Origin: a bacterium A37T11
GTDB taxonomy: Bacteria; Bacteroidota; Bacteroidia; Sphingobacteriales; Sphingobacteriaceae
Direction: 5' to 3'
Assembly: GCA_900109895.1 (NCBI GenBank)
Contig: FOBR01000001.1
Location: forward strand, 248,001 to 312,000
Length of the DNA: 64,000 nucleotides
The translations under genes and the position numbers were made by a program. Shown piece by piece: positions 1 through 64,000 of the stretch; positions within the stretch are counted from its first letter, which is position 1, and each line of letters begins with the position of its first letter. Under the pieces are notes generated by a model, which searched no databases, had not been told where the DNA came from, and saw nothing but the letters and a program-made list of their open reading frames with translations.

Positions 1-763
1 ACCCCTGTTTCTCTGGCAGATACTTCCAATACCTTCTGGGCACATGTTGCAAGTGAAGCTTCATGTTGCGGCGCGACTCAATGTTAGTACTCTTAAAATA
101 TTGCTTCCATAAAAGCTCAAATTGAGCATCCCGTTCATCCAAAGTAATGGTCGCTGCCTTATCGGTCAATGCATCCTTTTCAGGAGCTGTAAGCTGCACT
201 TCAGAAACGTAGCCCTCCTCATGCAGCAGCCCATACCTTCTTTTTACATCATAAATCAACCAGCGCTGGTCAGCATACCGATTTTTAAAAAAACCAGAAA
301 CAAGCGGCAGCACATTGAAGTCAGGCTCTATGATCGCGAAAAATAATCCGTCAGCGCTTTTTTGAAAACGCGTAAACGCCTTCATCCTGTGCCGCTCCCT
401 GCTTACTTTATGAAGGGTTTGTGAAAAATAAAGCACATCGGCATCCCCGTAATTCGTGAGCACGGCAGGCCCGGCCTGAAAGATCTGATGAATAATATGG
501 AAGGAAGACAGCCACACCTTGCGGTCTTCCGATAAAAAAGCCCGGAAAAAGTCCAGAACTTTTTGATCACCCAGTTGCTTTCGAAGTCCGCGTAATACGC
601 GTTCCATTTTAGCAAGGTCGGTTTGCACGGTTCGGCCTTCCTGAAAAAGCCCGGGTTGAAAATCAAGTTCGGTTACTGGAATTGCACCAGGTTCTTTCCG
701 CTCAAAGCTTTCAAACACACAAGACATAAAACCGGCATAGCTGCCATCAAATACGTAGTACAT
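1..763 (-). CDS. TIGR03915/DUF4130-type DNA metabolism protein (C-terminus cut off)
   Basis: The reading frame starts with ATG at 763 and stays open to the window edge, giving about 254 residues. The N-terminus (MYYVFDGSYAGFMSCVFESF) and the DUF4130-like body, with a run like VLTNYGDADVLYFSQTLHKV and a VERHRM-type segment (here RERHRMKAFTRFQ), fit the TIGR03915 family of probable DNA metabolism proteins. Its start lies one base after the stop of the radical SAM gene, so the two are translated as a pair. The same two families are commonly adjacent in bacteria. The biochemical role is not established; a DNA repair or modification role is inferred from the partner. The true C-terminus lies outside the window. 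Confidence 0.82.
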   Translation of the reverse strand, partial: MYYVFDGSYAGFMSCVFESFERKEPGAIPVTELDFQPGLFQEGRTVQTDLAKMERVLRGLRKQLGDQKVLDFFRAFLSEDRKVWLSSFHIIHQIFQAGPAVLTNYGDADVLYFSQTLHKVSRERHRMKAFTRFQKSADGLFFAIIEPDFNVLPLVSGFFKNRYADQRWLIYDVKRRYGLLHEEGYVSEVQLTAPEKDALTDKAATITLDERDAQFELLWKQYFKSTNIESRRNMKLHLQHVPRRYWKYLPEKQG

Positions 764-764
764 C

Positions 765-2021
765 CTAAAAAAGACTTAGCTGCGCTTGCGGCATCATCCG
801 TTTATATTTACTATTCCCCTCGCGCAAAATACGGTTCTTTACGGAAGCCATACTCAAGGCACCCAATGAAAATGGCGTATCAGCGCAGCGCATAAAAAAT
901 TTTGCCCGGTTAAAGTCAATACCCATTTTCCGCACCTGATACTCGCTTAACCGGCCAAACTTCCTGGCCTGAACCACCTTCAACGCTGATTTTTTCCCTA
1001 CTCCCGGAATCCGGAGAATCGCATTAAAATCGGCCGTATTGATGTCAACCGGAAAAAGATGCGGGTTTCTTAAGGCCCAGCTCAGTTTAGGATCTATATC
1101 CAGATCCAGTTGCTGGTGGTGTGTATTTAGGAGTTCATCTAGCTGAAAGCCGTAGAATCGCAATAACCAATCGGTTTGATAAAGCCGGTTCTCGCGAATA
1201 AGCGGCGGGGTGGTACCGATCTGTGGCAACAAGCTACTGGTATTATTCACCGGCACATAACCGCTATAATAAACGCGCTTAAGTTTATAGTCCTTATAAA
1301 ACGAGTTAGCCACCCCCATGATCTCCAGATCAGTTTCAGGCGTGGCGCCAATAACCATCTGCGTGCTCTGGCCTGCCGGCACAAACGTAGGTACGTGCTT
1401 TATTAATTTGGATTCAGCCTTAAAAGCTTGCTTTTGTTGATTAACAAAGGCCAGCGGTTTTCGGACCGAGTCATGATCCTTTTCAGGGGCCAGCATTTTG
1501 AGCCCAGCTTCCGTGGGCAATTCCAGGTTTATGCTCATCCGGTCAGCATAAAGCCCCGCTTCTTTGATCAATTCCTCACTTGCCCCTGGAATAGTTTTTA
1601 AATGGATATAGCCATTGTACCGCTCTTCAGTTCGAAGTTTTTTAACAATCCGGAGCAAGCGCTCCATGGTAAAATCGGCATTTTTAAAAATACCAGAGCT
1701 GAGAAACAAACCTTCAATATAGTTCCTCCGGTAAAAATTCATGGTCAGATCGACCACCTCCTCCACCGTAAATGCCGCCCGCTTTACATCATTGCTCCTG
1801 CGGCTCACACAAAATGCACAGTCGTAAATACAGTGGTTTGTCAATAATATCTTAAGTAACGAAACACAACGGCCATCTTCGGTATACGTATGGCAAATGC
1901 CGGAGGCAGATGCATCGCCAATGCCTCCGGTATTTTTACGTTTACTACCGCTTGAACTGCAGCTTACATCATATTTAGCCGCATCTGCCAGGATTTTTAA
2001 CTTCTCTTCAATCTTTTCCAT
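765..2021 (-). CDS. Putative DNA modification/repair radical SAM protein (TIGR03916 type)
   Basis: 418 residues. The radical SAM cluster motif CIYDCAFC places Cys64, Cys68 and Cys71 to hold the 4Fe-4S cluster that cleaves S-adenosylmethionine. An N-terminal Cys/Ser-rich segment (YDVSCSSSGSKR) is typical of the family. Near the C-terminus a helix-hairpin-helix reads ILRIPGVGKKSALKVVQARK (about residues 330-350), a DNA-backbone-binding element. This combination of radical SAM barrel plus HhH is the TIGR03916 family. The gene is the first of a two-gene operon with the TIGR03915 protein one base downstream. The substrate is unknown; DNA binding is inferred from the HhH. Confidence 0.88.
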   Translation of the reverse strand: MEKIEEKLKILADAAKYDVSCSSSGSKRKNTGGIGDASASGICHTYTEDGRCVSLLKILLTNHCIYDCAFCVSRRSNDVKRAAFTVEEVVDLTMNFYRRNYIEGLFLSSGIFKNADFTMERLLRIVKKLRTEERYNGYIHLKTIPGASEELIKEAGLYADRMSINLELPTEAGLKMLAPEKDHDSVRKPLAFVNQQKQAFKAESKLIKHVPTFVPAGQSTQMVIGATPETDLEIMGVANSFYKDYKLKRVYYSGYVPVNNTSSLLPQIGTTPPLIRENRLYQTDWLLRFYGFQLDELLNTHHQQLDLDIDPKLSWALRNPHLFPVDINTADFNAILRIPGVGKKSALKVVQARKFGRLSEYQVRKMGIDFNRAKFFMRCADTPFSLGALSMASVKNRILREGNSKYKRMMPQAQLSLF

Positions 2022-2151
2022 CCCACAAAATAATTAGCAAGTCAACAGTTGTCTTCTAAAATACTCTGCAAGTATACTAAACAAACTAGTAAATTAAAAA
2101 CCTTTTTATGTCAAATATTTCTTTCTAACCAAAAATCAGCATCTTTGTACC

Positions 2152-2547
2152 ATGACTCTAGAAGAACGCATCGCGCAATCAGAAACCCACATCTTTAAAG
2201 CCGTATTCCCAAATACGACCAATCATTACGACACCCTTTATGGCGGAACCGCCATGGCCATGATGGACGAGGTCGCTTTCATCGCAGGTACCCGATTCTG
2301 CCGTAAACGCTTGGTTACCGTATCTTCAGACCGCATAGATTTTACAAAGTCCATCCCTGCAGGCACCATCGTTGAGCTGGTAGCCCGCGTAGTTCATGTA
2401 GGCCGTACCAGCCTTAAAGTACACATCGAAATCTTTGTAGAACGGATGTATGAACTGCATCGCGAGCTGGCCATCACCGGCACCTTCACCTTTGTAGCCA
2501 TTGATGAGCACAAAGAACCAATTCCGGTGATGGAAGGATTGGAATAA
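2152..2547 (+). CDS. Acyl-CoA thioesterase, hotdog fold (YciA-like)
   Basis: 131 residues. The single hotdog domain shows the N-terminal segment FPNTTNHYDTLYGGTAMAMM followed by DEVAFIAGTRFC, where the Asn/His/Gly-Gly and Asp positions match cytosolic acyl-CoA hydrolases of the YciA/BFIT group. The later RIDFTKSIPAGTIVELVARV strand is also characteristic. It should cleave fatty acyl-CoA to free fatty acid and CoA in the cytoplasm. Its length is normal for a single-domain member. It stands alone on the plus strand, and its stop is two bases from the stop of the convergent TlpA gene, so the two genes share no intergenic terminator. Chain-length specificity cannot be read. Confidence 0.88.
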   Translation: MTLEERIAQSETHIFKAVFPNTTNHYDTLYGGTAMAMMDEVAFIAGTRFCRKRLVTVSSDRIDFTKSIPAGTIVELVARVVHVGRTSLKVHIEIFVERMYELHRELAITGTFTFVAIDEHKEPIPVMEGLE

Positions 2548-2549
2548 AT

Positions 2550-3683
2550 TTATTCAAATAATTCTTCCAATTTTTTAGTTAACGCATCGCCTCTTAAATT
2601 TTTGGCAATGATTTTTCCGGTCTTATCCAACAGCACATTCTGCGGGATGGCCTTGATGGAATACAGTGCGGCAGCCGCATTCTTTCTGCCTTTCAGGTCA
2701 GAGACATTTTTCCAAATAAGCCCATCTTTTTGGATGGCAGCCAGCCATGACTTTTTACCATTTTGATCATCAGACGATACACTCAAAATCTCCAACCCCT
2801 TCCCATGATATTTTTTATAGGCATTTACCAAATTCGGGTTTTCTGCCCGGCAAGGCACACACCAAGATGCCCAAAAGTCTACCAGCACATACTGACCCCT
2901 TAGTGCAGAAAGGCGAATAGGATGTCCACTGGGGTCGTTCTGCACAAAATCAGGCGCCATTTGACCAACAGCTGTGGCCTTCATGCCTTTTAACAACTGA
3001 TCGTAGGACTTACCCGAAGGTGTAAGCCTAATTGCTTTAGCCAATCCATAAAATAGCGGAGCTGTTTTTGGATAATCGGGACTGGTGCCACTGATATACT
3101 TTAGTACATCCAGGCTAACAAAGCTATTGGGATGCTGAAGTATAAAATCCAGATATATTTGATGTTCTTTACTATTAAATACGTGCATAGTACTATCCAT
3201 CTTTTCCATAATAGTTTTATCCTTTATCCTTTCAGGTGAAAATGTTTTATATACAGCCATGTCTTGCTGCATATGACGCACGTTTTGCCGGATAGCCGTT
3301 TTGAGCTTTTCGTTATCTGCATTCACATTTGAACCACGAATAGAGGCATGAATAAGTGAATCCGGGCTTTCCAATTGAATACTACCAGGCTCCAGGTAAA
3401 AATTAAAAAACTCCCGTTTACCCGGACCCAGAAAAGCACCCGTACCTTCGTAACTTAGCGTTAAGGTAACCGCTTGTGGTTCTAAAATAGAGCCTTCAAA
3501 TAGAAATTGACCGTTTTGAATCACTGCTGTATCAACTTTAGAAGATGGTTTTTCACCATGCACCAAGTATATTTTAGCAGGAGCATTTATAGACCCAATT
3601 TTTCCTTTTACCGTATAAGAAGCTTGCTGTGCCTGTATAAAAACAGGCAACAGCAGCAATACCAATATGCTATAATTTTTCAT
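2550..3683 (-). CDS. TlpA-family thiol-disulfide oxidoreductase with DUF4369-like N-terminus
   Basis: 377 residues. A signal peptide (residues 1-19, ending IQAQ) sends it to the periplasm. Residues about 22-120 form a DUF4369-like beta domain (TVKGKIGSINAPAKIYLVHG). The C-terminal 140 residues are a TlpA/AhpC-TSA thioredoxin fold with the redox pair in WASWCVPCRAENP (Cys275, Cys278) and the cis-Pro region SIKAIPQNVLLDKTGKI. It is the last gene of the first SusC-SusD operon, 10 bp after SusD. The family reduces or exchanges disulfides in the envelope. The partner is unknown, but being tied to SusCD suggests it treats the imported ligand or the uptake proteins (inference). Confidence 0.9.
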   Translation of the reverse strand: MKNYSILVLLLLPVFIQAQQASYTVKGKIGSINAPAKIYLVHGEKPSSKVDTAVIQNGQFLFEGSILEPQAVTLTLSYEGTGAFLGPGKREFFNFYLEPGSIQLESPDSLIHASIRGSNVNADNEKLKTAIRQNVRHMQQDMAVYKTFSPERIKDKTIMEKMDSTMHVFNSKEHQIYLDFILQHPNSFVSLDVLKYISGTSPDYPKTAPLFYGLAKAIRLTPSGKSYDQLLKGMKATAVGQMAPDFVQNDPSGHPIRLSALRGQYVLVDFWASWCVPCRAENPNLVNAYKKYHGKGLEILSVSSDDQNGKKSWLAAIQKDGLIWKNVSDLKGRKNAAAALYSIKAIPQNVLLDKTGKIIAKNLRGDALTKKLEELFE

Positions 3684-3693
3684 CCGAAACTAT

Positions 3694-5067
3694 TTACTCT
3701 GGGTTTTGTGGCCAATTATTATAATACAATACTTGCAAAGGTATTTGCAACGTATATTTATTGCTATGAGGGGGCAAAGATCCGACTATATTACCCTGCC
3801 CATCGTAGCGGGTCACCTCGGGCATGCGTCCTTCAGCATCCAGTCTTTTCATATCAAACCACCTCATACCGCAATAGGGAAATTCAAAAGATCTTTCCAT
3901 TAAAATTTTTTGAAGTACTTCCTCCTGTGCGCCAGACTCGTATTTATTATAATCTGTCGCATTAAACCGGCATTTACGCACAGAGTCCAACTGGCTCAGT
4001 GCCGTAGTCAAATCATTGGCACGAACAGCGGCCTCCGCAATAATTAACCGCATCTCTGCCACGGTGGTACCCCAATTAGGGTTACTTGCTGCACCGGTAT
4101 TATTGGGTTGATACTGCACCTTACCCCGGACCAAAAAGCTGTAGTCACCCAGATTGGTATAGAAAAAATTAAGACGCTTATCGGCTTTATCAAACGTCAA
4201 CAAAAAAGGCATGGATGGCGTTTCACGGGTAGCCGGTGCCAAACAAGACTGTGCGAATATAGCATCCGAACGATAGGCTAAAAAAGCAATCGAATTACGG
4301 TTAACCATCGTACTATAATCTTGTATTTGGTTCGGACCTTTGTCTAGTGCCAGCTGGGCGTTTTTGCCTGCATTTTCATACTCATGCATATATAAGTAGG
4401 TCCGGGCCAGTACGCTGTAGGCTGCAGCCACACTTCCCCGAAAACGATTATTGTTATTATTTTCGGGTAGCGAAGGAATAGCCGCATTCAAGTCTTCCAA
4501 AATATGATTGTAGATCTCCAGCACCGTGCCACGGGCAGGAACATCATCTTCCAAATCATTTGAAGTGACAAACGGCACCGCCAGATCCTGGCTAGCCGAG
4601 GCCGCATTATAGGCTTTACCATATAAATTAACCAAGTACAGATTATCGGCAGCACGCCCCAATAAAGCTTCAGCCCTGAGCCGTTGCTTTTCTGCATCCG
4701 TGCCAGTAGCCTCATCTATACCCTTCAAAACCGTGTTATAATAGTATATCCGCGAATAGAAAGTAGACCATATAGCAGGGTTGGCGTTGACATCCAGCGA
4801 AAACTGGGGTTGCCAGGTATACTCAAAGTCATTAATGCCTGTTGGCGGATTGCCAATTGTTGGATTATCAACATTATCCGCCAGCCGGTTAAGATCATTT
4901 GGCAGACCTGAAGCAAGCGTGGTATTATTAAGCCATTGGTCGTAATCTTCTGTCGTAGTCAAAATCTTTTCTCCTTTGGGCTGAATATCCAGGTAGTTGT
5001 CGCAAGCGGCAAGCATACACACAGCTGGCAGCATATACGCAATCCAAATAGACGTAAATTGTTTCAT
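3694..5067 (-). CDS. SusD/RagB family surface lipoprotein (locus 1)
   Basis: 457 residues. The signal peptide ends in a lipobox (CMLAAC), giving a lipidated Cys at residue 21, followed by the family signature DNYLDIQPKGEKI. Tetratricopeptide-like helical regions and the C-terminal motif ERSFEFPYCGMRWFDMKRLD are those of SusD/RagB proteins, which form the lid on the SusC barrel and bind the nutrient at the cell surface. The segment LRAEALLGRAADNLYLVNLYG is the conserved helical hairpin. Start chosen at the ATG before the signal peptide. It sits 50 bp after SusC. The ligand (glycan or peptide) cannot be told, since no enzyme except TlpA is linked. Confidence 0.92.
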   Translation of the reverse strand: MKQFTSIWIAYMLPAVCMLAACDNYLDIQPKGEKILTTTEDYDQWLNNTTLASGLPNDLNRLADNVDNPTIGNPPTGINDFEYTWQPQFSLDVNANPAIWSTFYSRIYYYNTVLKGIDEATGTDAEKQRLRAEALLGRAADNLYLVNLYGKAYNAASASQDLAVPFVTSNDLEDDVPARGTVLEIYNHILEDLNAAIPSLPENNNNNRFRGSVAAAYSVLARTYLYMHEYENAGKNAQLALDKGPNQIQDYSTMVNRNSIAFLAYRSDAIFAQSCLAPATRETPSMPFLLTFDKADKRLNFFYTNLGDYSFLVRGKVQYQPNNTGAASNPNWGTTVAEMRLIIAEAAVRANDLTTALSQLDSVRKCRFNATDYNKYESGAQEEVLQKILMERSFEFPYCGMRWFDMKRLDAEGRMPEVTRYDGQGNIVGSLPPHSNKYTLQIPLQVLYYNNWPQNPE

Positions 5068-5117
5068 TCTCTTTAATTTTTATACCTAAAATTGAGTTAT
5101 CTAAACCATGCCTACCA

Positions 5118-8100
5118 CTAAAAATTAATACCAAGCGCCATGGTATAAGTAGGTGTCAGGTATGACTTTTCATAACTACCTGTTGACAAGCTATAGTTAT
5201 ATTTATTAAAACCCACTGTAAATACATTAGACACTTGCCCCCGAAGCTCTATACTAATCCCTTTCTCTCTCAAAATGCGGCTTTGCCTAAACGTATAAGA
5301 CGCTGTAATATCACTCAGAGTTAGGTAGGATCCATTTACAATATACTTATCTGTATATTTCATGTACGAATAGTAATTACTTCCGATGGTTGGCAATACT
5401 TCGGGTTTCAACTCATCACCTGCCTGTTTCCAATAATTATTGGCCCCTTCCAGCGGTCGGTTGTCCCTGGCAAAAGGTACCGTGACCCTGGTCACAAAAC
5501 CACCGAAATAATTGAACATGCAATAGAAATAAAAATTATCGATGTCAACCCGGTTACTCATGCCCATGCTATATGAAGGAATCATACTGCCCAAGTTTTT
5601 AACATCCTCCAGGCCTTTGTTAGGGCCGCTGAAGAGTTTGGCATTGCCATCCTTGTCATAGATCTGCGGATTGCCCAAAGAGTCTACACCTGCATACCGG
5701 TAAGCAAAAGTGGTCCCTACGGCATATCCTTTTAGGTAATTGGCATTACCAGCGGTTACATAATTCAGGGAACTGGTGGTGGGATCAATAATTTTGGTAT
5801 TATAAACGTTTAGCACTTTGCTGCCGTTGTGTGAAAAAATCAAACCCGTATTCCAATTGAATTTCCTGGTTGAAATCCAATCTGCATGCAAATTTATTTC
5901 GAAACCATTGTTGCGGATGGAGGCCCGGTTTACGATAGCAGAAGTAGAGCCTTTTGTGGCATCAATTTGGCTGTTGGCCAGTATATCGGTACTTTTCTTT
6001 ACGTAATAATCAAAACCACCTGTCACCCCTTTCAGTACCTCATAATCTAACCCGAAGTTCACATTGCTGGTTTGCTCCCAGCGCAGCCCACTATTGGCTA
6101 AAGACGAAAGGCTCAACATAGGAAGTGTGTAGGATGAACTTAATTTATTGGTTAGGCCGGCACTGGCGATAACCTCCGGCAAGGAGCCCTGTGCCACATT
6201 GCCATTAAATCCGTAGGCTGCACGCAACTTTAATGATTTAACCCAGTCCAAATCGTGCATAAAACTTTCTTTATGGATATTCCACGCGCCCCCTAAAGAC
6301 CATAACGGTTTATAATGATATTTGGGGTTGGTACCAAACAAATTGGACTGCTCAATGCGTATACTGCCCGATAACACATACTTGGTTTTGTAGGAGTATA
6401 CTAAATTAGAATATAAGGAAATATACCGGTTCTCTACATACACTACATGAAACAGCCCAGTACCATCATTTCCACCACCATAGGAAATTGCAGGGTTTCC
6501 GCGCGCTATCGTAGGCACAAAATCCTGCAGTGATTTATAATCAACAGGCTGATTTAAGAGCGTTTGATCATCATACCCAAAATAGGCCTCACTATTTGAT
6601 TTTTCAATTACATCCCGCACTTCAGTACCTGCAATTAAATTGAGCGTATGGTCTGGGGCCACCTGTTTGTCATAGCTTAGCTGTGCCCGTACCGTATAGC
6701 TTTGTTTACTTCCTCCGTTTTTTGTCAACAGCCCTCCGGTGGGTATAGCCGAAGTATACCGTTTATTAATATCATCATAAGTCGTATACCTGTTGATGTA
6801 TTGACGTACTTCTGAAGAATTTTCGCTCGCCAAGTGGTCCTGGTCTATTTTGGAAATCTCGTAGACACCTCCAAATGCAACGTTAAGGCCATTGATTATA
6901 TTATACCTAAAATTAGCTGTTATTCGGTCAGTGAGTGTACTATATTTATTATTCACCTCATTTATGTCCACTAATGGATAGCGCCTGTTATCCAACAAGC
7001 CTTTAGACAACAAATAATCGTTATAATACGAATTGGCATAAGATCCACTAAATATTGACAGCGGATTTCCATCCGCATCCTGCAAATGTTCATACGGATA
7101 TAAGGAATGTATATCCGGTACCGGAGAAGATTTCTGGTTTGCGGTTTGAAAATCATTGGTCAGGTCCATGGAAAAGCGTTTTGAAAAATTAACCATGGTG
7201 CGTCCTGATAAATGAAATTGATTATTGTCATTCTTAATCTGGGAGGCATTTCCATTCACATAATTGGCCGTCAAATAAAAAAGCGCATCTTTAGTACCAC
7301 CAGATGCTGCCAGATAATACGTTTGCGTAGCCGCATTTCGCAAAAATAAACGGCTGTAGTCTTTCGTATTATTGTAGGAGCCCAACTCAGCAAACTCCTT
7401 GTCGCGCTCTTCAAGCGATATGGGATTGCTTGAAGAACGCCAGTGCGCCATAATTTCGGCGGTTGGTGAATAATTATATAAATCTGCATACAACGGGTTG
7501 GTCATCAGCATCCAACCAAAGTTGCTTATATTTTTGTTAAAAATTTTATCCGCTTCGATGACAGTATTGGAAGCATCCTTATCCCAGCGGAAACGATCGT
7601 AGTTATCATGCGGAGTTATACTTGCTGTAGTCCGGAAATTGAGACGTACCTTTCCCACATTGGCCTTTTTACGTTCTATGACAATCACCCCGTTTGAAGA
7701 TCGTGCACCATAAATAGAGGCCGCAGCAGCATCTTTTAAAACTGTAACCGACTCAATTTCATACGGATCAATTGTACTTAGTGTCATTTCAGTGGGGAAG
7801 CCATCCATCACGATAAGCGGTTGTTTATTGCCACTGATGGTTGAAATTCCCCGGATCTGAAACAGATTATTGTCTTCAAATTGAACATCGTTATTAATGA
7901 GCAGGCCGGGGATTTTATTTTGAAGTCCCAATAAAAAGTCGGTGGTATTAATACGGCTATCGTAATCTTTTAAGCCAATATAACTAACACTCCCGGTAAC
8001 TTGCTCGGGCTTAATCTTCTGGTATCCGTTATTAACTGAAGTAATCTCCACATCCTGCAGTGCGTTTTGTTCGGCCGTTAAGGTAATGTTAAGGCTTATG

Positions 8101-8702
8101 TAGGTGTTTCCAACCCTTTTAAACCGGATGTTTGAAGGAGCGGTAGTACCTGATAGCAGGTCAGCCAAACGGATATCCAAGCTTTGAAATCCTACCGAAC
8201 TAATATGAATAACGGCATCATTGGGCACATTTGGGAATATAAATTGGCCTGACGCATTGGCCGAGACCCCCAAATTAGCCTTTAGTACCCGAATAGTAAC
8301 TCCTGGTATTGGATGGCCTGAGGAATCGGCCACCGTGCCAGAAAGTGTCAGCGAGGGCTGATCCGAGGTTATCTGGGCCACCGGTTTTCGGGCAATCAAA
8401 ATATTGGTGCCGCTGATCTCATAGCTTAACGGCTGATCGTGAAAAAGCTGTTGCAAAAAGGTATTTAGCGGCATCTTTACTGCCGTCAGCGTGACCGCAT
8501 GGCTTTCATTGATCAGCGCCTTATTTGCCAATACACGAAAGCCGCTCTGATCAAAAATCCGTTTAAATATCTCTTCCATGGACATGTTTTTGCCCTGGAT
8601 ACTGATCGTTTGCGAATACGTAGCGGCGCTGAGGTGCAGGAAACCGCCAAGAAGTAGGAGCATGATTAATCTCATCACCCGAAAAAAGTAAGTTTTTGTC
8701 AT
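5118..8702 (-). CDS. SusC/RagA TonB-linked outer membrane transporter with STN domain (locus 1)
   Basis: 1194 residues. Order: signal peptide (about 1-30), STN/secretin-TonB N-domain (about 40-105, starting ISIQGKNMSMEEIFKRIFDQ), CarboxypepD_reg beta-sandwich (about 118-205, LSGTVADSSGHPIPGVTIRV), TonB-box/plug (about 225-350, with the SusC signature TVLKDAAAASIYGARSSNGV), then a 22-strand type barrel to the C-terminal phenylalanine. The STN domain marks a transducer that signals to a FecR anti-sigma factor, and a FecR gene lies directly upstream. It imports SusD-bound ligand into the periplasm with TonB energy. The shared N-terminal RVMRL motif, also in the other two sigma-linked SusC proteins, supports this start. 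Confidence 0.94.
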   Translation of the reverse strand: MTKTYFFRVMRLIMLLLLGGFLHLSAATYSQTISIQGKNMSMEEIFKRIFDQSGFRVLANKALINESHAVTLTAVKMPLNTFLQQLFHDQPLSYEISGTNILIARKPVAQITSDQPSLTLSGTVADSSGHPIPGVTIRVLKANLGVSANASGQFIFPNVPNDAVIHISSVGFQSLDIRLADLLSGTTAPSNIRFKRVGNTYISLNITLTAEQNALQDVEITSVNNGYQKIKPEQVTGSVSYIGLKDYDSRINTTDFLLGLQNKIPGLLINNDVQFEDNNLFQIRGISTISGNKQPLIVMDGFPTEMTLSTIDPYEIESVTVLKDAAAASIYGARSSNGVIVIERKKANVGKVRLNFRTTASITPHDNYDRFRWDKDASNTVIEADKIFNKNISNFGWMLMTNPLYADLYNYSPTAEIMAHWRSSSNPISLEERDKEFAELGSYNNTKDYSRLFLRNAATQTYYLAASGGTKDALFYLTANYVNGNASQIKNDNNQFHLSGRTMVNFSKRFSMDLTNDFQTANQKSSPVPDIHSLYPYEHLQDADGNPLSIFSGSYANSYYNDYLLSKGLLDNRRYPLVDINEVNNKYSTLTDRITANFRYNIINGLNVAFGGVYEISKIDQDHLASENSSEVRQYINRYTTYDDINKRYTSAIPTGGLLTKNGGSKQSYTVRAQLSYDKQVAPDHTLNLIAGTEVRDVIEKSNSEAYFGYDDQTLLNQPVDYKSLQDFVPTIARGNPAISYGGGNDGTGLFHVVYVENRYISLYSNLVYSYKTKYVLSGSIRIEQSNLFGTNPKYHYKPLWSLGGAWNIHKESFMHDLDWVKSLKLRAAYGFNGNVAQGSLPEVIASAGLTNKLSSSYTLPMLSLSSLANSGLRWEQTSNVNFGLDYEVLKGVTGGFDYYVKKSTDILANSQIDATKGSTSAIVNRASIRNNGFEINLHADWISTRKFNWNTGLIFSHNGSKVLNVYNTKIIDPTTSSLNYVTAGNANYLKGYAVGTTFAYRYAGVDSLGNPQIYDKDGNAKLFSGPNKGLEDVKNLGSMIPSYSMGMSNRVDIDNFYFYCMFNYFGGFVTRVTVPFARDNRPLEGANNYWKQAGDELKPEVLPTIGSNYYSYMKYTDKYIVNGSYLTLSDITASYTFRQSRILREKGISIELRGQVSNVFTVGFNKYNYSLSTGSYEKSYLTPTYTMALGINF

Positions 8703-8756
8703 TTGTGATTTGTTTTGCGCAAGGATTGACTTTTTAATTTCCTATCTTGCGCATGG

Positions 8757-8782
8757 TTTGGATAGTTTAACACACATTATTT
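8757..8782 (-). promoter_or_regulatory. Candidate ECF-sigma promoter of susC locus 1
   Basis: On the minus strand the block AAATAA is followed 12 bases later by TATCCAAA. The same pair occurs before susC of locus 2 (13-base spacing) and locus 3 (12-base spacing) and not before the sigma-less susC of locus 4. The placement upstream of the regulated gene and the ECF-like spacing suggest -35 and -10 elements read by the cognate sigma factors. No transcript start is known. Confidence 0.5.
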
Positions 8783-8815
8783 CTTGCATAGGATAATTGC
8801 ATATCCAGGCCATTT

Positions 8816-8846
8816 AGGGGAGTGTTGCAAGCATTCCCCTTTTTTA
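8816..8846 (+). terminator. Plus-strand intrinsic terminator between fecR and susC, locus 1
   Basis: Nine-base arms AGGGGAGTG and CATTCCCCT close a loop of seven bases and are followed by six T on the plus strand. The one non-Watson-Crick position is G-U in plus-strand RNA but A-C in minus-strand RNA, so it is built for an antisense transcript, not for the sense operon. Confidence 0.75.
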
Positions 8847-8881
8847 ACGACGCTGGCAAGACGTCTTTAAATCGTTATAAT

Positions 8882-10117
8882 TTAGGGCTTACCTCCTGCT
8901 TTAGCACTAATCACCAGCTTCCTGTCCGGGTCAAGCCGATAATTTAAATCATTACTTTTTAGTATTTTGAACACTGTGGACAAGTTTTCATCCCTATTCA
9001 GGCTTCCAAAAAGTTCAATTGGCGGAATGGTCCCTTCATACGTCACATCCAGGTTATACCATCGGCCAAGTTGCCGCATGGCCTCTTGCAGCGTTTTCCC
9101 AGTAAAATAAAAGTAACCTTTTTTCCAGGCAATTATACTTTCCAAATCTGCTTTCACGACTTGGATATTTCCATTTTTAAGAATAGCTTGCTGCCCGGGT
9201 TCTAACACCATACCATCGTCCGGAAGGCCGGAAGTTGAAAAACCGGTAGCAACTTTCCCAATAGATACCCTTACAGATCCGGAGACCAGGCTTGTTTTTA
9301 TTTCTTTTTCATCCTTATAAGAAGAGAGGTTAAAAGCTGTCCCCAAGACAGTGACGTACTGGTTTTGGGATTTTACGATAAATGGCCAAACCTGTTTTTG
9401 GGTCCGACTTCCGGATGCGCTTACCTCAAAATAAGCTTCACCCTCCAATTCAACCTCCCGGCTATCACCAGTGAAATGGTTCGGGTATTTTAAACTAGTG
9501 GCCGCATTGAGCCAAACTTTTGTGCCATCACTCAGTATGATTTGGTACTGACCTCCTTTTGGAGTGGACAAACTTAACATCTTATTATCTACGATTGATT
9601 TACCCTGCGCACTGGTCTTTTCTTTCGTCATAATATTTGTTCCATCATTATAAACAATTTGCTCGTCGTTTATTTGAATACCCGCTTTGGCGCTATCAAG
9701 GTTTATTGTCGTGCCGTCGGCTAACGTTAAGGTGGCTTGGTTATATCCGGGTTGAAGCGCAGTTGCAGCGACGCTTTTAGCTTCTGTCTTCCTGCCTCCA
9801 GTTATAGGATAAAAATATAAACCTATAGCCAAAGCTACCAACAAGACAGCCGCTGCATACCAACGGTACCTAACCACAAGTTTCCTGCGCAAAGGCACAT
9901 CCAAGCCTTTTTTTAGACTAATGGACGCACTAATAGCGCTAAAATTGGAGGCTGCGGCACGTTTAAGGAGTTCCTCAGACGGGACACCGTCTTCCCTGCC
10001 CAAATATTGCAGCAAGTGCAATTCCAACTGCTGTCTTTCAGCCGGGCTGCACGTACCGTCCTGATATTTGCGAATAAGCTCCTTTACTTCTTCCAGTTCC
10101 ATTTCATGCAGGGTCAT
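8882..10117 (-). CDS. FecR-family anti-sigma factor (locus 1)
   Basis: 411 residues. A cytoplasmic N-terminal anti-sigma domain (about 1-80) is followed by one membrane helix (about 86-104) and a periplasmic FecR domain (from about 125, with GQYQIILSDGTKVWLNAATS and the motif EVELEGEAYFEV), then the C-terminal DUF4974 part (GYFYFTGKTLQEAMRQLGRW). It holds the neighbouring ECF sigma factor until the STN domain of SusC touches its periplasmic end. Sigma lies 71 bp upstream and SusC 179 bp downstream in the same direction. Length is usual for Bacteroidota FecR proteins. The substrate signal is unknown. Confidence 0.93.
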   Translation of the reverse strand: MTLHEMELEEVKELIRKYQDGTCSPAERQQLELHLLQYLGREDGVPSEELLKRAAASNFSAISASISLKKGLDVPLRRKLVVRYRWYAAAVLLVALAIGLYFYPITGGRKTEAKSVAATALQPGYNQATLTLADGTTINLDSAKAGIQINDEQIVYNDGTNIMTKEKTSAQGKSIVDNKMLSLSTPKGGQYQIILSDGTKVWLNAATSLKYPNHFTGDSREVELEGEAYFEVSASGSRTQKQVWPFIVKSQNQYVTVLGTAFNLSSYKDEKEIKTSLVSGSVRVSIGKVATGFSTSGLPDDGMVLEPGQQAILKNGNIQVVKADLESIIAWKKGYFYFTGKTLQEAMRQLGRWYNLDVTYEGTIPPIELFGSLNRDENLSTVFKILKSNDLNYRLDPDRKLVISAKAGGKP

Positions 10118-10188
10118 TTGGCCCTTTGCTTATAAGACACTTGTCAGGCTATTTTATCCCGAAGATCCCGGGAAAAAAAGAAAATAAA

Positions 10189-10764
10189 TTAAGGTTGCAG
10201 TAAAAAAAGCAGAACGCTAAGCCCCAGCTGCACTTTCACATTGCCCATAGCCATACTGAGCAAGTTTTTTACGGTCTTTTCTGAAATACCCAGCGCCAAG
10301 GCAATCTCCGCTTCACTGAAATGTTGGAAATGGGTCATCAGAAAAACCTGCCCCATTTTTCCCGGCAGCGTGGCGGCAATTTGTTCCAAACGGACTATTA
10401 ATTCACGCTCAAACACATACTCTTCTACAGGAAGCCGTTCTTCCTTCAAGTAGTCCATCAAGTCTGCCTGGTAGCGGCTCCAGGTACCCCGATCGCGCTC
10501 ACGGTTCAAAAAGCAGTTACGTACCATAAATTGAAGGTAGCCCAACAGCATGCCCTGAATATCCAGCTGAGCCCGCTTCTGCCAAAATTTTATAAATATA
10601 TCCTGAATGATATCGTTGCTTTCATCTTCGTCACCGGTTAGTTTATAAGCGAGGCTATACAAAAACGGATGATAATGGTGGTATATCCGGGTAAAAACAA
10701 CCTCATCTCCTTCCTTAAGCCGCAGAAGAAGCTCTTTTTCATCCGTGAGAGGGATCCGTTGCAT
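10189..10764 (-). CDS. RNA polymerase ECF sigma factor (locus 1)
   Basis: 191 residues, with the region 2 core FTRIYHHYHPFLYSLAYKLT and DIIQDIFIKFWQKR and the region 4 helix-turn-helix FSEAEIALALGISEKTVKNL. It should direct polymerase to promoters of the adjacent susCD operon when freed from FecR. The C-terminus ends in a short hydrophobic tail (LSVLLFLLQP), a trait shared by all three complete sigma factors here. A 21-base upstream box is identical to one before the broken sigma gene at 23.7 kb. Start chosen at the first ATG, which fits the family N-terminus (DEKELLLRLKEGDE). Confidence 0.93.
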   Translation of the reverse strand: MQRIPLTDEKELLLRLKEGDEVVFTRIYHHYHPFLYSLAYKLTGDEDESNDIIQDIFIKFWQKRAQLDIQGMLLGYLQFMVRNCFLNRERDRGTWSRYQADLMDYLKEERLPVEEYVFERELIVRLEQIAATLPGKMGQVFLMTHFQHFSEAEIALALGISEKTVKNLLSMAMGNVKVQLGLSVLLFLLQP

Positions 10765-10783
10765 TACTTTTCCGATTTTAGTC

Positions 10784-10804
10784 AGTAAAAGTAATAAAAA
10801 GTTT
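10784..10804 (-). promoter_or_regulatory. Shared upstream box of sigma genes (copy 1)
   Basis: This 21-base stretch, whose minus strand contains ACTTTTTATTACTTTTACT, recurs without change at 23762-23782 before the broken sigma gene. In both cases it lies about 20 bases before the start codon. It is probably the sigma gene's promoter or leader; the family of genes is the same, so common descent also explains it. Confidence 0.4.
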
Positions 10805-10812
10805 GTAAAAAG

Positions 10813-11748
10813 TTAAAAAGCCACCGAGACGTGGGTCATCAGCCTTGACCCTGCATTTACCCGACCTCCAGCCAAGCTTTGTGATATGGGTTTTTGATAA
10901 TTAATACCTGCCGAAAATCGGCCCAGGCCAATTTCAGCCCCGAATACGCCCGAAGTAACATGACCACCAGACTGGCTTACCGAAAAAGTATGGTACTCCC
11001 GGTCCTGCACAGCTGATTCTACCATCACACCCGCATTGGGCGCAATGCGGAGTTTTTGTTTGATCAAAAACTTATAATATAACAAGGCATTACCCGTCCA
11101 TTTATTCCCATACCGGTAGTCATACTTATTGTTGGTATTGACTTTGTAGAGCATGTTAACATTCATTCCCACATCCATCAGTCGGGCATCATAGGCCACA
11201 TTGAAGGTGACATCGGTACTTCCGGTACCCAGCTGAAAATTGTTCGGCGAGTCTGCATTTTCAGCCGAGCGTTCCGAGTTGTCGTAGGTGCCGCTGGGCA
11301 GCTTTACCCCAGCCCCTATCCATAAAGAATGAACAAAAAGACGGTTGGATGCCGTGGAATGTACCCCTTCAAATAATTTAAAATATCCCATAAGCGCCAC
11401 ATCGCCCACACCGTTTTTATCACCAGTAGTACCCGCTCCAGCCACTTCACGGTGGTTGATATTATAAGGTAATACGGCCATAACCCGAAACCGGCTACCC
11501 AGATTCCAGGCGCCCCAAAGCTCGGCAATGTGATAATCCTCATCGGCAGTAATGGCGGTGCGCTCTCCGTTTACCCCCAGGTGAGTTTGCAAGGAACTGT
11601 ACCGGTATCGAATGCCTAAAAACCGTTTGCTAAAATCGGGCAATATACCGATATAATAGCTACCCACCCCGCATCCACAGATGTCGCAGGCCAGCAGCCT
11701 GAAAGTGCCGCTAGAAAGTAATATACTGAGTATGATCAATTTTTTCAT
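10813..11748 (-). CDS. Outer-membrane barrel protein with N-terminal CDICGCG motif, copper operon
   Basis: 311 residues. A signal sequence ends LLAC and the mature chain begins CDICGCGVGSYYIG, a CxxCxC cluster well suited to bind a soft metal. The rest alternates short hydrophobic and polar stretches and ends in ...MTHVSVAF with a terminal Phe, as in outer-membrane barrels. Its start overlaps the end of the diheme MbnH-like gene by four bases (ATGA), so it is translationally coupled to it. A role in moving or sensing copper is inferred from the neighbours and the Cys cluster. Whether the Cys after LLA is lipidated or cleaved by signal peptidase I is not clear. Confidence 0.7.
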   Translation of the reverse strand: MKKLIILSILLSSGTFRLLACDICGCGVGSYYIGILPDFSKRFLGIRYRYSSLQTHLGVNGERTAITADEDYHIAELWGAWNLGSRFRVMAVLPYNINHREVAGAGTTGDKNGVGDVALMGYFKLFEGVHSTASNRLFVHSLWIGAGVKLPSGTYDNSERSAENADSPNNFQLGTGSTDVTFNVAYDARLMDVGMNVNMLYKVNTNNKYDYRYGNKWTGNALLYYKFLIKQKLRIAPNAGVMVESAVQDREYHTFSVSQSGGHVTSGVFGAEIGLGRFSAGINYQKPISQSLAGGRVNAGSRLMTHVSVAF

Positions 11749-12782
11749 GGTTCAAATAGTTTGTTCCGCACGAAAGTGTGGTCGTTTAATGTATTAAGGA
11801 AAGAAAGAAGATCAGATTTATCTGCATCCGTCAGGGAAATTCCCAAACTTCCGTCGGCTTGTTTTAGCAGCGGATCCAGTGTACCCTGATCTGTCACCTC
11901 ACCCGTGTAGTGGTCCAATACCCCGGCCAAATTCAGGATCCTGCCATCGTGCATAAAAGGACCCGTATATTGCAAGTTACGCAGGCTTGGCACTTTAAAT
12001 TTATACCGGTCACTAGCATTTAAGGTAATGCTATACCGGCCCAGATCATTGATTGCACTTGGAGCCAATCCATTGTTACGGTAACTATGGTCTGTAAATA
12101 ATGGCTCCGTATGGCAAGACGCACACTTCTTCTTAAATACAGTATACCCCCGCTGTTCAGCAACCGTAAATATAGCCTGTTTGCGGCGCACGCTGTCATA
12201 CTTGGACTGATCGCTGATCAGCATGATCATATAGGCCGACAAAGATTTCAAAAAACGCGATGACGTGATCTCATCCGTCCCGTAAGCATCCTTAAACAAG
12301 CCGGGATACTTACTGTCAGCCCGGAGCTTTTCCAGAATGTTGGGAACTTTCTCGTCCATTTCCACAGGGTTTTCAATAGGGGCCATGGGCTGTAAGTCCA
12401 GATCGGTCACTCCGCCATCCCAGAAAAAAGCCTTGTTCCAGGCCAAGTTCATGATTTGGGGTGAATTGCGTGTCCCCAAGCGATCATCGACGCCGTGGCT
12501 TACATCATGCCCATGCTGCGTAAATCCGGAAGACTGTATGTGGCAACTGCTGCATGCAATGGTATTATTTCGTGATAGTCGCGCATCGTTAAACAATTTC
12601 TTGCCTAATTCAAATTGAGCCTCACTGACGGGATTAGCCACAACGTCATAAACAGGATCAGGAAAATCTGCCGGCTTTATAAACCCAGTAAACAGAGTAG
12701 AAAGATCCGGCAGCACTTCAGCTCCTTTTTTACAAGCCACCACCAACAGCAATAAGCCTGCAATAAAAGCTGCCTTTTTCAT
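11745..12782 (-). CDS. MbnH-like diheme cytochrome c peroxidase family protein
   Basis: 345 residues. A lipobox (LVVAC, Cys17) anchors it. Two c-type heme motifs, CSSCH (77-81) and CASCH (220-224), and the segments TRNSPQIMNLAWNKAFFWDGG and FKVPSLRNLQYTGPFMHDG are those of the CcpA/MauG superfamily. It lies immediately after an MbnP-family gene. In Methylosinus, MbnH oxidises a Trp of MbnP to kynurenine to make a copper site, so the same reaction is inferred here. Start is the ATG one base past the MbnP stop, and the 3' end overlaps the barrel gene. A plain hydrogen-peroxide peroxidase remains the alternative. Confidence 0.85.
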   Translation of the reverse strand: MKKAAFIAGLLLLVVACKKGAEVLPDLSTLFTGFIKPADFPDPVYDVVANPVSEAQFELGKKLFNDARLSRNNTIACSSCHIQSSGFTQHGHDVSHGVDDRLGTRNSPQIMNLAWNKAFFWDGGVTDLDLQPMAPIENPVEMDEKVPNILEKLRADSKYPGLFKDAYGTDEITSSRFLKSLSAYMIMLISDQSKYDSVRRKQAIFTVAEQRGYTVFKKKCASCHTEPLFTDHSYRNNGLAPSAINDLGRYSITLNASDRYKFKVPSLRNLQYTGPFMHDGRILNLAGVLDHYTGEVTDQGTLDPLLKQADGSLGISLTDADKSDLLSFLNTLNDHTFVRNKLFEP

Positions 12783-13610
12783 TTACAGCTCACTCTCGTC
12801 CTTTACACCATTTTCTGTATGGTCGTGTGCAAACATGTGCACATAGTTGCTGGCTATGTTGCGGCTGTACTCATCTACCATTACGGTTGGTTTTTCAGCA
12901 AAGGAAACATTGGTTTGTCCATTTAGAGCCTTTAACACATCAACTAGCAGGTGAACGTTACTGCGGAAACCGCTTCTTACCTGCGATATTCCTCCTTGCG
13001 TCAGGTCTAAGGAAATCTCCTTAATGTTATTGATCGTCGGAGAGGCCGGATCACTACCACCATACAAACCAATGTGGTAATAAAACTTATGAGCCGCTCC
13101 CGGTACCGCATCACTAGTACCTTCCATTTTAAAAAAGACGTATCCGCTGTTCCACGTCCAGTACATACCTGCACCAGCATGATCGCCGGTAGGATCGAGC
13201 ACTCCGGTGCGATTCTCAACAGGCATGGTGCTGCGTAGGCTGTCAACCCCTACAATAAAAGATAGTTTTTTATAATCTCCCTCAGGCACATTCACTTTGG
13301 CAAAACGACTGCTCCGGTCATCTCCTAAAATAAGGAAATAGCTGCTGTCCTGAGGTACCACATATTCTACGCCGGCCTCGTTAGTTACCTTAATATTACT
13401 AATATAGTACTGAAGCCGCGTTATTTTAAATGATTGGCCAAGGGCGTTGATATAGTCGCCCGTATTCAACTGCAGGGTTTTATTGCCCACGATGTTATCA
13501 AACTCAACAGACAACACCCCCTTTGCGTTATTGTCAGTAGCAGTATTGTTATCTTTACTGCATGCCATGACACTGATAGCCAGTATGGCTACAAAAATAT
13601 TCTTATTCAT
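12783..13610 (-). CDS. MbnP-family copper-binding lipoprotein
   Basis: 275 residues. A lipobox (SVMAC, Cys17) is followed by a Ser/Asn-rich linker and the MbnP domain: LSVEFDNIVGNKTLQLNTGD, ITRLQYYISNIKVTNEAG, and MYWTWNSGYVFFKMEG with conserved Trp residues in the region where the modified Trp of MbnP lies. The tail is His/Glu-rich (HMFAHDHTENGVKDESEL). The family binds copper after a Trp is oxidised by the partner diheme enzyme, whose gene follows with no gap. Copper capture at the outer membrane or periplasm is inferred. Which Trp is modified cannot be decided without alignment. Confidence 0.85.
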   Translation of the reverse strand: MNKNIFVAILAISVMACSKDNNTATDNNAKGVLSVEFDNIVGNKTLQLNTGDYINALGQSFKITRLQYYISNIKVTNEAGVEYVVPQDSSYFLILGDDRSSRFAKVNVPEGDYKKLSFIVGVDSLRSTMPVENRTGVLDPTGDHAGAGMYWTWNSGYVFFKMEGTSDAVPGAAHKFYYHIGLYGGSDPASPTINNIKEISLDLTQGGISQVRSGFRSNVHLLVDVLKALNGQTNVSFAEKPTVMVDEYSRNIASNYVHMFAHDHTENGVKDESEL

Positions 13611-13676
13611 GTAATTAATTGCTTATAGTTATTCCTTTCCATAACCTAGCGGTTACAGCAACACAAAAATTAATAA

Positions 13677-14051
13677 CTAAGCAGCAAGCGGTGGACGCAA
13701 GCGGATACCGATGTACGGATCTTGCCGAACCACTAATTTTACAGGAATAAATTGAATAACATTCAGGTTAATTTCAGGATATGTAATGGAATAATCCATC
13801 ATGTGCCCCGGTACCATGACTACTTCTTTAAACTTTAAGTCAGGTTGTTTTTGTTCTTTTTCCAGTTCTTTCCTCATTTTTTTCATGAGTACGCACTGGC
13901 CATGACAGGCACTGTTTGGATTAAAGCGATTTTCACAAAGGTATTTGGAAATGTAGGAGCGGTTGGCATAAAAAGCACTAAGCACCAGTAAACCTGAACA
14001 GGCTTGTAAGAGCAACACAAATGCCATGGTGTATAAGAGTATCCGCTTCAT
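13677..14051 (-). CDS. Small Cys-motif membrane or exported protein, first gene of copper operon
   Basis: 124 residues. The N-terminal 27 residues are hydrophobic (MKRILLYTMAFVLLLQACSGLLV), a signal or membrane anchor. Then comes CENRFNPNSACHGQCVLMKKM, a Cys-x9-Cys-x3-Cys pattern with the CENR...C-x-G-x-C signature of a small uncharacterised Bacteroidota protein family. A charged helix (KELEKEQKQPDLK) and a beta-rich tail follow. It lies 66 bp before the MbnP gene in the same direction and probably opens the operon. Metal binding by the three Cys is inferred. No enzyme function can be assigned. Confidence 0.7.
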   Translation of the reverse strand: MKRILLYTMAFVLLLQACSGLLVLSAFYANRSYISKYLCENRFNPNSACHGQCVLMKKMRKELEKEQKQPDLKFKEVVMVPGHMMDYSITYPEINLNVIQFIPVKLVVRQDPYIGIRLRPPLAA

Positions 14052-14077
14052 TCAAATTTTTGAATGCGGCAAATATA
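14050..14077 (-). promoter_or_regulatory. Promoter -7 box and palindrome before the copper operon
   Basis: The minus strand carries TATATTTG at 14077-14070, an exact TAnnTTTG box. Between it and the start codon the palindrome ATTCAAA-tt-TTTGAAT (14050-14065) overlaps the first codon. It could be an operator for a metal-responsive regulator. No clear -33 box is seen. Confidence 0.35.
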
Positions 14078-14112
14078 TATAATCTTTCTTGAAGCGATGC
14101 TAAAAGCACCAT

Positions 14113-14167
14113 AAAAACAGCCTTAATGCCCAAAAATTTCAATGATTTTTTGGTCATTAAGGCTGTT
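14113..14167 (-). terminator. Terminator after the locus 2 susCD operon
   Basis: Perfect 13-base arms AACAGCCTTAATG and CATTAAGGCTGTT enclose a second, inner stem of CCAAAAA and TTTTTGG type. On the minus strand the stem is followed by five T. It sits 16 bases after the SusD stop codon and ends transcription of sigma-linked locus 2 before the copper operon. Confidence 0.85.
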
Positions 14168-14182
14168 GTTAAAAAAAGAGAA

Positions 14183-15625
14183 TTAATACCCTTCGTTTTG
14201 GGTAAGATTTACATCATTATTGCGTTCAAGCAAAGGAATCGGATATAATGCTGCCGTACTTCTCCAGCCTGTTTTTGCAGCCCCTAGTACCTCGTCTATG
14301 CGGCCGGTCCGTTTCAAATCGTGCCAACGATGTCCCATTTCACAAAATAATTCAATGCGCCTTTCCTGCTCAATGGCTAATAATAATTCTCCTTGTGTGC
14401 TCGCTTTGGTATCACCCAACCCGGCTCGATTACGGATCACGTTAATATCCTCCTTTGCACCTAAAAGGTTATTTTGTCTAGCCCTGGCTTCTGCCCGGAT
14501 CAAATACTGTTCAGCAAGCCGCAGATAGGTGTACGCTTCTGCCGAGTTATCTGTGGTGATTTCCAAATTTCGGTATTTATACGGATAATAATAAGTAGAA
14601 TCCTGAAAGTTCAATGAGCGTACCCAATTGGAGAACCGTTTATCGCCAGGCTCAAAAGCCTTTACCAAACTTGTGGTTAAGGCCATCCATGGCGTAAAGT
14701 TTTTCTCATTATTATAAATATAATTCCAGGCATATTGCGTATAACCACAATAAGCACTACCCGCTGGCATATTCATTTGAAAGATGGCTTCCTTACTATC
14801 CAAAAGAAAGGTATGGGAGAGTTCAGAAGTACTCAATAAAGAATATAAACCAGCTGCATTAATGACCGAGTCGGCTTCTGCCTCTGCCCTTGGCCAATTT
14901 TTCCTGTACAAATACGCTCTGGCCAAAAGCGCACCTGCTGCATATTTAATAGGCCTTATCCGGCTACCCGAAGTAGAACTACTGTAATCCGTAAGCAGTT
15001 GCGCTTTAGCAGCGGCCAGATCAGTAATAATTTGGTCAAACACTTTACTGGTATCTGAGCGGGCCAGGTTTGTATTACTTACAGCATCCGGAGTTATTAC
15101 TAATGGAATATCACCAAAAAAATTGGTTAAATAAAATAAACAGAATGCCCGGATAAATTTTGCTTCACCAATCGCCTTTTTTTGCATTCCAGCAGAAATC
15201 AACGATGTATTTTCCTCCACTCCTTTTATGATCGCATTTGCCTGGTACAATATACCATATAAATGAGTCCAAATAGCATAAACCGTATTATTATTCACAT
15301 TTAAACTATTATAAAAAAAAGGATCATAGGTATCATTTTGGGTATAATACTGCGTTTCATCAGCCGAATTCTCCGGACAAACCGATAAATTGAGCTGAAA
15401 GGTTGTGTTATCAGAACCATACAAGGTATAATACATTCCTGATAAAGCCGAGTTTACCGAATTGTCTGTGGTAAATACCGTGGCAGATGTCAATTTATCA
15501 TTGGGCGGCGGAACGTCTGCAAATTTTTTACATCCTGAAAGACAAATACCCAGCACACTATAACTAAAAAGTCCCAGTAATCTGCACTTATTTTTTAATA
15601 GGCTATAATTAACTATAAATTTCAT
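14183..15625 (-). CDS. SusD/RagB family surface lipoprotein (locus 2)
   Basis: 480 residues. The signal peptide ends LSGC (lipidated Cys about residue 32), followed by KKFADVPPPNDKLTSATVF, the SusD mature start. TPR-like helices (KAIGEAKFIRAFCLFYLTNF) and the C-terminal ERRIELFCEMGHRWHDLKRT and YPIPLLERNNDVNLTQNEGY motifs are diagnostic. It caps the SusC barrel and binds ligand at the surface. It sits 12 bp after SusC and is followed by a strong terminator, so this operon is only susC-susD. No enzyme is attached, so the ligand cannot be guessed. Confidence 0.93.
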   Translation of the reverse strand: MKFIVNYSLLKNKCRLLGLFSYSVLGICLSGCKKFADVPPPNDKLTSATVFTTDNSVNSALSGMYYTLYGSDNTTFQLNLSVCPENSADETQYYTQNDTYDPFFYNSLNVNNNTVYAIWTHLYGILYQANAIIKGVEENTSLISAGMQKKAIGEAKFIRAFCLFYLTNFFGDIPLVITPDAVSNTNLARSDTSKVFDQIITDLAAAKAQLLTDYSSSTSGSRIRPIKYAAGALLARAYLYRKNWPRAEAEADSVINAAGLYSLLSTSELSHTFLLDSKEAIFQMNMPAGSAYCGYTQYAWNYIYNNEKNFTPWMALTTSLVKAFEPGDKRFSNWVRSLNFQDSTYYYPYKYRNLEITTDNSAEAYTYLRLAEQYLIRAEARARQNNLLGAKEDINVIRNRAGLGDTKASTQGELLLAIEQERRIELFCEMGHRWHDLKRTGRIDEVLGAAKTGWRSTAALYPIPLLERNNDVNLTQNEGY

Positions 15626-15637
15626 GATCCGATCGAA

Positions 15638-18600
15638 TTAAAGTGAACATTTTAGACCAAAAGTAATGGTGCGCAGCGGCGGTATATTGGTAGCCGCGGT
15701 CTCTGGATCATACCCTTCAAAATTAGATATGGTAAACAGGTTTTGTGCACGGGCATAGAGTGTAATCGCAGCTATTTTTAACTTTTGAGACCACGCTTGT
15801 GGAAAGGTATAAGAGAGTGCCACATTTTTCAGCCTGAAATACGCCGCATTACTAATCGTCGCACTGGATTGCGTATACATATAATAAGTAAAAAATGGAG
15901 AACCTTCACTAAAATCAAACTTAGTGGTCGCTATTTTTCCATTGGTCTCTTTATATAAATCATAAATGCCCTCATATAAATTGGACGCACTATATCCGGG
16001 AGGACTAAATGAATTGGAAAAATTACTGTTTCGTATTCCAGGAATCATTTTTCTTCCAACAAACTGCCCAAAAATATCCAGCTGAAAACTTTTATAGTGA
16101 AACGAGTTATTTATACCACCAAAGAAGGCCGGATCGCGTTTGCCTACTGTCACGTCATCCCCATTCCCATACGCGGCAAGACCATCTCCGGGCCAGCTTT
16201 GCGACCCATCTTTATTAGCATCCAAAAATCCAGGCAACCCCGTATTTGCATCTATTCCTGTATACTTAAGCATGTGAATTGAGCTCATTGATTCGCCCAC
16301 CACCAAACTGCTTACATAGCCCGTTTTTTCGATGCCATCAAACTTTTTGAGCTTAGTCTGTGCCAAACTAATATTAAAGGCAGTGGTCCAACTAAAATTT
16401 TTGGCCTTGATATTTTGGGTAGTTAATTCAAATTCGGAGCCCTTAGACTGTATAGTAGCAGGCATATTAGCTGTATAAGATGAGAAACCACTCAGTGCCG
16501 CCAGAGGATAGCTGACCAGCGGATTGGAAGTCTGGTTTAAAAACCACACCCCAGACAACAAAATACGGTCTTTCAAAAACCCAAGATTCAACCCTAATTC
16601 CAATTTCTTATTTACTTCCCACTTCAAATTGGGGTTTGCCACGTTAGACGGAGTCAGTCCATTAACACCATCATAAGCATTGCTTATAGTATACGTGTCA
16701 TAATATTGGTAATTGCTAATCTGGTCGTTACCCGTACTTCCATAACTTCCCCGTAGCTTCCCAAAGCTCAGCCAAGGTAGGCGGTCTTTAATCGCACCTT
16801 CTTCAGTGAATATCCAAGCGCCACCTATCGAAGCAAAACTACCATAGCGGTTGTTGACCCCAAATTTAGAAGAGGCATCCCACCGGTAGTTGACGTTCAG
16901 AATATACTTATCCAACCAATTATAGTTTAACCTACTAAACAACGAGCTGTATTTATAATCAGAATTAAACGAATAAGCCGTATAATTGCCTGCGGCCGTA
17001 TAATTATTCAGTAAGAAATCTGAATTATAATTGCTGGCTACGATGTAAAAAGGTTGATTATAGGATTGCCCTTGTAGCGTACCTCCCACCAAAATATTCA
17101 ACTTACCTTTCCCTATATGGTGTGTATAGTCAGCCTGCGGCTCCACATTCCAGGCGTTGGTATAGTTTTCCTGGAAATAAGCTCCCGGGTTTTGTCCATA
17201 GAAAGGATTGATGGAGGTAGAGTAATGCAAATCTTTCTGGTACATGGACAGCCGGTTGTAGCTGCTGCTCACTTTTAAGTTAAGCCCGGTAATTGGACTA
17301 TACCTTAATATTACATTGCCAACCAAGTTATAATTGGAGGAAGAAAATTTTTCGTTGGTATAGGCCAGAGGGTTATTAAAATTGGAATTATACCAATAAA
17401 GATTTCCTGTACTATCGTATAAGGGATAGTTGGGTACCTGGGAATAGGCTATTCCAGCCAAGTCTGAGCTTTCGAAAGTACGCGCAGAACTGCTATTTTT
17501 ATCGAGCGTATACATCACCGAAGTATTCAGTCCAAATTTTTTATCTTTCGACTGATGATCAATGGACATATGAAAAGCACCCCTTTTATAATTAAAATCA
17601 CCCGGAATCACCTGACCCTCGTTATGGTAGGTTCCACTTAGCAGGAAGTTGGTAAATTCGTTCCCACCGGAGAAAGATAAGTTGGCATCCGTATTATGGG
17701 CAGTCCCGCCAAACAAAAGCTTTTGCCAATCGGTGGTTTTAGTTGTATCCCAAACCAACAAATCAGGTGCATTGTTTACATTGGGCGTTTTTCCACTGTT
17801 GATGAAGGCCTGGCGCCTGATCTCTAAATATTGACTTAACGTAAGAGATTTTACCGCATGCAAGTTCTGTACACTATTAAATCCCTCACTTACGCTAACA
17901 TCCAGATTAGATTTACCTCCTTTGCCCCTTTTTGTAGTAATCAGGATGACCCCATTCGCTCCCCGGCTACCATAAAGCGCCGTAGCATCCGCATCTTTTA
18001 AAACGCTAATACTCTCTATATCAACTGGATTTATTGTATTCAGCGGACTACTCCCAAAAGATGGCTTTAAATATCCTACCGTATTTCCACCCGTACTATA
18101 GAGCGGATCTGAAACAAATGGCACGCCGTCTACAATAAATAAAGGTGTAGTACCGGCAGAAATGGAGCTGGCAGCCCTGATCTGCACGGAAACACCCCCA
18201 CCAGGTGTTCCACTTTGTTGGGTAATGAGTAAACCGGGTATCTTACCTGACAAGGCTTCCAATACATTCGTAACTGTTTGTTTTTCTATATCGGCCGCTG
18301 TTACCGAACTCACGTTACCTGTACTTATTCTCCGGCTGGTAGTACCATAACCAATTACTTGGACTTCATCCAGATCGCTGGTTTGGGAAGATAAGAAAAA
18401 ATTATAAGTTCCTTCTTTTACTTTAGTCACTTTGCCACCATCCAGTGTAAGAATACCGCCAGCAGGCAACGCGCTCAAGCTGGCATATCCAATTTCCAAC
18501 TTAGAAAATCCCATCGAAGTCAGGATGAGGGTTGCATTATCGGGTATCTGGTTTAACGTAAACCGGCCATACCCATCAGAGACGGTTTTTTGTTTAGTGC

Positions 18601-19027
18601 CTTTGACCGAAATAGTAGCCGAAACAATTGGCTCATTGTTCACAAGGTTAAACAGTTGTCCAGTTAATGGATACTGGGTTGTATGGACTGGGGAAGCAGG
18701 CGCGGCATCCTTTTCAGAAACCACTATGTTCTTGCCATGAATCTCTACCTTCCATGCTTGTCCTTTTGTTATTTCTGCCAAAAATGTCTCTAAAGGCATA
18801 TTTTGTGCATTGATAGCAATGGTTTTCGCTTTTCCCAACAACTCAGCATCACCAAAAACGCGGTAACCTGTTTGTTGTTGTATGGCATTAAAAACATCCG
18901 CCAAAATCAACTTGTTCCCTTTTAGGGTTATTGTCTGAGAATAACTGGCAGCACTCAGCTGCAGGAATCCGATGGTCAAAAATAAGATGAGTAAACGCAT
19001 CACTCTACACAGTAATTTTTTTTTCAT
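15638..19027 (-). CDS. SusC/RagA TonB-linked outer membrane transporter with STN domain (locus 2)
   Basis: 1129 residues from the chosen start. Order: signal peptide (LLILFLTIGFLQLSAASYSQ), STN domain (TLKGNKLILADVFNAIQQQT), CarboxypepD_reg domain (LTGQLFNLVNNEPIVSATIS), TonB box and plug (DLDEVQVIGYGTTSRR and ISVLKDADATALYGSRGANG), then the barrel. The STN domain makes it a signal transducer for the FecR protein upstream. An ATG 30 bases further upstream is open, but MKKKLLCRVMR aligns with the starts of the other two STN-type SusC proteins, and the longer start would place coding sequence across the conserved promoter box. Confidence 0.93.
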   Translation of the reverse strand: MKKKLLCRVMRLLILFLTIGFLQLSAASYSQTITLKGNKLILADVFNAIQQQTGYRVFGDAELLGKAKTIAINAQNMPLETFLAEITKGQAWKVEIHGKNIVVSEKDAAPASPVHTTQYPLTGQLFNLVNNEPIVSATISVKGTKQKTVSDGYGRFTLNQIPDNATLILTSMGFSKLEIGYASLSALPAGGILTLDGGKVTKVKEGTYNFFLSSQTSDLDEVQVIGYGTTSRRISTGNVSSVTAADIEKQTVTNVLEALSGKIPGLLITQQSGTPGGGVSVQIRAASSISAGTTPLFIVDGVPFVSDPLYSTGGNTVGYLKPSFGSSPLNTINPVDIESISVLKDADATALYGSRGANGVILITTKRGKGGKSNLDVSVSEGFNSVQNLHAVKSLTLSQYLEIRRQAFINSGKTPNVNNAPDLLVWDTTKTTDWQKLLFGGTAHNTDANLSFSGGNEFTNFLLSGTYHNEGQVIPGDFNYKRGAFHMSIDHQSKDKKFGLNTSVMYTLDKNSSSARTFESSDLAGIAYSQVPNYPLYDSTGNLYWYNSNFNNPLAYTNEKFSSSNYNLVGNVILRYSPITGLNLKVSSSYNRLSMYQKDLHYSTSINPFYGQNPGAYFQENYTNAWNVEPQADYTHHIGKGKLNILVGGTLQGQSYNQPFYIVASNYNSDFLLNNYTAAGNYTAYSFNSDYKYSSLFSRLNYNWLDKYILNVNYRWDASSKFGVNNRYGSFASIGGAWIFTEEGAIKDRLPWLSFGKLRGSYGSTGNDQISNYQYYDTYTISNAYDGVNGLTPSNVANPNLKWEVNKKLELGLNLGFLKDRILLSGVWFLNQTSNPLVSYPLAALSGFSSYTANMPATIQSKGSEFELTTQNIKAKNFSWTTAFNISLAQTKLKKFDGIEKTGYVSSLVVGESMSSIHMLKYTGIDANTGLPGFLDANKDGSQSWPGDGLAAYGNGDDVTVGKRDPAFFGGINNSFHYKSFQLDIFGQFVGRKMIPGIRNSNFSNSFSPPGYSASNLYEGIYDLYKETNGKIATTKFDFSEGSPFFTYYMYTQSSATISNAAYFRLKNVALSYTFPQAWSQKLKIAAITLYARAQNLFTISNFEGYDPETAATNIPPLRTITFGLKCSL

Positions 19028-19040
19028 TAATTTTACGACG

Positions 19041-19067
19041 TTTGGATAATGTAACAATTTGTTATTT
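19041..19067 (-). promoter_or_regulatory. Candidate ECF-sigma promoter of susC locus 2
   Basis: Minus strand AAATAA, 13 bases, TATCCAAA, the same arrangement as before susC of loci 1 and 3. The TATCC block lies 14 bases before the chosen start codon, leaving only a short leader. Confidence 0.5.
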
Positions 19068-19136
19068 GATCACTTAAATACGGACTGTTTATCCATACTG
19101 CGCAGGGAAGGGGTGCGAGCCTTTCCTGCTTTTTTA
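19045..19136 (+). ncRNA. Candidate DonS-like antisense RNA, locus 2
   Basis: A plus-strand RNA of about 90 bases would start after the box TAATTTTA (19028, one mismatch to TAnnTTTG, right beside the susC start codon) and end at the hairpin at 19102. It is antisense to the susC promoter and leader. Position and size match loci 1 and 3. The 5' end is uncertain. Confidence 0.4.
19102..19136 (+). terminator. Plus-strand intrinsic terminator between fecR and susC, locus 2
   Basis: Ten-base arms GCAGGGAAGG and CCTTTCCTGC, loop of eight, then six T on the plus strand. The single imperfect pair is G-U only in plus-strand RNA. No U-tract exists in the other direction. Confidence 0.77.
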
Positions 19137-19145
19137 TATTTTCTT

Positions 19146-20360
19146 CTACTTATGCCCTAACTCAGGCGCTCCCTCCCTTTTCAACGTACTTATGACTAGT
19201 TTTCCTTCTTCAAACCGATATTTTATATTAGAACTCTTCAGTAACCCTAAAATGACTGATAGCTTATCATCGCGAAAAGCAGAACCAAAATAGGTATTGA
19301 CAGGCGGGTCGCCCTCATAAACCACTTCCAGGTTGTACCATCTGCTTAGCTCGCGCATAATTTGTGAAAAAGATTTCCCCTGAAAAGAAAACACACCGTC
19401 GCGCCAAGCCGTTTCATTGTCTACATTTACTGATTTCACCAGTATTTTACCCATCGCGTTAATCGCCTGCTGGCCTGGTTTTAACAGTTGACTATCCATA
19501 GAACCATTTGTAGATGGGTTTAATGTGCTTATCCGCACCGCTCCGCTGACCAGGGTGGTTTTAATCTCCTTTTCATCCGCATAAGAAGAAAGGTTAAACG
19601 AAGTACCCAAAACACGTATCACCTGGTTCTGGCTTTTTACCGTAAACGGTTTATCCGTGTCATTTGCTATGCTAAAGAAAGCTTCTCCCGTTAAAGATAC
19701 TTCCCTTGTTTTGCCAAAGTGGCTTGGGTAGGTTAGCGTGGTAGCGGCATTAAGCCAAACTTTGGTACCATCATCCAGTATGATTTGGTATTGACCACCT
19801 TTAGGCGTAGTCAATGCATTATAAATAATGGATGATGAATTAGCGACGGGCGCTTTCAATGAAGTACCATCGTTATAAACAGTTTGTCCGGCAGTGACTT
19901 TTATTCCATTTTTAGTGCTATCCAGGCTTACTTTAGCCCCATCCGCCAGCGTTAAAGTGGCTTGGTTAAAGCCAGGCCTGATTTCCGTTGTAGTGACTTT
20001 TCGCTTTGTAAAAGAGGAAGAAAGGCTTCCGGCCTGTTGCCTGTTGATGATATATAAATATATTCCTGCCCCAATTAATGAAATCGCTGCGGCATAGGGC
20101 AACAACCGGATCAAAAAATGTTTGGGTGCTGGAAATAGTTTCTTTTTAAGGCGGTCATGGATCTGTAGAATAGCCTGTTCCCCACCGTCATCCAACGGCC
20201 TATTGTCTATGGCTGTCCCAAGTGCTTGCTTTACCAGTTTCTGGAGCTGTACCGGGTCTGTGGTGCCAAATTGCGTCATCAATTCCCGTACTTCGGCCGC
20301 TGTGGCGCGGTTATCCAGGAATCGCTGATAGCGTGCTTGTATGTCGTTTTCTTGATCCAA
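19146..20360 (-). CDS. FecR-family anti-sigma factor (locus 2)
   Basis: 404 residues. N-terminal cytoplasmic anti-sigma region (1-80), one membrane helix (about 83-105, LLPYAAAISLIGAGIYLYII), then the FecR domain with GQYQIILDDGTKVWLNAATT and EVSLTGEAFFSI, and a C-terminal DUF4974-like part (GVFSFQGKSFSQIMRELSRW). It lies between the sigma gene (66 bp upstream) and SusC (118 bp downstream), all on one strand. It should inhibit the adjacent sigma factor until SusC's STN domain signals. Family length and order are normal. Confidence 0.93.
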   Translation of the reverse strand: MDQENDIQARYQRFLDNRATAAEVRELMTQFGTTDPVQLQKLVKQALGTAIDNRPLDDGGEQAILQIHDRLKKKLFPAPKHFLIRLLPYAAAISLIGAGIYLYIINRQQAGSLSSSFTKRKVTTTEIRPGFNQATLTLADGAKVSLDSTKNGIKVTAGQTVYNDGTSLKAPVANSSSIIYNALTTPKGGQYQIILDDGTKVWLNAATTLTYPSHFGKTREVSLTGEAFFSIANDTDKPFTVKSQNQVIRVLGTSFNLSSYADEKEIKTTLVSGAVRISTLNPSTNGSMDSQLLKPGQQAINAMGKILVKSVNVDNETAWRDGVFSFQGKSFSQIMRELSRWYNLEVVYEGDPPVNTYFGSAFRDDKLSVILGLLKSSNIKYRFEEGKLVISTLKREGAPELGHK

Positions 20361-20426
20361 CGTATTGCCCTTTTATGATAATACGCTTGGGAAGACCAGA
20401 AGCTTTACATGAATTTTAAATTATTT

Positions 20427-21023
20427 TTAACACCACAGCAAGAAGGCTGCAAGGAGCAGTGCCGGGCCTCCGTAACTATTGAAAAGAAATTGCCTAACGC
20501 TTTTGGTAGCGCGTACTATGTGGGTACTGACAGTAGCCGTACCAATACCCAACTGTTCACTAACTTCCTGGTAACTCTTTCCCTCCAGCTTAACCAACTT
20601 AAAAACCTGACGTTGTTGGTCAGGAAGGGCTTCAATGGCACTATCGATAAGCGCCTTGCTTTCTTTATACAGCAAATCTTCCTCAGTGTGCAGGTATAGC
20701 TCACTACTGGCGGCGATGATCGCTTGCTGCAATTGCTGGTCCCGGGCGCTACGACGGTAAAGATCATGCACCAGGTTACCGGCGATGCGAAGTATATAAG
20801 GGATAATCGGCTGGTCGGGATCAATTAAAGATCGTTTTTCCCAAAGACGGACAAAGGTTTCCTGCGTCAGCTCTTCTGCATCATCCTTACTTTTTACCAT
20901 GTACAGCAATTTACGGTACACACCGCGACTATATGCGTTATAAATTTCAGAAAAAGCACTTTCACTGCCTTCTTTTAAAGAAAGTAGCACATTTACGTCA
21001 CTTTTACCTGCTGACCGTGCCAT
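20427..21023 (-). CDS. RNA polymerase ECF sigma factor (locus 2)
   Basis: 198 residues. Region 2 includes FSEIYNAYSRGVYRKLLYMV and AEELTQETFVRLWEKRSLID; region 4 includes QVFKLVKLEGKSYQEVSEQL and GIGTATVSTHIVRATKSVRQ. It ends in a hydrophobic tail (GPALLLAAFLLWC). It should drive the downstream susC-susD operon on release by FecR. The start ATG follows a good vegetative promoter with TTTG and TACCTTGG boxes. Nothing is missing compared with the family. Confidence 0.93.
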   Translation of the reverse strand: MARSAGKSDVNVLLSLKEGSESAFSEIYNAYSRGVYRKLLYMVKSKDDAEELTQETFVRLWEKRSLIDPDQPIIPYILRIAGNLVHDLYRRSARDQQLQQAIIAASSELYLHTEEDLLYKESKALIDSAIEALPDQQRQVFKLVKLEGKSYQEVSEQLGIGTATVSTHIVRATKSVRQFLFNSYGGPALLLAAFLLWC

Positions 21024-21041
21024 TTTAGTTGATATTTATAG

Positions 21042-21074
21042 CCAAGGTAGGCATATATTTTAATAATTATCAAA
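21042..21074 (-). promoter_or_regulatory. Vegetative promoter of the locus 2 sigma gene
   Basis: Minus strand TTTG (21074-21071), 21 bases, TACCTTGG (21049-21042), one mismatch to the Bacteroidota TTTG/TAnnTTTG consensus. The sigma start codon is 19 bases further on. Confidence 0.55.
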
Positions 21075-21151
21075 TATTATTTCACGCAAATCGTAGCAGG
21101 GTATCGCCATGATGGGCAATGTGGTTAAAATCTTCATGACCGCTTTCACCA

Positions 21152-21206
21152 AAATTACCCTAATTATGTGACAAAAAATTAAAAAAATTACCCTAATTTT
21201 GTGACA
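21152..21206 (+). repeat. Direct repeat of 22 bases before the ATPase pseudogene
   Basis: The unit AAATTACCCTAATTnTGTGA(CA) occurs at 21152-21173 and 21185-21206, differing at one base, with start-to-start distance 33 bases (about three helical turns). The second copy contains TAATTTTG, a perfect -7 box, and runs into the pseudogene's ATG. It looks like an operator or promoter duplication for the former ATPase gene. Confidence 0.55.
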
Positions 21207-21772
21207 TGTTTAATCGAAGTATTATATCAAAACTCCAAAAATAGTCTGAAAAGGACTTTAGAAAGCCCTTAGTTATAAGGGGTGCACGGCAAGTAGGGAA
21301 CTACTCATCACTTCCTATTTGGAAGACGTTGCAAAATACGCCCGCAACAATTCCCTGCAGCAAGTGATCAGACATTGCATCCGGGTAAGTTATACTTTCA
21401 TTGATCTATCCATCTACAGAGGCTACCCTACCCCAACTTCCTGACCTCAAAAAATCACCGCGCCTGCAGGTAATGGATACCGGAATGATGAATTACTTCT
21501 CCGGGGTTCTTTGATGGCCAGTTAATCCCTATAGAAGTTAAATCCGGCAAGGAAGGCACCCTAAAATCGCTGCATGCTTATATGAATATGGCGCCTCATC
21601 CTTATGCAGTGCGGGTATATCCAGGTCCATTAACGATTCATCCAGTTACTACCGATGAAGGCAAAACCTATCACTTACTTAACCTACCTTATTTTCTGCT
21701 TTCACAACTGGATGCATACTTGAAGTGGTTCAAGAAACAGGTGGAGCCGCTGCCGTGGACCCAACTTCTATA
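21206..21772 (+). pseudogene. Decayed AAA+ ATPase with DUF4143 domain
   Basis: Starting at ATG 21206 the frame reads MFNRSIISKLQK and then hits TAG at 21242; past the stop it continues SEKDFRKPLVIRGARQVG, the Walker A entry of AAA+/DUF4143 ATPases. The P-loop is cut there. Fragments of the rest follow in shifted frames: TYLEDVAKYARNNSLQQVIR, SPRLQVMDTGMMNYFSG, and IEVKSGKEGTLKSLHAYMN to the C-terminus. About 190 residues' worth remain of a family that is usually near 380, so one nonsense codon, at least two large deletions and frameshifts have occurred. These ATPases are common mobile or poorly understood accessory genes in Bacteroidota. No function is expected now. Confidence 0.8.
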
Positions 21773-21800
21773 AATAATCCGATTTATATAACACAACCAG

Positions 21801-21808
21801 TATATTTG
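21801..21808 (+). promoter_or_regulatory. -7 box before the SDR gene
   Basis: TATATTTG matches TAnnTTTG and lies 23 bases before the ATG of the dehydrogenase gene. No convincing -33 element is visible. Confidence 0.35.
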
Positions 21809-21831
21809 TCTGACAAGAAATAAATTTCTGA

Positions 21832-22572
21832 ATGTACAGATTTGAAAATAAAACCATCCTGATCACCGGAGGAACCAGCGGAATCGGGTTAGCAGGTGCG
21901 GAAAGATTGTTAAATGAGGGAGCAAGAGTTATTCTTACCGGAAGAACTGAAGCCCATTTGACAGCAGCCGAAGAACGGCTAAGCCGAGAGGTTATCATTA
22001 TTCATGACGATGCCGAAGATGAACAATCTCCACAACGCCTTGTTGACGTTGTAAAAAAATATGGCAAATTAGACGGCCTATGGTTAAACGCAGCTTACGC
22101 TATTGGCGGCACGCTCGAAACAATGCATAGGGATACTATCCATAAAATGTTTGCGGTAAATGTCGTTGCTCCCATGCTGCAAATGGCGGCGTTATCTCCC
22201 TATATAAACGAAGGTGGGGCCGTACTGGTCACCTCGTCAAGTGCCGTATATGAGGGGCAATCTTCCGTATCCCTTTATTCAGCCAGTAAAGCGGCTATCC
22301 TGGCAGCAGCCCGTTGCTGGGCAAACGAACTTGCACCACGTCATATACGGGTCAATTCGCTTGTTCCAGGCCCCATCACCTCCAACCTCCGTTCTGCTTT
22401 GCCCGATGACTTACGCCAGCAATTTGAAGAACAACTTGCCGAAGTAGTCTTATTAAAGCGGGTGGGAACACCTGAAGAAGCCGCAGCAGTTGCCGTCTTT
22501 TTATTGTCAAACGATGCCAGCTATGTCACCGGAAGTTCTTATGTGGTAGATGGAGGGTTGTTGATGATATAA
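21832..22572 (+). CDS. Short-chain dehydrogenase/reductase (SDR)
   Basis: 246 residues, classic SDR length. The NAD(P) motif TGGTSGIG is at 12-19, the structural NAA at 86-88, and the catalytic Ser about 137, Tyr149 and Lys153 (in LYSASKAA). The C-terminal NDASYVTGSSYVVDGGLL is the usual SDR end. Arg at the end of the second strand (TGRTE) suggests NADP(H). It should reduce or oxidise a small alcohol/ketone in the cytoplasm; the substrate is not readable. It is a lone plus-strand gene with the ATPase pseudogene on one side and a shrunken copy of that pseudogene's end on the other, which suggests it entered with a rearrangement. Confidence 0.92.
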   Translation: MYRFENKTILITGGTSGIGLAGAERLLNEGARVILTGRTEAHLTAAEERLSREVIIIHDDAEDEQSPQRLVDVVKKYGKLDGLWLNAAYAIGGTLETMHRDTIHKMFAVNVVAPMLQMAALSPYINEGGAVLVTSSSAVYEGQSSVSLYSASKAAILAAARCWANELAPRHIRVNSLVPGPITSNLRSALPDDLRQQFEEQLAEVVLLKRVGTPEEAAAVAVFLLSNDASYVTGSSYVVDGGLLMI

Positions 22573-22588
22573 GCATTCAGCCGATCGT

Positions 22589-22655
22589 TGCATGCTTATA
22601 TGAATATGGAGACGCTGCCGTGAACGCAACTTCTATAAATAATCCGAAATATATA
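22589..22655 (+). repeat. Shrunken second copy of the ATPase pseudogene 3' end
   Basis: Bases 22589-22609 equal 21571-21591 for 21 bases, and 22614-22655 match 21749-21790 with a few changes. The 157 bases between these two parts in the first copy are absent here. The two copies flank the SDR gene in direct orientation. Confidence 0.75.
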
Positions 22656-22924
22656 CCAGTACCCAAAGACAGCATGGCTGTACCAGTTCTCCACCCAGGA
22701 AGCCCACTTTTCCCTGCCCGTCTGCCTGCTCTGTTGAAGCCGCCAGCACCGATGCGTACTACCGAAATTAGGCCATAGCATGAATCTGTTTGTCCGACTA
22801 TAAATATAGGCATAATACTATCATATCTATAGCATAAATATCGAACTAACTATAAATGAAATCAAAGAACGTAATCAGGCCGAACCGATCTGACCTGTAA
22901 AATATATCTTTTTGTCAATATGCC
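22656..22924. other. Gene-poor stretch
   Basis: No frame with family-like content is seen. The short minus-strand frames here have no recognisable motif and overlap the duplicated scrap. The stretch before 22925 is AT-rich and holds no clear terminator. Confidence 0.4.
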
Positions 22925-23209
22925 CTAACTCGTGAGTTTACGGGCAAACAAAGCAGGCTGCTTTTTAGGGCCGGGTTTCTGCCGCTCTTCCTTCACCCGA
23001 ACGGAAACAAAACCATCATCCTCATCATCCATCCCTTCCGGCATATACTGACTGAGCCAGCCCTGAAGGGTGGCTTCATCAAGCCCTTCCTTCAGAAAAC
23101 AGAAATCCTGAATACTGAAACCTGTCTGGGTAAACTCTTCCAGAATTTTTAAGATCGCTGCTTCTGAAAGGGCCGCAGCGGTGACCATGGGTAATTTTAT
23201 GCTCTCCAT
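22925..23209 (-). CDS. IS66-type accessory (TnpA/Orf1-like) protein, probably remnant
   Basis: 94 residues. The helix pattern ILKILEEFTQTGFSIQDFCF then DEATLQGWLSQYMPEG resembles the short HTH-bearing first ORF of IS66-family elements, in which a phrase like EWQQSGLSQKAFC...WLRKY is followed by an acidic linker and FVSVRV. The C-terminal tail is basic (KEERQKPGPKKQPALF). No TnpB or TnpC transposase follows, so if the call is right this is a leftover. It lies just past the point at which the broken sigma gene stops matching its family, so the element may have caused that break. An unrelated small DNA-binding protein is the alternative. Confidence 0.45.
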   Translation of the reverse strand: MESIKLPMVTAAALSEAAILKILEEFTQTGFSIQDFCFLKEGLDEATLQGWLSQYMPEGMDDEDDGFVSVRVKEERQKPGPKKQPALFARKLTS

Positions 23210-23247
23210 TTACTAAATATTTAATTTGTAGCAAATGTAGATACTGG

Positions 23248-23741
23248 TCAAATGGAATCACATATCCCAGTTACCGTGACTTTACGCTCATAGGTTAAAC
23301 CGTCTGTTTTGCAGAGCTGGTATACTTCCTTCCTTTTGGGGGGCAGTTTGTCTACTGCCAGCTGCAACTGGCGTTCTGCCTCTTTAAAAAATACCTGCTC
23401 TTCTACATGCTTGTAGCTGTCCAGCTGGTAGTCGGTTAGGTAACGGCTTAGCTGAACCTCCAGTTTTTCCCTGCGCAGGGCATCATAGGCCTGATTACGG
23501 GAGCAGGTGAATAAATAAGCTAAAATGACTTGTCAGGGTCTAATTCTACCCGCCTGTCCCAGACTTTTAAAAATATCTCCTGCAGTATATCCTCCGCAAG
23601 GCTTCTATTATGCACTAATTTCAGGATATTGCCAAAAATACGGGGACTGTAGAGTTGATACAGTTGATTAAATGCCCGTTCATGCCCCTCCTTAAGGTGT
23701 AGAAGCAGCTCCTTTTCATCCATAAAGGCATTTGGTTTCAT
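23248..23741 (-). pseudogene. Broken ECF sigma factor gene
   Basis: The first frame (23741-23520) gives MKPNAFMDEKELLLHLKEGH and a normal region 2 (AEDILQEIFLKVWDRRVELD) and stops after DPDKSF. The family then continues in another frame: AYLFTCSRNQAYDALRREKL, YKHVEEQVFFKEAERQLQLA, VDKLPPKRKEVYQLCKTDGL-TYE, after which the match ends and a stop is reached at 23248. So there is one frameshift near 23520 and loss of the region 4 helix-turn-helix. No FecR or SusC follows. It is the leftover front of a fourth sigma-linked locus. Confidence 0.8.
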
Positions 23742-23761
23742 TACTCTTTCCTTTTAATGGG

Positions 23762-23782
23762 AGTAAAAGTAATAAAAAGTTT
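23762..23782 (-). promoter_or_regulatory. Shared upstream box of sigma genes (copy 2)
   Basis: Identical over 21 bases to 10784-10804 before the intact locus 1 sigma gene. It is kept although the gene behind it is broken, so the decay may be recent. Confidence 0.4.
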
Positions 23783-23901
23783 AAATTAAAGAAATAGTTG
23801 AAGATTTTTAAATCATTGAGATGTATATTGTAAGTAAATCTAGCTATAATTCTCAATAAGCAAGAAAGCCAGACCATTTCCAAACCACCATTTTATGATT
23901 T

Positions 23902-26693
23902 TTAATTTCTATTGGTTTCAACTTCCTTCTCAGCATCACTAAGCATCCAATCCGGCTTGGCTTTACCTTTTATATAATAATCAAAATATTCTGTAAGTTT
24001 TAAAGTTAAGTCAGCTTGTTCTTTTTTATCATCCAACGTATGCCCTCCTGACTTATATTGTAAGAACCAAACAGGTTTATTTAATCTACGAAGGCCCAAA
24101 AATAGTTCAACTCCTTGATGATATGGAATCTGATTATCTGTTCGATTATGAACCATTAATAAAGGAGTAGACACTTTATCTAAAGATAAAACAGGTGAAT
24201 TACGCTGATATAATGAGGGAAAATCCCAGGGGTTTCCACCCATAGAACCGGCGCCCAATCCACCAATCTCTATTCTATCCTGACCAATTGAATGTTCTTC
24301 AGAAGATAAAAACGGCGCTAACGATAAATAATGACTGAGAAAATCAGTAACACCGGCAAACTCAAACGCTGCTGCAAAGATGTTGCTATGTGTAATGATA
24401 TAATTTGTTTGAAAACCACCAAAACTGTGCCCCATCAAGGCCATATGGTCTTTATCAATAAAAGGAAACCGGGACAGATAATTAGCTGCAGAAACAACCG
24501 AATTTAAAGCAGCTTTTCCTGATACTATCCCACTCTCAGCAAACGATTTAGAATAATGGATATCTGGTTTGAATACCAAATATCCACGACTAACAAACCA
24601 AGAAACTTTTAAGTCTCCACTAATCAATCCATTTGTTGGAAATTGATATAATAAATGAGACTCTTTTTGATAATAACTAAATATTACAGGGTATTTCTTA
24701 GTTTTATCAAAATTCTCGGGTTTATATAGTACCCCTTGGCATACGGTACCATCCGAAAGTTCCCACGTAACTAATTCGGTTGTTAACCAATTGTACTTTT
24801 GTTGAGGTTGTACGTCTGTAATTTTCTCGAAATTCTTAAAATCGGTCGTATAGAAATAATTTGGAGCTTCTGTGGAAGATTGACGCTTAACAAGCCAAGC
24901 ATTGACATCCGTTGCCTTAATTGGAGCCATACCAAGATCAAAATTTCCTGAATTAGACAATTGCAATGTATTTGATATGGAGAATACATAAGGCCCAGAA
25001 TATAAAACTCTTGGCGAATCAATGGCTTTCATATTTACCATATAAAATCCGTTGTATTTAGTTGAATCATCCAACCCTACAAACATAATTGACTTTTCAT
25101 CTTTATTAAACTTGTAATGCAGGTTATCATCGGTAGCTACCCTTAATTGAACATGATGCTTTTTTCCATACCCTTTTGTCAAACAAATAGGCATTTTGAC
25201 CCCTTCAGGATCAAATCTCCATAAATCATATTGGTCATATAAATAAATGAAACTTCCATCATCTTGCCATACTCCAAACCACCCTTTGACGGTAGGATCG
25301 GGATAAAGACCATTTGGAAATCTCGATGAGAAGTTAGCATCAATACTTTTGGTTACATTTTTTAATTGGCCAGAAGAAAGGTTAAATACATAATATGCTG
25401 AACTATCTGCGTCCCAAAAAGAAACATATTTGTTGCATGGAGAGAAAGATACGTTACGCAGCTTACAGGCAACTGAAGATAAATTAAACCCTTTTTCTTT
25501 TAACAGCCTCCTACTTCCATCAATGAAAGAAACTAGGTAATATGATGGTTGAGGTTCCCAACTCCACCAACTTTCTTTCACATTATTCCTATCCATTACT
25601 ATAGCATAGAAATCATTTTCCCAAGGAGACAATAATTCTGACTCTTTAGTGATTTGAACAGAATTCTGAGTGTTTAGATTTATTACTACAACTATTGATT
25701 GATAATTTGCTATATCTAAGTAACTTGGATACATTTCTTCCAATAACTGCCTCTCAGGATAGATAATTGGGTCTTTATAATTCCAAACCTGGACAAAACT
25801 ACTCTTCAAACTGTCCCGTTGTTCCTTACGGTCCCTTTTTAGTCTCAAAAGCATAAATTGATCGTTCTGACTTAATCTAGGCGGTTCAATAATTTTGTAA
25901 CCCTTTTGCAAAAATTTATTACTTTGATCCAATGCAATACAATTTGTGTTAGTTGAGATATTATAAATACGGTAGACATCTCCATTTATCGTTCCTTTGA
26001 AATGTATTAGAATGTTATTCCCAGTATTAGAAAAGGAAAACGTTTTAATAGAACTTTTTAACAATGAGTCCTTGTCTGAGTATATAACTTTTAGTTGACC
26101 ACTCTTGAGATTAAGGTAAGATATTTCATATTTCCTACTCGACGAACTGTTATTAAAAGTTTCCATGACAACCGAATTGCCCTTTGGATCGAATAAATAT
26201 TTAATCACATGTTGAAATGTAGATTTTTTTTCCGTTTTCAGATTTTCAATATATAAAACACTATCATTAATATACCCTATCCATTCCCCCACTGCTTTTT
26301 TCGGATATTGGAAATCAGTAGAAAACATTTTTTTGTAATAATATTTTTTTGCAAATCCAAATAATTTAGGGATAAGCCATCTTGATATAAAAATCGCCTG
26401 TTATCCCTAGAAAAAAAATAAGTAACACTAAATATAGGTTTGGGAACAATGAATTTCCTTTCCCATTTTTTGAGAATTCCCTTAATTAAAATGGTACAAC
26501 TATCTTTAACAATTCCTTTAATTGTACATGCCATATAGCGTCCATCCCTACTTATACATGGATTATCTAACTTCGGCCAAATAAGAACACTCTTAAAGTC
26601 CAGCGCTGGCTTTCCTGTTTGTAATCCAGTTTGCGCTATTGAGCTAGTAAAATAAAAAGCAACAATAATTGTCAAGATGTATTTTAAACACAT
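23902..26693 (-). pseudogene. S9-family prolyl oligopeptidase-like peptidase, split by a frameshift in an A7 tract
   Basis: Two frames make one protein of about 930 residues. The front (26693-26277) has a signal peptide ending SIA-Q and a start of the beta-propeller (SRDGRYMACTIKG, FFSRDNRRFLYQDG). The rest (26328-23902) continues the propeller (YPKKAVGEWIGYIND) and carries the alpha/beta hydrolase domain with Ser in GHSFGGF, Asp in NRTDNQIPYHQG and His in SGGHTLDD. The break is at seven A (26328-26334); an eighth A or a -1 slip on A AAA AAA joins the frames exactly as ...ITKK-MFSTDFQ. It is an exported peptidase, last in the SusC-SusD-thioredoxin operon, which suggests peptide use. Mutation, sequencing error or recoding all remain possible. 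Confidence 0.82.
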
Positions 26694-26773
26694 ATATCGA
26701 AGTAAAAGTATACTGTAATTTAATTAATAATTAATTGTTTTCCATAAATTTTAACCTATAAATTTAATAAAGT

Positions 26774-28054
26774 TTAATCGAAAGTAGATTTTCCTTCTTT
26801 CATTTTATCTAATGTTTTTTTAAATCCAACATTCATTTGTACGACTTTATCTTCTAATGAAATAGCCTCATTTTTACGGCCCAATTTATATAATAAATTG
26901 GCCTTAGTATCCAAAATGGATGCCATTACATTATTAGGTGTAATATTTATAGCTCTTTCACTAATTTCAACACCTTTCTCAAGAACAACGGGATCGCTAG
27001 AATACATAAATATATTCCAAGCTAAATCATTTAAAAATAGAAAATTTCTCTGTCGAGGGTCATTAAGTTCCATTATGCGAAGCGATTCCAATGACGATGC
27101 TATATAATTCACATGATCTTTTTTATATTGAAACCACCTGACCTTGGCATCTACTAATACCTGTTTAATTAGTTTATCTGTGTATTTCCCGTATAACTTC
27201 ATTGCAATCATTTTCCAATCTGGGTCAGAATTTTGCTTAGCAGAATATTCTATCAAGGGAAGTATATAGCTATTGTAAATAATATGCTGGATAAGTGATG
27301 TCGAAATGCCTGGATTATTTAGCAAGCTATCAACAGTTACCTGATTAGTATATAACGCGTTAAACAAACTAGATTCAGGGGAAATATACTTGATATTTTT
27401 ACTTATAAGGCTAATATTATCTTCACTAAACAACCTAGCATACTCTAACTTACCAAGATAATTAGTTATGTAATCTGCCATAACTAAATCGGACGTAACT
27501 TCATCGCCTGCTTCTTTTAAGTTAGTTGCTAAAATTGGCCATTTCGTTATAGATAGTTTACCCTCCTTATATTTATTATAGGCTGAATACAATTGTTTTT
27601 CACTATCAACTGCGTCGTTGACCATTGTAACAAACTTTTCGAGGCTTTTAAATCCGACTGCACGATGCAATAGTTTACCATTGGGAGAGAAAAATAAATA
27701 GGTAGGCAATGCAGATACATTATACTGCTTTTCAATTTCCTTGACAGTAACATACCAGCTACGGATAAAGGTGGCATCTTGTTTGGCAGAATCCATTTGA
27801 ACTTTGACGGCAATAAAGGTTTCATTCAATGCAGCCCCAGCGCTATCTGTTGGATAAACCTCTTTATCCATTTTCTTGCAAGGACCGCACCACGTAGCGT
27901 AACAGTCCATAAAAATGTATTTATGCTCTTTATTCGCTTTGGCACGTATTTGATCCCAGGTGAGTTCCGTTTCGAATTTTACCCCTTTATAATCTAACGG
28001 CTGTGCCATGGCAAAAATCGGAAATATCCAAGATATTAATATCACACACTTCAT
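26774..28054 (-). CDS. Periplasmic thioredoxin-fold protein with long helical C-terminus
   Basis: 426 residues. A signal peptide ends IFAMAQ. The thioredoxin domain covers about 30-145 with YATWCGPCKKM (Cys56, Cys59) and the cis-Pro segment VSALPTYLFFSPNGK. The remaining 270 residues are helical and end in a TPR-like repeat (VLEKGVEISERAINITPNNV, ASILDTKANLLYKLGRKNEA). It is downstream of SusD by 70 bp and upstream of the S9 peptidase by 80 bp in the same direction. Disulfide reduction of imported peptides or of surface proteins is inferred. It is a different thioredoxin type from the TlpA proteins of loci 1 and 4. Confidence 0.87.
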   Translation of the reverse strand: MKCVILISWIFPIFAMAQPLDYKGVKFETELTWDQIRAKANKEHKYIFMDCYATWCGPCKKMDKEVYPTDSAGAALNETFIAVKVQMDSAKQDATFIRSWYVTVKEIEKQYNVSALPTYLFFSPNGKLLHRAVGFKSLEKFVTMVNDAVDSEKQLYSAYNKYKEGKLSITKWPILATNLKEAGDEVTSDLVMADYITNYLGKLEYARLFSEDNISLISKNIKYISPESSLFNALYTNQVTVDSLLNNPGISTSLIQHIIYNSYILPLIEYSAKQNSDPDWKMIAMKLYGKYTDKLIKQVLVDAKVRWFQYKKDHVNYIASSLESLRIMELNDPRQRNFLFLNDLAWNIFMYSSDPVVLEKGVEISERAINITPNNVMASILDTKANLLYKLGRKNEAISLEDKVVQMNVGFKKTLDKMKEGKSTFD

Positions 28055-28124
28055 ATACTCATCATTTACATTATTTATTAAATTATTTTGATGGAAGCAA
28101 AGCCAGTTTTTTCTTGTGTGGCTT

Positions 28125-29588
28125 CTAGTATCCTGTATTCTGTTCCAAATTAGGATCAGCTTCTATATTCGAATTGGGAATGGGGTAAAGTTGCTGATAG
28201 GTTTGCCAGGATTGTCCATCAGCCTTGATCGGAGTCATTACTGTCATCACTTGGTCAATAATGCTCCATCGTTTTAAATCGAACCACCGATGGCCTAGTT
28301 CTGTGAATAATTCCAACCGTCGTTCATGTTGGATGGCTGTCATAAGCGACGTTTGTGTAGTAGCATCAGTGGATGCTAAACCCGCGCGCCGCCTTATCAC
28401 ATTTAGGTCACTAGCAGCACTGTTATCGCCGCTAAGTTTGCCTAACATAGCCCTGGCTTCTGCCCTAATCAAATATTGTTCGCCCAATCGCATCATCATG
28501 GGATATTCCGTAACGGCGGCATTCTGTGTGGCACTTTTGTATTTATAAGGGTAGTAATAGTCAGTGCCACTAATGTTGGTTTTGTTCAACCAATGGCTTT
28601 TGCGGCCATCGTCATCGCTGAAACTATTCAATAAATCCGGGTTGATGTACATCGTGTTATTCGTAGACAAGCTAAATCCGGTAGCGGGTATAATGAAATT
28701 TAACGCATCTTGTGTATTCCAACCTGTGATAACAGGCTGCAAGGCCCAAATAGTCTCCTTGCTGTTTTTAAGGAATACATTATCCAGGGCTACGGTGTCA
28801 AACAATGCGTTTTGAGCAATTACCTCACTGGCGTAGGTTTCTGCATCGGCCCAATCACTTGTGTACAAAGAAACACGCGCTAACAATGCCGCCGCAGCCC
28901 ATTTGGTAGGGCGCACCCGCTCACTACTACTTGTTAACAAAGTAGCATCCAAATAATCAGCAGAAAGCAAGGTGTACGCTTCTTTTAAATCAGTTTTCAC
29001 CTGTTTGTAAATCGTTTCAGATGAAGATTTTGCCAACAGAGCGTTGTTCTGGTAGTCGGTATTGGTTACTAAGGGGAGCCCTCCGAAACAGTTGACAAGG
29101 TAAAAATTACATAATGCCCTTGAGAATTTGGCCTCACCCAATAATTGTTGAGCCACAGCTGGTGTCAGGGAAGTAGATGCGCCGATACGTTCGATAGCCT
29201 GGTTACAGTAGTAGATCAACTGGTAACAGGGAGTCCAAAGCGCGCCTCCAGATTGGAAATTGGAATTTTCAATTAAATCATTTCTGAAAAACCGATATTG
29301 CATTATTTGGTAAAGATTAGTACTATTTGCTACTCCATCCCATACAAATAGCTCGTCTGCTCCTAAACCAGCGTATAAGGACAATGAAAGAATGCTAAAT
29401 GAAACAGATGTATTTGATACGTTGCTTATCGTGGAATAGATTCTTGTCAATACTGCTATAGCTGTTGCATCGTTTTCATAAACACTTGCATCCGTAATGC
29501 TGGTAGTCGGAGAAGAGACTTCCACCAATTTTTCACAGCCAAATAGCATAACTGATAGAAATACCACCAGTAAATATTTTGATTTCAT
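28125..29588 (-). CDS. SusD/RagB family surface lipoprotein (locus 3)
   Basis: 487 residues. Lipobox MLFGC (Cys18), then EKLVEVSSPTTSITDASVYE. The helices QQLLGEAKFSRALCNFYLVN and the end motifs ERRLELFTELGHRWFDLKRW and YPIPNSNIEADPNLEQNTGY are those of SusD/RagB. It forms the lid on the SusC barrel. It follows SusC by 25 bp and precedes a thioredoxin and an S9 peptidase, so the ligand of this locus may be a peptide (inference). Confidence 0.93.
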   Translation of the reverse strand: MKSKYLLVVFLSVMLFGCEKLVEVSSPTTSITDASVYENDATAIAVLTRIYSTISNVSNTSVSFSILSLSLYAGLGADELFVWDGVANSTNLYQIMQYRFFRNDLIENSNFQSGGALWTPCYQLIYYCNQAIERIGASTSLTPAVAQQLLGEAKFSRALCNFYLVNCFGGLPLVTNTDYQNNALLAKSSSETIYKQVKTDLKEAYTLLSADYLDATLLTSSSERVRPTKWAAAALLARVSLYTSDWADAETYASEVIAQNALFDTVALDNVFLKNSKETIWALQPVITGWNTQDALNFIIPATGFSLSTNNTMYINPDLLNSFSDDDGRKSHWLNKTNISGTDYYYPYKYKSATQNAAVTEYPMMMRLGEQYLIRAEARAMLGKLSGDNSAASDLNVIRRRAGLASTDATTQTSLMTAIQHERRLELFTELGHRWFDLKRWSIIDQVMTVMTPIKADGQSWQTYQQLYPIPNSNIEADPNLEQNTGY

Positions 29589-29613
29589 ATCTGAATAATT
29601 AAGACTTAGTAAA

Positions 29614-32600
29614 TTAGAGTGTCGCCTGGATACCCAGGTTTATAGTGCGTAAAGGTGGTATAGCACTTTTTAAGCTTTCAGGATCTAAGCCTTTGTAACC
29701 TGTAAATGTCCATAAGTTTTGAGCCTGGATGAATACCTTTAAATTTTGAAAATGAAGCTCGGAGTTTACTTCCTTTGGAAGTAGATATGAAATGGACAAG
29801 TTCTTTAAGCGAACAAATGAAGCATCTGTAATTCCACTATTCAATGCATATCCGCTAATTGTTTCATTTGCAGATGTCGTACTATACTTTTGGATAGGTT
29901 TTATATCTCCCTCCTTTTGCCAACGCTCAAGTGCATAAGTAGGCTGATTGTTCGATCCACTTTGAAAACTACCCATACTTCCTCGGAAATAATCATCATT
30001 CGAGTACGCCTTTTGTTTCACAAATTGGAAAAACACGTCCAGTTGTATCCCTTTATATTGGATGGTATTTTGAAATCCGCCGTAGAAAGTCGGAGCAGTG
30101 TTAACAACAACTGTCCGGTCCGTTCCATAGGCAGGGCTGCTTGTTAACTCTCCCTTTGCTGTAATAAACTGATACAGGCCTGTGGCTGGATTAACACCGT
30201 GCAGATTATAGTTCTTGGTGATACTTAGAGGTTGCCCAATAACGAGCGTAGATCCATAGGATGAACTAGCCAGATTGGGAAAAGCAGCAAGTTTGTTTCG
30301 TGCGCTGGTAAAGTTGAGGGAACTATTCCAAGAAAAAGACCTGCGCTTGATATTATATGTTTGTATACTAAACTCCCATATCGTATTCTGAACCGTTGCA
30401 GGAAAATTACTGGTGATTGAAGTAAAACCAACAAAACTTGGTAACGAATAGGGTAATAGTTGATTACTTGATCTATTTTTAGAATAGCTTATTCCTGCGA
30501 TAATACGGTCTTTCCAAAAACCCAAATCAATACCAAGACTTAATTTTCTGGTACTTTCCCATTGTAACAAGGGATTATACAGGTTGCTCACGGTTAATGT
30601 TGCAATACCTTGATAGGGAACCCCTATAGTTAGGTTCTGAAATAAACTGTAATACTGATAATCGGGAATCTGATCATTGCCCGTAGTCCCATAGCTTCCC
30701 CGTATCTTCCCAAAACTTAAAGCTCCAATATTATCCTTGACAAAGGATTCCTCGCTGAAGATCCAGGCAGCGCCAACAGCGCCAAAACTATGAAAACGAC
30801 TATCCGGACCAAATCGACTGCTACCATCTCGACGGGCCGTAAGATTAAGGATGTATTTTTTCCTGTAAGAATAATTTAGCCGCGTAAAAAGCGCACTATA
30901 CCGATATATAAGATCAATGGGTGTATTATAAACCGTTGTTGCCGAAGAAAGACTACGTATCAGCAAATCACTGCTATATCCATAGCTAGCTGTGTAAAGA
31001 TTATTGCTGTTTTTTCGTTGAATGGTTCCACCTAATAGCATGTCAAAACTATGCGGTCCCAGGTTTTTCTTATAGTTGATTTGGGGCTCTACAATCCACG
31101 AACTGATCGTACTATTGGAGGATGTCACAGATCTCGAAAAGGTTGCAAGCCTGGAGGGATCTACTGAGGCGGCCAATGTAGGGGTAAAATCACGTATATT
31201 CAAATAGTTATACCCTAAATTTGCCAATACTATCAAACCAGATACTACTTGATAACTGATAGCCGCATTGCTCAATAAGGTCTTGGTAGTATTCTCATAG
31301 TGGTTTAGGAGTGTACCCATTGGATTCGTCCAACTGCCAACTCCGGAAGGACGCGGTGCCCAATTTAGGGTTCCATCCGCTTTATATAATGCGGGGGCGT
31401 TAGGTGCTAAAAAAATGGTTGAGGCAGTGAAATCGGTAGTAGGCAGGATATTCTTATCATATAGATAGCTAGTGGAAAGCTGAAGCTTATACCGTTGGTT
31501 TTTGGATGTATTGCTCAGGCTAAAATTAGCACTTCCTTTTTGATCCTTAAAATCACCTGGAAAGACCGTGGTTTGCTTAAAATAAGTTCCCCCAAATAGA
31601 AATTTAGTCAAGTCATTTCCTCCAGACACAGAAGCATTTGCACTGGTCGTTTTGGCTGTACCGCCGATCAATACTTTTTGCCAATCGGTATACCTGGTCG
31701 TATCCCACAAACCATTAACATCGTAGTCGGTGTTTGTGGGAGTAGTGCTAATAGACGGAACGGTCAGCCCATCATTTTTAAAGGCTTCCCGACGCATTTC
31801 TAAATATTGAGAGGTGTTCATCAAATCCAGTTTTTTTGCGATGGTCCCCCAACCCTGTTGATAATCAGCAGTAAGCCTTGTAGGACCGGTCAAACCTTTT
31901 TTCGTTGTAATGATGATAGCCCCATTCGCGGCACGGGAGCCATAAATAGCGGTAGCATCGGCGTCCTTCAACACGGTGATGCTCTCAATAGTTGATGGAT
32001 TTAGATAGTTAAGCGGACTTCCATTACCTGTATTACCAACTCCCCCTCCAGAAGTTTTTAAAATATCAGCCCCTGAAAACCGCAACGTTTGTGAAGGATA
32101 TGGCATGCCATCCACTACAATCAACGGGTCGTTTCCGTTTGCTGTATATATGCTATTTTGACCTTGCAATCGAACAGTGACTCCACCTCCTGCAAGGCCG
32201 GTATTTTGGGTCACTACGAGGCCAGGGATGCGTCCCTGAAGGGCTAGTAACGGATTTTGCACCGGTTGTTTGGCTATATCTTCTGCGCTAATGGAACTAA
32301 TGTTTCCGGTAGATAGGCGACGACTGGTAGTACCATAGGCAATAATTTGTACTTCATCAAGCGCCGATTGGGTGATGTGTAGCACAATGCTTCCCATTTG
32401 CGCTTTTGCTGGAAGTTCCTTTGGCTGGTAGCCCATAGCTGTGATTTGAAGCGTAGTTCCGATGGGGACGTTGTTTAAGATAAACTGGCCATTAGAACCC
32501 GATGAGCTAGTACTATTACCATTTTTCACCCTGATTGTCGCTCCGGCAATGGGTTGGCGCAGGGAGTCGGTGACGCGACCGATGACGGTAATGGTTTGTT

Positions 32601-32982
32601 GAAGCGATCCTTCGGCAGGCCCGGAATGACGAGAGGGCAAGAAAATGTCAAGAAAACTTTCTTTTTTCTTCTCCAACAAAATATTTTTATCAACCAATCG
32701 GTATGTCAGGGGCTGATCGCTGAACACCTGGTCCAGAAACCCTTCCAAGGGCATGTTTTCGGCACTTATGGTGATGTTTTTACTGTTTTTAAGCATAGAC
32801 TTGTTGCCGGCTACTTCATAGCCGGTCTGCTGGCGCACGGCTTCCAAAACGGTTGCTAGGGGCAGGTGTGTACCTTTCAGCGTAACCGTTTGTGAATAGC
32901 TGGCAGCACTCACGGTTAGGAAGCCACCCAACAGAAAGCATAGGAGTAAACGCATCACTCTATAAAAGTAAATTTTATTCAT
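29614..32982 (-). CDS. SusC/RagA TonB-linked outer membrane transporter with STN domain (locus 3)
   Basis: 1122 residues. Signal peptide (LLLCFLLGGFLTVSAASYSQ), STN domain (TLKGTHLPLATVLEAVRQQT, about 35-105), CarboxypepD_reg domain (about 130-205, VIGRVTDSLRQPIAGATIRV), plug with SITVLKDADATAIYGSRAAN, and the barrel ending in LGIQATL. The STN domain predicts signalling to the FecR protein upstream. Downstream partners are SusD, thioredoxin and an S9 peptidase. Start MNKIYFYRVMR aligns with the other STN-type SusC starts. It is complete. Confidence 0.94.
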   Translation of the reverse strand: MNKIYFYRVMRLLLCFLLGGFLTVSAASYSQTVTLKGTHLPLATVLEAVRQQTGYEVAGNKSMLKNSKNITISAENMPLEGFLDQVFSDQPLTYRLVDKNILLEKKKESFLDIFLPSRHSGPAEGSLQQTITVIGRVTDSLRQPIAGATIRVKNGNSTSSSGSNGQFILNNVPIGTTLQITAMGYQPKELPAKAQMGSIVLHITQSALDEVQIIAYGTTSRRLSTGNISSISAEDIAKQPVQNPLLALQGRIPGLVVTQNTGLAGGGVTVRLQGQNSIYTANGNDPLIVVDGMPYPSQTLRFSGADILKTSGGGVGNTGNGSPLNYLNPSTIESITVLKDADATAIYGSRAANGAIIITTKKGLTGPTRLTADYQQGWGTIAKKLDLMNTSQYLEMRREAFKNDGLTVPSISTTPTNTDYDVNGLWDTTRYTDWQKVLIGGTAKTTSANASVSGGNDLTKFLFGGTYFKQTTVFPGDFKDQKGSANFSLSNTSKNQRYKLQLSTSYLYDKNILPTTDFTASTIFLAPNAPALYKADGTLNWAPRPSGVGSWTNPMGTLLNHYENTTKTLLSNAAISYQVVSGLIVLANLGYNYLNIRDFTPTLAASVDPSRLATFSRSVTSSNSTISSWIVEPQINYKKNLGPHSFDMLLGGTIQRKNSNNLYTASYGYSSDLLIRSLSSATTVYNTPIDLIYRYSALFTRLNYSYRKKYILNLTARRDGSSRFGPDSRFHSFGAVGAAWIFSEESFVKDNIGALSFGKIRGSYGTTGNDQIPDYQYYSLFQNLTIGVPYQGIATLTVSNLYNPLLQWESTRKLSLGIDLGFWKDRIIAGISYSKNRSSNQLLPYSLPSFVGFTSITSNFPATVQNTIWEFSIQTYNIKRRSFSWNSSLNFTSARNKLAAFPNLASSSYGSTLVIGQPLSITKNYNLHGVNPATGLYQFITAKGELTSSPAYGTDRTVVVNTAPTFYGGFQNTIQYKGIQLDVFFQFVKQKAYSNDDYFRGSMGSFQSGSNNQPTYALERWQKEGDIKPIQKYSTTSANETISGYALNSGITDASFVRLKNLSISYLLPKEVNSELHFQNLKVFIQAQNLWTFTGYKGLDPESLKSAIPPLRTINLGIQATL

Positions 32983-32999
32983 TAACTTTGTTTATTAGC

Positions 33000-33025
33000 T
33001 TAGGATAGTAAATACACAGTTATTT
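33000..33025 (-). promoter_or_regulatory. Candidate ECF-sigma promoter of susC locus 3
   Basis: Minus strand AAATAA, 12 bases, TATCCTAA, matching the arrangement at loci 1 and 2. It lies 18 bases before the susC start codon. Confidence 0.5.
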
Positions 33026-33063
33026 TTACGCAATAGGGATAATCATTGCTATCCGGGCTGATT

Positions 33064-33096
33064 AAGGGGAGTGTACCACCACTCTCCTTTCTTTTT
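33064..33096 (+). terminator. Plus-strand intrinsic terminator between fecR and susC, locus 3
   Basis: Arms AAGGGGAGTG and CACTCTCCTT with a loop of six, followed by a T-rich run. The single imperfect pair is G-U only in plus-strand RNA, as at loci 1 and 2. Confidence 0.72.
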
Positions 33097-33131
33097 AGAC
33101 GCCAGCGTGAACGTCTGCTTTGTTCAGGTTT

Positions 33132-34457
33132 TCATGGCTTTTCCCCTCCTTTTTTGGCCTGCATTATGATCATTTTTCGTCCTTCCAACCGGTAGCGGAT
33201 GCCATTGGCCTCCAGCAGCGCCATTACGGTGGATAAAGTATTGCTTCGGTATATCCCCCCGAAAAATTCGGGCTCGGGGATTTTCCCCTCGTAAAGCACT
33301 TCGATGTTATACCAACGGGATAACTCGGCCATGATCTGGGTAAATGGTTTGTTGTCGAAACTGAATTTGTTATCTTTCCAGGCCAGTTCGCGGGTAATGT
33401 CCACTTTGCTCACCGTTAGGCTGTCGCCTTTTACTACCGCTTGCTGCGCTGGAGTTAAAAGTTGTAGGTTATACGTTTTAAGTTTTAAGTTTTGCGATTT
33501 GACTTGGACTTTTCCTTCTACCAGGGTTGTTTTCGTTTCTTTTTCATCGTTGAACGCTGTGACGTTGAATTTGGTGCCAAGGACTAATATTTCTTGGTTG
33601 CGGCTCTTTACTACAAATGGCACATTTGATTTACGATTTACGAGGTACGATTTACGATTATCCTGCATGGCGCCGATTGAAGGATTGTTATTTACTTCGA
33701 AGTATGCTTCGCCTTCCAAACTCACTTCCCTCCTATCTCCCGAAAATCGGGATGGGTACTTCAAAGTGCTGGCTGCGTTTAACCAAACCTTAGTTCCGTC
33801 GCTGAGTATTATTTGGTATTGGCCGCCTTTGGGGGTGGACAAAGTTAACATCGTACTATTTACGATTGACGAATTACGATTTTCGGAACGAAGTGTAGAT
33901 CCCGATGAGCGAAGCGGGTCGGGAACGATTGTTTTTGCTGCGATTTTTGTTCCATCATTATAACTAATATCCTCGTCTCTGATTTGGATTCCGCGTTTGG
34001 CACTATCCAACTCCACTTTCGTGCCGTCAGCCAAGGTTAGCGTGGCTTGGTTGTAGCCTGGTAAAATCTCTTGATTTACGATGTTAGTTTTACGATTTAC
34101 GAATAAATCGCCTCGATAAAGGTATAGTGCCGTGGCTAAAGCTACTATAATGGCTGCAGCGGCGTAATATTTCATATATGACCATCGGTACTGTTTATGG
34201 GGAGAAAGTTGTTTTACGGGCTTCTCTGGCGGCTGTATTCGGTCGTGGAGCTTTTGCTTGACGCCCGCAACGAGGTGGTCTATCCGTTCTTCCTGGTCTG
34301 GGATGACTTCCAGCCGATGGATTTCTTTGCGGATGTTTTCCCGAAGGTTCGCTTCGTCTTCTGCTAATTCAAAATAGCGCAGCAGCTCGTCCAGCTCTTG
34401 TTCGCTGTACTGGTTGCTGAGGTATTTTTGAAATAGTTCCTGAAGACGTGATTCCAT
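33132..34457 (-). CDS. FecR-family anti-sigma factor with repeat-derived insertions (locus 3)
   Basis: 441 residues, 30-37 longer than its two paralogs here. Anti-sigma region 1-90, membrane helix about 94-114, FecR domain with GQYQIILSDGTKVWLNAAST and EVSLEGEAYFEV, and C-terminal FSFDNKPFTQIMAELSRWYN. The extra length sits in linkers: IVPDPLRSSGSTLRSENRNS, AMQDNRKSYLVNRKSN, QNLKLKTYNLQL and NRKTNIVNQ. Their DNA is made of TTTACGA/TTACGAT-type heptamer repeats and a CCCGA...TCGGG hairpin, that is, repeat elements inserted in frame. The core motifs are intact, so it should still control the sigma factor 68 bp upstream. Confidence 0.92.
   Translation of the reverse strand: MESRLQELFQKYLSNQYSEQELDELLRYFELAEDEANLRENIRKEIHRLEVIPDQEERIDHLVAGVKQKLHDRIQPPEKPVKQLSPHKQYRWSYMKYYAAAAIIVALATALYLYRGDLFVNRKTNIVNQEILPGYNQATLTLADGTKVELDSAKRGIQIRDEDISYNDGTKIAAKTIVPDPLRSSGSTLRSENRNSSIVNSTMLTLSTPKGGQYQIILSDGTKVWLNAASTLKYPSRFSGDRREVSLEGEAYFEVNNNPSIGAMQDNRKSYLVNRKSNVPFVVKSRNQEILVLGTKFNVTAFNDEKETKTTLVEGKVQVKSQNLKLKTYNLQLLTPAQQAVVKGDSLTVSKVDITRELAWKDNKFSFDNKPFTQIMAELSRWYNIEVLYEGKIPEPEFFGGIYRSNTLSTVMALLEANGIRYRLEGRKMIIMQAKKGGEKP
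33456..33512 (-). repeat. Short-repeat insertion in fecR, segment a
   Basis: The plus strand reads GTTAAAAGTTGTAGGTTATA then CGTTTTAAGTTTTAAGTTTT. It is close to the ACGTATAAC-type array inside the CHAP gene at 36.1 kb and encodes the linker KSQNLKLKTYNLQLL. Confidence 0.5.
33621..33674 (-). repeat. Heptamer repeat insertion in fecR, segment b, with GGCGCCATGCAGG boundary
   Basis: Four copies of GATTTAC/GGTAC-GATTTAC type heptamers end at CCTGCATGGCGCC (33662-33674). The same 13-base boundary ends the insertion at 36116-36158 in another gene. The insertion keeps the frame. Confidence 0.65.
33858..33928 (-). repeat. Heptamer repeat plus REP-like hairpin insertion in fecR, segment c
   Basis: Plus strand TTTACGATTGACGAATTACG is followed by a hairpin of CCCGA and TCGGG arms around GCGAAGC. 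It encodes VPDPLRSSGSTLRSENRNSS, absent from both paralogs. Confidence 0.55.
34070..34107 (-). repeat. Heptamer repeat insertion in fecR, segment d
   Basis: Plus strand TGATTTACGATG then TTTTACGATTTACGAA, the same heptamer type as segments b and c. It lies at the linker right after the membrane helix. Confidence 0.5.
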
Positions 34458-34525
34458 TTCTTTCCTTTTTATACACCCTATACGCTTGAGATGGAAATTT
34501 CAGTAGCTCTTTAATGAAAAAAAAA

Positions 34526-35125
34526 TTATATTCCTTGTAAAATAGCCGAAACCAGTACGATGAGGCCTAAACCGGTATTGGGGTTAAAGTATTGTTTAAA
34601 GAAAGCATTGGCCTTTTTGATGTGGTCGTTGATGGCATTGACCGATACGCCCAGCTGTTGGGCGGCTTCTTCGTAGGACAGGCCATCTATCTTACACAGG
34701 ATGACGACTTCCCGTCGTTTCGGGGGGAGCTGGTCAATGGCCTTATATAATAAGGTCCGGTTTTCGGCATCAAACAGCTTTTCTTCAATGTGGCTGTAGA
34801 GCTCTGTGGCGGTGTTCAAAAAGTGCTTACGCATTTCTTTATCACGGCTGGCCTTGCGGAAACGATCATAGACCAGGTTTTCGGCTATGCGAAACAGGTA
34901 GGCCTTAATGGGTTGTTCCGGATCGATCTTTTCCCGGTTCTCCCAAAGTTTCATAAACAGGTCTTGCAGGGCTTCATCAGCCATGTCGTTGTCTTTGAGT
35001 AAACGGAGCAGATTTTTGGCTAATTGCCGCTTATAGGTATCATAAATAAGGTTAAACGCAGCGTAATCTCCTTCCCGAAGGCGGTGTAGGGTGTCTTTTT
35101 CGTCTGGAGTATCGGTTGTCTGCAT
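34526..35125 (-). CDS. RNA polymerase ECF sigma factor (locus 3)
   Basis: 199 residues. Region 2: FNLIYDTYKRQLAKNLLRLL and ADEALQDLFMKLWENREKID; region 4: VVILCKIDGLSYEEAAQQLG and VSVNAINDHIKKANAFFKQY. The tail is hydrophobic (LGLIVLVSAILQGI). A longer open frame begins at 35251, but its first 42 residues have no family match and cover the promoter region, so the ATG at 35125 is used. It should drive the locus 3 operon after release from FecR. A TATCCAAA box 37 bases upstream hints that the sigma factor may also activate its own gene. Confidence 0.92.
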   Translation of the reverse strand: MQTTDTPDEKDTLHRLREGDYAAFNLIYDTYKRQLAKNLLRLLKDNDMADEALQDLFMKLWENREKIDPEQPIKAYLFRIAENLVYDRFRKASRDKEMRKHFLNTATELYSHIEEKLFDAENRTLLYKAIDQLPPKRREVVILCKIDGLSYEEAAQQLGVSVNAINDHIKKANAFFKQYFNPNTGLGLIVLVSAILQGI

Positions 35126-35161
35126 AACGGACTGTTTTGATGGAGTAAAGTTAGGGAATTG

Positions 35162-35169
35162 TTTGGATA
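35162..35169 (-). promoter_or_regulatory. TATCCAAA box before the locus 3 sigma gene
   Basis: The same octamer as in the candidate ECF promoters of susC 1 and 2. No AAATAA block lies at the right distance, so this is a weak candidate for autoregulation. Confidence 0.3.
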
Positions 35170-35224
35170 ATTGTGTTTTTATTAAAAAATTATTTTTTTG
35201 TGTTGGCACACCTGAAGAAGTGAT

Positions 35225-35254
35225 AGGGTGGCCCGCCGACGGCGGGACCACCCT
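35225..35254 (-). terminator. GC-rich hairpin after the fibronectin/CHAP cassette
   Basis: Arms AGGGTGG-CCCGCCG and CGGCGGG-CCACCCT pair fully except for a one-base bulge; it starts five bases past the stop of the fibronectin gene. No strong U-tract follows, so it may be a dispersed repeat or a mRNA 3'-end stabiliser as much as a terminator. Confidence 0.5.
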
Positions 35255-35259
35255 AAGGA

Positions 35260-35892
35260 TTACCGGGCCCGCAAAGACACAATATCACTCCAATCCCCAA
35301 TCCCCTTGGTATTCCTGGCACGAACGCGTACATAATAGCGTTCATCAGGAATGACCGGTGCAATGGTATTAGCCCGGGATGAGCCGGTAAAGAACGACTC
35401 TCCCCAGATAGGATCGCCGTTTTCATCCAGCTGGTAGCTGATTTGGTACTCATACTGGTAGGCTTCCTTCAGGGAGTCAAAGTCCAGCCGCATCTGGCCG
35501 CTTTGACGTCCGTCGGTTACTTTTACTCCGGTTACTTTACCTGGTGAAGGCAGGTCTTTGGGCTGTGCACCCATGTCAAAACCTGAGCTGAAGAGCATCG
35601 GGGCGTTGCCATCGGCCACATCGTTTACGCAGTTGGCCAGCCTTCTCATGGCTTTCAACAGTACGATCCGTGCTTCATCCTTCATACTGATCTCCAGCGA
35701 GCTTCCGCGTGGGCTGGCGATGGCCAGTTTATCCTTAAAATCATCGGCCAGCACCTTAAAATCAGCTGCCGTAGGCACTGCATCCGGGAAAAACGTATTG
35801 CCGGTGAGGCCCAGTACCACCCCGTCTGCCCGGGTGGATAATTCGTGATCGTTCAAGCGATCGTAGTTTGATTTTACTTTGTTTATTCTCAT
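35260..35892 (-). CDS. Fibronectin type III domain protein of the CHAP cassette
   Basis: 210 residues with no signal peptide. The C-terminal half is a fibronectin type III fold: PSPGKVTGVKVTDGRQSGQM, YQYEYQISYQLDENGDPIWG, and the closing YYVRVRARNTKGIGDWSDIV. The N-terminal half (about 1-110) is helical and has no family I recognise. It starts eight bases after the CHAP peptidase gene. Such Fn3 proteins without a signal are widespread in Bacteroidota accessory regions, often as cytoplasmic or phage-like products. A structural or binding role with the peptidase is inferred. Confidence 0.75.
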   Translation of the reverse strand: MRINKVKSNYDRLNDHELSTRADGVVLGLTGNTFFPDAVPTAADFKVLADDFKDKLAIASPRGSSLEISMKDEARIVLLKAMRRLANCVNDVADGNAPMLFSSGFDMGAQPKDLPSPGKVTGVKVTDGRQSGQMRLDFDSLKEAYQYEYQISYQLDENGDPIWGESFFTGSSRANTIAPVIPDERYYVRVRARNTKGIGDWSDIVSLRAR

Positions 35893-35900
35893 GTTATGTA

Positions 35901-36518
35901 TTATTTTGTTGTTTTAACCCAATCAGCTACTTTATAAATAGTTTTAACCAGTCTTTTCTTCCGAAATACCCCCTGCCCTGGTCCGGCACGGATGTCGTTG
36001 GTGTTAGCTTCGACCGTGATACACCAAATGTCATCCCAACTGTCCACAAACCCGCAGTGGCCGATGCGTTTTAGTTCCTGGAAGAATAGGCCAAACACAT
36101 CTCCTGTTATTGGAGTTGTACGTAGTAAGTTATACGTTGTAAGTCCCTGCATGGCGCCTAAACCGGACTTTTCCTTATTTCTTACCCAAATTAACCTTTT
36201 CTGTGGGAACAGGGCCGGTGTCCAGCCGTTTTTTGGATTGGTAATACCCGCTTTTTCAAGGCAAAAACAAACGAAAGCGCTGCAGTAGGATAGATTACCC
36301 TGGAGGTTTACTGCGTGAAGGTATTCCTGCACACGTTTTCCGTCGTTTTTGCCGGTCAATTCCCGTACGCCGATTTCTCGGGTATAAATTTGTTGGAGAT
36401 TTTGACGTTTTGATGGTATCTGTATACCGTCCCGGTTTACAACAAAACCACAAAAACTCCCACAAAGAGCAGCAATAATCCCCAAAAGGAACCAACCTGA
36501 TATCGGATATCTAAACAT
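35901..36518 (-). CDS. CHAP-like cysteine peptidase with N-terminal membrane anchor
   Basis: 205 residues from MFRYPISGWF. A hydrophobic segment at 8-27 is an anchor or signal. The domain starts REIGVRELTGKNDGKRVQEY, then shows the likely nucleophile in YCSAFVCFCLEKAG (Cys79), GDVFGLFF, and the catalytic His in RIGHCGFV (His154), as in peptidoglycan-cutting CHAP/TIGR02594-like enzymes. Between these lies AMQGLTTYNLLRTT, encoded by a short-repeat insertion. The frame is open further upstream but without family content. Its start overlaps the membrane protein gene by 82 bases. It probably cuts cell-wall peptides. Confidence 0.72.
   Translation of the reverse strand: MFRYPISGWFLLGIIAALCGSFCGFVVNRDGIQIPSKRQNLQQIYTREIGVRELTGKNDGKRVQEYLHAVNLQGNLSYCSAFVCFCLEKAGITNPKNGWTPALFPQKRLIWVRNKEKSGLGAMQGLTTYNLLRTTPITGDVFGLFFQELKRIGHCGFVDSWDDIWCITVEANTNDIRAGPGQGVFRKKRLVKTIYKVADWVKTTK
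36116..36158 (-). repeat. Short-repeat insertion inside the CHAP gene
   Basis: Minus strand GGCGCCATGCAGG is followed by ACTTACAACGTATAACTTAC and CGTACAACT. The 13-base boundary is identical to the one in fecR at 33662-33674, and in both genes it encodes Gly-Ala-Met-Gln. Confidence 0.65.
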
Positions 36519-36847
36519 GGCATTTCGTTTAAGGTGAACAGATCGCGGATGAGCCGCATTAATAACCAGGCGGCAACGACAAAGGTGTCGACCACTAATA
36601 AGGTGAACAGGTAACTGGAAATAATACCAATGTCTAAGACACCGGCCGTCGGATCCAGCAGCCTGATCAGTGGCCCGCAATAAATAAACAGCAGGCAGAT
36701 CAGCCCACACTGCCCCAACGCCACCAGGGTGATCAACCGCCGGTCCGGGATGGGTTCCGGGTCATAAATTTGGGACGCTAAATCATGGGACTCGGCTAAG
36801 AGAGACGCATAATCTTGCGTCTCTACGTCGTTTTTTAATGTTTTCAT
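36437..36847 (-). CDS. Multi-pass membrane protein of the CHAP cassette (holin-like position)
   Basis: 136 residues from the ATG at 36847; a start 30 bases upstream is also open but adds only MSYYLFKNKK. Hydrophobic segments lie at about 40-62 (LVALGQCGLICLLFIYCGPL), 70-100 (two spans around DIGIISSYLFTLLVVDTFVV) and 118-136 (GSFWGLLLLFVGVFVVLL). The N-terminus is polar and cytoplasmic-looking. It overlaps the start of the CHAP gene, so the two are made together. A small membrane protein before a wall hydrolase recalls holin-endolysin pairs, but no sequence motif proves that. Confidence 0.6.
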   Translation of the reverse strand: MKTLKNDVETQDYASLLAESHDLASQIYDPEPIPDRRLITLVALGQCGLICLLFIYCGPLIRLLDPTAGVLDIGIISSYLFTLLVVDTFVVAAWLLMRLIRDLFTLNEMPCLDIRYQVGSFWGLLLLFVGVFVVLL

Positions 36848-36949
36848 TTTTTTATTTTTAAATAAATAATAGGACAATGATCCAATTAAAAAACCCGGAT
36901 ATCGACAAATGCGACAAACGACAACAGCCCGTTAAAAAATTAACTAATT

Positions 36950-37490
36950 TTAATTGTAACTGCGACATTATGCGACAGTTACGATCGCAGATGAAGGCCT
37001 TCAAAGACGTTTTGGCATCCTTCACGTTCATTTCGGTAACCATCAAGTACCGTTTGACGTTCATCACGTCGCACGTGACGGACGTCAAGTAGCAGTTGAC
37101 GTCCGTCAAGTCTCAGATGACTGACGTCAAATTGGAGTTGAAGGCCGTCACCTCACACGTGATGGACGTCAAGTCAGGGATGAATGCGTTCAGACGCATG
37201 CAAACGGACGTCACGCAGGATGTGACGGACGTCATACAGCACCTGATGAACATCATCTCACAGGTGACGTTCACCAAATAGCATTTGATTAACAACAAGT
37301 TTTATATGAATACTTACCGAAACGAGGTGACAAATGACCAGCCTTACGTGACAGCCGTCAGATCGGAGCAAGCAAATGCTTCCCCTTAGTTGACGTCCAT
37401 CAAGTCAAAGATGACGAACGGCAAGTCACACGTGACGGTTGCAGAACGCCACATGATGGTCTGCAAAAGCCACGTGATGCTTGACCTTCA
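36950..37490. repeat. Degenerate 21-bp periodic repeat field
   Basis: From about 36950 the sequence repeats every 21 bases. Units around 37050-37260 follow a pattern like CACGTGACGGACGTCAAGT, with GACGTCA palindromes and CACGTGA blocks. In plus-strand translation each unit is seven codons of the form x-V/L/M-T-D-V-K-S, a heptad, but TAG at 37090-37092 and another stop after 37276 interrupt it; the minus strand is also interrupted, by TGA at 37113. Two neighbouring units form a perfect inverted repeat (37076-37088 with 37096-37108). The field fills most of the 640 bases between the membrane protein and HTH genes. Confidence 0.7.
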
Positions 37491-37832
37491 TAATTTACTA
37501 TACGTATGCGCCCCCTTCTGATGCGGTCGTTTTAGATTAATGAGGTCTGAAAGCAAGTAATAAGACCGGCGGCCTATTTTAAACAGGGGTTGGATGAGTT
37601 TTTCATGCACGCGGCGGTAAAAGGTGGCCCGGTGCACGCCCAGGTAGTTACAGATAAAGACGATGTCAACATGCTCGGGCAGCGTTTCTTTTGTTGGGGG
37701 TGCCTCCTCGGGTGGCAATAGCAGGCTACAAACCTCTTGCAGTATGTTTTTGAGTTTATCCCTGTCGGGTTCTGATTCTGTCAGGAGTTCTCTGAGCAGG
37801 TCAACGACCAGCAATCGTAGTTTTCCATACAT
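37488..37832 (-). CDS. Helix-turn-helix DNA-binding protein (excisionase/MerR-like fold)
   Basis: 114 residues. The N-terminal half is helical and acidic (LLRELLTESEPDRDKLKNIL). The C-terminal half has the HTH and wing: VDIVFICNYLGVHRATFYRR, then VHEKLIQPLFKIGRRSYYLL and SDLINLKR, the pattern of HTH_17/AlpA-type proteins where a helix-turn-helix is followed by a K-I-G-R-R-x-Y strand. It probably binds DNA near its own gene. It lies directly upstream of the 21-bp repeat field, which is a candidate target. It starts 18 bases past the stop of the MocR-like gene and may share its transcript. Confidence 0.68.
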   Translation of the reverse strand: MYGKLRLLVVDLLRELLTESEPDRDKLKNILQEVCSLLLPPEEAPPTKETLPEHVDIVFICNYLGVHRATFYRRVHEKLIQPLFKIGRRSYYLLSDLINLKRPHQKGAHTYSKL

Positions 37833-37850
37833 GGTATAAGAGTTAAGGTG

Positions 37851-39305
37851 TTACATATTTTCTTCCAGAAATTGTCTTATCTTCTTAAATTCTTGTTCAC
37901 TTTTTTTATTGAAGGATACGCCAAAACCTAGCCGGATGAAGGGGCTGGATAGTGGTATCGCTGACCCCATAGCCATACAGGGCAGGCGCACCCCCCAGTC
38001 GGATAATTTTTGCAAAAAAGCGGCTGCACTTGATCCATCACGCATTTGTGCATGGACGATAAAGCCTGCTTTAGGCTCTGCAAAGGTCAGCTGCTGATGC
38101 AGGTAATTATCGATGAGCCGGCAGAGCAGATCGCGGCTGTTGCGGGCTTCCGTGCGGGCATACCCCAGCACCGCGTTCCATTCCTTCGTTTGAAGCATAT
38201 GGAGCAGGGCCTGGTCTTTTTCCAGGTCTTTCAGCCGCACCAGGTTTTCGGGGCATTGACCCAGCTTTTCCATGATGGAGGGCGCAGCTGCTACTTGCCA
38301 CACTGCGTTCAGGTAGCGGTTCAGTTGGCTAACGGGGCTTAGGTACACCACATGGCCTTGATGATCGTGTGCAGCCAGTGGCTTAAAGGGTATTTCTTCA
38401 TACCAAAATTCGTGCTGGTTGTCTTCCTCCAGGATAATTACGCGATGCTCCAGGCAAAGGGATAACAGTTGCTGCAAGGCCTCCTGGCTCAAGGTATGGC
38501 TGTTTGAACGGCTGCAGCGCGTGTTGATATAGAGGAGCCTAACCTTGCCGGTTTGTACTTGCTGGCGGATGGTGTATAAAAACTGCTCTTCCTGTGCGGT
38601 ATCGGCTGTAAGCAACTGCCCTCCCTTGCTACGAAGCGCTTGGTTAAGCCAGGGATGCACCGGTTCGGTGCAGATGATGTGATCCTGTTGGCCGCTGAGC
38701 ATATGCACCAGGCTAAGCAAGGTGTCCGGGTAATGATAGCGCAGGGTAAAATTGCGCGCTTCTAACTGTAAATGTTGCCGCTGGTTTAGATGCAACCGCA
38801 TTTCATGCACCAGGCTCCGGTCCTGGTACAGCTGTACCACTTCATCCGGGTCCATTAGGGCATGGTCCTGTCTTTTGGCATTGACATATTTTAAAAAACT
38901 GCGGTTCTTAAACAGGGCCGGGCCGGGCAGCTCAATGCCCAGGATGCACGATGAATCGATGGCACTTTCTGCCGGCATGGGTGCGTAAAGCGGAACACTT
39001 GGATTGCCTGAAAAATAATTGGGCTGGTTCTTAAAACACGGGGCATCGGGCGAGACAAAGGTGCCTGACCCCTGCACACGGTATAAATAACCGGCCAGCA
39101 GCGGCCCTGTCAGGGCATCGCGCACGGCGTTTTCACTCATGCCACTAAGCTCGGCAAAGCTGCTGAGCGAAGGGATAAGGTCGTTTGCGGAGAGCAGCCC
39201 TTCCTGGATCACTTCGATAATGATCTCTGCCAGGCGGGTCATGCTGCACTGGCCTTTGCTGATGCGTGCTTCCCAGATGGTTTTGTGTTCGTTTTTTTTG
39301 AGCAT
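37851..39305 (-). CDS. MocR-type (GntR wHTH plus aminotransferase fold) regulator lacking the PLP lysine
   Basis: 484 residues. A GntR winged helix is at about 12-85 (LAEIIIEVIQEGLLSANDLI, MSENAVRDALTGPLLAGYLY, VQGSGTFVSPD). The rest aligns with class I aminotransferases as in MocR/PdxR regulators: HPWLNQALRSKGGQLLTADT, VIILEEDNQHEFWYEEIPF, and the substrate Arg in FIRLGFGVSF. At the Schiff-base site, where the family has S-K, the chain reads VYLSPVSQLNRYLN: Lys is replaced by Gln. So it should not form the usual internal aldimine. Start at ATG 39305 excludes 16 unrelated residues. It diverges from a Crp-like gene 230 bp away. Confidence 0.82.
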   Translation of the reverse strand: MLKKNEHKTIWEARISKGQCSMTRLAEIIIEVIQEGLLSANDLIPSLSSFAELSGMSENAVRDALTGPLLAGYLYRVQGSGTFVSPDAPCFKNQPNYFSGNPSVPLYAPMPAESAIDSSCILGIELPGPALFKNRSFLKYVNAKRQDHALMDPDEVVQLYQDRSLVHEMRLHLNQRQHLQLEARNFTLRYHYPDTLLSLVHMLSGQQDHIICTEPVHPWLNQALRSKGGQLLTADTAQEEQFLYTIRQQVQTGKVRLLYINTRCSRSNSHTLSQEALQQLLSLCLEHRVIILEEDNQHEFWYEEIPFKPLAAHDHQGHVVYLSPVSQLNRYLNAVWQVAAAPSIMEKLGQCPENLVRLKDLEKDQALLHMLQTKEWNAVLGYARTEARNSRDLLCRLIDNYLHQQLTFAEPKAGFIVHAQMRDGSSAAAFLQKLSDWGVRLPCMAMGSAIPLSSPFIRLGFGVSFNKKSEQEFKKIRQFLEENM

Positions 39306-39535
39306 ATGTTTTTCATTCGCGACAGGCAAGGAAATAACAGGCCTGTAATACAAGCCAATAGCCCCTTGTCACTCCTAAGTATTGCGTTAATATGGCGGCA
39401 AAAATAATGGATATTTTGAGTACCGCAAGTACCGGCTTACTGTACAACCTGCTAAAACAGGAAGTGTTTGTCGTGTATATGACTGTTAAACCTGTAGCTT
39501 TAACCATTGGAATAAACCAAGTTAAAGAAATTGCC

Positions 39536-40153
39536 ATGAAGACACTATGGACCCCTGTTGCCGAGAAAAAAAAATTCATTACCCAGTATCTATGGCCATC
39601 GCTGCGAATAGACCCTGTGGATGCAGCGCTAACGGAAGAATTGGCTGGGTGCTTAAGGCACGATGCTGTCTTGCGCATGGAAGACCTGGAGCAACCGGGT
39701 GCAAGCCATGAAGGGCGTATGTGGTTTTCTGCCCAGGCCCTGATGCACGCTTATTATTATAGCACGGCCGATTTAAAGAATTGGGGGGTAAAGCTCATTC
39801 CCCGCCAAACCTTATACCTGGATACCGCCAGCTTGTTGGATGGCGCAGATCGTGAGCATTATGTACAACTATTAGAACCCGGTTCCGTATATTCCCTCTC
39901 GTATCCGGAGCTGCTAGGCCTGATGGATCGGTACAGCACGGTTTCCAAGGCCATGACGCGCCTGCACCTGGAGCAACAGGCACAGCAGCGGGCCCATGAC
40001 CGCTTCCTGCTAAGCAACCCCATAGACCGCGCCACGCAATTCCGCAAGCAGCATGCAACTTTGCTCTCAAGACTGACGATGGATGTACAGGCCATGCATA
40101 TCAAGATCAGCCGTGGGTATTACCATTTTTTGATTAGGAATGGGTTGGTGTAG
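39536..40153 (+). CDS. Crp/Fnr-like transcriptional regulator, divergent
   Basis: 205 residues from ATG 39536; an upstream frame to 39392 is open but has no family content. The body resembles Bacteroidota Crp/Fnr proteins: a beta-rich sensor (GRMWFSAQALMHAYYYSTAD, LYLDTASLLDGADREHYVQL), a long dimer helix with RLHLEQQAQQRAHDRFLLSN, and a C-terminal region (FRKQHATLLSRLTMDVQAMH, IKISRGYYHFLIRN) at the place of the HTH. The nucleotide-binding residues of true CRP are not evident, so ligand and DNA target are unknown. It is divergent from the MocR-like gene; the shared 230 bp probably holds both promoters. Confidence 0.65.
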   Translation: MKTLWTPVAEKKKFITQYLWPSLRIDPVDAALTEELAGCLRHDAVLRMEDLEQPGASHEGRMWFSAQALMHAYYYSTADLKNWGVKLIPRQTLYLDTASLLDGADREHYVQLLEPGSVYSLSYPELLGLMDRYSTVSKAMTRLHLEQQAQQRAHDRFLLSNPIDRATQFRKQHATLLSRLTMDVQAMHIKISRGYYHFLIRNGLV

Positions 40154-40198
40154 TTAACGCAAGATACCAATAATAAAAAGCTTCAGGGTTTGTCCTTT

Positions 40199-41158
40199 TT
40201 AATTTGTTGACTTTTGAATATAATGGATGAGATACCATGAGGTCAATAACCTCGGTAGGCTCATTATTTTGGTTAAGTATGCTAATTTTGCAGCGCAAAT
40301 AATGGCTTCATCTATTCTGAATGTGGCTAATACCATATTCGTTACATTCTGAATACCACGCTGCAAGGCTTGAAAGTGGGGTTCTTGCATGTCTCTTCGG
40401 GTAATTAACCATGCCGTTGTAAAACTATCTTCCAGACATTCCCTCCATGTTATTGCAAGCCCTCTATATTTTATTTCATTTTGCACGACTTGCATATATG
40501 ATTGTTTAAGGATTTCAACATTTTTTGCTTCATCAAACAAATATGCAACATCAAAGAGTTGTTTGATTATTTCACCAGGTCTATTTTTCTCATGTAGAAT
40601 GCCCGTTGTATTTGGAGCAAATGCTGTGAGCTTGTCCCCAGCAATTGATTCGATGCTAGGTATAGAAACATACGTAAATGCATCCGCCGTATGTAACCAT
40701 TCATGTTTAATTGGGTATGAAATCAAATTTGGATAAGGATTTTCGGAAAAGAGTATATCCAAAAGAACCGGCTCTTCATAAGGCCTGCTCCCAACCTTGC
40801 CTTGGTAATAAAATTTATAGTGAGCTATTGGTGCATCTGGAACTTGTTTCCGATCATTATCACCTTCCCACCGATGGAAACGACCTAAAGCGATGATTTT
40901 CTCAAAATAGTCAGGAAGATTAGACATTGGTGTGTTAGTTATCACATCTATATCAATCGAAAATCTTTTAGGAATTTTACTTATTAGCAACAAAGATGTG
41001 CCACCTTTAAAAATATACTTTAATCCTACTGTCGATAATTGTTCTAACAGTGTAAAGGCGAATATAACCTTTTAAATAATTTTTGGATCTCCTCTTTTCC
41101 CCAATTGTTGCGAAATTTCATCCTGCCAGGCAGCATCATAAGTTTTTTCAGTAATCAT
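40199..41158 (-). pseudogene. AbiEii-type nucleotidyltransferase toxin with in-frame TAA
   Basis: Read from ATG 41158 the protein begins MITEKTYDAAWQDEISQQLG, reaches GDPKII and then TAA (41075 region), and continues in the same frame VIFAFTLLEQLSTVGLKYIF with the nucleotidyltransferase motif KGGTSLLLIS...RFSIDIDVIT, later AGDKLTAF and the helical end. Apart from that one codon it is a complete AbiEii of about 319 residues. Its ATG overlaps the stop of the antitoxin gene (ATGA). AbiEii toxins transfer nucleotides to tRNA or other targets in type IV systems. The 264 residues after the stop keep the catalytic motif, less its first GGT block, if an internal start were used. Confidence 0.8.
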
Positions 41159-41766
41159 ATTTCCAAATTAAGTTGTTTTAGTTTTGACTCGACCAAATTT
41201 AACCTATTACGTCTCCTTGCATATCGTTTTAAGGTGCTGCGGTTGATGGTGTATTTATGAAAGGATGTTTCATATATGACTTCCGACTCTGCATCTTGTG
41301 AAATATAGAGCTTGGAGTCTCCAAGAATATCAACCAATAACTTTTCTAAAGAGGGTATGCATAGATCATTTTCATTTATGATTGGAGCTTCACTGATTAA
41401 GGATTTAACGACTATGGCATTATCTGTACCAGCAATATAGTATTCATATACTTGTCCGTCCGGATTAAGGAAAACATGCTCATGTCGTTCTTTCAATTTG
41501 TTAAAAACGGCTTCGAGGGTGTCTTTATCCGTTTCAACTACTAGTGTATGATGAAAAATTTGGTGAACCATAAACTCATTAAACCAACGAGTATCTATAA
41601 AACAGGGCTGTACTAATGGCATTGAATTTTTAAGTTCCTGTGATAATTCTAGCAGCTCATGAGGAACCGTTGGATGGAATTTCTGCTTATTGTCTAAGAC
41701 ATATTCCCCTCGCCCTATCTTTGTTTTTTTGCCAATATATTGTTTTATATGACTATCCCACTTCAT
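41155..41766 (-). CDS. AbiEi-type antitoxin/transcriptional regulator (DUF6577-like)
   Basis: 203 residues. It precedes the AbiEii gene with a 4-base overlap, as antitoxin genes of type IV AbiE systems do. The body contains FIDTRWFNEFMVHQIFHHTL, VVETDKDTLEAVFNKLKERH and IPSLEKLLVDILGD, close to the DUF6577 group of AbiEi-like proteins. The C-terminus is basic (YARRRNRLNLVESKLKQLNL) and could bind DNA or RNA. AbiEi proteins repress their own operon through inverted repeats, and a perfect 14-base palindrome lies 52 bp upstream. The frame is intact although the toxin is interrupted. Confidence 0.75.
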   Translation of the reverse strand: MKWDSHIKQYIGKKTKIGRGEYVLDNKQKFHPTVPHELLELSQELKNSMPLVQPCFIDTRWFNEFMVHQIFHHTLVVETDKDTLEAVFNKLKERHEHVFLNPDGQVYEYYIAGTDNAIVVKSLISEAPIINENDLCIPSLEKLLVDILGDSKLYISQDAESEVIYETSFHKYTINRSTLKRYARRRNRLNLVESKLKQLNLEI

Positions 41767-41817
41767 TACCTAATGCCATAAAAACATCCTTATTGTAACA
41801 AATATGCCTGTAAAACG

Positions 41818-41831
41818 GTAACATATGTTAC
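41818..41831. promoter_or_regulatory. Palindrome GTAACATATGTTAC, candidate AbiEi operator
   Basis: A perfect 14-base palindrome between the AbiE operon and the divergent secreted-protein gene, with a half site TTGTAACA at 41783-41790 nearer the antitoxin start. It overlaps the likely promoter region of the AbiE operon. Confidence 0.45.
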
Positions 41832-41926
41832 AGCAGTTAGGATAAGGTATTAACAAATTTGTGGTGTTGAAAGCGTGGTGCAATCAACATAACAAAATTA
41901 TATAAACACTTAAATTTTTAAAGCGT

Positions 41927-42385
41927 ATGAAAGCGTTAGAAAAAATCTTTCAAAAAAATGTGAGGGCCTTGGTGGTAATCATCATGGCTATTGGTTTAAC
42001 TTCATCCCTGCAGGCTGCCGGGCTGGAAAATGGTCCTGAAGGTGGGCCGGGGAAGGGTAAAAAGGATTCAGTGGCTTCTGTTGTGAAGGTGCCGTTGAAG
42101 AGTGCGTTGGTTAGGTTGAAGACAAAGGCGGGAGCGCAGGTAAAAGGAGTAAAGAAACCGACAACAACAGTTAATCGTGGCGTGCTCGCAGATGAAGGCT
42201 CGCGGTACAGGATTACGGCAGGGGAGCCCGCCACAGGCCATGAATGTGGCGAAGAAGAAACACTCCCGTGTACCATAACCTTCGACAATACCGTAAATGT
42301 GCCTTATCTTGATGGCGGTAATTGGTATGTAAACAAGGGCGCGGGTATTACTACGGTAGGAAATGGCCCGTATATAGCCCCCTAG
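41927..42385 (+). CDS. Small secreted protein of unknown function (DUF6520-like)
   Basis: 152 residues. A signal peptide (about 1-31) ends SSLQAAG. A Gly/Pro/Lys-rich stretch (ENGPEGGPGKGKKDS) and a basic middle follow. The C-terminal part has two Cys in ECGEEETLPCTITFDNTVNV and ends with aromatic/Gly residues (GGNWYVNKGAGITTVGNGPY). The two-Cys tail resembles small exported proteins of the DUF6520 kind, but the match is weak. It is a lone plus-strand gene with its own terminator. No function can be given. Confidence 0.6.
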   Translation: MKALEKIFQKNVRALVVIIMAIGLTSSLQAAGLENGPEGGPGKGKKDSVASVVKVPLKSALVRLKTKAGAQVKGVKKPTTTVNRGVLADEGSRYRITAGEPATGHECGEEETLPCTITFDNTVNVPYLDGGNWYVNKGAGITTVGNGPYIAP

Positions 42386-42394
42386 TCTTCTCAC

Positions 42395-42434
42395 AAGAAA
42401 GCCATCCCCGTATTGGGAGAAGGCTTTCTTATTC
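42395..42434 (+). terminator. Terminator of the small secreted protein gene
   Basis: AAGAAAGCC pairs with GGCTTTCTT around an inner CCCC/GGG stem, 9 bases past the stop codon. The T-run lies in the right arm. Confidence 0.65.
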
Positions 42435-42468
42435 AAAACTGCTTTAGACCTAGTCCTAAAGCAGTTTT
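42435..42468. terminator. Bidirectional terminator overlapping the TlpA stop codon
   Basis: AAAACTGCTTTAG and CTAAAGCAGTTTT pair over 13 bases, with T-runs on both sides. The stop codon of the minus-strand TlpA gene is inside the right arm. Confidence 0.8.
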
Positions 42469-42986
42469 TTTATGGTATTGATCCATTGGTCAATTGAAAA
42501 CTTGTAGGGTGCACGAATAATCATGTAAACTGTCCCCTTTTTATCAATCAGTATCACACGGGGAAAAGACTTAATCCCATAATGCTTCAACAATTCATGG
42601 CTAAAGCCTATCCCTTCTCCGAAATAGGCGTTTGTTACCTCTGAAGAGGTATAAAGTCCACTCGCAACACTTGCCTGCCAACGGGTATATTCCTTATCGG
42701 CACAGATAGATAGAAATGCTACATGTTTATAATTTTCTAAAGCCTTTTCTACAGATGAAAGGGTATGCTGATAAAAATAGCTACAGCCGCTGCACCCAGT
42801 ATACCAAAAATCGATCAGCAGCACATTGCCTTTAAAATCTGCCGGGCCGAGCAAACGACCGGCACTATCGGGTAGTTGGAATGGCAGCATTGGCATATGC
42901 TTTTCCTGCAATAAACTGTCGGGAAGTCCTTGTGCATGGATTTCCGTAAAAAAATAGACAGACAAGATAAGGATGGCTAGCTTCAT
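42456..42986 (-). CDS. TlpA-like periplasmic thiol-disulfide oxidoreductase (locus 4)
   Basis: 176 residues from MKLAILILSVYFFTEIHAQG, which gives a clean signal peptide; longer starts (to 43097) would overlap SusD. A TlpA thioredoxin fold follows, with the redox pair in WYTGCSGCSYFYQH and the cis-Pro region GIKSFPRVILIDKKGTVYMI. It lacks the DUF4369 domain of the locus 1 TlpA. It starts 10 bases after the SusD stop and ends inside a terminator, closing the susC-susD-tlpA operon. It probably acts on disulfides of the imported ligand or of envelope proteins (inference). Confidence 0.87.
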   Translation of the reverse strand: MKLAILILSVYFFTEIHAQGLPDSLLQEKHMPMLPFQLPDSAGRLLGPADFKGNVLLIDFWYTGCSGCSYFYQHTLSSVEKALENYKHVAFLSICADKEYTRWQASVASGLYTSSEVTNAYFGEGIGFSHELLKHYGIKSFPRVILIDKKGTVYMIIRAPYKFSIDQWINTIKKLL

Positions 42987-42996
42987 TGTTGTTTGG

Positions 42997-44358
42997 TTAA
43001 CGTTCATTTTGATACAGGTTATTAAAAGTGACTTCCTTGGATGGAATAGGGTAAGTATATTTGGGACTATTTGGTGGAAGCGTATAATCCTGACCATTAA
43101 TCAATCGTCTCAAGGTAACTGCAAAAGCAGGATCCTGATTTAGACGCCTCAAATCGGTCCAGCGGGTTCCGCGGATCAGCAACTCCTTCCTTCTTTCTTG
43201 TAAGATTTTTCGGAGGATATCCGTAGCGGTTTCCTCTGTGAGCGGAGTAAAGAAACCAGGCTCAAATCGGTGCTGCAATAGCATATTTAAATCGGCCAAT
43301 GCCGCAACCTTATCGCTCAGTCGAGCGCGACATTCTGCCCGGTTGAGATAAACTTCATCCAAAGCCAATCCAGAAAATGGCCCACTCGTGCCCGAATACA
43401 TACTTTTGATGGATTTGCCATTTGGTATAGCGTCCTTAAAAAAAACTTGTTTACGCAAGTCCGCTTCATCATAGCTAAGGAAAAGCAAGGTATCTACCCA
43501 GGTATTTGTTTTGGTAAAAAAACCGGCAGTTCCACCTTGCCGCGTTACAAACAGCACTTCATCATTATCAGGAAAACTGAATTTATAGGCGGGGGCCAAA
43601 TCAGCATAATTTAGCAGCGTGTTGTATCGTTTCAAACATTCATCGGCAGCAGCCAATGATTTCCCGTAGTCCTGCATGGTGAGATAAATTCTGCTTAGTA
43701 ATGCATATACTGCCGCTTTGGATGCCCGTTCTTTGTTCAATACCTGATAATCGGCGGGCAAGAGTTCCGCTGCCTTTTCAAGATCCTGGATGATCTGTTT
43801 AAAGACAGTAGCGACTGTAGCCCTGCTGACTCTTTCGGTCAGGTCTGAAGATAGTTTTAGCGGAATGCCTAGTTCTGTTATCGCGGTTTCGGGACGGTAG
43901 GGCTGGCCAAAGACTTCTTCCAACTGGTAATGCTGAAAAGCGCGCAGGAATAGGGCATGGCCTTTCACTTCATTATATTTTACAGTCCCTTTGCCTTCTT
44001 TCAACGTTTCCAGCCCATCAAGCACAACATTGGCATAATAGATATTATTATAAGGTGCATTCCAGTCCTGTGTGTTACCAGAGCTATTATTCCCTTCGTA
44101 AAAATCGCTTTGCCAGCTATAGGCATTTTTAATGCGGATGGAACTGGCCAGCCAGGTTTGTTCAGAAAGGTAATAATCATCGCTTCCAAAATCAGGTATA
44201 GCGGGAGCAGTAGTATAAAGAAACTGAAAGTTGAGCAGTTGCTCATATTGTTCCACCGTGGTGAGGATGGCCAGAGAACGGTCTGGAACCGCCTCCAGGT
44301 ATTTGTTACAAGAAGCCAAACAGATGCATAGGCTCAGGCCAAGGATATATCTTTTCAT
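42997..44358 (-). CDS. SusD/RagB family surface lipoprotein (locus 4)
   Basis: 453 residues. Lipobox ICLASC (Cys18), then NKYLEAVPDRSLAILTTVEQ, the SusD start. The helix GHALFLRAFQHYQLEEVFGQ and the end motifs LQERRKELLIRGTRWTDLRR and YTYPIPSKEVTFNN are diagnostic. It lies 17 bp after SusC. It differs from the SusD proteins of the other loci in the short end and in the YNNIYYANVVLDGLETLKEG region, so the ligand may differ. Start chosen at the ATG before the signal peptide. Confidence 0.92.
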   Translation of the reverse strand: MKRYILGLSLCICLASCNKYLEAVPDRSLAILTTVEQYEQLLNFQFLYTTAPAIPDFGSDDYYLSEQTWLASSIRIKNAYSWQSDFYEGNNSSGNTQDWNAPYNNIYYANVVLDGLETLKEGKGTVKYNEVKGHALFLRAFQHYQLEEVFGQPYRPETAITELGIPLKLSSDLTERVSRATVATVFKQIIQDLEKAAELLPADYQVLNKERASKAAVYALLSRIYLTMQDYGKSLAAADECLKRYNTLLNYADLAPAYKFSFPDNDEVLFVTRQGGTAGFFTKTNTWVDTLLFLSYDEADLRKQVFFKDAIPNGKSIKSMYSGTSGPFSGLALDEVYLNRAECRARLSDKVAALADLNMLLQHRFEPGFFTPLTEETATDILRKILQERRKELLIRGTRWTDLRRLNQDPAFAVTLRRLINGQDYTLPPNSPKYTYPIPSKEVTFNNLYQNER

Positions 44359-44375
44359 GTTTTGCTGTTTCTAAA

Positions 44376-47300
44376 TTAGAGTTCTACGTGTATGCCTGCT
44401 GAAAGAGTGACCTGCGGATGCTGATACCCGTAATCCGGATCGATGCCGCTTTTGTTGGCTTTCCACAACAAACCGAGTTGATTGGCCATCAGGTAGACAC
44501 TGGCCCCTTTAAATAATAAATGCTTGCCGGTAACGGACGTGAACTGATAGCCAAGCCTTACGTCCTGCAGCCGGATATGGTCTGCTTTTTCGACCAGGGC
44601 TTCTGCATGGGTATAAAAATTATCCCGTGCGTATATTGCCGGGTACACCATCGAAGGTACGTATGTGAATTGTTCATCGCCTGGGTGCTGCCATCGTTGT
44701 GCATAGTCTGGTACGCCCTGAAAGCTTCCCTGAAACAGATCGGTATAGTTAACCGACTTTTTTCGCAGGTAATAGCCCATTTTAAACAGAAGATTGAACG
44801 ATAAGGAAAACTGGCGCCACTTGAAGCTATTGCGCAAGCTACCAAAATGGGTGGGCTGGTAACTGCCGGCATATACTAGGTCAGCAAGGTTGGCCGAACT
44901 GGTGATGGCGCCGTAGTCCTGGCTCACCTGGCCATTCAGATAACCTTGTGGGTTTCCTGTTTGCGCATCCAATCCGGCCCATTGATAGGCATAAAGCGCT
45001 TCAAGGGGTTTACCTACCTGATAGGCGCCCGTCATGTAGCTTCCATTATTGGCAGGTGTGACACTATACCGGGTGACCTGGTTAGCTGTATAGCTATAGA
45101 GGAACGTAGTTTGCCAGCCGAGTGCGCCTTTCAGGTTAACCGAATTCAGGCTCACATCCAGCCCGTGCCCGGTCATGGCCGCCGTATTACCGCGATAGGT
45201 GAGCAAGCCGCTGGCGGCCGAAAGTTCAGCATTGCCCATCAGGTCGTTGCCACTTTTGTGGTAATATTCCAGGCTGCCGGTGATGCGGCGCGTGGGGAGC
45301 AAGGCAAAATCGACGGCAGCATTAAACGTGCTGACGGTTTCCCATCTTAAGTCCGGGTTGGGTGGGTTGTTGATAAGCAGGGCGGGCTGCCCGTATTCAC
45401 TCTGTGCATAACTTTGTGCCACTAAATAGGCCGTCACGCTTTTGTCTACATTGCCACTTTTACCATAAGTAAGCCTGACATTCAATGCCGGAAGCCAGCC
45501 CAGATGGTAAAAATGTTCGCGGGCAGCATCCCATTTAAAGCCGGTGGACCATAAAGGCGCCCACTGCTGGTTAGAACGGACTCCAAATAGGTTGGAGCCA
45601 TCCTTGCGCGCACTAGCCGTGAGGGTATATTTTTGGCGGTATTGATAACTGGCGTTAGCATACAGGGAAACATATCGGTCTTGGAGATCGCGAAAACCCA
45701 AACTATTAGGGATAATAATATTTTTATATCCGGTAACTATACTGGTGTAAGGGTTTACGTAGTCGACATTGAGGCCAATGGGCCGCTCTTCATTATAGCC
45801 GTAGGTACGAAAACTGGCAGATTCGGTACGCTCGTCGCTGACCTCTCCGCCAATGATCCCCTGGAAGGCATGGTCAGCCCAATGATGGTCTACGTCTAGC
45901 TGTCCACGGAAATGCTGGGCGGTATAACTGGGGGTGGAAAGGTCCAGTATGCCTCCTAGGGGGATGGGCCGGGTGATCTCCCCGTTTGTGGCTATACTCG
46001 AAAATTGGTTGATGAGGTCTCTGGTAAAATAGCTATCTTGTGATTGGTAGTTGCGGTCGGTGGTGTTGCCACGGCCATATTGGTAGAGGGCACTTATTTT
46101 GAGCCATTGGAGTAACCGATAGTTTACTCCGAGATTTACCTTTAGGTCGCTGAGTTTGACGGTATTATCGGCATAGGTTAGTTCATCCAGGGGCCGGTAA
46201 GTCCAGTCCAACAGGCGCCCCTGCCCTACTGTATCCAAAAAGCCGGAGTTATACCGGGCGATAGCCAGCGCGTTGCCATTGGCATCTGCAAATTGGGCAT
46301 AGGGGTAAGTAAATGTGGGATACGAGTTATTTTGCTGGTCTGTTGTTTGGGTATACAGGACGCCAGTTTTTACTTCCAGCCGGTTATCCAGAAATCCGAA
46401 GGTATTGTTGAAATTTAGCGTGAGCCTACTGTATGCGTTACCTACTTCATTTGCCAGATTTTTATCCCAGCCTGCGGAGGCATAGTACTGGTTATACCGC
46501 CCTCCGCCTGTAAGGGACAGGGCGTGCTGTTGGGAAATGCTGGTCTGGTAGAAATAGCGCTCCAGGTCGTTGCGGGCATCCACCTGTCGGTAGGCGTCGA
46601 TTGTTGAGGCTGAATCTGCTGAAGAGATCAGTCCGCGCTTGCGTTGGTTCAACAGCCATACCACGGGGGTGACAGCCGTTTTATTGACATTGCTTAGGGT
46701 ACTGTTATAGTAACCTTGTCCAAACAGATAGGTCTCCAGGTCAATGTAGTCGCTGCTGGATACCCAGGGGGTGCTGAACAGATCAGGCTCTTTGCGAAAG
46801 CTGCCGGTTGAACTAAGGGAGACCTGTGTAGGTTTGCCGTATCTGCCTGTTTTAGTCGTAATAACAATGACGCCGTTGCCTGCCTTGGCTCCCCAGATGC
46901 TGGCTGCGGCCGCGTCTTTCAGCACAGTGACCGAGAAAACATCATTCGGATTAATGTTTTTCAGGTCACCATTATATTCAAAATTATCCAGAATGATTAG
47001 AGGCTGATCATCTGCCTGGATGGTGCTCGGACCGCGCAGGGTGAGGTCCAATACATTGGGATTGTTATTTCCCCGGTTGAAACGAAGGCCACTGACCACG
47101 CCTTCCAAACGACTCAGTACATCGGTTGAAGGGGTGCGGTTAAATAAGGTGCTATCTACAAAACTGAGGGATCCGGTTGCTCGTTCTTTGTGGATTTGTT
47201 GATAACCTGTGGATACGGTGACCTCTTCCAATTGAAAGGTAGTATCAGTTAATTTACGTGTTGTGTCTGGCTCTTTATTTTGACCATAAACAGAATGACC

Positions 47301-47420
47301 AAAGATAAATAGCAGTGGAAACCACCAAGCGAAAAGCGAAAAGCTTTTTTTCCACTTTATTTTACCTATTTTTAGCCAAAAATTAGGACAATAACGTCCC
47401 ATTGAATAAAGTTTATTCAT
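44376..47420 (-). CDS. SusC/RagA transporter without STN or carboxypeptidase-like domain (locus 4)
   Basis: 1014 residues, 100-180 shorter than the other three. After a signal region (FSLFAWWFPLLFIFGHSVYG) it goes almost at once to the TonB box FQLEEVTVSTGYQQIHKERA and the plug (VFSVTVLKDAAAASIWGAKA), then the barrel (VTLSAGIHVEL end). There is no STN domain and no CarboxypepD_reg domain, which fits the absence of sigma and FecR genes here: it is a transporter, not a signal transducer. It should import a ligand with SusD and is followed by TlpA. Its regulation is unknown. Confidence 0.92.
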   Translation of the reverse strand: MNKLYSMGRYCPNFWLKIGKIKWKKSFSLFAWWFPLLFIFGHSVYGQNKEPDTTRKLTDTTFQLEEVTVSTGYQQIHKERATGSLSFVDSTLFNRTPSTDVLSRLEGVVSGLRFNRGNNNPNVLDLTLRGPSTIQADDQPLIILDNFEYNGDLKNINPNDVFSVTVLKDAAAASIWGAKAGNGVIVITTKTGRYGKPTQVSLSSTGSFRKEPDLFSTPWVSSSDYIDLETYLFGQGYYNSTLSNVNKTAVTPVVWLLNQRKRGLISSADSASTIDAYRQVDARNDLERYFYQTSISQQHALSLTGGGRYNQYYASAGWDKNLANEVGNAYSRLTLNFNNTFGFLDNRLEVKTGVLYTQTTDQQNNSYPTFTYPYAQFADANGNALAIARYNSGFLDTVGQGRLLDWTYRPLDELTYADNTVKLSDLKVNLGVNYRLLQWLKISALYQYGRGNTTDRNYQSQDSYFTRDLINQFSSIATNGEITRPIPLGGILDLSTPSYTAQHFRGQLDVDHHWADHAFQGIIGGEVSDERTESASFRTYGYNEERPIGLNVDYVNPYTSIVTGYKNIIIPNSLGFRDLQDRYVSLYANASYQYRQKYTLTASARKDGSNLFGVRSNQQWAPLWSTGFKWDAAREHFYHLGWLPALNVRLTYGKSGNVDKSVTAYLVAQSYAQSEYGQPALLINNPPNPDLRWETVSTFNAAVDFALLPTRRITGSLEYYHKSGNDLMGNAELSAASGLLTYRGNTAAMTGHGLDVSLNSVNLKGALGWQTTFLYSYTANQVTRYSVTPANNGSYMTGAYQVGKPLEALYAYQWAGLDAQTGNPQGYLNGQVSQDYGAITSSANLADLVYAGSYQPTHFGSLRNSFKWRQFSLSFNLLFKMGYYLRKKSVNYTDLFQGSFQGVPDYAQRWQHPGDEQFTYVPSMVYPAIYARDNFYTHAEALVEKADHIRLQDVRLGYQFTSVTGKHLLFKGASVYLMANQLGLLWKANKSGIDPDYGYQHPQVTLSAGIHVEL

Positions 47421-47491
47421 TTATTAAGTTGGTTAACTTTGTAAATCAGTTAATTAATAAAATGTGATGAAGCAATAGGCATAGCCACGCA

Positions 47492-47641
47492 TTATTCAGG
47501 AGGACAAATTAAGTTTTTTAACATCAATACCATGGTGAGCACAACAGCAAGGCTGTGTGGGGATGGGCGACGGAAGGCGGCCACGCGTTGTGCGGTGGTT
47601 TTTGGGTAACCGGATGGTTGGTTAGTACGTGTTTTTTCCAT
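47492..47641 (-). CDS. Possible 49-residue peptide upstream of susC locus 4
   Basis: ATG at 47641, stop at 47492. The peptide begins MEKTRTNQPSGYPKTTAQRV and has a Pro/Arg-rich middle, then a hydrophobic end (SLAVVLTMVLMLKNLICPPE). It lies between the candidate RNA and susC on the same strand. No family is recognised; a chance frame is quite possible. Confidence 0.25.
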   Translation of the reverse strand: MEKTRTNQPSGYPKTTAQRVAAFRRPSPHSLAVVLTMVLMLKNLICPPE

Positions 47642-47712
47642 ATTAACTAGTTTTTGTTAGTGTATGGTTAAAACAAGTCTCCCGTGAAATAGGAAAGCGC
47701 CCGGTTTATATT

Positions 47713-48008
47713 AAAAAACCAATAGGGCGGGCTCCGCCGTTTCTGCCCAAGGGTACCGCAAAGACCCCTCCTTCACCTTGCGATGAAGAAGTCAGTAACA
47801 GAAACAGACACGAAAGCCCACCCTATTGGCTTGCACGGGCAAAGATACTGAAATATCTTGCCAATGGGTGAACTGACGGTCTCCTCGTTACTGAAATTTG
47901 CGGTTTCTTGGCCGAGAGACCTGTTCTTGCCTCCGAATGAACGAAGGCTAAATATGTTGCTTGGCATTTACAGGTGATAGCTGTTGCGGTTTCCCTGTAA
48001 AGACCAGA
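47713..48008 (-). ncRNA. Candidate structured small RNA with own promoter and terminator
   Basis: A transcript of about 295 bases is predicted on the minus strand. It starts past an excellent promoter (48013-48044) and ends at six T (47718-47713). Stems visible in order from the 5' end: TTTACAGG with CCTGTAAA, GCCTTCG with CGGAGGC, GGTCTC with GAGACC, GGCAAGATA with TATCTTTGCC, and a long closing helix CCAATAGGGTGGGCT (47829-47815) with AGCCCGCCCTATTGG (47733-47719). Inside the last is GTTTCTG with CAGAAAC and a CTTCATC-GCAA-GGTGAAG hairpin with a GNRA loop. The frame inside (47773-47967) has no protein-like content. I cannot match it to a known RNA family. Confidence 0.65.
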
Positions 48009-48012
48009 GAGA

Positions 48013-48044
48013 CAAAGGTAGAAATAAATTATTTAATAAGCAAA
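48013..48044 (-). promoter_or_regulatory. Vegetative promoter of the structured RNA
   Basis: Minus strand TTTG (48044-48041), 20 bases, TACCTTTG (48020-48013), an exact match to the Bacteroidota -33/-7 consensus. It points away from the plus-strand gene at 48075. Confidence 0.7.
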
Positions 48045-48074
48045 TAATCCAAATAAATAATTTAAAAATATTAA

Positions 48075-48626
48075 ATGCGAATACTTTCAAAAGAAATAAA
48101 TAGTAAGACTATCAAAAAGTTAGAGGATCTCAGAAATACACTACTACTAAATTATAGTGAAGTAGAAGATGGTTCTGGATTAAAAAAAGGGACTTATTCT
48201 AAGATTGCGAGAGAATTAGTATCAAGTGGTTTAGAAACAATAGGGGCTATTATTCTTTTCTTCGGTTTCGAATACCACGAATTCTTCGACTTTTCTAAGC
48301 CCCTTCCCTCCGAGGCGGCCCTCAAAAAACGGATGGAACGTTTCCACAAGGCACATGGATCTACGGCTTACGAAGTAATTTACAAGCAACCGGAACTGAG
48401 TGAGGTCATTGAGCACCGCCTGCTGCACACCAGCCTGTTTGACAACTGGGTAAACGTAGAGACCATATCGGCCTACCTGAAAACTTCCTATGGCTATGAA
48501 TATGGAAACGTCTCTGCCGGCCTGCTCGGCGCCGTTAAAAGCCAGCTGCTCATCTCCCGCAAAAAACGCAGCACACCTGACTCGAAATCCAGGTATAATG
48601 AGTATAAGAGGTATGGGGAGGGGTAA
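48075..48626 (+). CDS. Hypothetical protein with XRE-like N-terminal helices
   Basis: 183 residues. Helices in the N-terminal 75 residues (LRNTLLLNYSEVEDGSGLKK, GTYSKIARELVSSGLETIGA, FFGFEYHEFFDFSKPLPSE) follow the spacing of lambda-repressor-type helix-turn-helix proteins. The second half (about 80-183) is charged and helical (VIEHRLLHTSLFDNWVNVET, GNVSAGLLGAVKSQLLISRK) and may be a second winged-helix-like unit. It could be a small regulator. The codons of its last 25 residues occur again at 49.9 kb as a loose fragment. No named family is recognised. Confidence 0.55.
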   Translation: MRILSKEINSKTIKKLEDLRNTLLLNYSEVEDGSGLKKGTYSKIARELVSSGLETIGAIILFFGFEYHEFFDFSKPLPSEAALKKRMERFHKAHGSTAYEVIYKQPELSEVIEHRLLHTSLFDNWVNVETISAYLKTSYGYEYGNVSAGLLGAVKSQLLISRKKRSTPDSKSRYNEYKRYGEG

Positions 48627-48638
48627 GAATGGGCTAGA
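48550..48638 (+). repeat. 89-base duplicated segment, copy 1 (3' end of the HTH-like gene)
   Basis: The last 77 bases of the gene plus 12 following bases reappear at 49864-49952 in the same direction with about six differences. The nuclease gene lies between the copies. Confidence 0.85.
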
Positions 48639-48704
48639 ATCAAATGATGTCACTTGGTTACCCGCACTCGCACATCTGGGATGCGTGCAGATTACTAAAA
48701 ACAA

Positions 48705-48733
48705 AAAACCATCCGTTACAATCGGATGGTTTT
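48705..48733. terminator. Bidirectional terminator between convergent genes
   Basis: AAAACCATCCG and CGGATGGTTTT form perfect 11-base arms with a loop of seven, between the stops of the plus-strand gene at 48626 and the minus-strand gene at 48763. Confidence 0.82.
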
Positions 48734-48762
48734 GTACTATATAATAATAAGGTATACGTACC

Positions 48763-49617
48763 TTAAACTTTTTGTTTCTTGGCTAAAGATGCCCGGACTT
48801 TCTTGACGAAGTCAATGGAGACTTCCCCTGCTTTTGCAGCCTGTTCATCTGTAAAGCCAAAATCGACAATTAGGTTTTCAACTACCGCAAAACTCTTTTT
48901 TTCCTCGCCCCTACGATATAGCGGGTCACGCTCTTCTTTAAAAAATGATGATACTTTTAACATGGCTTCCTCCATTATACTTCCAAAGTTACGTAAATTT
49001 ACAATAACACGCAATTGTTCAAAATATTTGTTTCCTATTAAAGGCCCGGGGACCTTTTTGTTGATATTGATTAAAACTTTCTCTATTACATCGTACGGCT
49101 TTTCGTCACCCAGGTCTGCTAGTATGGTCAGGATCTGCTCTTCGGGTTGTTCTGACGACAGGAATAGTTCATGTGGCAGATCAGCAAACCGGATCAGCGT
49201 GTACTCAAATTTAAATCCGGGCTCATCAACCTGGTGTGGCATGGTTAGTGGTGACTCACCTACGTAAATCACATATTGTTTTACGATAAGCTGGTGGATC
49301 TGCGACAGCATGGCCCGGTATTCTGCCATCCTGAAATGCTGATAAGGTTTGTTCTCTGATTCATACTCTAATTGAAGGATGTATTGCGCTCCTTTCGAAT
49401 CAGTCACCAGCCTTAATGTGTCTACTTCCTTTTCCTTGGTGATCTGAATTTTATCTTTTAACTCTTGAAAACTGACAATATCAAGCTTTAGAACATCTTT
49501 AATGATGCGCGGCAAGGTATGCCGCATATTTTCCCGAAACACCTTATCGTATTTATTGGCTTGACGAGGGTTGCCTACATCTGCGTAGGGCTTTTTCTCT
49601 GTTATTTTTTCTTTCAT
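48763..49617 (-). CDS. Rpn/PD-(D/E)XK nuclease-family transposase-like protein
   Basis: 284 residues. The N-terminal two thirds fit the Rpn (recombination-promoting nuclease) fold: FRENMRHTLPRIIKDVLKLD, EKEVDTLRLVTDSKGAQYIL with QLEYESENKP, giving the D...Q-x-E pattern of the PD-(D/E)XK site, and FRMAEYRAMLSQIHQLIVKQ. The end is helical (FGFTDEQAAKAGEVSIDFVK). Family members nick DNA and raise RecA-independent recombination. The gene sits between two copies of an 89-base segment, which fits a recombination event. Start at the ATG before KEKITEKKPYADVGN. Confidence 0.8.
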   Translation of the reverse strand: MKEKITEKKPYADVGNPRQANKYDKVFRENMRHTLPRIIKDVLKLDIVSFQELKDKIQITKEKEVDTLRLVTDSKGAQYILQLEYESENKPYQHFRMAEYRAMLSQIHQLIVKQYVIYVGESPLTMPHQVDEPGFKFEYTLIRFADLPHELFLSSEQPEEQILTILADLGDEKPYDVIEKVLININKKVPGPLIGNKYFEQLRVIVNLRNFGSIMEEAMLKVSSFFKEERDPLYRRGEEKKSFAVVENLIVDFGFTDEQAAKAGEVSIDFVKKVRASLAKKQKV

Positions 49618-49863
49618 ATATTTAGTTAATTTTTGATACTAATACAATCATCAAATTATATCATAATGGATGATCCATCGAATACATTTCATACTTTTTT
49701 ACTTTTTAATTAAATAATAAGACACAAAGATAATTCATATGATTAATAAAAAAATTTATTTCATATTTTTTATTTCATTATTTAATCTTTTGAATTATTT
49801 TATAATGTTAGTAATTAGGTAAGGGCTACTTCTGGGAACTCTTAGGATGGTAATTAATATAGT
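49618..49863. other. AT-rich gap before the nuclease gene
   Basis: About 245 bases of very AT-rich DNA with no gene. It should contain the promoter of the nuclease gene, but no clear TTTG/TAnnTTTG pair is visible. Confidence 0.4.
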
Positions 49864-49952
49864 TCATCTCCCGGAAAAAACGCAGCACACCTGACTCGAA
49901 ATCCAGGTATAATGAGTATAAGAGGTATGGGGAGGGATAAGAATAGGATAGA
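49864..49952 (+). repeat. 89-base duplicated segment, copy 2 (gene fragment)
   Basis: A loose copy of 48550-48638 without the rest of the gene. It keeps the stop-codon area (GGGAGGGATAAGAATAGG). Confidence 0.85.
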
Positions 49953-50073
49953 GGTTTTGTTTAGGGTAAAAAACTAAAGATATTTTGTAATGAATCAAGT
50001 TTATAGTATAATTGCACCACCCACAACCGGCACGGGAGACAGGTTTGGCAATAAAATCAACGCAAAATAAATT

Positions 50074-50613
50074 ATGATTTACTTAAAAGCTAAAAGATTA
50101 ACATTATTTTCACTGATGATTATTGCCCCTGTTGTCATCTTAATTCTTGGCGTTTTAATACATAACACAGCCAGCGTTCAAATCGTTGCAGCGTATGCTC
50201 CACTTGCTGCGATTTTAATAATGTCATTTACATACATTGGCTGGTTATGGAATGCAGGTGCTTATCTTTCAAGGGATGCAAATGGCAACTCAAAGCTATT
50301 TCAGAGACTGTTTTTTGCGATACTTATATCTGCATTTTTAGTGACGCCTGTTTCTAAGGTTATGTTAAAAGATCATTTGCCTGTAATTCCAGATGCATTG
50401 AACTTATTGAACTTCGCTGGGCTATTGTTTTGCATATATAAGATAGGTAAGGGTCTCCGGGATCGCGAGGATGATAAAGAACATACAAGGGCATCCAGAT
50501 TAGCCGACTTTTTTGGTATATGGTTCTTGCCGATAGGTATTTGGTTTATTCAGCCCAGGGTGAAAAAGGTACTTGGAATTGATTGCACCAATCATGATTC
50601 GAATTCCCAGTAA
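50074..50613 (+). CDS. Multi-pass membrane protein of unknown function
   Basis: 179 residues with four likely membrane spans: about 10-30 (LFSLMIIAPVVILILGVLI), 37-60 (IVAAYAPLAAILIMSFTYIG), 77-97 (LFFAILISAFLVTPVSKVML) and 108-124 (LLNFAGLLFCIYKIG), with a fifth weak one near 148-162 (FFGIWFLPIGIWFIQ). A charged loop (GLRDREDDKEHTRASRL) lies before the last. Nothing in it points to a known family. The start follows an A-rich leader typical of Bacteroidota. It is a lone gene with its own hairpin. Confidence 0.68.
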   Translation: MIYLKAKRLTLFSLMIIAPVVILILGVLIHNTASVQIVAAYAPLAAILIMSFTYIGWLWNAGAYLSRDANGNSKLFQRLFFAILISAFLVTPVSKVMLKDHLPVIPDALNLLNFAGLLFCIYKIGKGLRDREDDKEHTRASRLADFFGIWFLPIGIWFIQPRVKKVLGIDCTNHDSNSQ

Positions 50614-50643
50614 AACCATCCGCTGGTTTGCAACGGATGGTTT
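50613..50643 (+). terminator. Hairpin after the membrane protein gene
   Basis: AAACCATCCG and CGGATGGTTT pair perfectly. The stem is the same sequence as the terminator at 48705, but the T-run is short. Confidence 0.6.
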
Positions 50644-50679
50644 GTAAGGAAATGATTCTGTTTATGGATCTTTTTAAGT

Positions 50680-52674
50680 TTAATGAGTGCTCGTCCAGTC
50701 ACCAATTCCTTTCTTTATTTCCGAGCAATTTCCACTAGCCTCATCCACAATGTCGGTACCGTCTATTGTGAGCTGATATTCACCCGGGACACCTTCATAG
50801 TTCCCTATTGCCGAATAACTGTCTCCGATAACCAGGCCCTGGGTAGACCATGTTCCACTCTCCAATCGGCAATAACCTTGTCTATAATCGCCTGTTAGGT
50901 TGTAAACCGGGCCTGAAGCATTCGGATACAACGTCAGGTTTTTTTCGGTACACTTTATACTCACTTTAAAGTTCACAGTTGGTGGCAGGCTATAACTTTC
51001 TTCAAAAATAGACACCGCGCCTGTGTTTCCACTAACATTACGCAACGTAAGATTTCGGCCAAAGTAAGATACCGAACTATTAAAAGATATCTGTATGGGC
51101 TTTTTAGAAAGTATTGTTCCGGTAATAAAACCGTTTTGCCCATAAAAAGCAGTCCATCCGTATAAATCATAATTTGAACTCAAATCTTTAAGGGAGGCAT
51201 ATACCTTTAAATTCTCAGGATCAGGAAGAGTGGCCAATTCCCTGGGCCTTGTGCTGTTCACTGCATAAGAATAATTGGCCTTATATGGTGCAGGATAGTA
51301 AAATCCTACCCAACTGCATTGGACGTTTGTACGTAGCTGAACTTTTCCACCTACCTCATATGCCTCAATAGCTGCCCGCTGAGTCACATGATGATCTGTA
51401 TTTATCGCATATTCAACAGAGTCTCCAGCCTTAATTTTTTTTCCAGTTATGGGGTTTACCGTACTTTGGTCAAGCGCATAACTAATGAACCACTTAACAT
51501 CCGACGAAGGGCTGACGGCGATATCATGCTTATTTCCAGCGGCATCTGTGTCATGAAACAAAAAATAGTAATTACTTATTTGCGTGACACCTACAGATTT
51601 AAAGAAAAGCTCATTCTCCGGGTAAGCTCCACCGGAAAGAATGGAAATATTTTTGCTATAATCTATACCACTTTCGGTATTCTGTGGAAAAACCCGATAT
51701 TCTACATCCGCAAAATTTGTGTAATAGGTACAAATCAATTCTACGCTACTTGCATTAACCTTTTCCTTTTCATAAACAGGATCAATATAGCTATATTCTT
51801 CTTGATAATAACCAAGTATGCGGGGAGGGATGGTAGCCGAGCTATTGGCATTACTGGTCTTTATAGTCTGCTCCGGACTATAGATCGGAACCTGACGGGT
51901 ACCGATCTTCGTTTTTTTCCCAACCTCTTTATAGTAGTAAAAATCAAGACCTTTTGGCAGCACGATGGTCGTTAAACCATCTTTATCGGTAAAGGTAGTG
52001 TTATCGCCCGATACATTCTCATCATCCAATCCGGTATTTTCGGAAAGCGCAACAGCGTTGGTATAGGCGTTTAGTCCCTTGTGAAGTGATTGGGACGAAG
52101 CCCGATGATATGCGAGGGTGGCCTGCCCGTTTTGGGGAGCCTGAGCTGCCAAAGATATTTTTGAGAGCGCTGGCAAAACTCCGTTATTCAGGTTAAGCTT
52201 GGTCACACTGACGCCTATACCGTCTGGTGGATTGCTCAGGTTAATGAGGTTGATATCTACCTGCTGCTCAAACTGATCTTCCCTGATCCAAACTTCCTGC
52301 GTTACTGGCAGATATCCATCAGCACTGAGTGATACGTTGAATTTGACAGGTGTGGCGCTAGTGGGAATATGCGCTGGATCAAGAGCCAACTCAGCAAAGC
52401 CATCATATACCCGGAAACTTTTGGAGTCGGTCCCTGATTTGATCAGCGAGGCATCCTGTCCGGTAACATTAAGCGTGGCGCCAGCCGGTGCAGCAGCTGT
52501 TTTGGCATCGCTAACTTTCAATATAACATGGTATTTTGAGGGTTCCCCATTGTTGATATTTAAGGATACTGTAAGGTTTTCTGTTGGTTTACGACAGGCA
52601 AACCAGACAAAGAAACTAGTAATGAATAATATTACTACAGAAATGCTGAGAATAGAGGTATTCCATTTTTTCAT
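50680..52674 (-). CDS. Large surface lipoprotein of the GldK-GldN cluster
   Basis: 664 residues from MKKWNTSILSISVVILFITS; a longer open frame upstream overlaps the barrel gene and has no signal. The signal ends VWFAC, so Cys is probably lipidated. The body is beta-rich with repeated Ig/CarboxypepD-like sandwiches (YHVILKVSDAKTAAAPAGAT and VKFNVSLSADGYLPVTQEVW). No enzyme motif is seen. It is last in a five-gene minus-strand series that includes GldK and GldN, so it may be a surface component or cargo of that machine. A typical T9SS C-terminal domain is not seen. Confidence 0.65.
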   Translation of the reverse strand: MKKWNTSILSISVVILFITSFFVWFACRKPTENLTVSLNINNGEPSKYHVILKVSDAKTAAAPAGATLNVTGQDASLIKSGTDSKSFRVYDGFAELALDPAHIPTSATPVKFNVSLSADGYLPVTQEVWIREDQFEQQVDINLINLSNPPDGIGVSVTKLNLNNGVLPALSKISLAAQAPQNGQATLAYHRASSQSLHKGLNAYTNAVALSENTGLDDENVSGDNTTFTDKDGLTTIVLPKGLDFYYYKEVGKKTKIGTRQVPIYSPEQTIKTSNANSSATIPPRILGYYQEEYSYIDPVYEKEKVNASSVELICTYYTNFADVEYRVFPQNTESGIDYSKNISILSGGAYPENELFFKSVGVTQISNYYFLFHDTDAAGNKHDIAVSPSSDVKWFISYALDQSTVNPITGKKIKAGDSVEYAINTDHHVTQRAAIEAYEVGGKVQLRTNVQCSWVGFYYPAPYKANYSYAVNSTRPRELATLPDPENLKVYASLKDLSSNYDLYGWTAFYGQNGFITGTILSKKPIQISFNSSVSYFGRNLTLRNVSGNTGAVSIFEESYSLPPTVNFKVSIKCTEKNLTLYPNASGPVYNLTGDYRQGYCRLESGTWSTQGLVIGDSYSAIGNYEGVPGEYQLTIDGTDIVDEASGNCSEIKKGIGDWTSTH

Positions 52675-52696
52675 AACAAAAACGTTTCTTATAATT

Positions 52697-53389
52697 TTAA
52701 AAGTGATTTGAAACAAACGAGTAACGAAACCCGAGCTGAAGGATAGGCAACCACTGGTAGCCGCGCATGTTATGCTCAATGGTCTGTATACCGGTTTCAT
52801 CAAAATAAAGGGCACCAGTGGAAGAGCTACTCACTTTCGGACTATTTAAAAAATATGTGCCTGCATCCAATGTCAGTGCAAACCGCTGATCGTCTAAATT
52901 GTGAAAAAAGGACAACCCGGCATAGGGCTTCAGCCCTTTCCATCGAACTTTCGTGGTCAGTGTGCCAAGCTCTTCTTTGGTAAATTGCCGGTCGCCAAAA
53001 CTAAAACGTGTACTTTCGCTATCATTAGGAATTGAGCTCACGGTACCAGTGGCCTGGAAAAAATATGAGCCCCCCACTACTACGTTGAATAATTGATGAA
53101 ACAACGGGTAATCAAGCCATAACCGTACATTGCTGGCTTTAACACTCAATTCGTCGTTGGTGTAATGACTAAGTGACTGTACAATGGCACTGGTATTAAA
53201 CGGTAGGAAACTAGCGCCGATCCGCACGCCAAGCTGCGCTGGCAACTGTCCAAAATACTCAATTCCAAAACCTTGTGTGCCAACTTGAGCAGACAGGTTA
53301 TTCTTTGCATATACAGGACCTCCAAGCCATTGTCCCAAGGATTTGCCGGTCAATAATAGCATAAAAACAATAAGTGTATTTGTCTTCAT
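52697..53389 (-). CDS. Outer-membrane beta-barrel protein (230 aa) of the GldK-GldN cluster
   Basis: 230 residues. A signal peptide ends GKSLGQ. The chain alternates beta strands and turns (GFGIEYFGQLPAQLGVRIGA, LFNVVVGGSYFFQATGTVSS, PYAGLSFFHNLDDQRFALTL) and ends QLGFRYSFVSNHF with the terminal Phe of outer-membrane barrels. It lies 22 bp before the large lipoprotein and 181 bp after GldN. It could be the membrane pore or anchor for the lipoprotein, or act as a PorP/SprF-like partner, though it is shorter than that family. No specific family is recognised. Confidence 0.65.
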   Translation of the reverse strand: MKTNTLIVFMLLLTGKSLGQWLGGPVYAKNNLSAQVGTQGFGIEYFGQLPAQLGVRIGASFLPFNTSAIVQSLSHYTNDELSVKASNVRLWLDYPLFHQLFNVVVGGSYFFQATGTVSSIPNDSESTRFSFGDRQFTKEELGTLTTKVRWKGLKPYAGLSFFHNLDDQRFALTLDAGTYFLNSPKVSSSSTGALYFDETGIQTIEHNMRGYQWLPILQLGFRYSFVSNHF

Positions 53390-53570
53390 ATCCGCATGAT
53401 ATTGTGAAAATTTTAATTTAAATATGGCTTAATTTAAAGCCTTTATTTTTTTTGTAAAGTTTTCACAAATAATAGGAAAAAAAAATAGCTATTTCTAGTC
53501 ATTTTTTTTGTATATGAGAACATTAGGAAACAATAATGTCCCTGCTATCTATTAGAAAGAATGGCTATTT

Positions 53571-54527
53571 TTAGTCACGCTTGGATTTTACTTTTTTCAA
53601 TCTTTTGCTTCCAGCCGGCGCGGGAGCTACTACCTTGCTTGAGTCTACCCCATTTGGGTATTTCCAGAGATCCTTTTTCCATGAAGCAATTTTTTCTTCG
53701 GTTTCATCGGAATCAATTTGGGGATTTTGGGCCAAACCCGTTGTGTCTATCGCTGCCGTATCCGTCAGATTCTTATATTCAGGAACGATGGTCCCGGCAA
53801 ACTTGCGTTGCAAAAACAGATCATCCATGGTCAGGTCAAGCAAACCCTCTTCCTGATTGGAAATATCGATATGGGCCATCGTATATCTTAATTGGGGATA
53901 ATACAGCCAAAAAGCAGGCACTGCCCCGCTAAATCCTGCTACACCTTCCGTACCTGCTATTTCCATTAACGGTGCCACGCCGATTATCCGCGTTTCAATG
54001 GTACCTTTTATCTTATCCTGAAATATATCCTCTTTTAGGCGGTAACGGGTCACTTTTTCGGGGTTAAATTCATTCAGCTCCATATGAGAATTGATCTGGT
54101 TACCGTCATCATCAAACTCAGGCACCAGCACTGAATCGGTAAAGCGGGCCTCCGCAGCCGGAGCAGATAACCTTTTCTTAAACGCATTATCTTCATAGGC
54201 TGAAAGCTTCCCTTTCTTAAGGTCGTCCATTATTGCCGCCATCAGCGATGTATTGGGATTAGAAAGCACCTCGTTCTTTTCATCTTTTAGGTCAACATCC
54301 CGGTACACCCGCTTATAAAACCGAATATTCGTCATCGCCAATTTTGGTAATGGCATGGGTTTATTGTTCATTAGGTCGATGGCTTGATAATAACCATCAC
54401 CTGTGGGAATCGTATCAAGCACTGTAGTATCCACCAGCATTGAATCGGGTTCCTGGGCCTGTATACGGCCCATGACCATTGTAAATGTAATAGCCACCAA
54501 AAAGATCTTCACGTTTATCCTTTTCAT
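53571..54527 (-). CDS. gldN: Gliding motility/T9SS protein GldN (PorN)
   Basis: 318 residues. A signal peptide ends GRIQAQ. The family blocks are present: MTNIRFYKRVYRDVDLKDEK, NPNTSLMAAIMDDLKKGKLS, and IETRIIGVAPLMEIAG, then the C-terminal ELRF-type WLYYPQLRYTMAHIDI. GldN/PorN binds the lipoprotein GldK/PorK to form the large periplasmic ring under the outer membrane in the type IX secretion system. Its start lies three bases after the GldK stop. GldL and GldM, which normally stand between K and N, are absent here, so this may be an accessory ring. Length is typical. Confidence 0.88.
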   Translation of the reverse strand: MKRINVKIFLVAITFTMVMGRIQAQEPDSMLVDTTVLDTIPTGDGYYQAIDLMNNKPMPLPKLAMTNIRFYKRVYRDVDLKDEKNEVLSNPNTSLMAAIMDDLKKGKLSAYEDNAFKKRLSAPAAEARFTDSVLVPEFDDDGNQINSHMELNEFNPEKVTRYRLKEDIFQDKIKGTIETRIIGVAPLMEIAGTEGVAGFSGAVPAFWLYYPQLRYTMAHIDISNQEEGLLDLTMDDLFLQRKFAGTIVPEYKNLTDTAAIDTTGLAQNPQIDSDETEEKIASWKKDLWKYPNGVDSSKVVAPAPAGSKRLKKVKSKRD

Positions 54528-54530
54528 CGT

Positions 54531-55844
54531 TTACTGTTCCTTATATCTTCTTGTTTTTACAGCCGCGCCAGGTATTTCTATTGCCTCCATCACACAGCGA
54601 AAGCCAATATATGCATGTTGTTTATCTTGTTCCTCAAAGCTTCGGGCATCTGTATTGAGCATGCCTCCATTGTCTTTCCATGAGCCCCCGCATACTACTT
54701 TCCGCTTCATTAACGGGTTTGCAGAATCGGGCACATCATAAAGCAGGACAGGATTAATATCGTTAACCAACGATGCATATGAAGGGCTATAAGCGTCAAG
54801 CGCCCATTCAGAAACATTTCCGGCCATGTTATATATTCCCAAGGCATTTGGCGCATATGATTTTACCGGCAAGGTGAACACTGCCCCGTCCATTGAATAA
54901 GTCCCTTCTCCTTGTTTAAAATTAAGCGCAAGCCGTTCTTCATCGCCATCATCAAAGGTTTTCATCGTTCCTTCAGTCGTATCTGCAGGATTGCTTTTTG
55001 CCTGTGCAGCATATCGCCACTGAATTTCCGTAGGGAGGCTAAATGCCAGGTTGAAATCACGCAGGGCCACGTTTCTTTTCATATACAATTTCACCTGTTT
55101 GGCCCGCCAGTCGGTAAATGCCCGGGCCTGTTTCCACGATACCCCTACCACTGGATAATCGTCAAAAATCTTTGTGTCAAAATAATTATCGTCCATCATC
55201 TGCATCTGGGCATTCGGGAAATCGACGGACCACACATTTAATTTTGGCATCACTCCCACCGTTTCGACGGTTTTATCACTGCCCACCCCGCCTACCATGC
55301 GTGTGTAATAAAAACGGTATTTTGCTTTTTCAGGATCAAGCATCCGCTTTCCGCCCATATCAACTGTCATCTCTCGCAACTTCTCGATTTCCTCTTCCGT
55401 TCCGTTTTTCCACAATGGCGACCGCTTGCCTACCTTGGCCCAGTTAATGGGCCGCGTATTGGTGCTGCCATCCTCTAGTGGAAGAAAATATGAATCATCG
55501 CCCAGATAATCAGTTATAGCCACTGAATCGGCCACCCAATCCACAAATTGGCGATACTGCTTATTGGTAACCTCTGCCTTATCAATGAAAAATGCACTCA
55601 CACTGGCATAATGTGCTTGATTTGTGCTGTCGTCAGGAGACAATAGCTCAAATGTACCTGATGGAACATATACCATCCCCGGAGGTGCCTCCATGGAAGC
55701 TACCCGGAAGGAATTCGTTTTGGTTTTATGCGCCTCAGCCAGTTTATTTGTTTTACAAGAACTAAATACTAGCAAGAAACCACTAGCCGTTAGAAAGTAA
55801 TGCAGTAGCCTGCTTTTATTTTTTATTAAATGAATCATCCGCAC
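54531..55844 (-). CDS. gldK: Gliding motility/T9SS lipoprotein GldK (PorK)
   Basis: 437 residues. Lipobox VFSSC (Cys30). The body is a formylglycine-generating-enzyme-like (SUMF1) domain: PPGMVYVPSGTFELLSPDDS, FFIDKAEVTNKQYRQFVDW, FSLPTEIQWRYAAQAK, NMAGNVSEWALDAY and KVVCGGSWKDNGGM with YIGFRCVME. In GldK this fold is structural. With GldN three bases downstream the call of GldK is favoured over GldJ. It sits in the outer membrane facing the periplasm and forms the ring with GldN. It follows a 170-aa barrel gene by 18 bp. Confidence 0.87.
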   Translation of the reverse strand: MRMIHLIKNKSRLLHYFLTASGFLLVFSSCKTNKLAEAHKTKTNSFRVASMEAPPGMVYVPSGTFELLSPDDSTNQAHYASVSAFFIDKAEVTNKQYRQFVDWVADSVAITDYLGDDSYFLPLEDGSTNTRPINWAKVGKRSPLWKNGTEEEIEKLREMTVDMGGKRMLDPEKAKYRFYYTRMVGGVGSDKTVETVGVMPKLNVWSVDFPNAQMQMMDDNYFDTKIFDDYPVVGVSWKQARAFTDWRAKQVKLYMKRNVALRDFNLAFSLPTEIQWRYAAQAKSNPADTTEGTMKTFDDGDEERLALNFKQGEGTYSMDGAVFTLPVKSYAPNALGIYNMAGNVSEWALDAYSPSYASLVNDINPVLLYDVPDSANPLMKRKVVCGGSWKDNGGMLNTDARSFEEQDKQHAYIGFRCVMEAIEIPGAAVKTRRYKEQ

Positions 55845-55862
55845 CGATCTTCAATTTTTTTT

Positions 55863-56375
55863 TTAAATTCCAAATGTATAGGTAATACCGAGTTCAATAA
55901 GGCTTATTTCCTTTTTATCGTTGCCAGCAAAACTCCGGTGATAGTCTGTAAAAGCACCCCAGTGCTTATCCAGGTTATATCCAACCAATGGCTGCACACC
56001 GGGTGAAAGCTCAAAATCTTTCCCGATGGCGGTGAGCCCACCACTTAGCTCTGCGTAAAAGAGACTTTTTAAATTGGGCATTAACCATTGTTGCCGATAA
56101 CCTGCTAATATATGCAAGGCGGCTATCCGCTCACTTCCACCTTTAAAAAATCCATTTTCAGAAGGTGTATAGGTAGATTTTAAGGATACTACCAACCCTC
56201 GGTCTACTTGCCCTAGTTGAGGCGCCAGCCATTTTATACTTCCACTCAAACCAATCCGTTCAACCTGCGTATTATAGTTAAGCGCACCCGCTACCGATAA
56301 TTGCCCCTTTACTTGGGCATTGGTGGTTTTTACCATGCAGAGTAATGCTATACAGATAAAAAATTTATTTACCAT
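55863..56375 (-). CDS. Small outer-membrane beta-barrel protein, first gene of the GldK-GldN cluster
   Basis: 170 residues. Signal peptide to about residue 20 (KTTNAQ). Repeated amphipathic strands (GQLSVAGALNYNTQVERIGL, IAALHILAGYRQQWLMPNLK, LFYAELSGGLTAIGKDFELS) end in LIELGITYTFGI, like an 8-strand barrel. It could be a porin-like or attachment protein for the ring. It is the first gene of the series and lies 18 bp before GldK. No family match beyond outer membrane barrel. Confidence 0.65.
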   Translation of the reverse strand: MVNKFFICIALLCMVKTTNAQVKGQLSVAGALNYNTQVERIGLSGSIKWLAPQLGQVDRGLVVSLKSTYTPSENGFFKGGSERIAALHILAGYRQQWLMPNLKSLFYAELSGGLTAIGKDFELSPGVQPLVGYNLDKHWGAFTDYHRSFAGNDKKEISLIELGITYTFGI

Positions 56376-56546
56376 CTGTTGTTTAGATTAAAATTTATTT
56401 GGAATATCAATATTATCCACCTCATTAATTCCGCTTCACGAGTTGGCTAAAAGCCCGTGTGGCCGGGATCATTTTTCCAACTTTTGAATGAATTTTGCAA
56501 AAACCTTGCCAAGGCAAAAAAAATTGATTGAGTTCCCAATTATGTC

Positions 56547-56581
56547 AAAAGCCATTCGCCGATAAGACGAATGGCTTTTTT
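56547..56581. terminator. Bidirectional terminator after the siderophore receptor gene
   Basis: AAAAGCCATTCG and CGAATGGCTTTT form perfect 12-base arms; T-runs follow on both strands. It lies 18 bases past the receptor's stop codon. Confidence 0.83.
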
Positions 56582-56598
56582 GCAATAAAATGTTGTGA

Positions 56599-58977
56599 TT
56601 AAAACCGGTAAGATATACTTGCCCTGAAATTGCGGGGGGCTTCGGTTTGCCAGTAATAATAGGTGCCATAGCCAGCACCACTATAGAGGTATTTATCAAG
56701 CAGGTTATTGATTGTTCCTGTTATGCGGATTCTATTATTCTCCCAAAATAGGCCGGCATTCATTTTGAAGTAGGTAGGCAACGGTAATTGACCGGTAGTT
56801 CCTTGCCAGGCCCATGTTGTTCTGTCGGCCATATAGTTAGCTCCTAAATTTACACCAAGGCCATTAATCCAGTTTTCAGGTAGGCTGTAAGATAGCCAGG
56901 CATTTGCTGTGTGTTTGGCATAGCCAGGAACTACGTTGCCTAATGTTGCTTCTGCATTACTTGCTGCTTCAGTAATTTTGGAATCGGTGTATGCATAATT
57001 CACGTTCAGGCTCAAGCCCTTAGCCAATTCACCCTGGGCATCAAATTCTATCCCTTTGGTGGTGGTTTGCCCTATATTGATGACAAACGATTCTGTAGCG
57101 GCATTGCTGGGGTCTGAGGCTGTGGCATCATTTTTCAGGATGCGATAGGCTGATAGGGTGGTGCTTAACCTGCCCTCAAACCAATTTCTTTTAAGTCCTA
57201 GCTCATAGTTATTACCTGATATAGGCTTAACTTCGCCTCCATCTCGGCGCACGCCTGATTGCGGGGTGAAGGTTTGGTCATACAGGGCATAGGCTGAGGT
57301 GTTGTCATCAAATGAATAGCTCAACCCAAATCGGGGGGTAAATTTATTTTTTTTGAGTGGATCCTCTTCACTTGGTTGCCTTAAAAAGGTATAGCGCCCG
57401 GCAATGGTTAAACGAAGTTTGTTTTCAAGGAATCCAAGCTCATCCTGCAAATAAATGCCTGTGTAGCGCTGGTTGTAATATCCGGCAGTTGCGTCGCGCT
57501 CTTTTAAAGAAGTGGTGGTAAAGTCAAAATTTGGGTAGCCGTTGGCCGGCGCTTGGTATGAAAGATTTCCTTCGTCGAAAAGATGGTCTTCTGAGTCCAA
57601 TACATGGTACTGATTCCAGTCTGCCAGATAGTTTTTATGGCCATAATCAATACCGGCAATGATACGGTGCCTAACTGCTCCGGTGGTGACATCGCCATTA
57701 ATGTATAACTGCCCGAAGTATTGTTCACTCCTTCCTTCCCATCCGGATATGGCGCGTTGGATCAAACCTCCATCCAATACTTTGGCAGGCCACATGTCAC
57801 TTCCTATTTGATAAAAATTAAAATAGGCAGTTTGCGCGGTTAATTTCCACTTATCACTGAATTCGTGCTGGAAAGTTAAAAATGCGCTATGATCATGCAC
57901 CCTTGTATCCGGCATTTGATCATCGATAGGAGTGGCTTTTTTAGGAAGTATGGCATAGCCTTCTGTAGCAAAAGTATAATAGCTTCCTATATCAGACATT
58001 TTCACTCCCTGATAGGTATATTCTGCCGTTAAGCTGGTTTGATCACTAAATTTATAGGTGAGCACTGGTGCAATGCTGAATCGGTTATTAAACTCATTGT
58101 CACGAAATGAATTTTTTAGTTGACCCATTAAGTTTACTCTATATAACAATTTTCCATTGGTGGTTGCTTTACCATCCAGGTCTAAGGTGGCCCGGTAAAA
58201 GTCATAGCTTCCTGTTGAAATACTTGCTTCACCGTTAAAGTCTTTTCCGGTAGGTTTCTTGGTAACGACATTATAGATCCCGCTTGGTTCCCCATTGGAC
58301 ATCATGAAGCCGGCAGGGCCTTTAACAAATTCTACCCGTTCTACAAAGCTCATGTCTTCAGTTAGCGGGCCCCAGGTAGAGGTAACGTTAAAGCCATTGC
58401 GGAATGCTGCCAACCTGGATCCGCGGGCATTTACGCGGGTATAAATGTCTCCCCAGTGCTCCATACGTGTGGCTCCACTGATATTGGCTATTAGCCCATC
58501 GCTCAGACTAGTAATTTGCTGATCCTTAAACGTTTGATTTGTAATAACTTGTATGTTTTGAGGAGCTTCGATAAGGGGTTCATTTATGCGCAATGTTTTG
58601 GAAGGAACATCTGTATTGTATTTCTTCTTATTCGCTCTGACAACCACGTCGTCTAATACTTGGCTGCTTTCTGATAAGGTAAAGTCTAGCTGTGCTTCCT
58701 CACCATTTGTTATGGTAATTGACTTAGTTTGTGTATTGATGCCAACTGCCGTTATTTTGATGGTGTATGCTCCTGGATCCAATTTTTCAAAGGAATAACG
58801 GCCCTGATCATTAGATTTAATTTTTTTGTTTGAGTTGGTTAACGTTACGGTAATATCAACTGCCGGGTGGCCATCTGATGTTGTTAATTGTCCATTTATT
58901 TTTCCTTTGACCTGTGCGACGGCAGTAACGTATGTGGATATGCAGACCACTATAAAAAATATAAATTTTGCTTTCAT
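56599..58977 (-). CDS. TonB-dependent siderophore receptor
   Basis: 792 residues. A signal peptide (to about 21) is followed by a CarboxypepD_reg domain (KGKINGQLTTSDGHPAVDIT, 25-105), a TonB box (VLDDVVVRANKKKYNTDVPS) and a plug of the siderophore type: EAPQNIQVITNQTFKDQQIT, VNARGSRLAAFRNGFNV, and FVERVEFVKGPAGFMMSNGE-PSGIYNVVTKK. The barrel ends in APRNFRASISYRF. This is the FhuA/FcuA-like class that imports ferric siderophores, not the SusC class. A possible Fur box lies upstream and would fit iron control. It diverges from a GH78-like gene. Confidence 0.92.
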   Translation of the reverse strand: MKAKFIFFIVVCISTYVTAVAQVKGKINGQLTTSDGHPAVDITVTLTNSNKKIKSNDQGRYSFEKLDPGAYTIKITAVGINTQTKSITITNGEEAQLDFTLSESSQVLDDVVVRANKKKYNTDVPSKTLRINEPLIEAPQNIQVITNQTFKDQQITSLSDGLIANISGATRMEHWGDIYTRVNARGSRLAAFRNGFNVTSTWGPLTEDMSFVERVEFVKGPAGFMMSNGEPSGIYNVVTKKPTGKDFNGEASISTGSYDFYRATLDLDGKATTNGKLLYRVNLMGQLKNSFRDNEFNNRFSIAPVLTYKFSDQTSLTAEYTYQGVKMSDIGSYYTFATEGYAILPKKATPIDDQMPDTRVHDHSAFLTFQHEFSDKWKLTAQTAYFNFYQIGSDMWPAKVLDGGLIQRAISGWEGRSEQYFGQLYINGDVTTGAVRHRIIAGIDYGHKNYLADWNQYHVLDSEDHLFDEGNLSYQAPANGYPNFDFTTTSLKERDATAGYYNQRYTGIYLQDELGFLENKLRLTIAGRYTFLRQPSEEDPLKKNKFTPRFGLSYSFDDNTSAYALYDQTFTPQSGVRRDGGEVKPISGNNYELGLKRNWFEGRLSTTLSAYRILKNDATASDPSNAATESFVINIGQTTTKGIEFDAQGELAKGLSLNVNYAYTDSKITEAASNAEATLGNVVPGYAKHTANAWLSYSLPENWINGLGVNLGANYMADRTTWAWQGTTGQLPLPTYFKMNAGLFWENNRIRITGTINNLLDKYLYSGAGYGTYYYWQTEAPRNFRASISYRF

Positions 58978-59054
58978 TTATTTTTTATCGAAATAATAAT
59001 ACTTTGTTTGATTGACGCTGCAAAGTAACCGATAAAATAAAAAGTAGCCAAATT

Positions 59055-59073
59055 ATTTTTAATAAATCTAAAT
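59055..59073. promoter_or_regulatory. Possible Fur box between the siderophore receptor and GH78 genes
   Basis: The 19-base stretch ATTTAGATTTATTAAAAAT (minus strand) resembles the palindromic ATTTAGAATTATTCTAAAT type of Fur box, better in its left half. A second palindrome, GTAGA-tgtgtacg-TCTAC, follows at 59076-59093. Confidence 0.3.
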
Positions 59074-59162
59074 AAGTAGATGTGTACGTCTACACGACGA
59101 CAGACTTTGCTGGTTTGGTTAAACTTTATATTTTAGCGTTTTTGCTAGAAATTATTGAAAAT

Positions 59163-60842
59163 ATGAAAATAAACAATTTTTTGATTGGAATACGGCTGTT
59201 TAAAATCTGCTTTTTGATGGTGGGCCTGGCCTGCGCCTGCCCAATATATGCTCAGGATTTTTTTCAGCAGGTACGCGAAGGCTGGCTAAAAGAAGCTGCC
59301 CAAACCACTCCGGTTTTGATTAAGTCAATTAAGAAGCCATTAAAATTAGTAACTATTGTGAAAGATAAGGCTGCTTTCCAGGGATACAAGGCGGTCCCGA
59401 TGTCGGATGCGAAAAAGTTGTATGATACAGCTTTCCAGGCTATGTCGGGTGTAGTGGTTGATTTTGGTGAACATCTTACAGGCCACCTAAGTTTCTGCCT
59501 CCGTGCGTTGAAGCAGACACCCGATGCGCCTTTGCGGCTCAAATTTACATTTGGAGAGGTGCCCTCTGAGGTGGTTACTCCTTTTGATCCGTACACTGGG
59601 GGCCTAAGTAGGGCCTGGTTACAAGACGAAGTGGTAACGGTAATGGAGGTTCCCGATACGATTGTTATTCCCCGACGGGTAGCATTCCGTTATGTAAAAA
59701 TAGAACTGTTGGCTAAGCCAGGCTTCCCTTTTGCAATCTCTAAACTGTCTTTTGAAGCAGTGAGCTCGGCTTCTGCTACGCCTTCACCCTTATTAGCCAC
59801 CACACCTGCTCTTTTTAAGAAGATAGATAGTGTCGGTTTAGCTACTTTGAAAGAATGTATGCAAACGGTTTTTGAAGATGGCCCTAAAAGGGACCAGCGG
59901 TTATGGATAGGCGACCTCTACTTGCAGTCAATGGCCAACAACTATTCATATAAACAGTATAACCTGAGCAAGCACTGTCTTTATTTGTTGGCTGGTCTAA
60001 GCAGCGATAATGGTATTTTGCATGCAGCGGTTTTTGACCGGCCAGTGCCGCATCCGCAGGCAGGCCAATTTTTATTGGAATATGCACTTCTATATGGGGC
60101 TGCATTGAAAGAATATTTAATTGCTACCGGCGACCAGCATACGGCAAAGGAACTTTGGCCGGTAGTTAAAAAGCAACTGGACATTGTTAATAGGTATGTG
60201 GGTAACGATGGCCTGATGGATTTTGAAAATGCGGCAAAGGAATGGTGGATATTTTTTGACTGGAAAGACGGACTGTACAAAGAGGTGCCGCTGCAAGGGA
60301 TCAGCATTTTTGCGTTGAACGAAGCTTATGACTTGTCACGCCTGATCGGGAAAGAGCACGAGCTGGCTTATGTACCCCCACTGGTAAAAAAAATGAGGGC
60401 CGCCGCCAGGAAATGGCTGTATAACCAGCACACGGACCTGTTTGTAGGCTTGCATAACAAACAAGTGTCATATGCCTCGCAGATTTGGATGATCCTGGCC
60501 GGGGTGCCCTCCCAAAAGCAAGCCCAAAGGGCCTTGGCTGCACTTGAGACCATCGATAGTGCTGTTACACCCGTAACTCCTTACCTAAACCACTATTATG
60601 TGCAGGCACTCATTAATTCTGGCATGCAGGATAAGGCTAGGGAAGTTATTGGCAGTTATTGGGGTGGGATGGTTAGCAAAGGGGCAGATACTTTTTGGGA
60701 GGCTTATGATCCGAAAGATGATTATTTATCACCTTATGGTTTCTTCCCGGTCAATAGCTATTGCCATGCTTGGAGCTGCACACCTTTGTTTTTTATACGC
60801 AAATATCCGGAAATCTTTCAGCTTCAACGAACATCGAAATGA
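59163..60842 (+). CDS. GH78-like alpha-L-rhamnosidase/six-hairpin glycosidase
   Basis: 559 residues from MKINNFLIGIRLFK; a longer frame from 59082 is less likely since it puts the signal peptide in the middle. Signal peptide ends PIYAQD. A beta-sandwich (about 55-205, VVVDFGEHLTGHLSFCLRAL) is followed by an (alpha/alpha)6 barrel. The motif VFEDGPKRDQRLWIGDLYLQ is the GH78 equivalent of D-C-P-Q-R-D-E-R with acidic Glu/Asp, and ADTFWEAYDPKDDYLSPYGF with SYCHAWSCTPLFFI carries the later catalytic/His region. It should remove rhamnose-like sugars outside the cytoplasm. The central Cys is replaced by Gly. Confidence 0.82.
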   Translation: MKINNFLIGIRLFKICFLMVGLACACPIYAQDFFQQVREGWLKEAAQTTPVLIKSIKKPLKLVTIVKDKAAFQGYKAVPMSDAKKLYDTAFQAMSGVVVDFGEHLTGHLSFCLRALKQTPDAPLRLKFTFGEVPSEVVTPFDPYTGGLSRAWLQDEVVTVMEVPDTIVIPRRVAFRYVKIELLAKPGFPFAISKLSFEAVSSASATPSPLLATTPALFKKIDSVGLATLKECMQTVFEDGPKRDQRLWIGDLYLQSMANNYSYKQYNLSKHCLYLLAGLSSDNGILHAAVFDRPVPHPQAGQFLLEYALLYGAALKEYLIATGDQHTAKELWPVVKKQLDIVNRYVGNDGLMDFENAAKEWWIFFDWKDGLYKEVPLQGISIFALNEAYDLSRLIGKEHELAYVPPLVKKMRAAARKWLYNQHTDLFVGLHNKQVSYASQIWMILAGVPSQKQAQRALAALETIDSAVTPVTPYLNHYYVQALINSGMQDKAREVIGSYWGGMVSKGADTFWEAYDPKDDYLSPYGFFPVNSYCHAWSCTPLFFIRKYPEIFQLQRTSK

Positions 60843-60867
60843 AAATAGGTTTGATGCTGATATAAAC

Positions 60868-60895
60868 AAAAAGCGCCGCTGGCGCGACGCTTTTT
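60868..60895 (+). terminator. Terminator of the GH78-like gene
   Basis: AAAAAGCG and CGCTTTTT arms around a GC-rich centre, then T-run, 25 bases after the stop codon. Confidence 0.78.
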
Positions 60896-61150
60896 CAGAT
60901 ACTAAAACAAACAGTTCATACTAAAAGTATTTTACCGTAATCTTTGTTCAAGGCTGAACATACCTCCTGCTAACGAAATAATATGCCAAGAATACAGGAT
61001 TAGGAATTTGTAAGGGTAATGCGCTTTCCACGCATTTTCCTATTATTTTCTACAACAATTTTATTAATGCAACTGTAGAAATTTTTTCCCACTTTGATGA
61101 ATTTAACCACAGCCTGGTGCTATCCATGAAATACCCTTATCTTTGCGGTG

Positions 61151-61492
61151 ATGAAGCCAGCTGAAATAAATGCGAAGTGGGGTGCCCTGCAAATTAAAAC
61201 GGCAGACCTGTTTGATAATGACAAACCCGATATTAAGGTGTTTCTTTTTCTGATAGGTGTGCAGGAATTGGGGAAGGGCCCTCAGAAATTCAGCAAACGA
61301 CAGAAGGAAGAATTAATGCATATAGCTACTTGCCGGCTCTTTAGTGAAATGGGCTTTTATGAGTTGGAAGGCTTGGATCAGGATGGCTGGCCGCATTGGA
61401 AATTGGTGAAGCCTATTCCTAATTATACCTTGTTAGAACAGGAAATGATCATGAAATCGCTCATCATTGATTATTTTGATTCCATGGATTAA
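61151..61492 (+). CDS. Conserved hypothetical protein (113 aa) beside nadD
   Basis: 113 residues; ATG 61151 is preceded by GTG, so the start could be one codon earlier. No signal peptide and no membrane span. It is helical with conserved-looking blocks: IKVFLFLIGVQELGKGPQKF, KEELMHIATCRLFSEMGFYE and the acidic end LIIDYFDSMD. It resembles a small soluble Bacteroidota protein that often stands beside nadD/gmk. It is convergent with nadD, with three bases between stops. Function unknown. Confidence 0.7.
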   Translation: MKPAEINAKWGALQIKTADLFDNDKPDIKVFLFLIGVQELGKGPQKFSKRQKEELMHIATCRLFSEMGFYELEGLDQDGWPHWKLVKPIPNYTLLEQEMIMKSLIIDYFDSMD

Positions 61493-61496
61493 CCAC

Positions 61497-62093
61497 CTAC
61501 TGGTATAAGGCCTTACTTTCAATAAAATCCAAAACGCTGTCGGGCACAAAATATTTGATATTTTTGCCCGATTTTATGGCTGCACGGATAAAGGTGGATG
61601 AAAGCTCCATAAGTGGTGTGCTGGTAATGCGGATGGAAGGGTGATCTTTGAATTTGCTGTTTTCAAAACCTGGACGCGGATATATATATATTTCATAGTC
61701 GCGCAGGATTAGTTCATAATTCTTCCATTTTTCCAGCGATTGCAAATTGTCTGACCCCATGATGAGTACAAATTTTTTAGTTGGATACCGTTCGTGAAGG
61801 TGTGTCAATGTATCGATGGTATAGGATGGTTGGGGTAACTTAAATTCTATATCGCTGGCCCGCAAGTTTGCAGCATGCTCAATAGCTAGGTTGACCATTT
61901 CAAGCCTGTCATACATTCTGGCCAACGAACCTTTTTTCTTCAGCGGATTTTGAGGGGAAACAACCAACCACACTTCTTTCAGATCAAGATGGTTGGCCAT
62001 GTAATTGGCAATGATCAGATGCCCGGTGTGGATGGGATTAAAGGATCCAAAAAATAAGCCCGTTTTTGTCATCGGCGATCGGTTGGCAACCAT
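61497..62093 (-). CDS. nadD: Nicotinate-nucleotide adenylyltransferase
   Basis: 198 residues, normal size. The motif GLFFGSFNPIHTGHLIIA has the HxGH nucleotidyltransferase signature, and FVLIMGSDNLQSLEKWKNYE and ISSTFIRA-like SSTFIRAAIKSGKNIKYFVP are the other two conserved blocks. It makes deamido-NAD from nicotinate mononucleotide and ATP, a step in NAD synthesis. Its ATG directly follows the gmk stop, so the two are coupled. A start at 62072 (MTKTGLFF) matches the family N-terminus as well and could be the real one. Confidence 0.93.
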   Translation of the reverse strand: MVANRSPMTKTGLFFGSFNPIHTGHLIIANYMANHLDLKEVWLVVSPQNPLKKKGSLARMYDRLEMVNLAIEHAANLRASDIEFKLPQPSYTIDTLTHLHERYPTKKFVLIMGSDNLQSLEKWKNYELILRDYEIYIYPRPGFENSKFKDHPSIRITSTPLMELSSTFIRAAIKSGKNIKYFVPDSVLDFIESKALYQ

Positions 62094-62681
62094 TTATGAC
62101 TTCAAAAAGTTTTCTAATAGTTGTTCGGCTTCAGAACAAGCGGTGTCCAGGTCGTCATTTTTGAGGATGACATCAAATTTATTGGCATAGGCCAGCTCCC
62201 GATCAGCTTTTGCAATGCGTTCTTTTAATTTCTCAGGGCTGTCAGTGCCGCGTCCATATAAACGCTCAGCCAGGACTTCAAGGGATGGGGGCTGTACAAA
62301 TATGGCTAATGCATCTTTTTTATATATCCGTTTTAGGTGAAGGCCGCCCTCTACATCAATGTCAAAAATGACATGCTTTCCTGCTTCCCATATCCGCTCA
62401 ATTTCACTGCGTAAGGTTCCATAAAATGTGCCTGAGTAGACTTCCTCAAATTCAGCAAACTCTTTGTGGGCTATGCGGTGCAAAAATTCTTCTTTGCTGA
62501 TAAAGTAGTAATCTACCCCATTCACCTCTCCACTTCTGGGCTGGCGTGTACTGGCCGAAATGGAGAAAGCGATCTTCTCGCCGTATTTTCCAAGTAAATG
62601 CTTTACAATAGTTGTTTTGCCTGCTCCGCTTGGGGCGGAAAAGATGACCAGCTTTCCATGATGTGTTTTGGTTTTTGCCAT
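62094..62681 (-). CDS. gmk: Guanylate kinase
   Basis: 195 residues. The P-loop SAPSGAGKTT is near residue 15, with the GMP-binding segment STRQPRSGEVNGVDYYFISK and EFAEFEEVYSGTFYGTLRSE and the lid-like RIAKADRELAYANKFDVIL. It phosphorylates GMP to GDP with ATP in purine metabolism. It lies 18 bp after yicC and directly before nadD, a usual Bacteroidota arrangement (yicC-gmk-nadD). Confidence 0.95.
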   Translation of the reverse strand: MAKTKTHHGKLVIFSAPSGAGKTTIVKHLLGKYGEKIAFSISASTRQPRSGEVNGVDYYFISKEEFLHRIAHKEFAEFEEVYSGTFYGTLRSEIERIWEAGKHVIFDIDVEGGLHLKRIYKKDALAIFVQPPSLEVLAERLYGRGTDSPEKLKERIAKADRELAYANKFDVILKNDDLDTACSEAEQLLENFLKS

Positions 62682-62699
62682 ATGCTATTTCAAAACAGT

Positions 62700-63575
62700 T
62701 TAAAGAACGTTTAAAAGTTGCTCTTTGATTTTTTCGAGTTCTTCTTTCATCAATATTACGGTTTGCTGGATGCCGGCATCGTTTGCCTTCGACCCGAGGG
62801 TGTTGATTTCCCTGCCCATCTCCTGCGAAATGAAACCCAATTTTTTCCCGTTGGCATTGCTGTCTTCCAGTGCCTCCAAAAAGTAATTGCAATGGCTGCG
62901 TAAGCGTACTTTTTCTTCAGTGATGTCCAATTTGTCAATATAGAAGATGAGTTCCTGCTCAAAACGGTTCATGTCTACATTTTCGCGCCCTACGGCTGCA
63001 TCCAGATATTGGCTGATACGTTCGCGGATGAGTGGTATACGATTTGTTTCACGGCTTTCTACCTCAGTAAGCAGTTCAACCAATTTTTTGCTGCGCATAG
63101 CCAAATCTGCTTTCAACACGCCTCCTTCATCGGCCCGGAATTGGTTAAACTTGGTCACCGCGGCGAAAAATGCTCCTGAAAGTGCCGCCCACTCTTCATC
63201 ATTGGCCAGTTCCTCATCATAAGTGATGACGTCTGGCAGGGTAACGGCTACTTGCAATAAATTATCAGGTGTATCATTAAATTTAAAGGCCAGCTCTTTT
63301 AACTGTTTATAATAGGCCTGAAGCAACGCGGTATTTAACCTGGAAGGGCGTTCAGCAACATCTATATATTCAACTGTGGCAGTAACATTGACTTTACCAC
63401 GCTCGATAAGCCTGGTGCATTCATTCCTTAAAAATAGTTCTTTATCAGAAAATGTGCGGGGCAGTTTTAGGTTAAGTTCCAAAAATTTGGAATTGAGTGA
63501 CTTTATTTCAACGGTGTATTTTGCTTTCTCAATTTCCATGTAGGCTATGCCATAGCCTGTCATTGATTTTATCAT
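62700..63575 (-). CDS. yicC: YicC-family endoribonuclease-like protein
   Basis: 291 residues from MIKSMTGYGIAYMEIEKAKY, the family's own start; the frame is open further upstream but carries no conserved content. The N-terminal block IKSLNSKFLELNLKLPRTFS and the C-terminal DUF1732 block, LGFISQEMGREINTLGSKAN and DAGIQQTVILMKEELEKIKE, are both intact. YicC proteins are linked to RNA processing and stress survival. It is first in the yicC-gmk-nadD operon, and its promoter lies in the gap shared with a divergent receptor-like gene. Confidence 0.92.
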   Translation of the reverse strand: MIKSMTGYGIAYMEIEKAKYTVEIKSLNSKFLELNLKLPRTFSDKELFLRNECTRLIERGKVNVTATVEYIDVAERPSRLNTALLQAYYKQLKELAFKFNDTPDNLLQVAVTLPDVITYDEELANDEEWAALSGAFFAAVTKFNQFRADEGGVLKADLAMRSKKLVELLTEVESRETNRIPLIRERISQYLDAAVGRENVDMNRFEQELIFYIDKLDITEEKVRLRSHCNYFLEALEDSNANGKKLGFISQEMGREINTLGSKANDAGIQQTVILMKEELEKIKEQLLNVL

Positions 63576-63747
63576 GTACAAAAGTAGCAATAAGTTGGAT
63601 ATTAGCAATTGGTCTGTATGGTGTCGTAACAATTTCATGCAGACTGCTGTAATAAAGCAGTTACGCCACTGCTGTTGCGATATGATTACCTTTTCTTTGT
63701 GAATAGCTGCTAAAACAAACAAATTTTATTTCAGATACTAGGTACGT

Positions 63748-64000
63748 ATGCGCTTTTTTTCACCGATAATCACGTTCACTTCAATCGTTTTATTTACTAG
63801 CGCTGTTCATGCGCAAAATTCTGCAGCCATCCTTGGCAAGGTGGTAGATGCGGGTAACAGCCAACCTATTGAATTTGCCAGTATTTCTTTACTTAAGCCC
63901 GATAACCAGGCGGTAAAAGCGGGGCAAACAAATACCCTAGGTGTTTTTAAGCTGGACAATCTGCCAGCCGGCACGTATATGCTTAGGGCCGGGTTTGTAG
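63748..64000 (+). CDS. TonB-receptor-like protein with CarboxypepD_reg domain (C-terminus cut off)
   Basis: The frame begins at ATG 63748 and runs off the window after 84 codons. A signal peptide (MRFFSPIITFTSIVLFTSAV, then HAQN) is followed by AAILGKVVDAGNSQPIEFAS and ISLLKPDNQAVKAGQTNTLG, VFKLDNLPAGTYMLRA, which is the CarboxypepD_reg-like domain that opens many TonB-dependent receptors (outer-membrane beta-barrel family) of Bacteroidota. What follows cannot be seen. It diverges from yicC. Confidence 0.75.
   Translation, partial: MRFFSPIITFTSIVLFTSAVHAQNSAAILGKVVDAGNSQPIEFASISLLKPDNQAVKAGQTNTLGVFKLDNLPAGTYMLRAGFV

Follow-up and report, generated by a model that had tools for sequence, protein, structure and literature searches.

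Organization of the FecR-SusC loci

The window, i.e. the whole stretch of 64,000 nucleotides from the Sphingobacteriaceae bacterium A37T11 analyzed here, harbors three operons in which, according to Pfam, an ECF sigma factor gene is followed by a FecR anti-sigma gene and then by susC, all on the minus strand (Table 1). Each fecR-susC gap contains a hairpin whose U-tract lies on the plus strand only, and in which one G-U pair would read A-C on the minus strand. These three hairpins had been reported in a preliminary description of the window, and they hold with re-derived coordinates. The same is true for the -7 box that it placed at the susC start of locus 3, as well as for the weaker one of locus 2, which differs from TANNTTTG at one position. 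The box that it proposed at the start codon of locus 1 is probably wrong, the likely one being located about 40 bp upstream of the ATG (8702). This box is of the TAnnTTGY type, described as a second box type in Flavobacterium, where it occupies the same place with respect to the start (-12 to -5; PMC9723704). Concerning the predicted RNAs, the lengths of 92, 96 and 99-102 nt are counted from box + 12 through the last base of the U-tract and do not correspond to mapped ends.

Table 1. Features of the three FecR-SusC loci of the window (positions are those of the window; R1 is the covariance model described below).
Locus	Feature	Position	Strand	Basis or remark
1	Predicted -7 box TATCTTGC of the antisense RNA, TAnnTTGY type	8743..8750	+	12 nt before the first base of P1, as in other loci
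1	Predicted antisense RNA, ~92 nt	8755..8846	+	R1 covariance match 8755-8848, 64.7 bits; fold
1	P1 5' arm GGTTTGGATA	8755..8764	+	Fold, covariation
1	P1 3' arm	8802..8811	+	Fold, covariation
1	Intrinsic terminator	8816..8846	+	Hairpin 8816-8840 and T-run 8841-8846
1	susC (STN-type TonB-dependent receptor), predicted target	5118..8702	-	Pfam Plug, STN
1	FecR anti-sigma	8882..10117	-	Pfam FecR, FecR_C
1	ECF sigma factor	10189..10764	-	Pfam Sigma70_r2, r4_2
2	Predicted -7 box TAATTTTA	19028..19035	+	1 mismatch to TANNTTTG; abuts susC start codon
2	Predicted antisense RNA, ~96 nt	19040..19135	+	R1 match 19039-19135, 67.4 bits
2	P1 5' arm	19040..19049	+	
2	P1 3' arm	19089..19098	+	
2	Intrinsic terminator	19102..19135	+	Hairpin 19102-19129 and T-run 19130-19135
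2	susC, chosen start = ATG ending at 19027	15638..19027	-	Pfam Plug
2	FecR anti-sigma	19146..20360	-	Pfam
2	ECF sigma factor	20427..21023	-	Pfam
3	-7 box TAACTTTG, abuts susC ATG	32983..32990	+	Exact TANNTTTG
3	Predicted antisense RNA, ~99-102 nt	32995..33096	+	R1 match 32998-33096, 71.8 bits
3	P1 5' arm	32995..33011	+	
3	P1 3' arm	33046..33061	+	
3	Intrinsic terminator	33064..33096	+	Hairpin 33064-33089 and T-run 33090-33096
3	susC, predicted target	29614..32982	-	Pfam
3	FecR anti-sigma	33132..34457	-	Pfam
3	ECF sigma factor	34526..35251	-	Pfam

Two further elements of these gaps should be mentioned. An inverted repeat reading approximately AGACGCCAGTnnnnnACGTCT on the antisense strand lies between the antisense terminator and the fecR stop, at 33098-33118 and at about 8848-8866 of the window, and is also found in loci L072, L075, L085, L086, L088 and L099 of our set; it may belong to the sigma-dependent promoter of susC or act as a processing hairpin. 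In locus 1, susC and the RNA gene are also some 50 bp further apart (8712-8753), the additional segment being flanked by the inverted repeat TTGCGCAAG ... CTTGCGCAT, which overlaps the predicted -7 box.

An antisense terminator in FecR-SusC gaps

The genome to which the window belongs (G000) contains about 80 FecR genes. A gap was taken to extend from the stop codon of FecR to the following large ORF, whose first ATG served as the susC start, an assignment that is wrong in some loci (among them L095 and L099, recognised from the position of the box). Out of 79 FecR-SusC gaps, 54 present an intrinsic terminator on the antisense strand and only one on the sense strand, compared with 6.5% and 0.9%, respectively, for dinucleotide-preserving shuffles of the same gaps. 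When looser loop and U-tract settings are used, antisense terminators are found in 60/67 gaps of 80-400 bp and sense terminators in 4/67, with no antisense terminator recognised in 7/67, while shorter gaps (below 80 bp) have one in only 1/10.

As a negative control we used 21 SusC genes without FecR, 20 of them from elsewhere in the genome and one from the window. None shows a box near its start (0/21) and a single one an antisense terminator (1/21). Hence, the antisense unit tracks FecR control, and not SusC as such.

Terminator loops such as GTTGGTAGCA are common to distant genera (e.g. L051, L346 and L349). The loop motif is present in 21/54 and 23/60 terminators, against 0/9 other hairpins of the window, but as the pattern was chosen after inspecting the data we give no weight to this enrichment.

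Predicted promoter of the antisense RNA

An exact copy of the -7 box of the Bacteroidota housekeeping sigma factor, TANNTTTG, is found on the antisense strand between -8 and +12 of the susC start codon in 43/67 long gaps, where 2.8% is expected from shuffles, and on the sense strand in 1/67. Common offsets to the ATG are -5 (TA-cat-TTTG, which spans the start codon), -1 and 0, and offsets of +8, +20, +37, +43 and +63 are also observed. The distance between box and terminator, determined in 53 loci for boxes with at most one mismatch, has a median of 74 nt (IQR 71-78), the position of the terminator following the box and not the ATG. We found no clear -33 element upstream of the antisense -7 boxes, and a search by eye for a shared sigma promoter motif on the sense strand yielded none.

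The overlap of promoter and coding sequence is reflected in the protein, since a TA-cat-TTTG box spanning the start codon gives a SusC beginning with M-Y. This start is frequent among FecR-linked SusC of the genome (L031, L032, L037-L039, L042, L043, L045 and others), and is seen in only 1/21 SusC genes without FecR. The antisense promoter appears to shape the second residue of FecR-linked SusC.

A second helix and the strand under selection

To predict where the RNA starts we relied on the published position of the box, -12 to -5 (PMC9723704). Folding of the predicted RNAs reveals, in addition to the terminator, pairing between the 5' end and the segment immediately preceding the terminator, which we call P1. 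Predicted start (box + 12) and first paired base of P1 are in register, with a median offset of 0 (IQR -1.25 to 0.25). The P1 duplex within a locus has an energy of -11.4 kcal/mol, against -7.3 kcal/mol when 3' strands are permuted among loci (0/20,000 permutations as low). When loci with a P1 of the GGATA type are left out, the remaining 33 also pass the test (-10.1 against about -6.0 kcal/mol permuted; 0/20,000), and hence the pairing reflects co-variation and not shared sequence alone.

Which strand is selected can be derived from the imperfect pairs, as a G-T in the antisense strand corresponds to an A-C in the sense strand. Counted blind to strand, terminators yield 68 G-T and 5 A-C, with 42 loci favouring antisense and none sense, and P1 yields 74 G-T and 7 A-C, with 36 loci against none; after permutation of the P1 partners the counts are 29 G-T and 9 A-C. 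Both helices are therefore selected in the antisense RNA. The predicted folding energies are -32.2 kcal/mol for the antisense and -20.7 kcal/mol for the sense strand, the antisense value being the lower one in 53/53 loci.

A covariance model (R1) was built from 19 copies of the genome itself. Screening the whole genome with R1 gives 24 matches at E <= 0.1, all of them in FecR-preceded gaps adjoining susC, and a second model, R2, gives 27/27 matches in this genome and 8/8 in a relative (G003) that lie beside a FecR gene in the antisense orientation. Among 59 sequences aligned to the model, 94.6% of the pairs are kept and 210 cells are changed on both sides, compared with 46 after shuffling; the covariation score is 0.601, against 0.234 shuffled (0/500 as high) and at most 0.163 when slid. 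It should be noted that this alignment was fitted to the structure, while the permutation tests are independent of such fitting. Identity within the main subfamily is 86% for the 5' arm and 37% for the centre. No window match above the gathering score was obtained with Rfam, local matches being at chance level only.

One of the gaps matched by R1, L079 (contig C17 of the same genome, near 217 kb), contains an insertion. A NusG-like gene (2256-2786 of the locus; PF02357, E 4e-12) lies between fecR and susC, and the antisense RNA gene (2993-3086, minus strand) is still found directly before susC (ATG at 3099).

Distribution across genomes

Few R1 or R2 matches are found in distant genomes, the primary sequence of the RNA being lineage-specific. 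The range of the unit was for this reason judged from gaps located through FecR. Five other genera of the same family show an antisense terminator in 25/33 gaps and a sense one in 2. A FecR alignment used as query (a single FecR query matched nothing) retrieved 80 loci in named genomes. The resulting set of 78 gaps covers Pedobacter, Sphingobacterium, Parapedobacter, Mucilaginibacter, Olivibacter, Chitinophaga, Lacibacter, Ferruginibacter, Pseudoflavitalea, Pontibacter, Dyadobacter and unclassified MAGs. Here 60 gaps have an antisense terminator and 11 a sense one (several are near-perfect palindromes), and 51 have an exact box between -8 and +45. With E up to 1, R1 matches the named-genome loci 28 times, and 27 of these matches are antisense and at the position of the FecR-SusC gap. 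In the 59 relative loci having both box and terminator, P1 amounts to -10.5 kcal/mol against -7.1 kcal/mol permuted (z = -10.8; 0/20,000), and strand-blind G-T to A-C counts are 64:6 for the terminator and 51:4 for P1.

The layout also occurs inside Bacteroides. Both fetched Bacteroides finegoldii gaps of sufficient length carry it, L349 with box TACATTTG and a terminator 94 nt on, and L350 with TAAATTTG and a terminator 80 nt on. A terminator is likewise present in a Parabacteroides locus (L346), while gaps below 100 bp in the Bacteroides and Parabacteroides loci examined have no such terminator. In a further member of the class (G110), about one gap in two presents an antisense terminator. 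Outside class Bacteroidia, the few gaps examined do not contain the unit, and the FecR alignment had no matches among viral contigs. The antisense unit is, hence, shared by nine genera or more from the orders Sphingobacteriales, Chitinophagales and Cytophagales, and is present in B. finegoldii as well.

A side observation concerns the PLSDB records NZ_OY725xxx and OY72xxxx. Many of them are labelled as plasmids of Bacteroides finegoldii, Parabacteroides distasonis and Phocaeicola massiliensis but resemble chromosomal contigs, with argH, VOR subunits and sigma/FecR/SusC operons.

Proposed function

The data above show the structure of the gene, the register between promoter and RNA structure, the strand-specific covariation, the linkage to FecR and the conservation. 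On sequence grounds it is close to certain that the FecR-SusC gaps contain an antisense RNA gene, its expression being inferred. That these RNAs form a DonS-type cis-antisense family outside Bacteroides, which restrains sigma-controlled susC, is a likely interpretation made by analogy, where expression, repression and pairing with the leader are all inferred.

In the proposed mechanism, each FecR-susC gap would hold a short RNA gene on the strand opposite to the operon. The RNA would start, in most loci about 12-20 nt upstream of the ATG, from a promoter of the housekeeping sigma factor with a -7 box that abuts or overlaps the susC start codon. The RNA would extend toward fecR for about 90-100 nt and end at its own intrinsic terminator, thus covering the region from about 12-20 nt to about 100-130 nt before the susC ATG. 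It would fold into P1, formed by the 5' end and the pre-terminator segment, and the terminator hairpin, leaving the variable centre exposed, and its sequence would be complementary to the leader of every susC mRNA whose start lies upstream, at the end of fecR or in the gap. With the cognate sigma factor off, the RNA, or the opposing transcription, would hold down leaky susC expression, and upon release of the sigma factor this antisense brake would be overrun.

That a susC leader can span such a region is indicated by the anti-sigma mutant of B. thetaiotaomicron PUL24, where a 5' end has been placed within the anti-sigma gene, 291 nt upstream of susC (PMC11501099); with a comparable start in the present loci, the susC leader would include the complement of the entire RNA. 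It remains possible that the sigma-dependent promoter lies inside or downstream of the antisense gene, in which case pairing with the leader fails and interference alone remains. Repression need not be universal either, and the effect may differ by operon, because the 32 PUL-associated antisense RNAs of B. thetaiotaomicron include cases of negative as well as of positive correlation with the operon concerned (PMC10994844).

The preliminary description had read the three hairpins as plus-strand terminators and had inferred DonS-like RNAs outside Bacteroides. The former is supported, its three loci being extended to 60/67 gaps with strand-blind counts of 68:5. The check that it had suggested, the fate of the hairpin in relatives, shows that the sequence changes and plus-strand pairing is kept (64:6; covariation 0.601 against 0.234). 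The latter is supported by sequence, RNA production and repression remaining inferred. The case was in fact understated, as the fixed promoter distance, the P1 helix and the absence of the unit without FecR were not part of it.

Alternative explanations

The main rival is transcriptional interference, in which antisense promoter and terminator act by themselves and the RNA is a by-product. The promoter overlaps the susC start and faces the operon, and with a terminator immediately ahead of fecR, antisense transcription would not leave the gap. A by-product, however, needs no 5' structure, yet P1 covaries under RNA-level selection (74 G-T to 7 A-C) and the RNA start is in register with it. As the 5' helix is under selection we favour a role of the RNA itself, and consider interference alone unlikely. 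Even less support is found for a network in which the RNAs chiefly target the leaders of other susC genes in trans and thereby rank substrates. There are about 60 related copies in one genome, and the 5' arm of the main subfamily is 86% identical, but the centre is only 37% identical, complementarity to the own leader is perfect, and no model match lies away from a FecR-preceded susC.

Two further possibilities are practically ruled out. The hairpin could serve the sense strand as attenuator, processing site or terminator after fecR, given that it directly follows fecR and that some relatives show near-perfect palindromes. Against this, the U-tract is on the antisense side only, the pair counts are 68:5 with 42 loci antisense and none sense, and folding favours antisense in every locus (-32.2 against -20.7 kcal/mol, 53/53); a sense-strand attenuator was thus rejected on U-tract side, G-T to A-C bias and folding energy alike. 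Alternatively, the -7 box near the ATG could merely be translation-start context (CAAA before the ATG) with an unrelated hairpin. A-rich sequence before the start codon is favoured in Bacteroidota, which speaks for this reading. But offsets to the ATG vary from -5 to +63 while the box-to-terminator distance stays at about 74 nt, and the box is found in 0/21 SusC genes without FecR. Both the fixed spacing and the FecR-less control contradict start-codon context as the cause of the box, and mere context is excluded because the terminator moves with the box.

The cis-antisense reading can be taken further. The antisense brake may be a standing part of sigma/anti-sigma SusC operons across much of class Bacteroidia, and not peculiar to Bacteroides. 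The RNAs would then follow a single structured design of ancient origin, with the 5' end held in a helix, a promoter within the first susC codons that constrains the protein start (M-Y in many copies), and a locus-specific centre giving each operon its own regulator. For this bolder version we find the arguments evenly balanced.

Comparison with known systems

RNAs of this kind are already known from Bacteroides, and their occurrence outside that genus is apparently new, as far as we can judge: we found no description of it in the literature searched, which did not cover the discussion of conservation in the original DonS paper. If so, a regulator known from a few Bacteroides operons becomes a general one, open to study in soil bacteria that live freely and are easy to grow, and a single genome supplies about 60 natural variants of it. 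The P1 and terminator structure together with the promoter position offer a handle for finding or mutating such RNAs in any genome. The RNAs also provide a candidate agent for the cis-acting intergenic control of PULs described in Bacteroides, where the agent was left open (PMC5635687).

Two known groups are related to the RNAs described here in part only. The FopS family of B. thetaiotaomicron also comprises many related small RNAs per genome, studied in relation to PUL control and with four members classed as antisense, but it is mostly intergenic (9/14), whereas the RNAs found here are all in FecR-SusC gaps (PMC11697453). The antisense RNAs of Flavobacterium psychrophilum, likewise a member of the phylum outside Bacteroides and with the same -7 box, are described mostly as products of imperfect termination or non-canonical initiation, and no FecR-SusC family is described in the relevant sections (PMC9723704).

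The closest relatives are DonS and the PUL antisense RNAs of B. fragilis and B. thetaiotaomicron (Cao et al. 2016, via PMC7366714, PMC10994844 and PMC11697453), which are likewise antisense to the susC start. The DonS family represses susC homologues (PMC7366714) by an unknown mechanism (PMC11697453). Those features of a DonS-type RNA that can be read from gene layout are present here, namely a location opposite the 5' end of susC in a sigma/anti-sigma operon (the three window loci and 60/67 long gaps) and a predicted promoter and terminator of its own (-7 box and intrinsic terminator at fixed spacing). The predicted length of 92-102 nt falls within the 78-128 nt of the family, and B. finegoldii L349 and L350 show the same layout inside Bacteroides. 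The RNAs described here differ from DonS in belonging to Sphingobacteriales, Chitinophagales and Cytophagales, where a single genome holds about 60 copies; they also have a covarying helix at the 5' end, for which no description was found in the searched literature on DonS-type RNAs.
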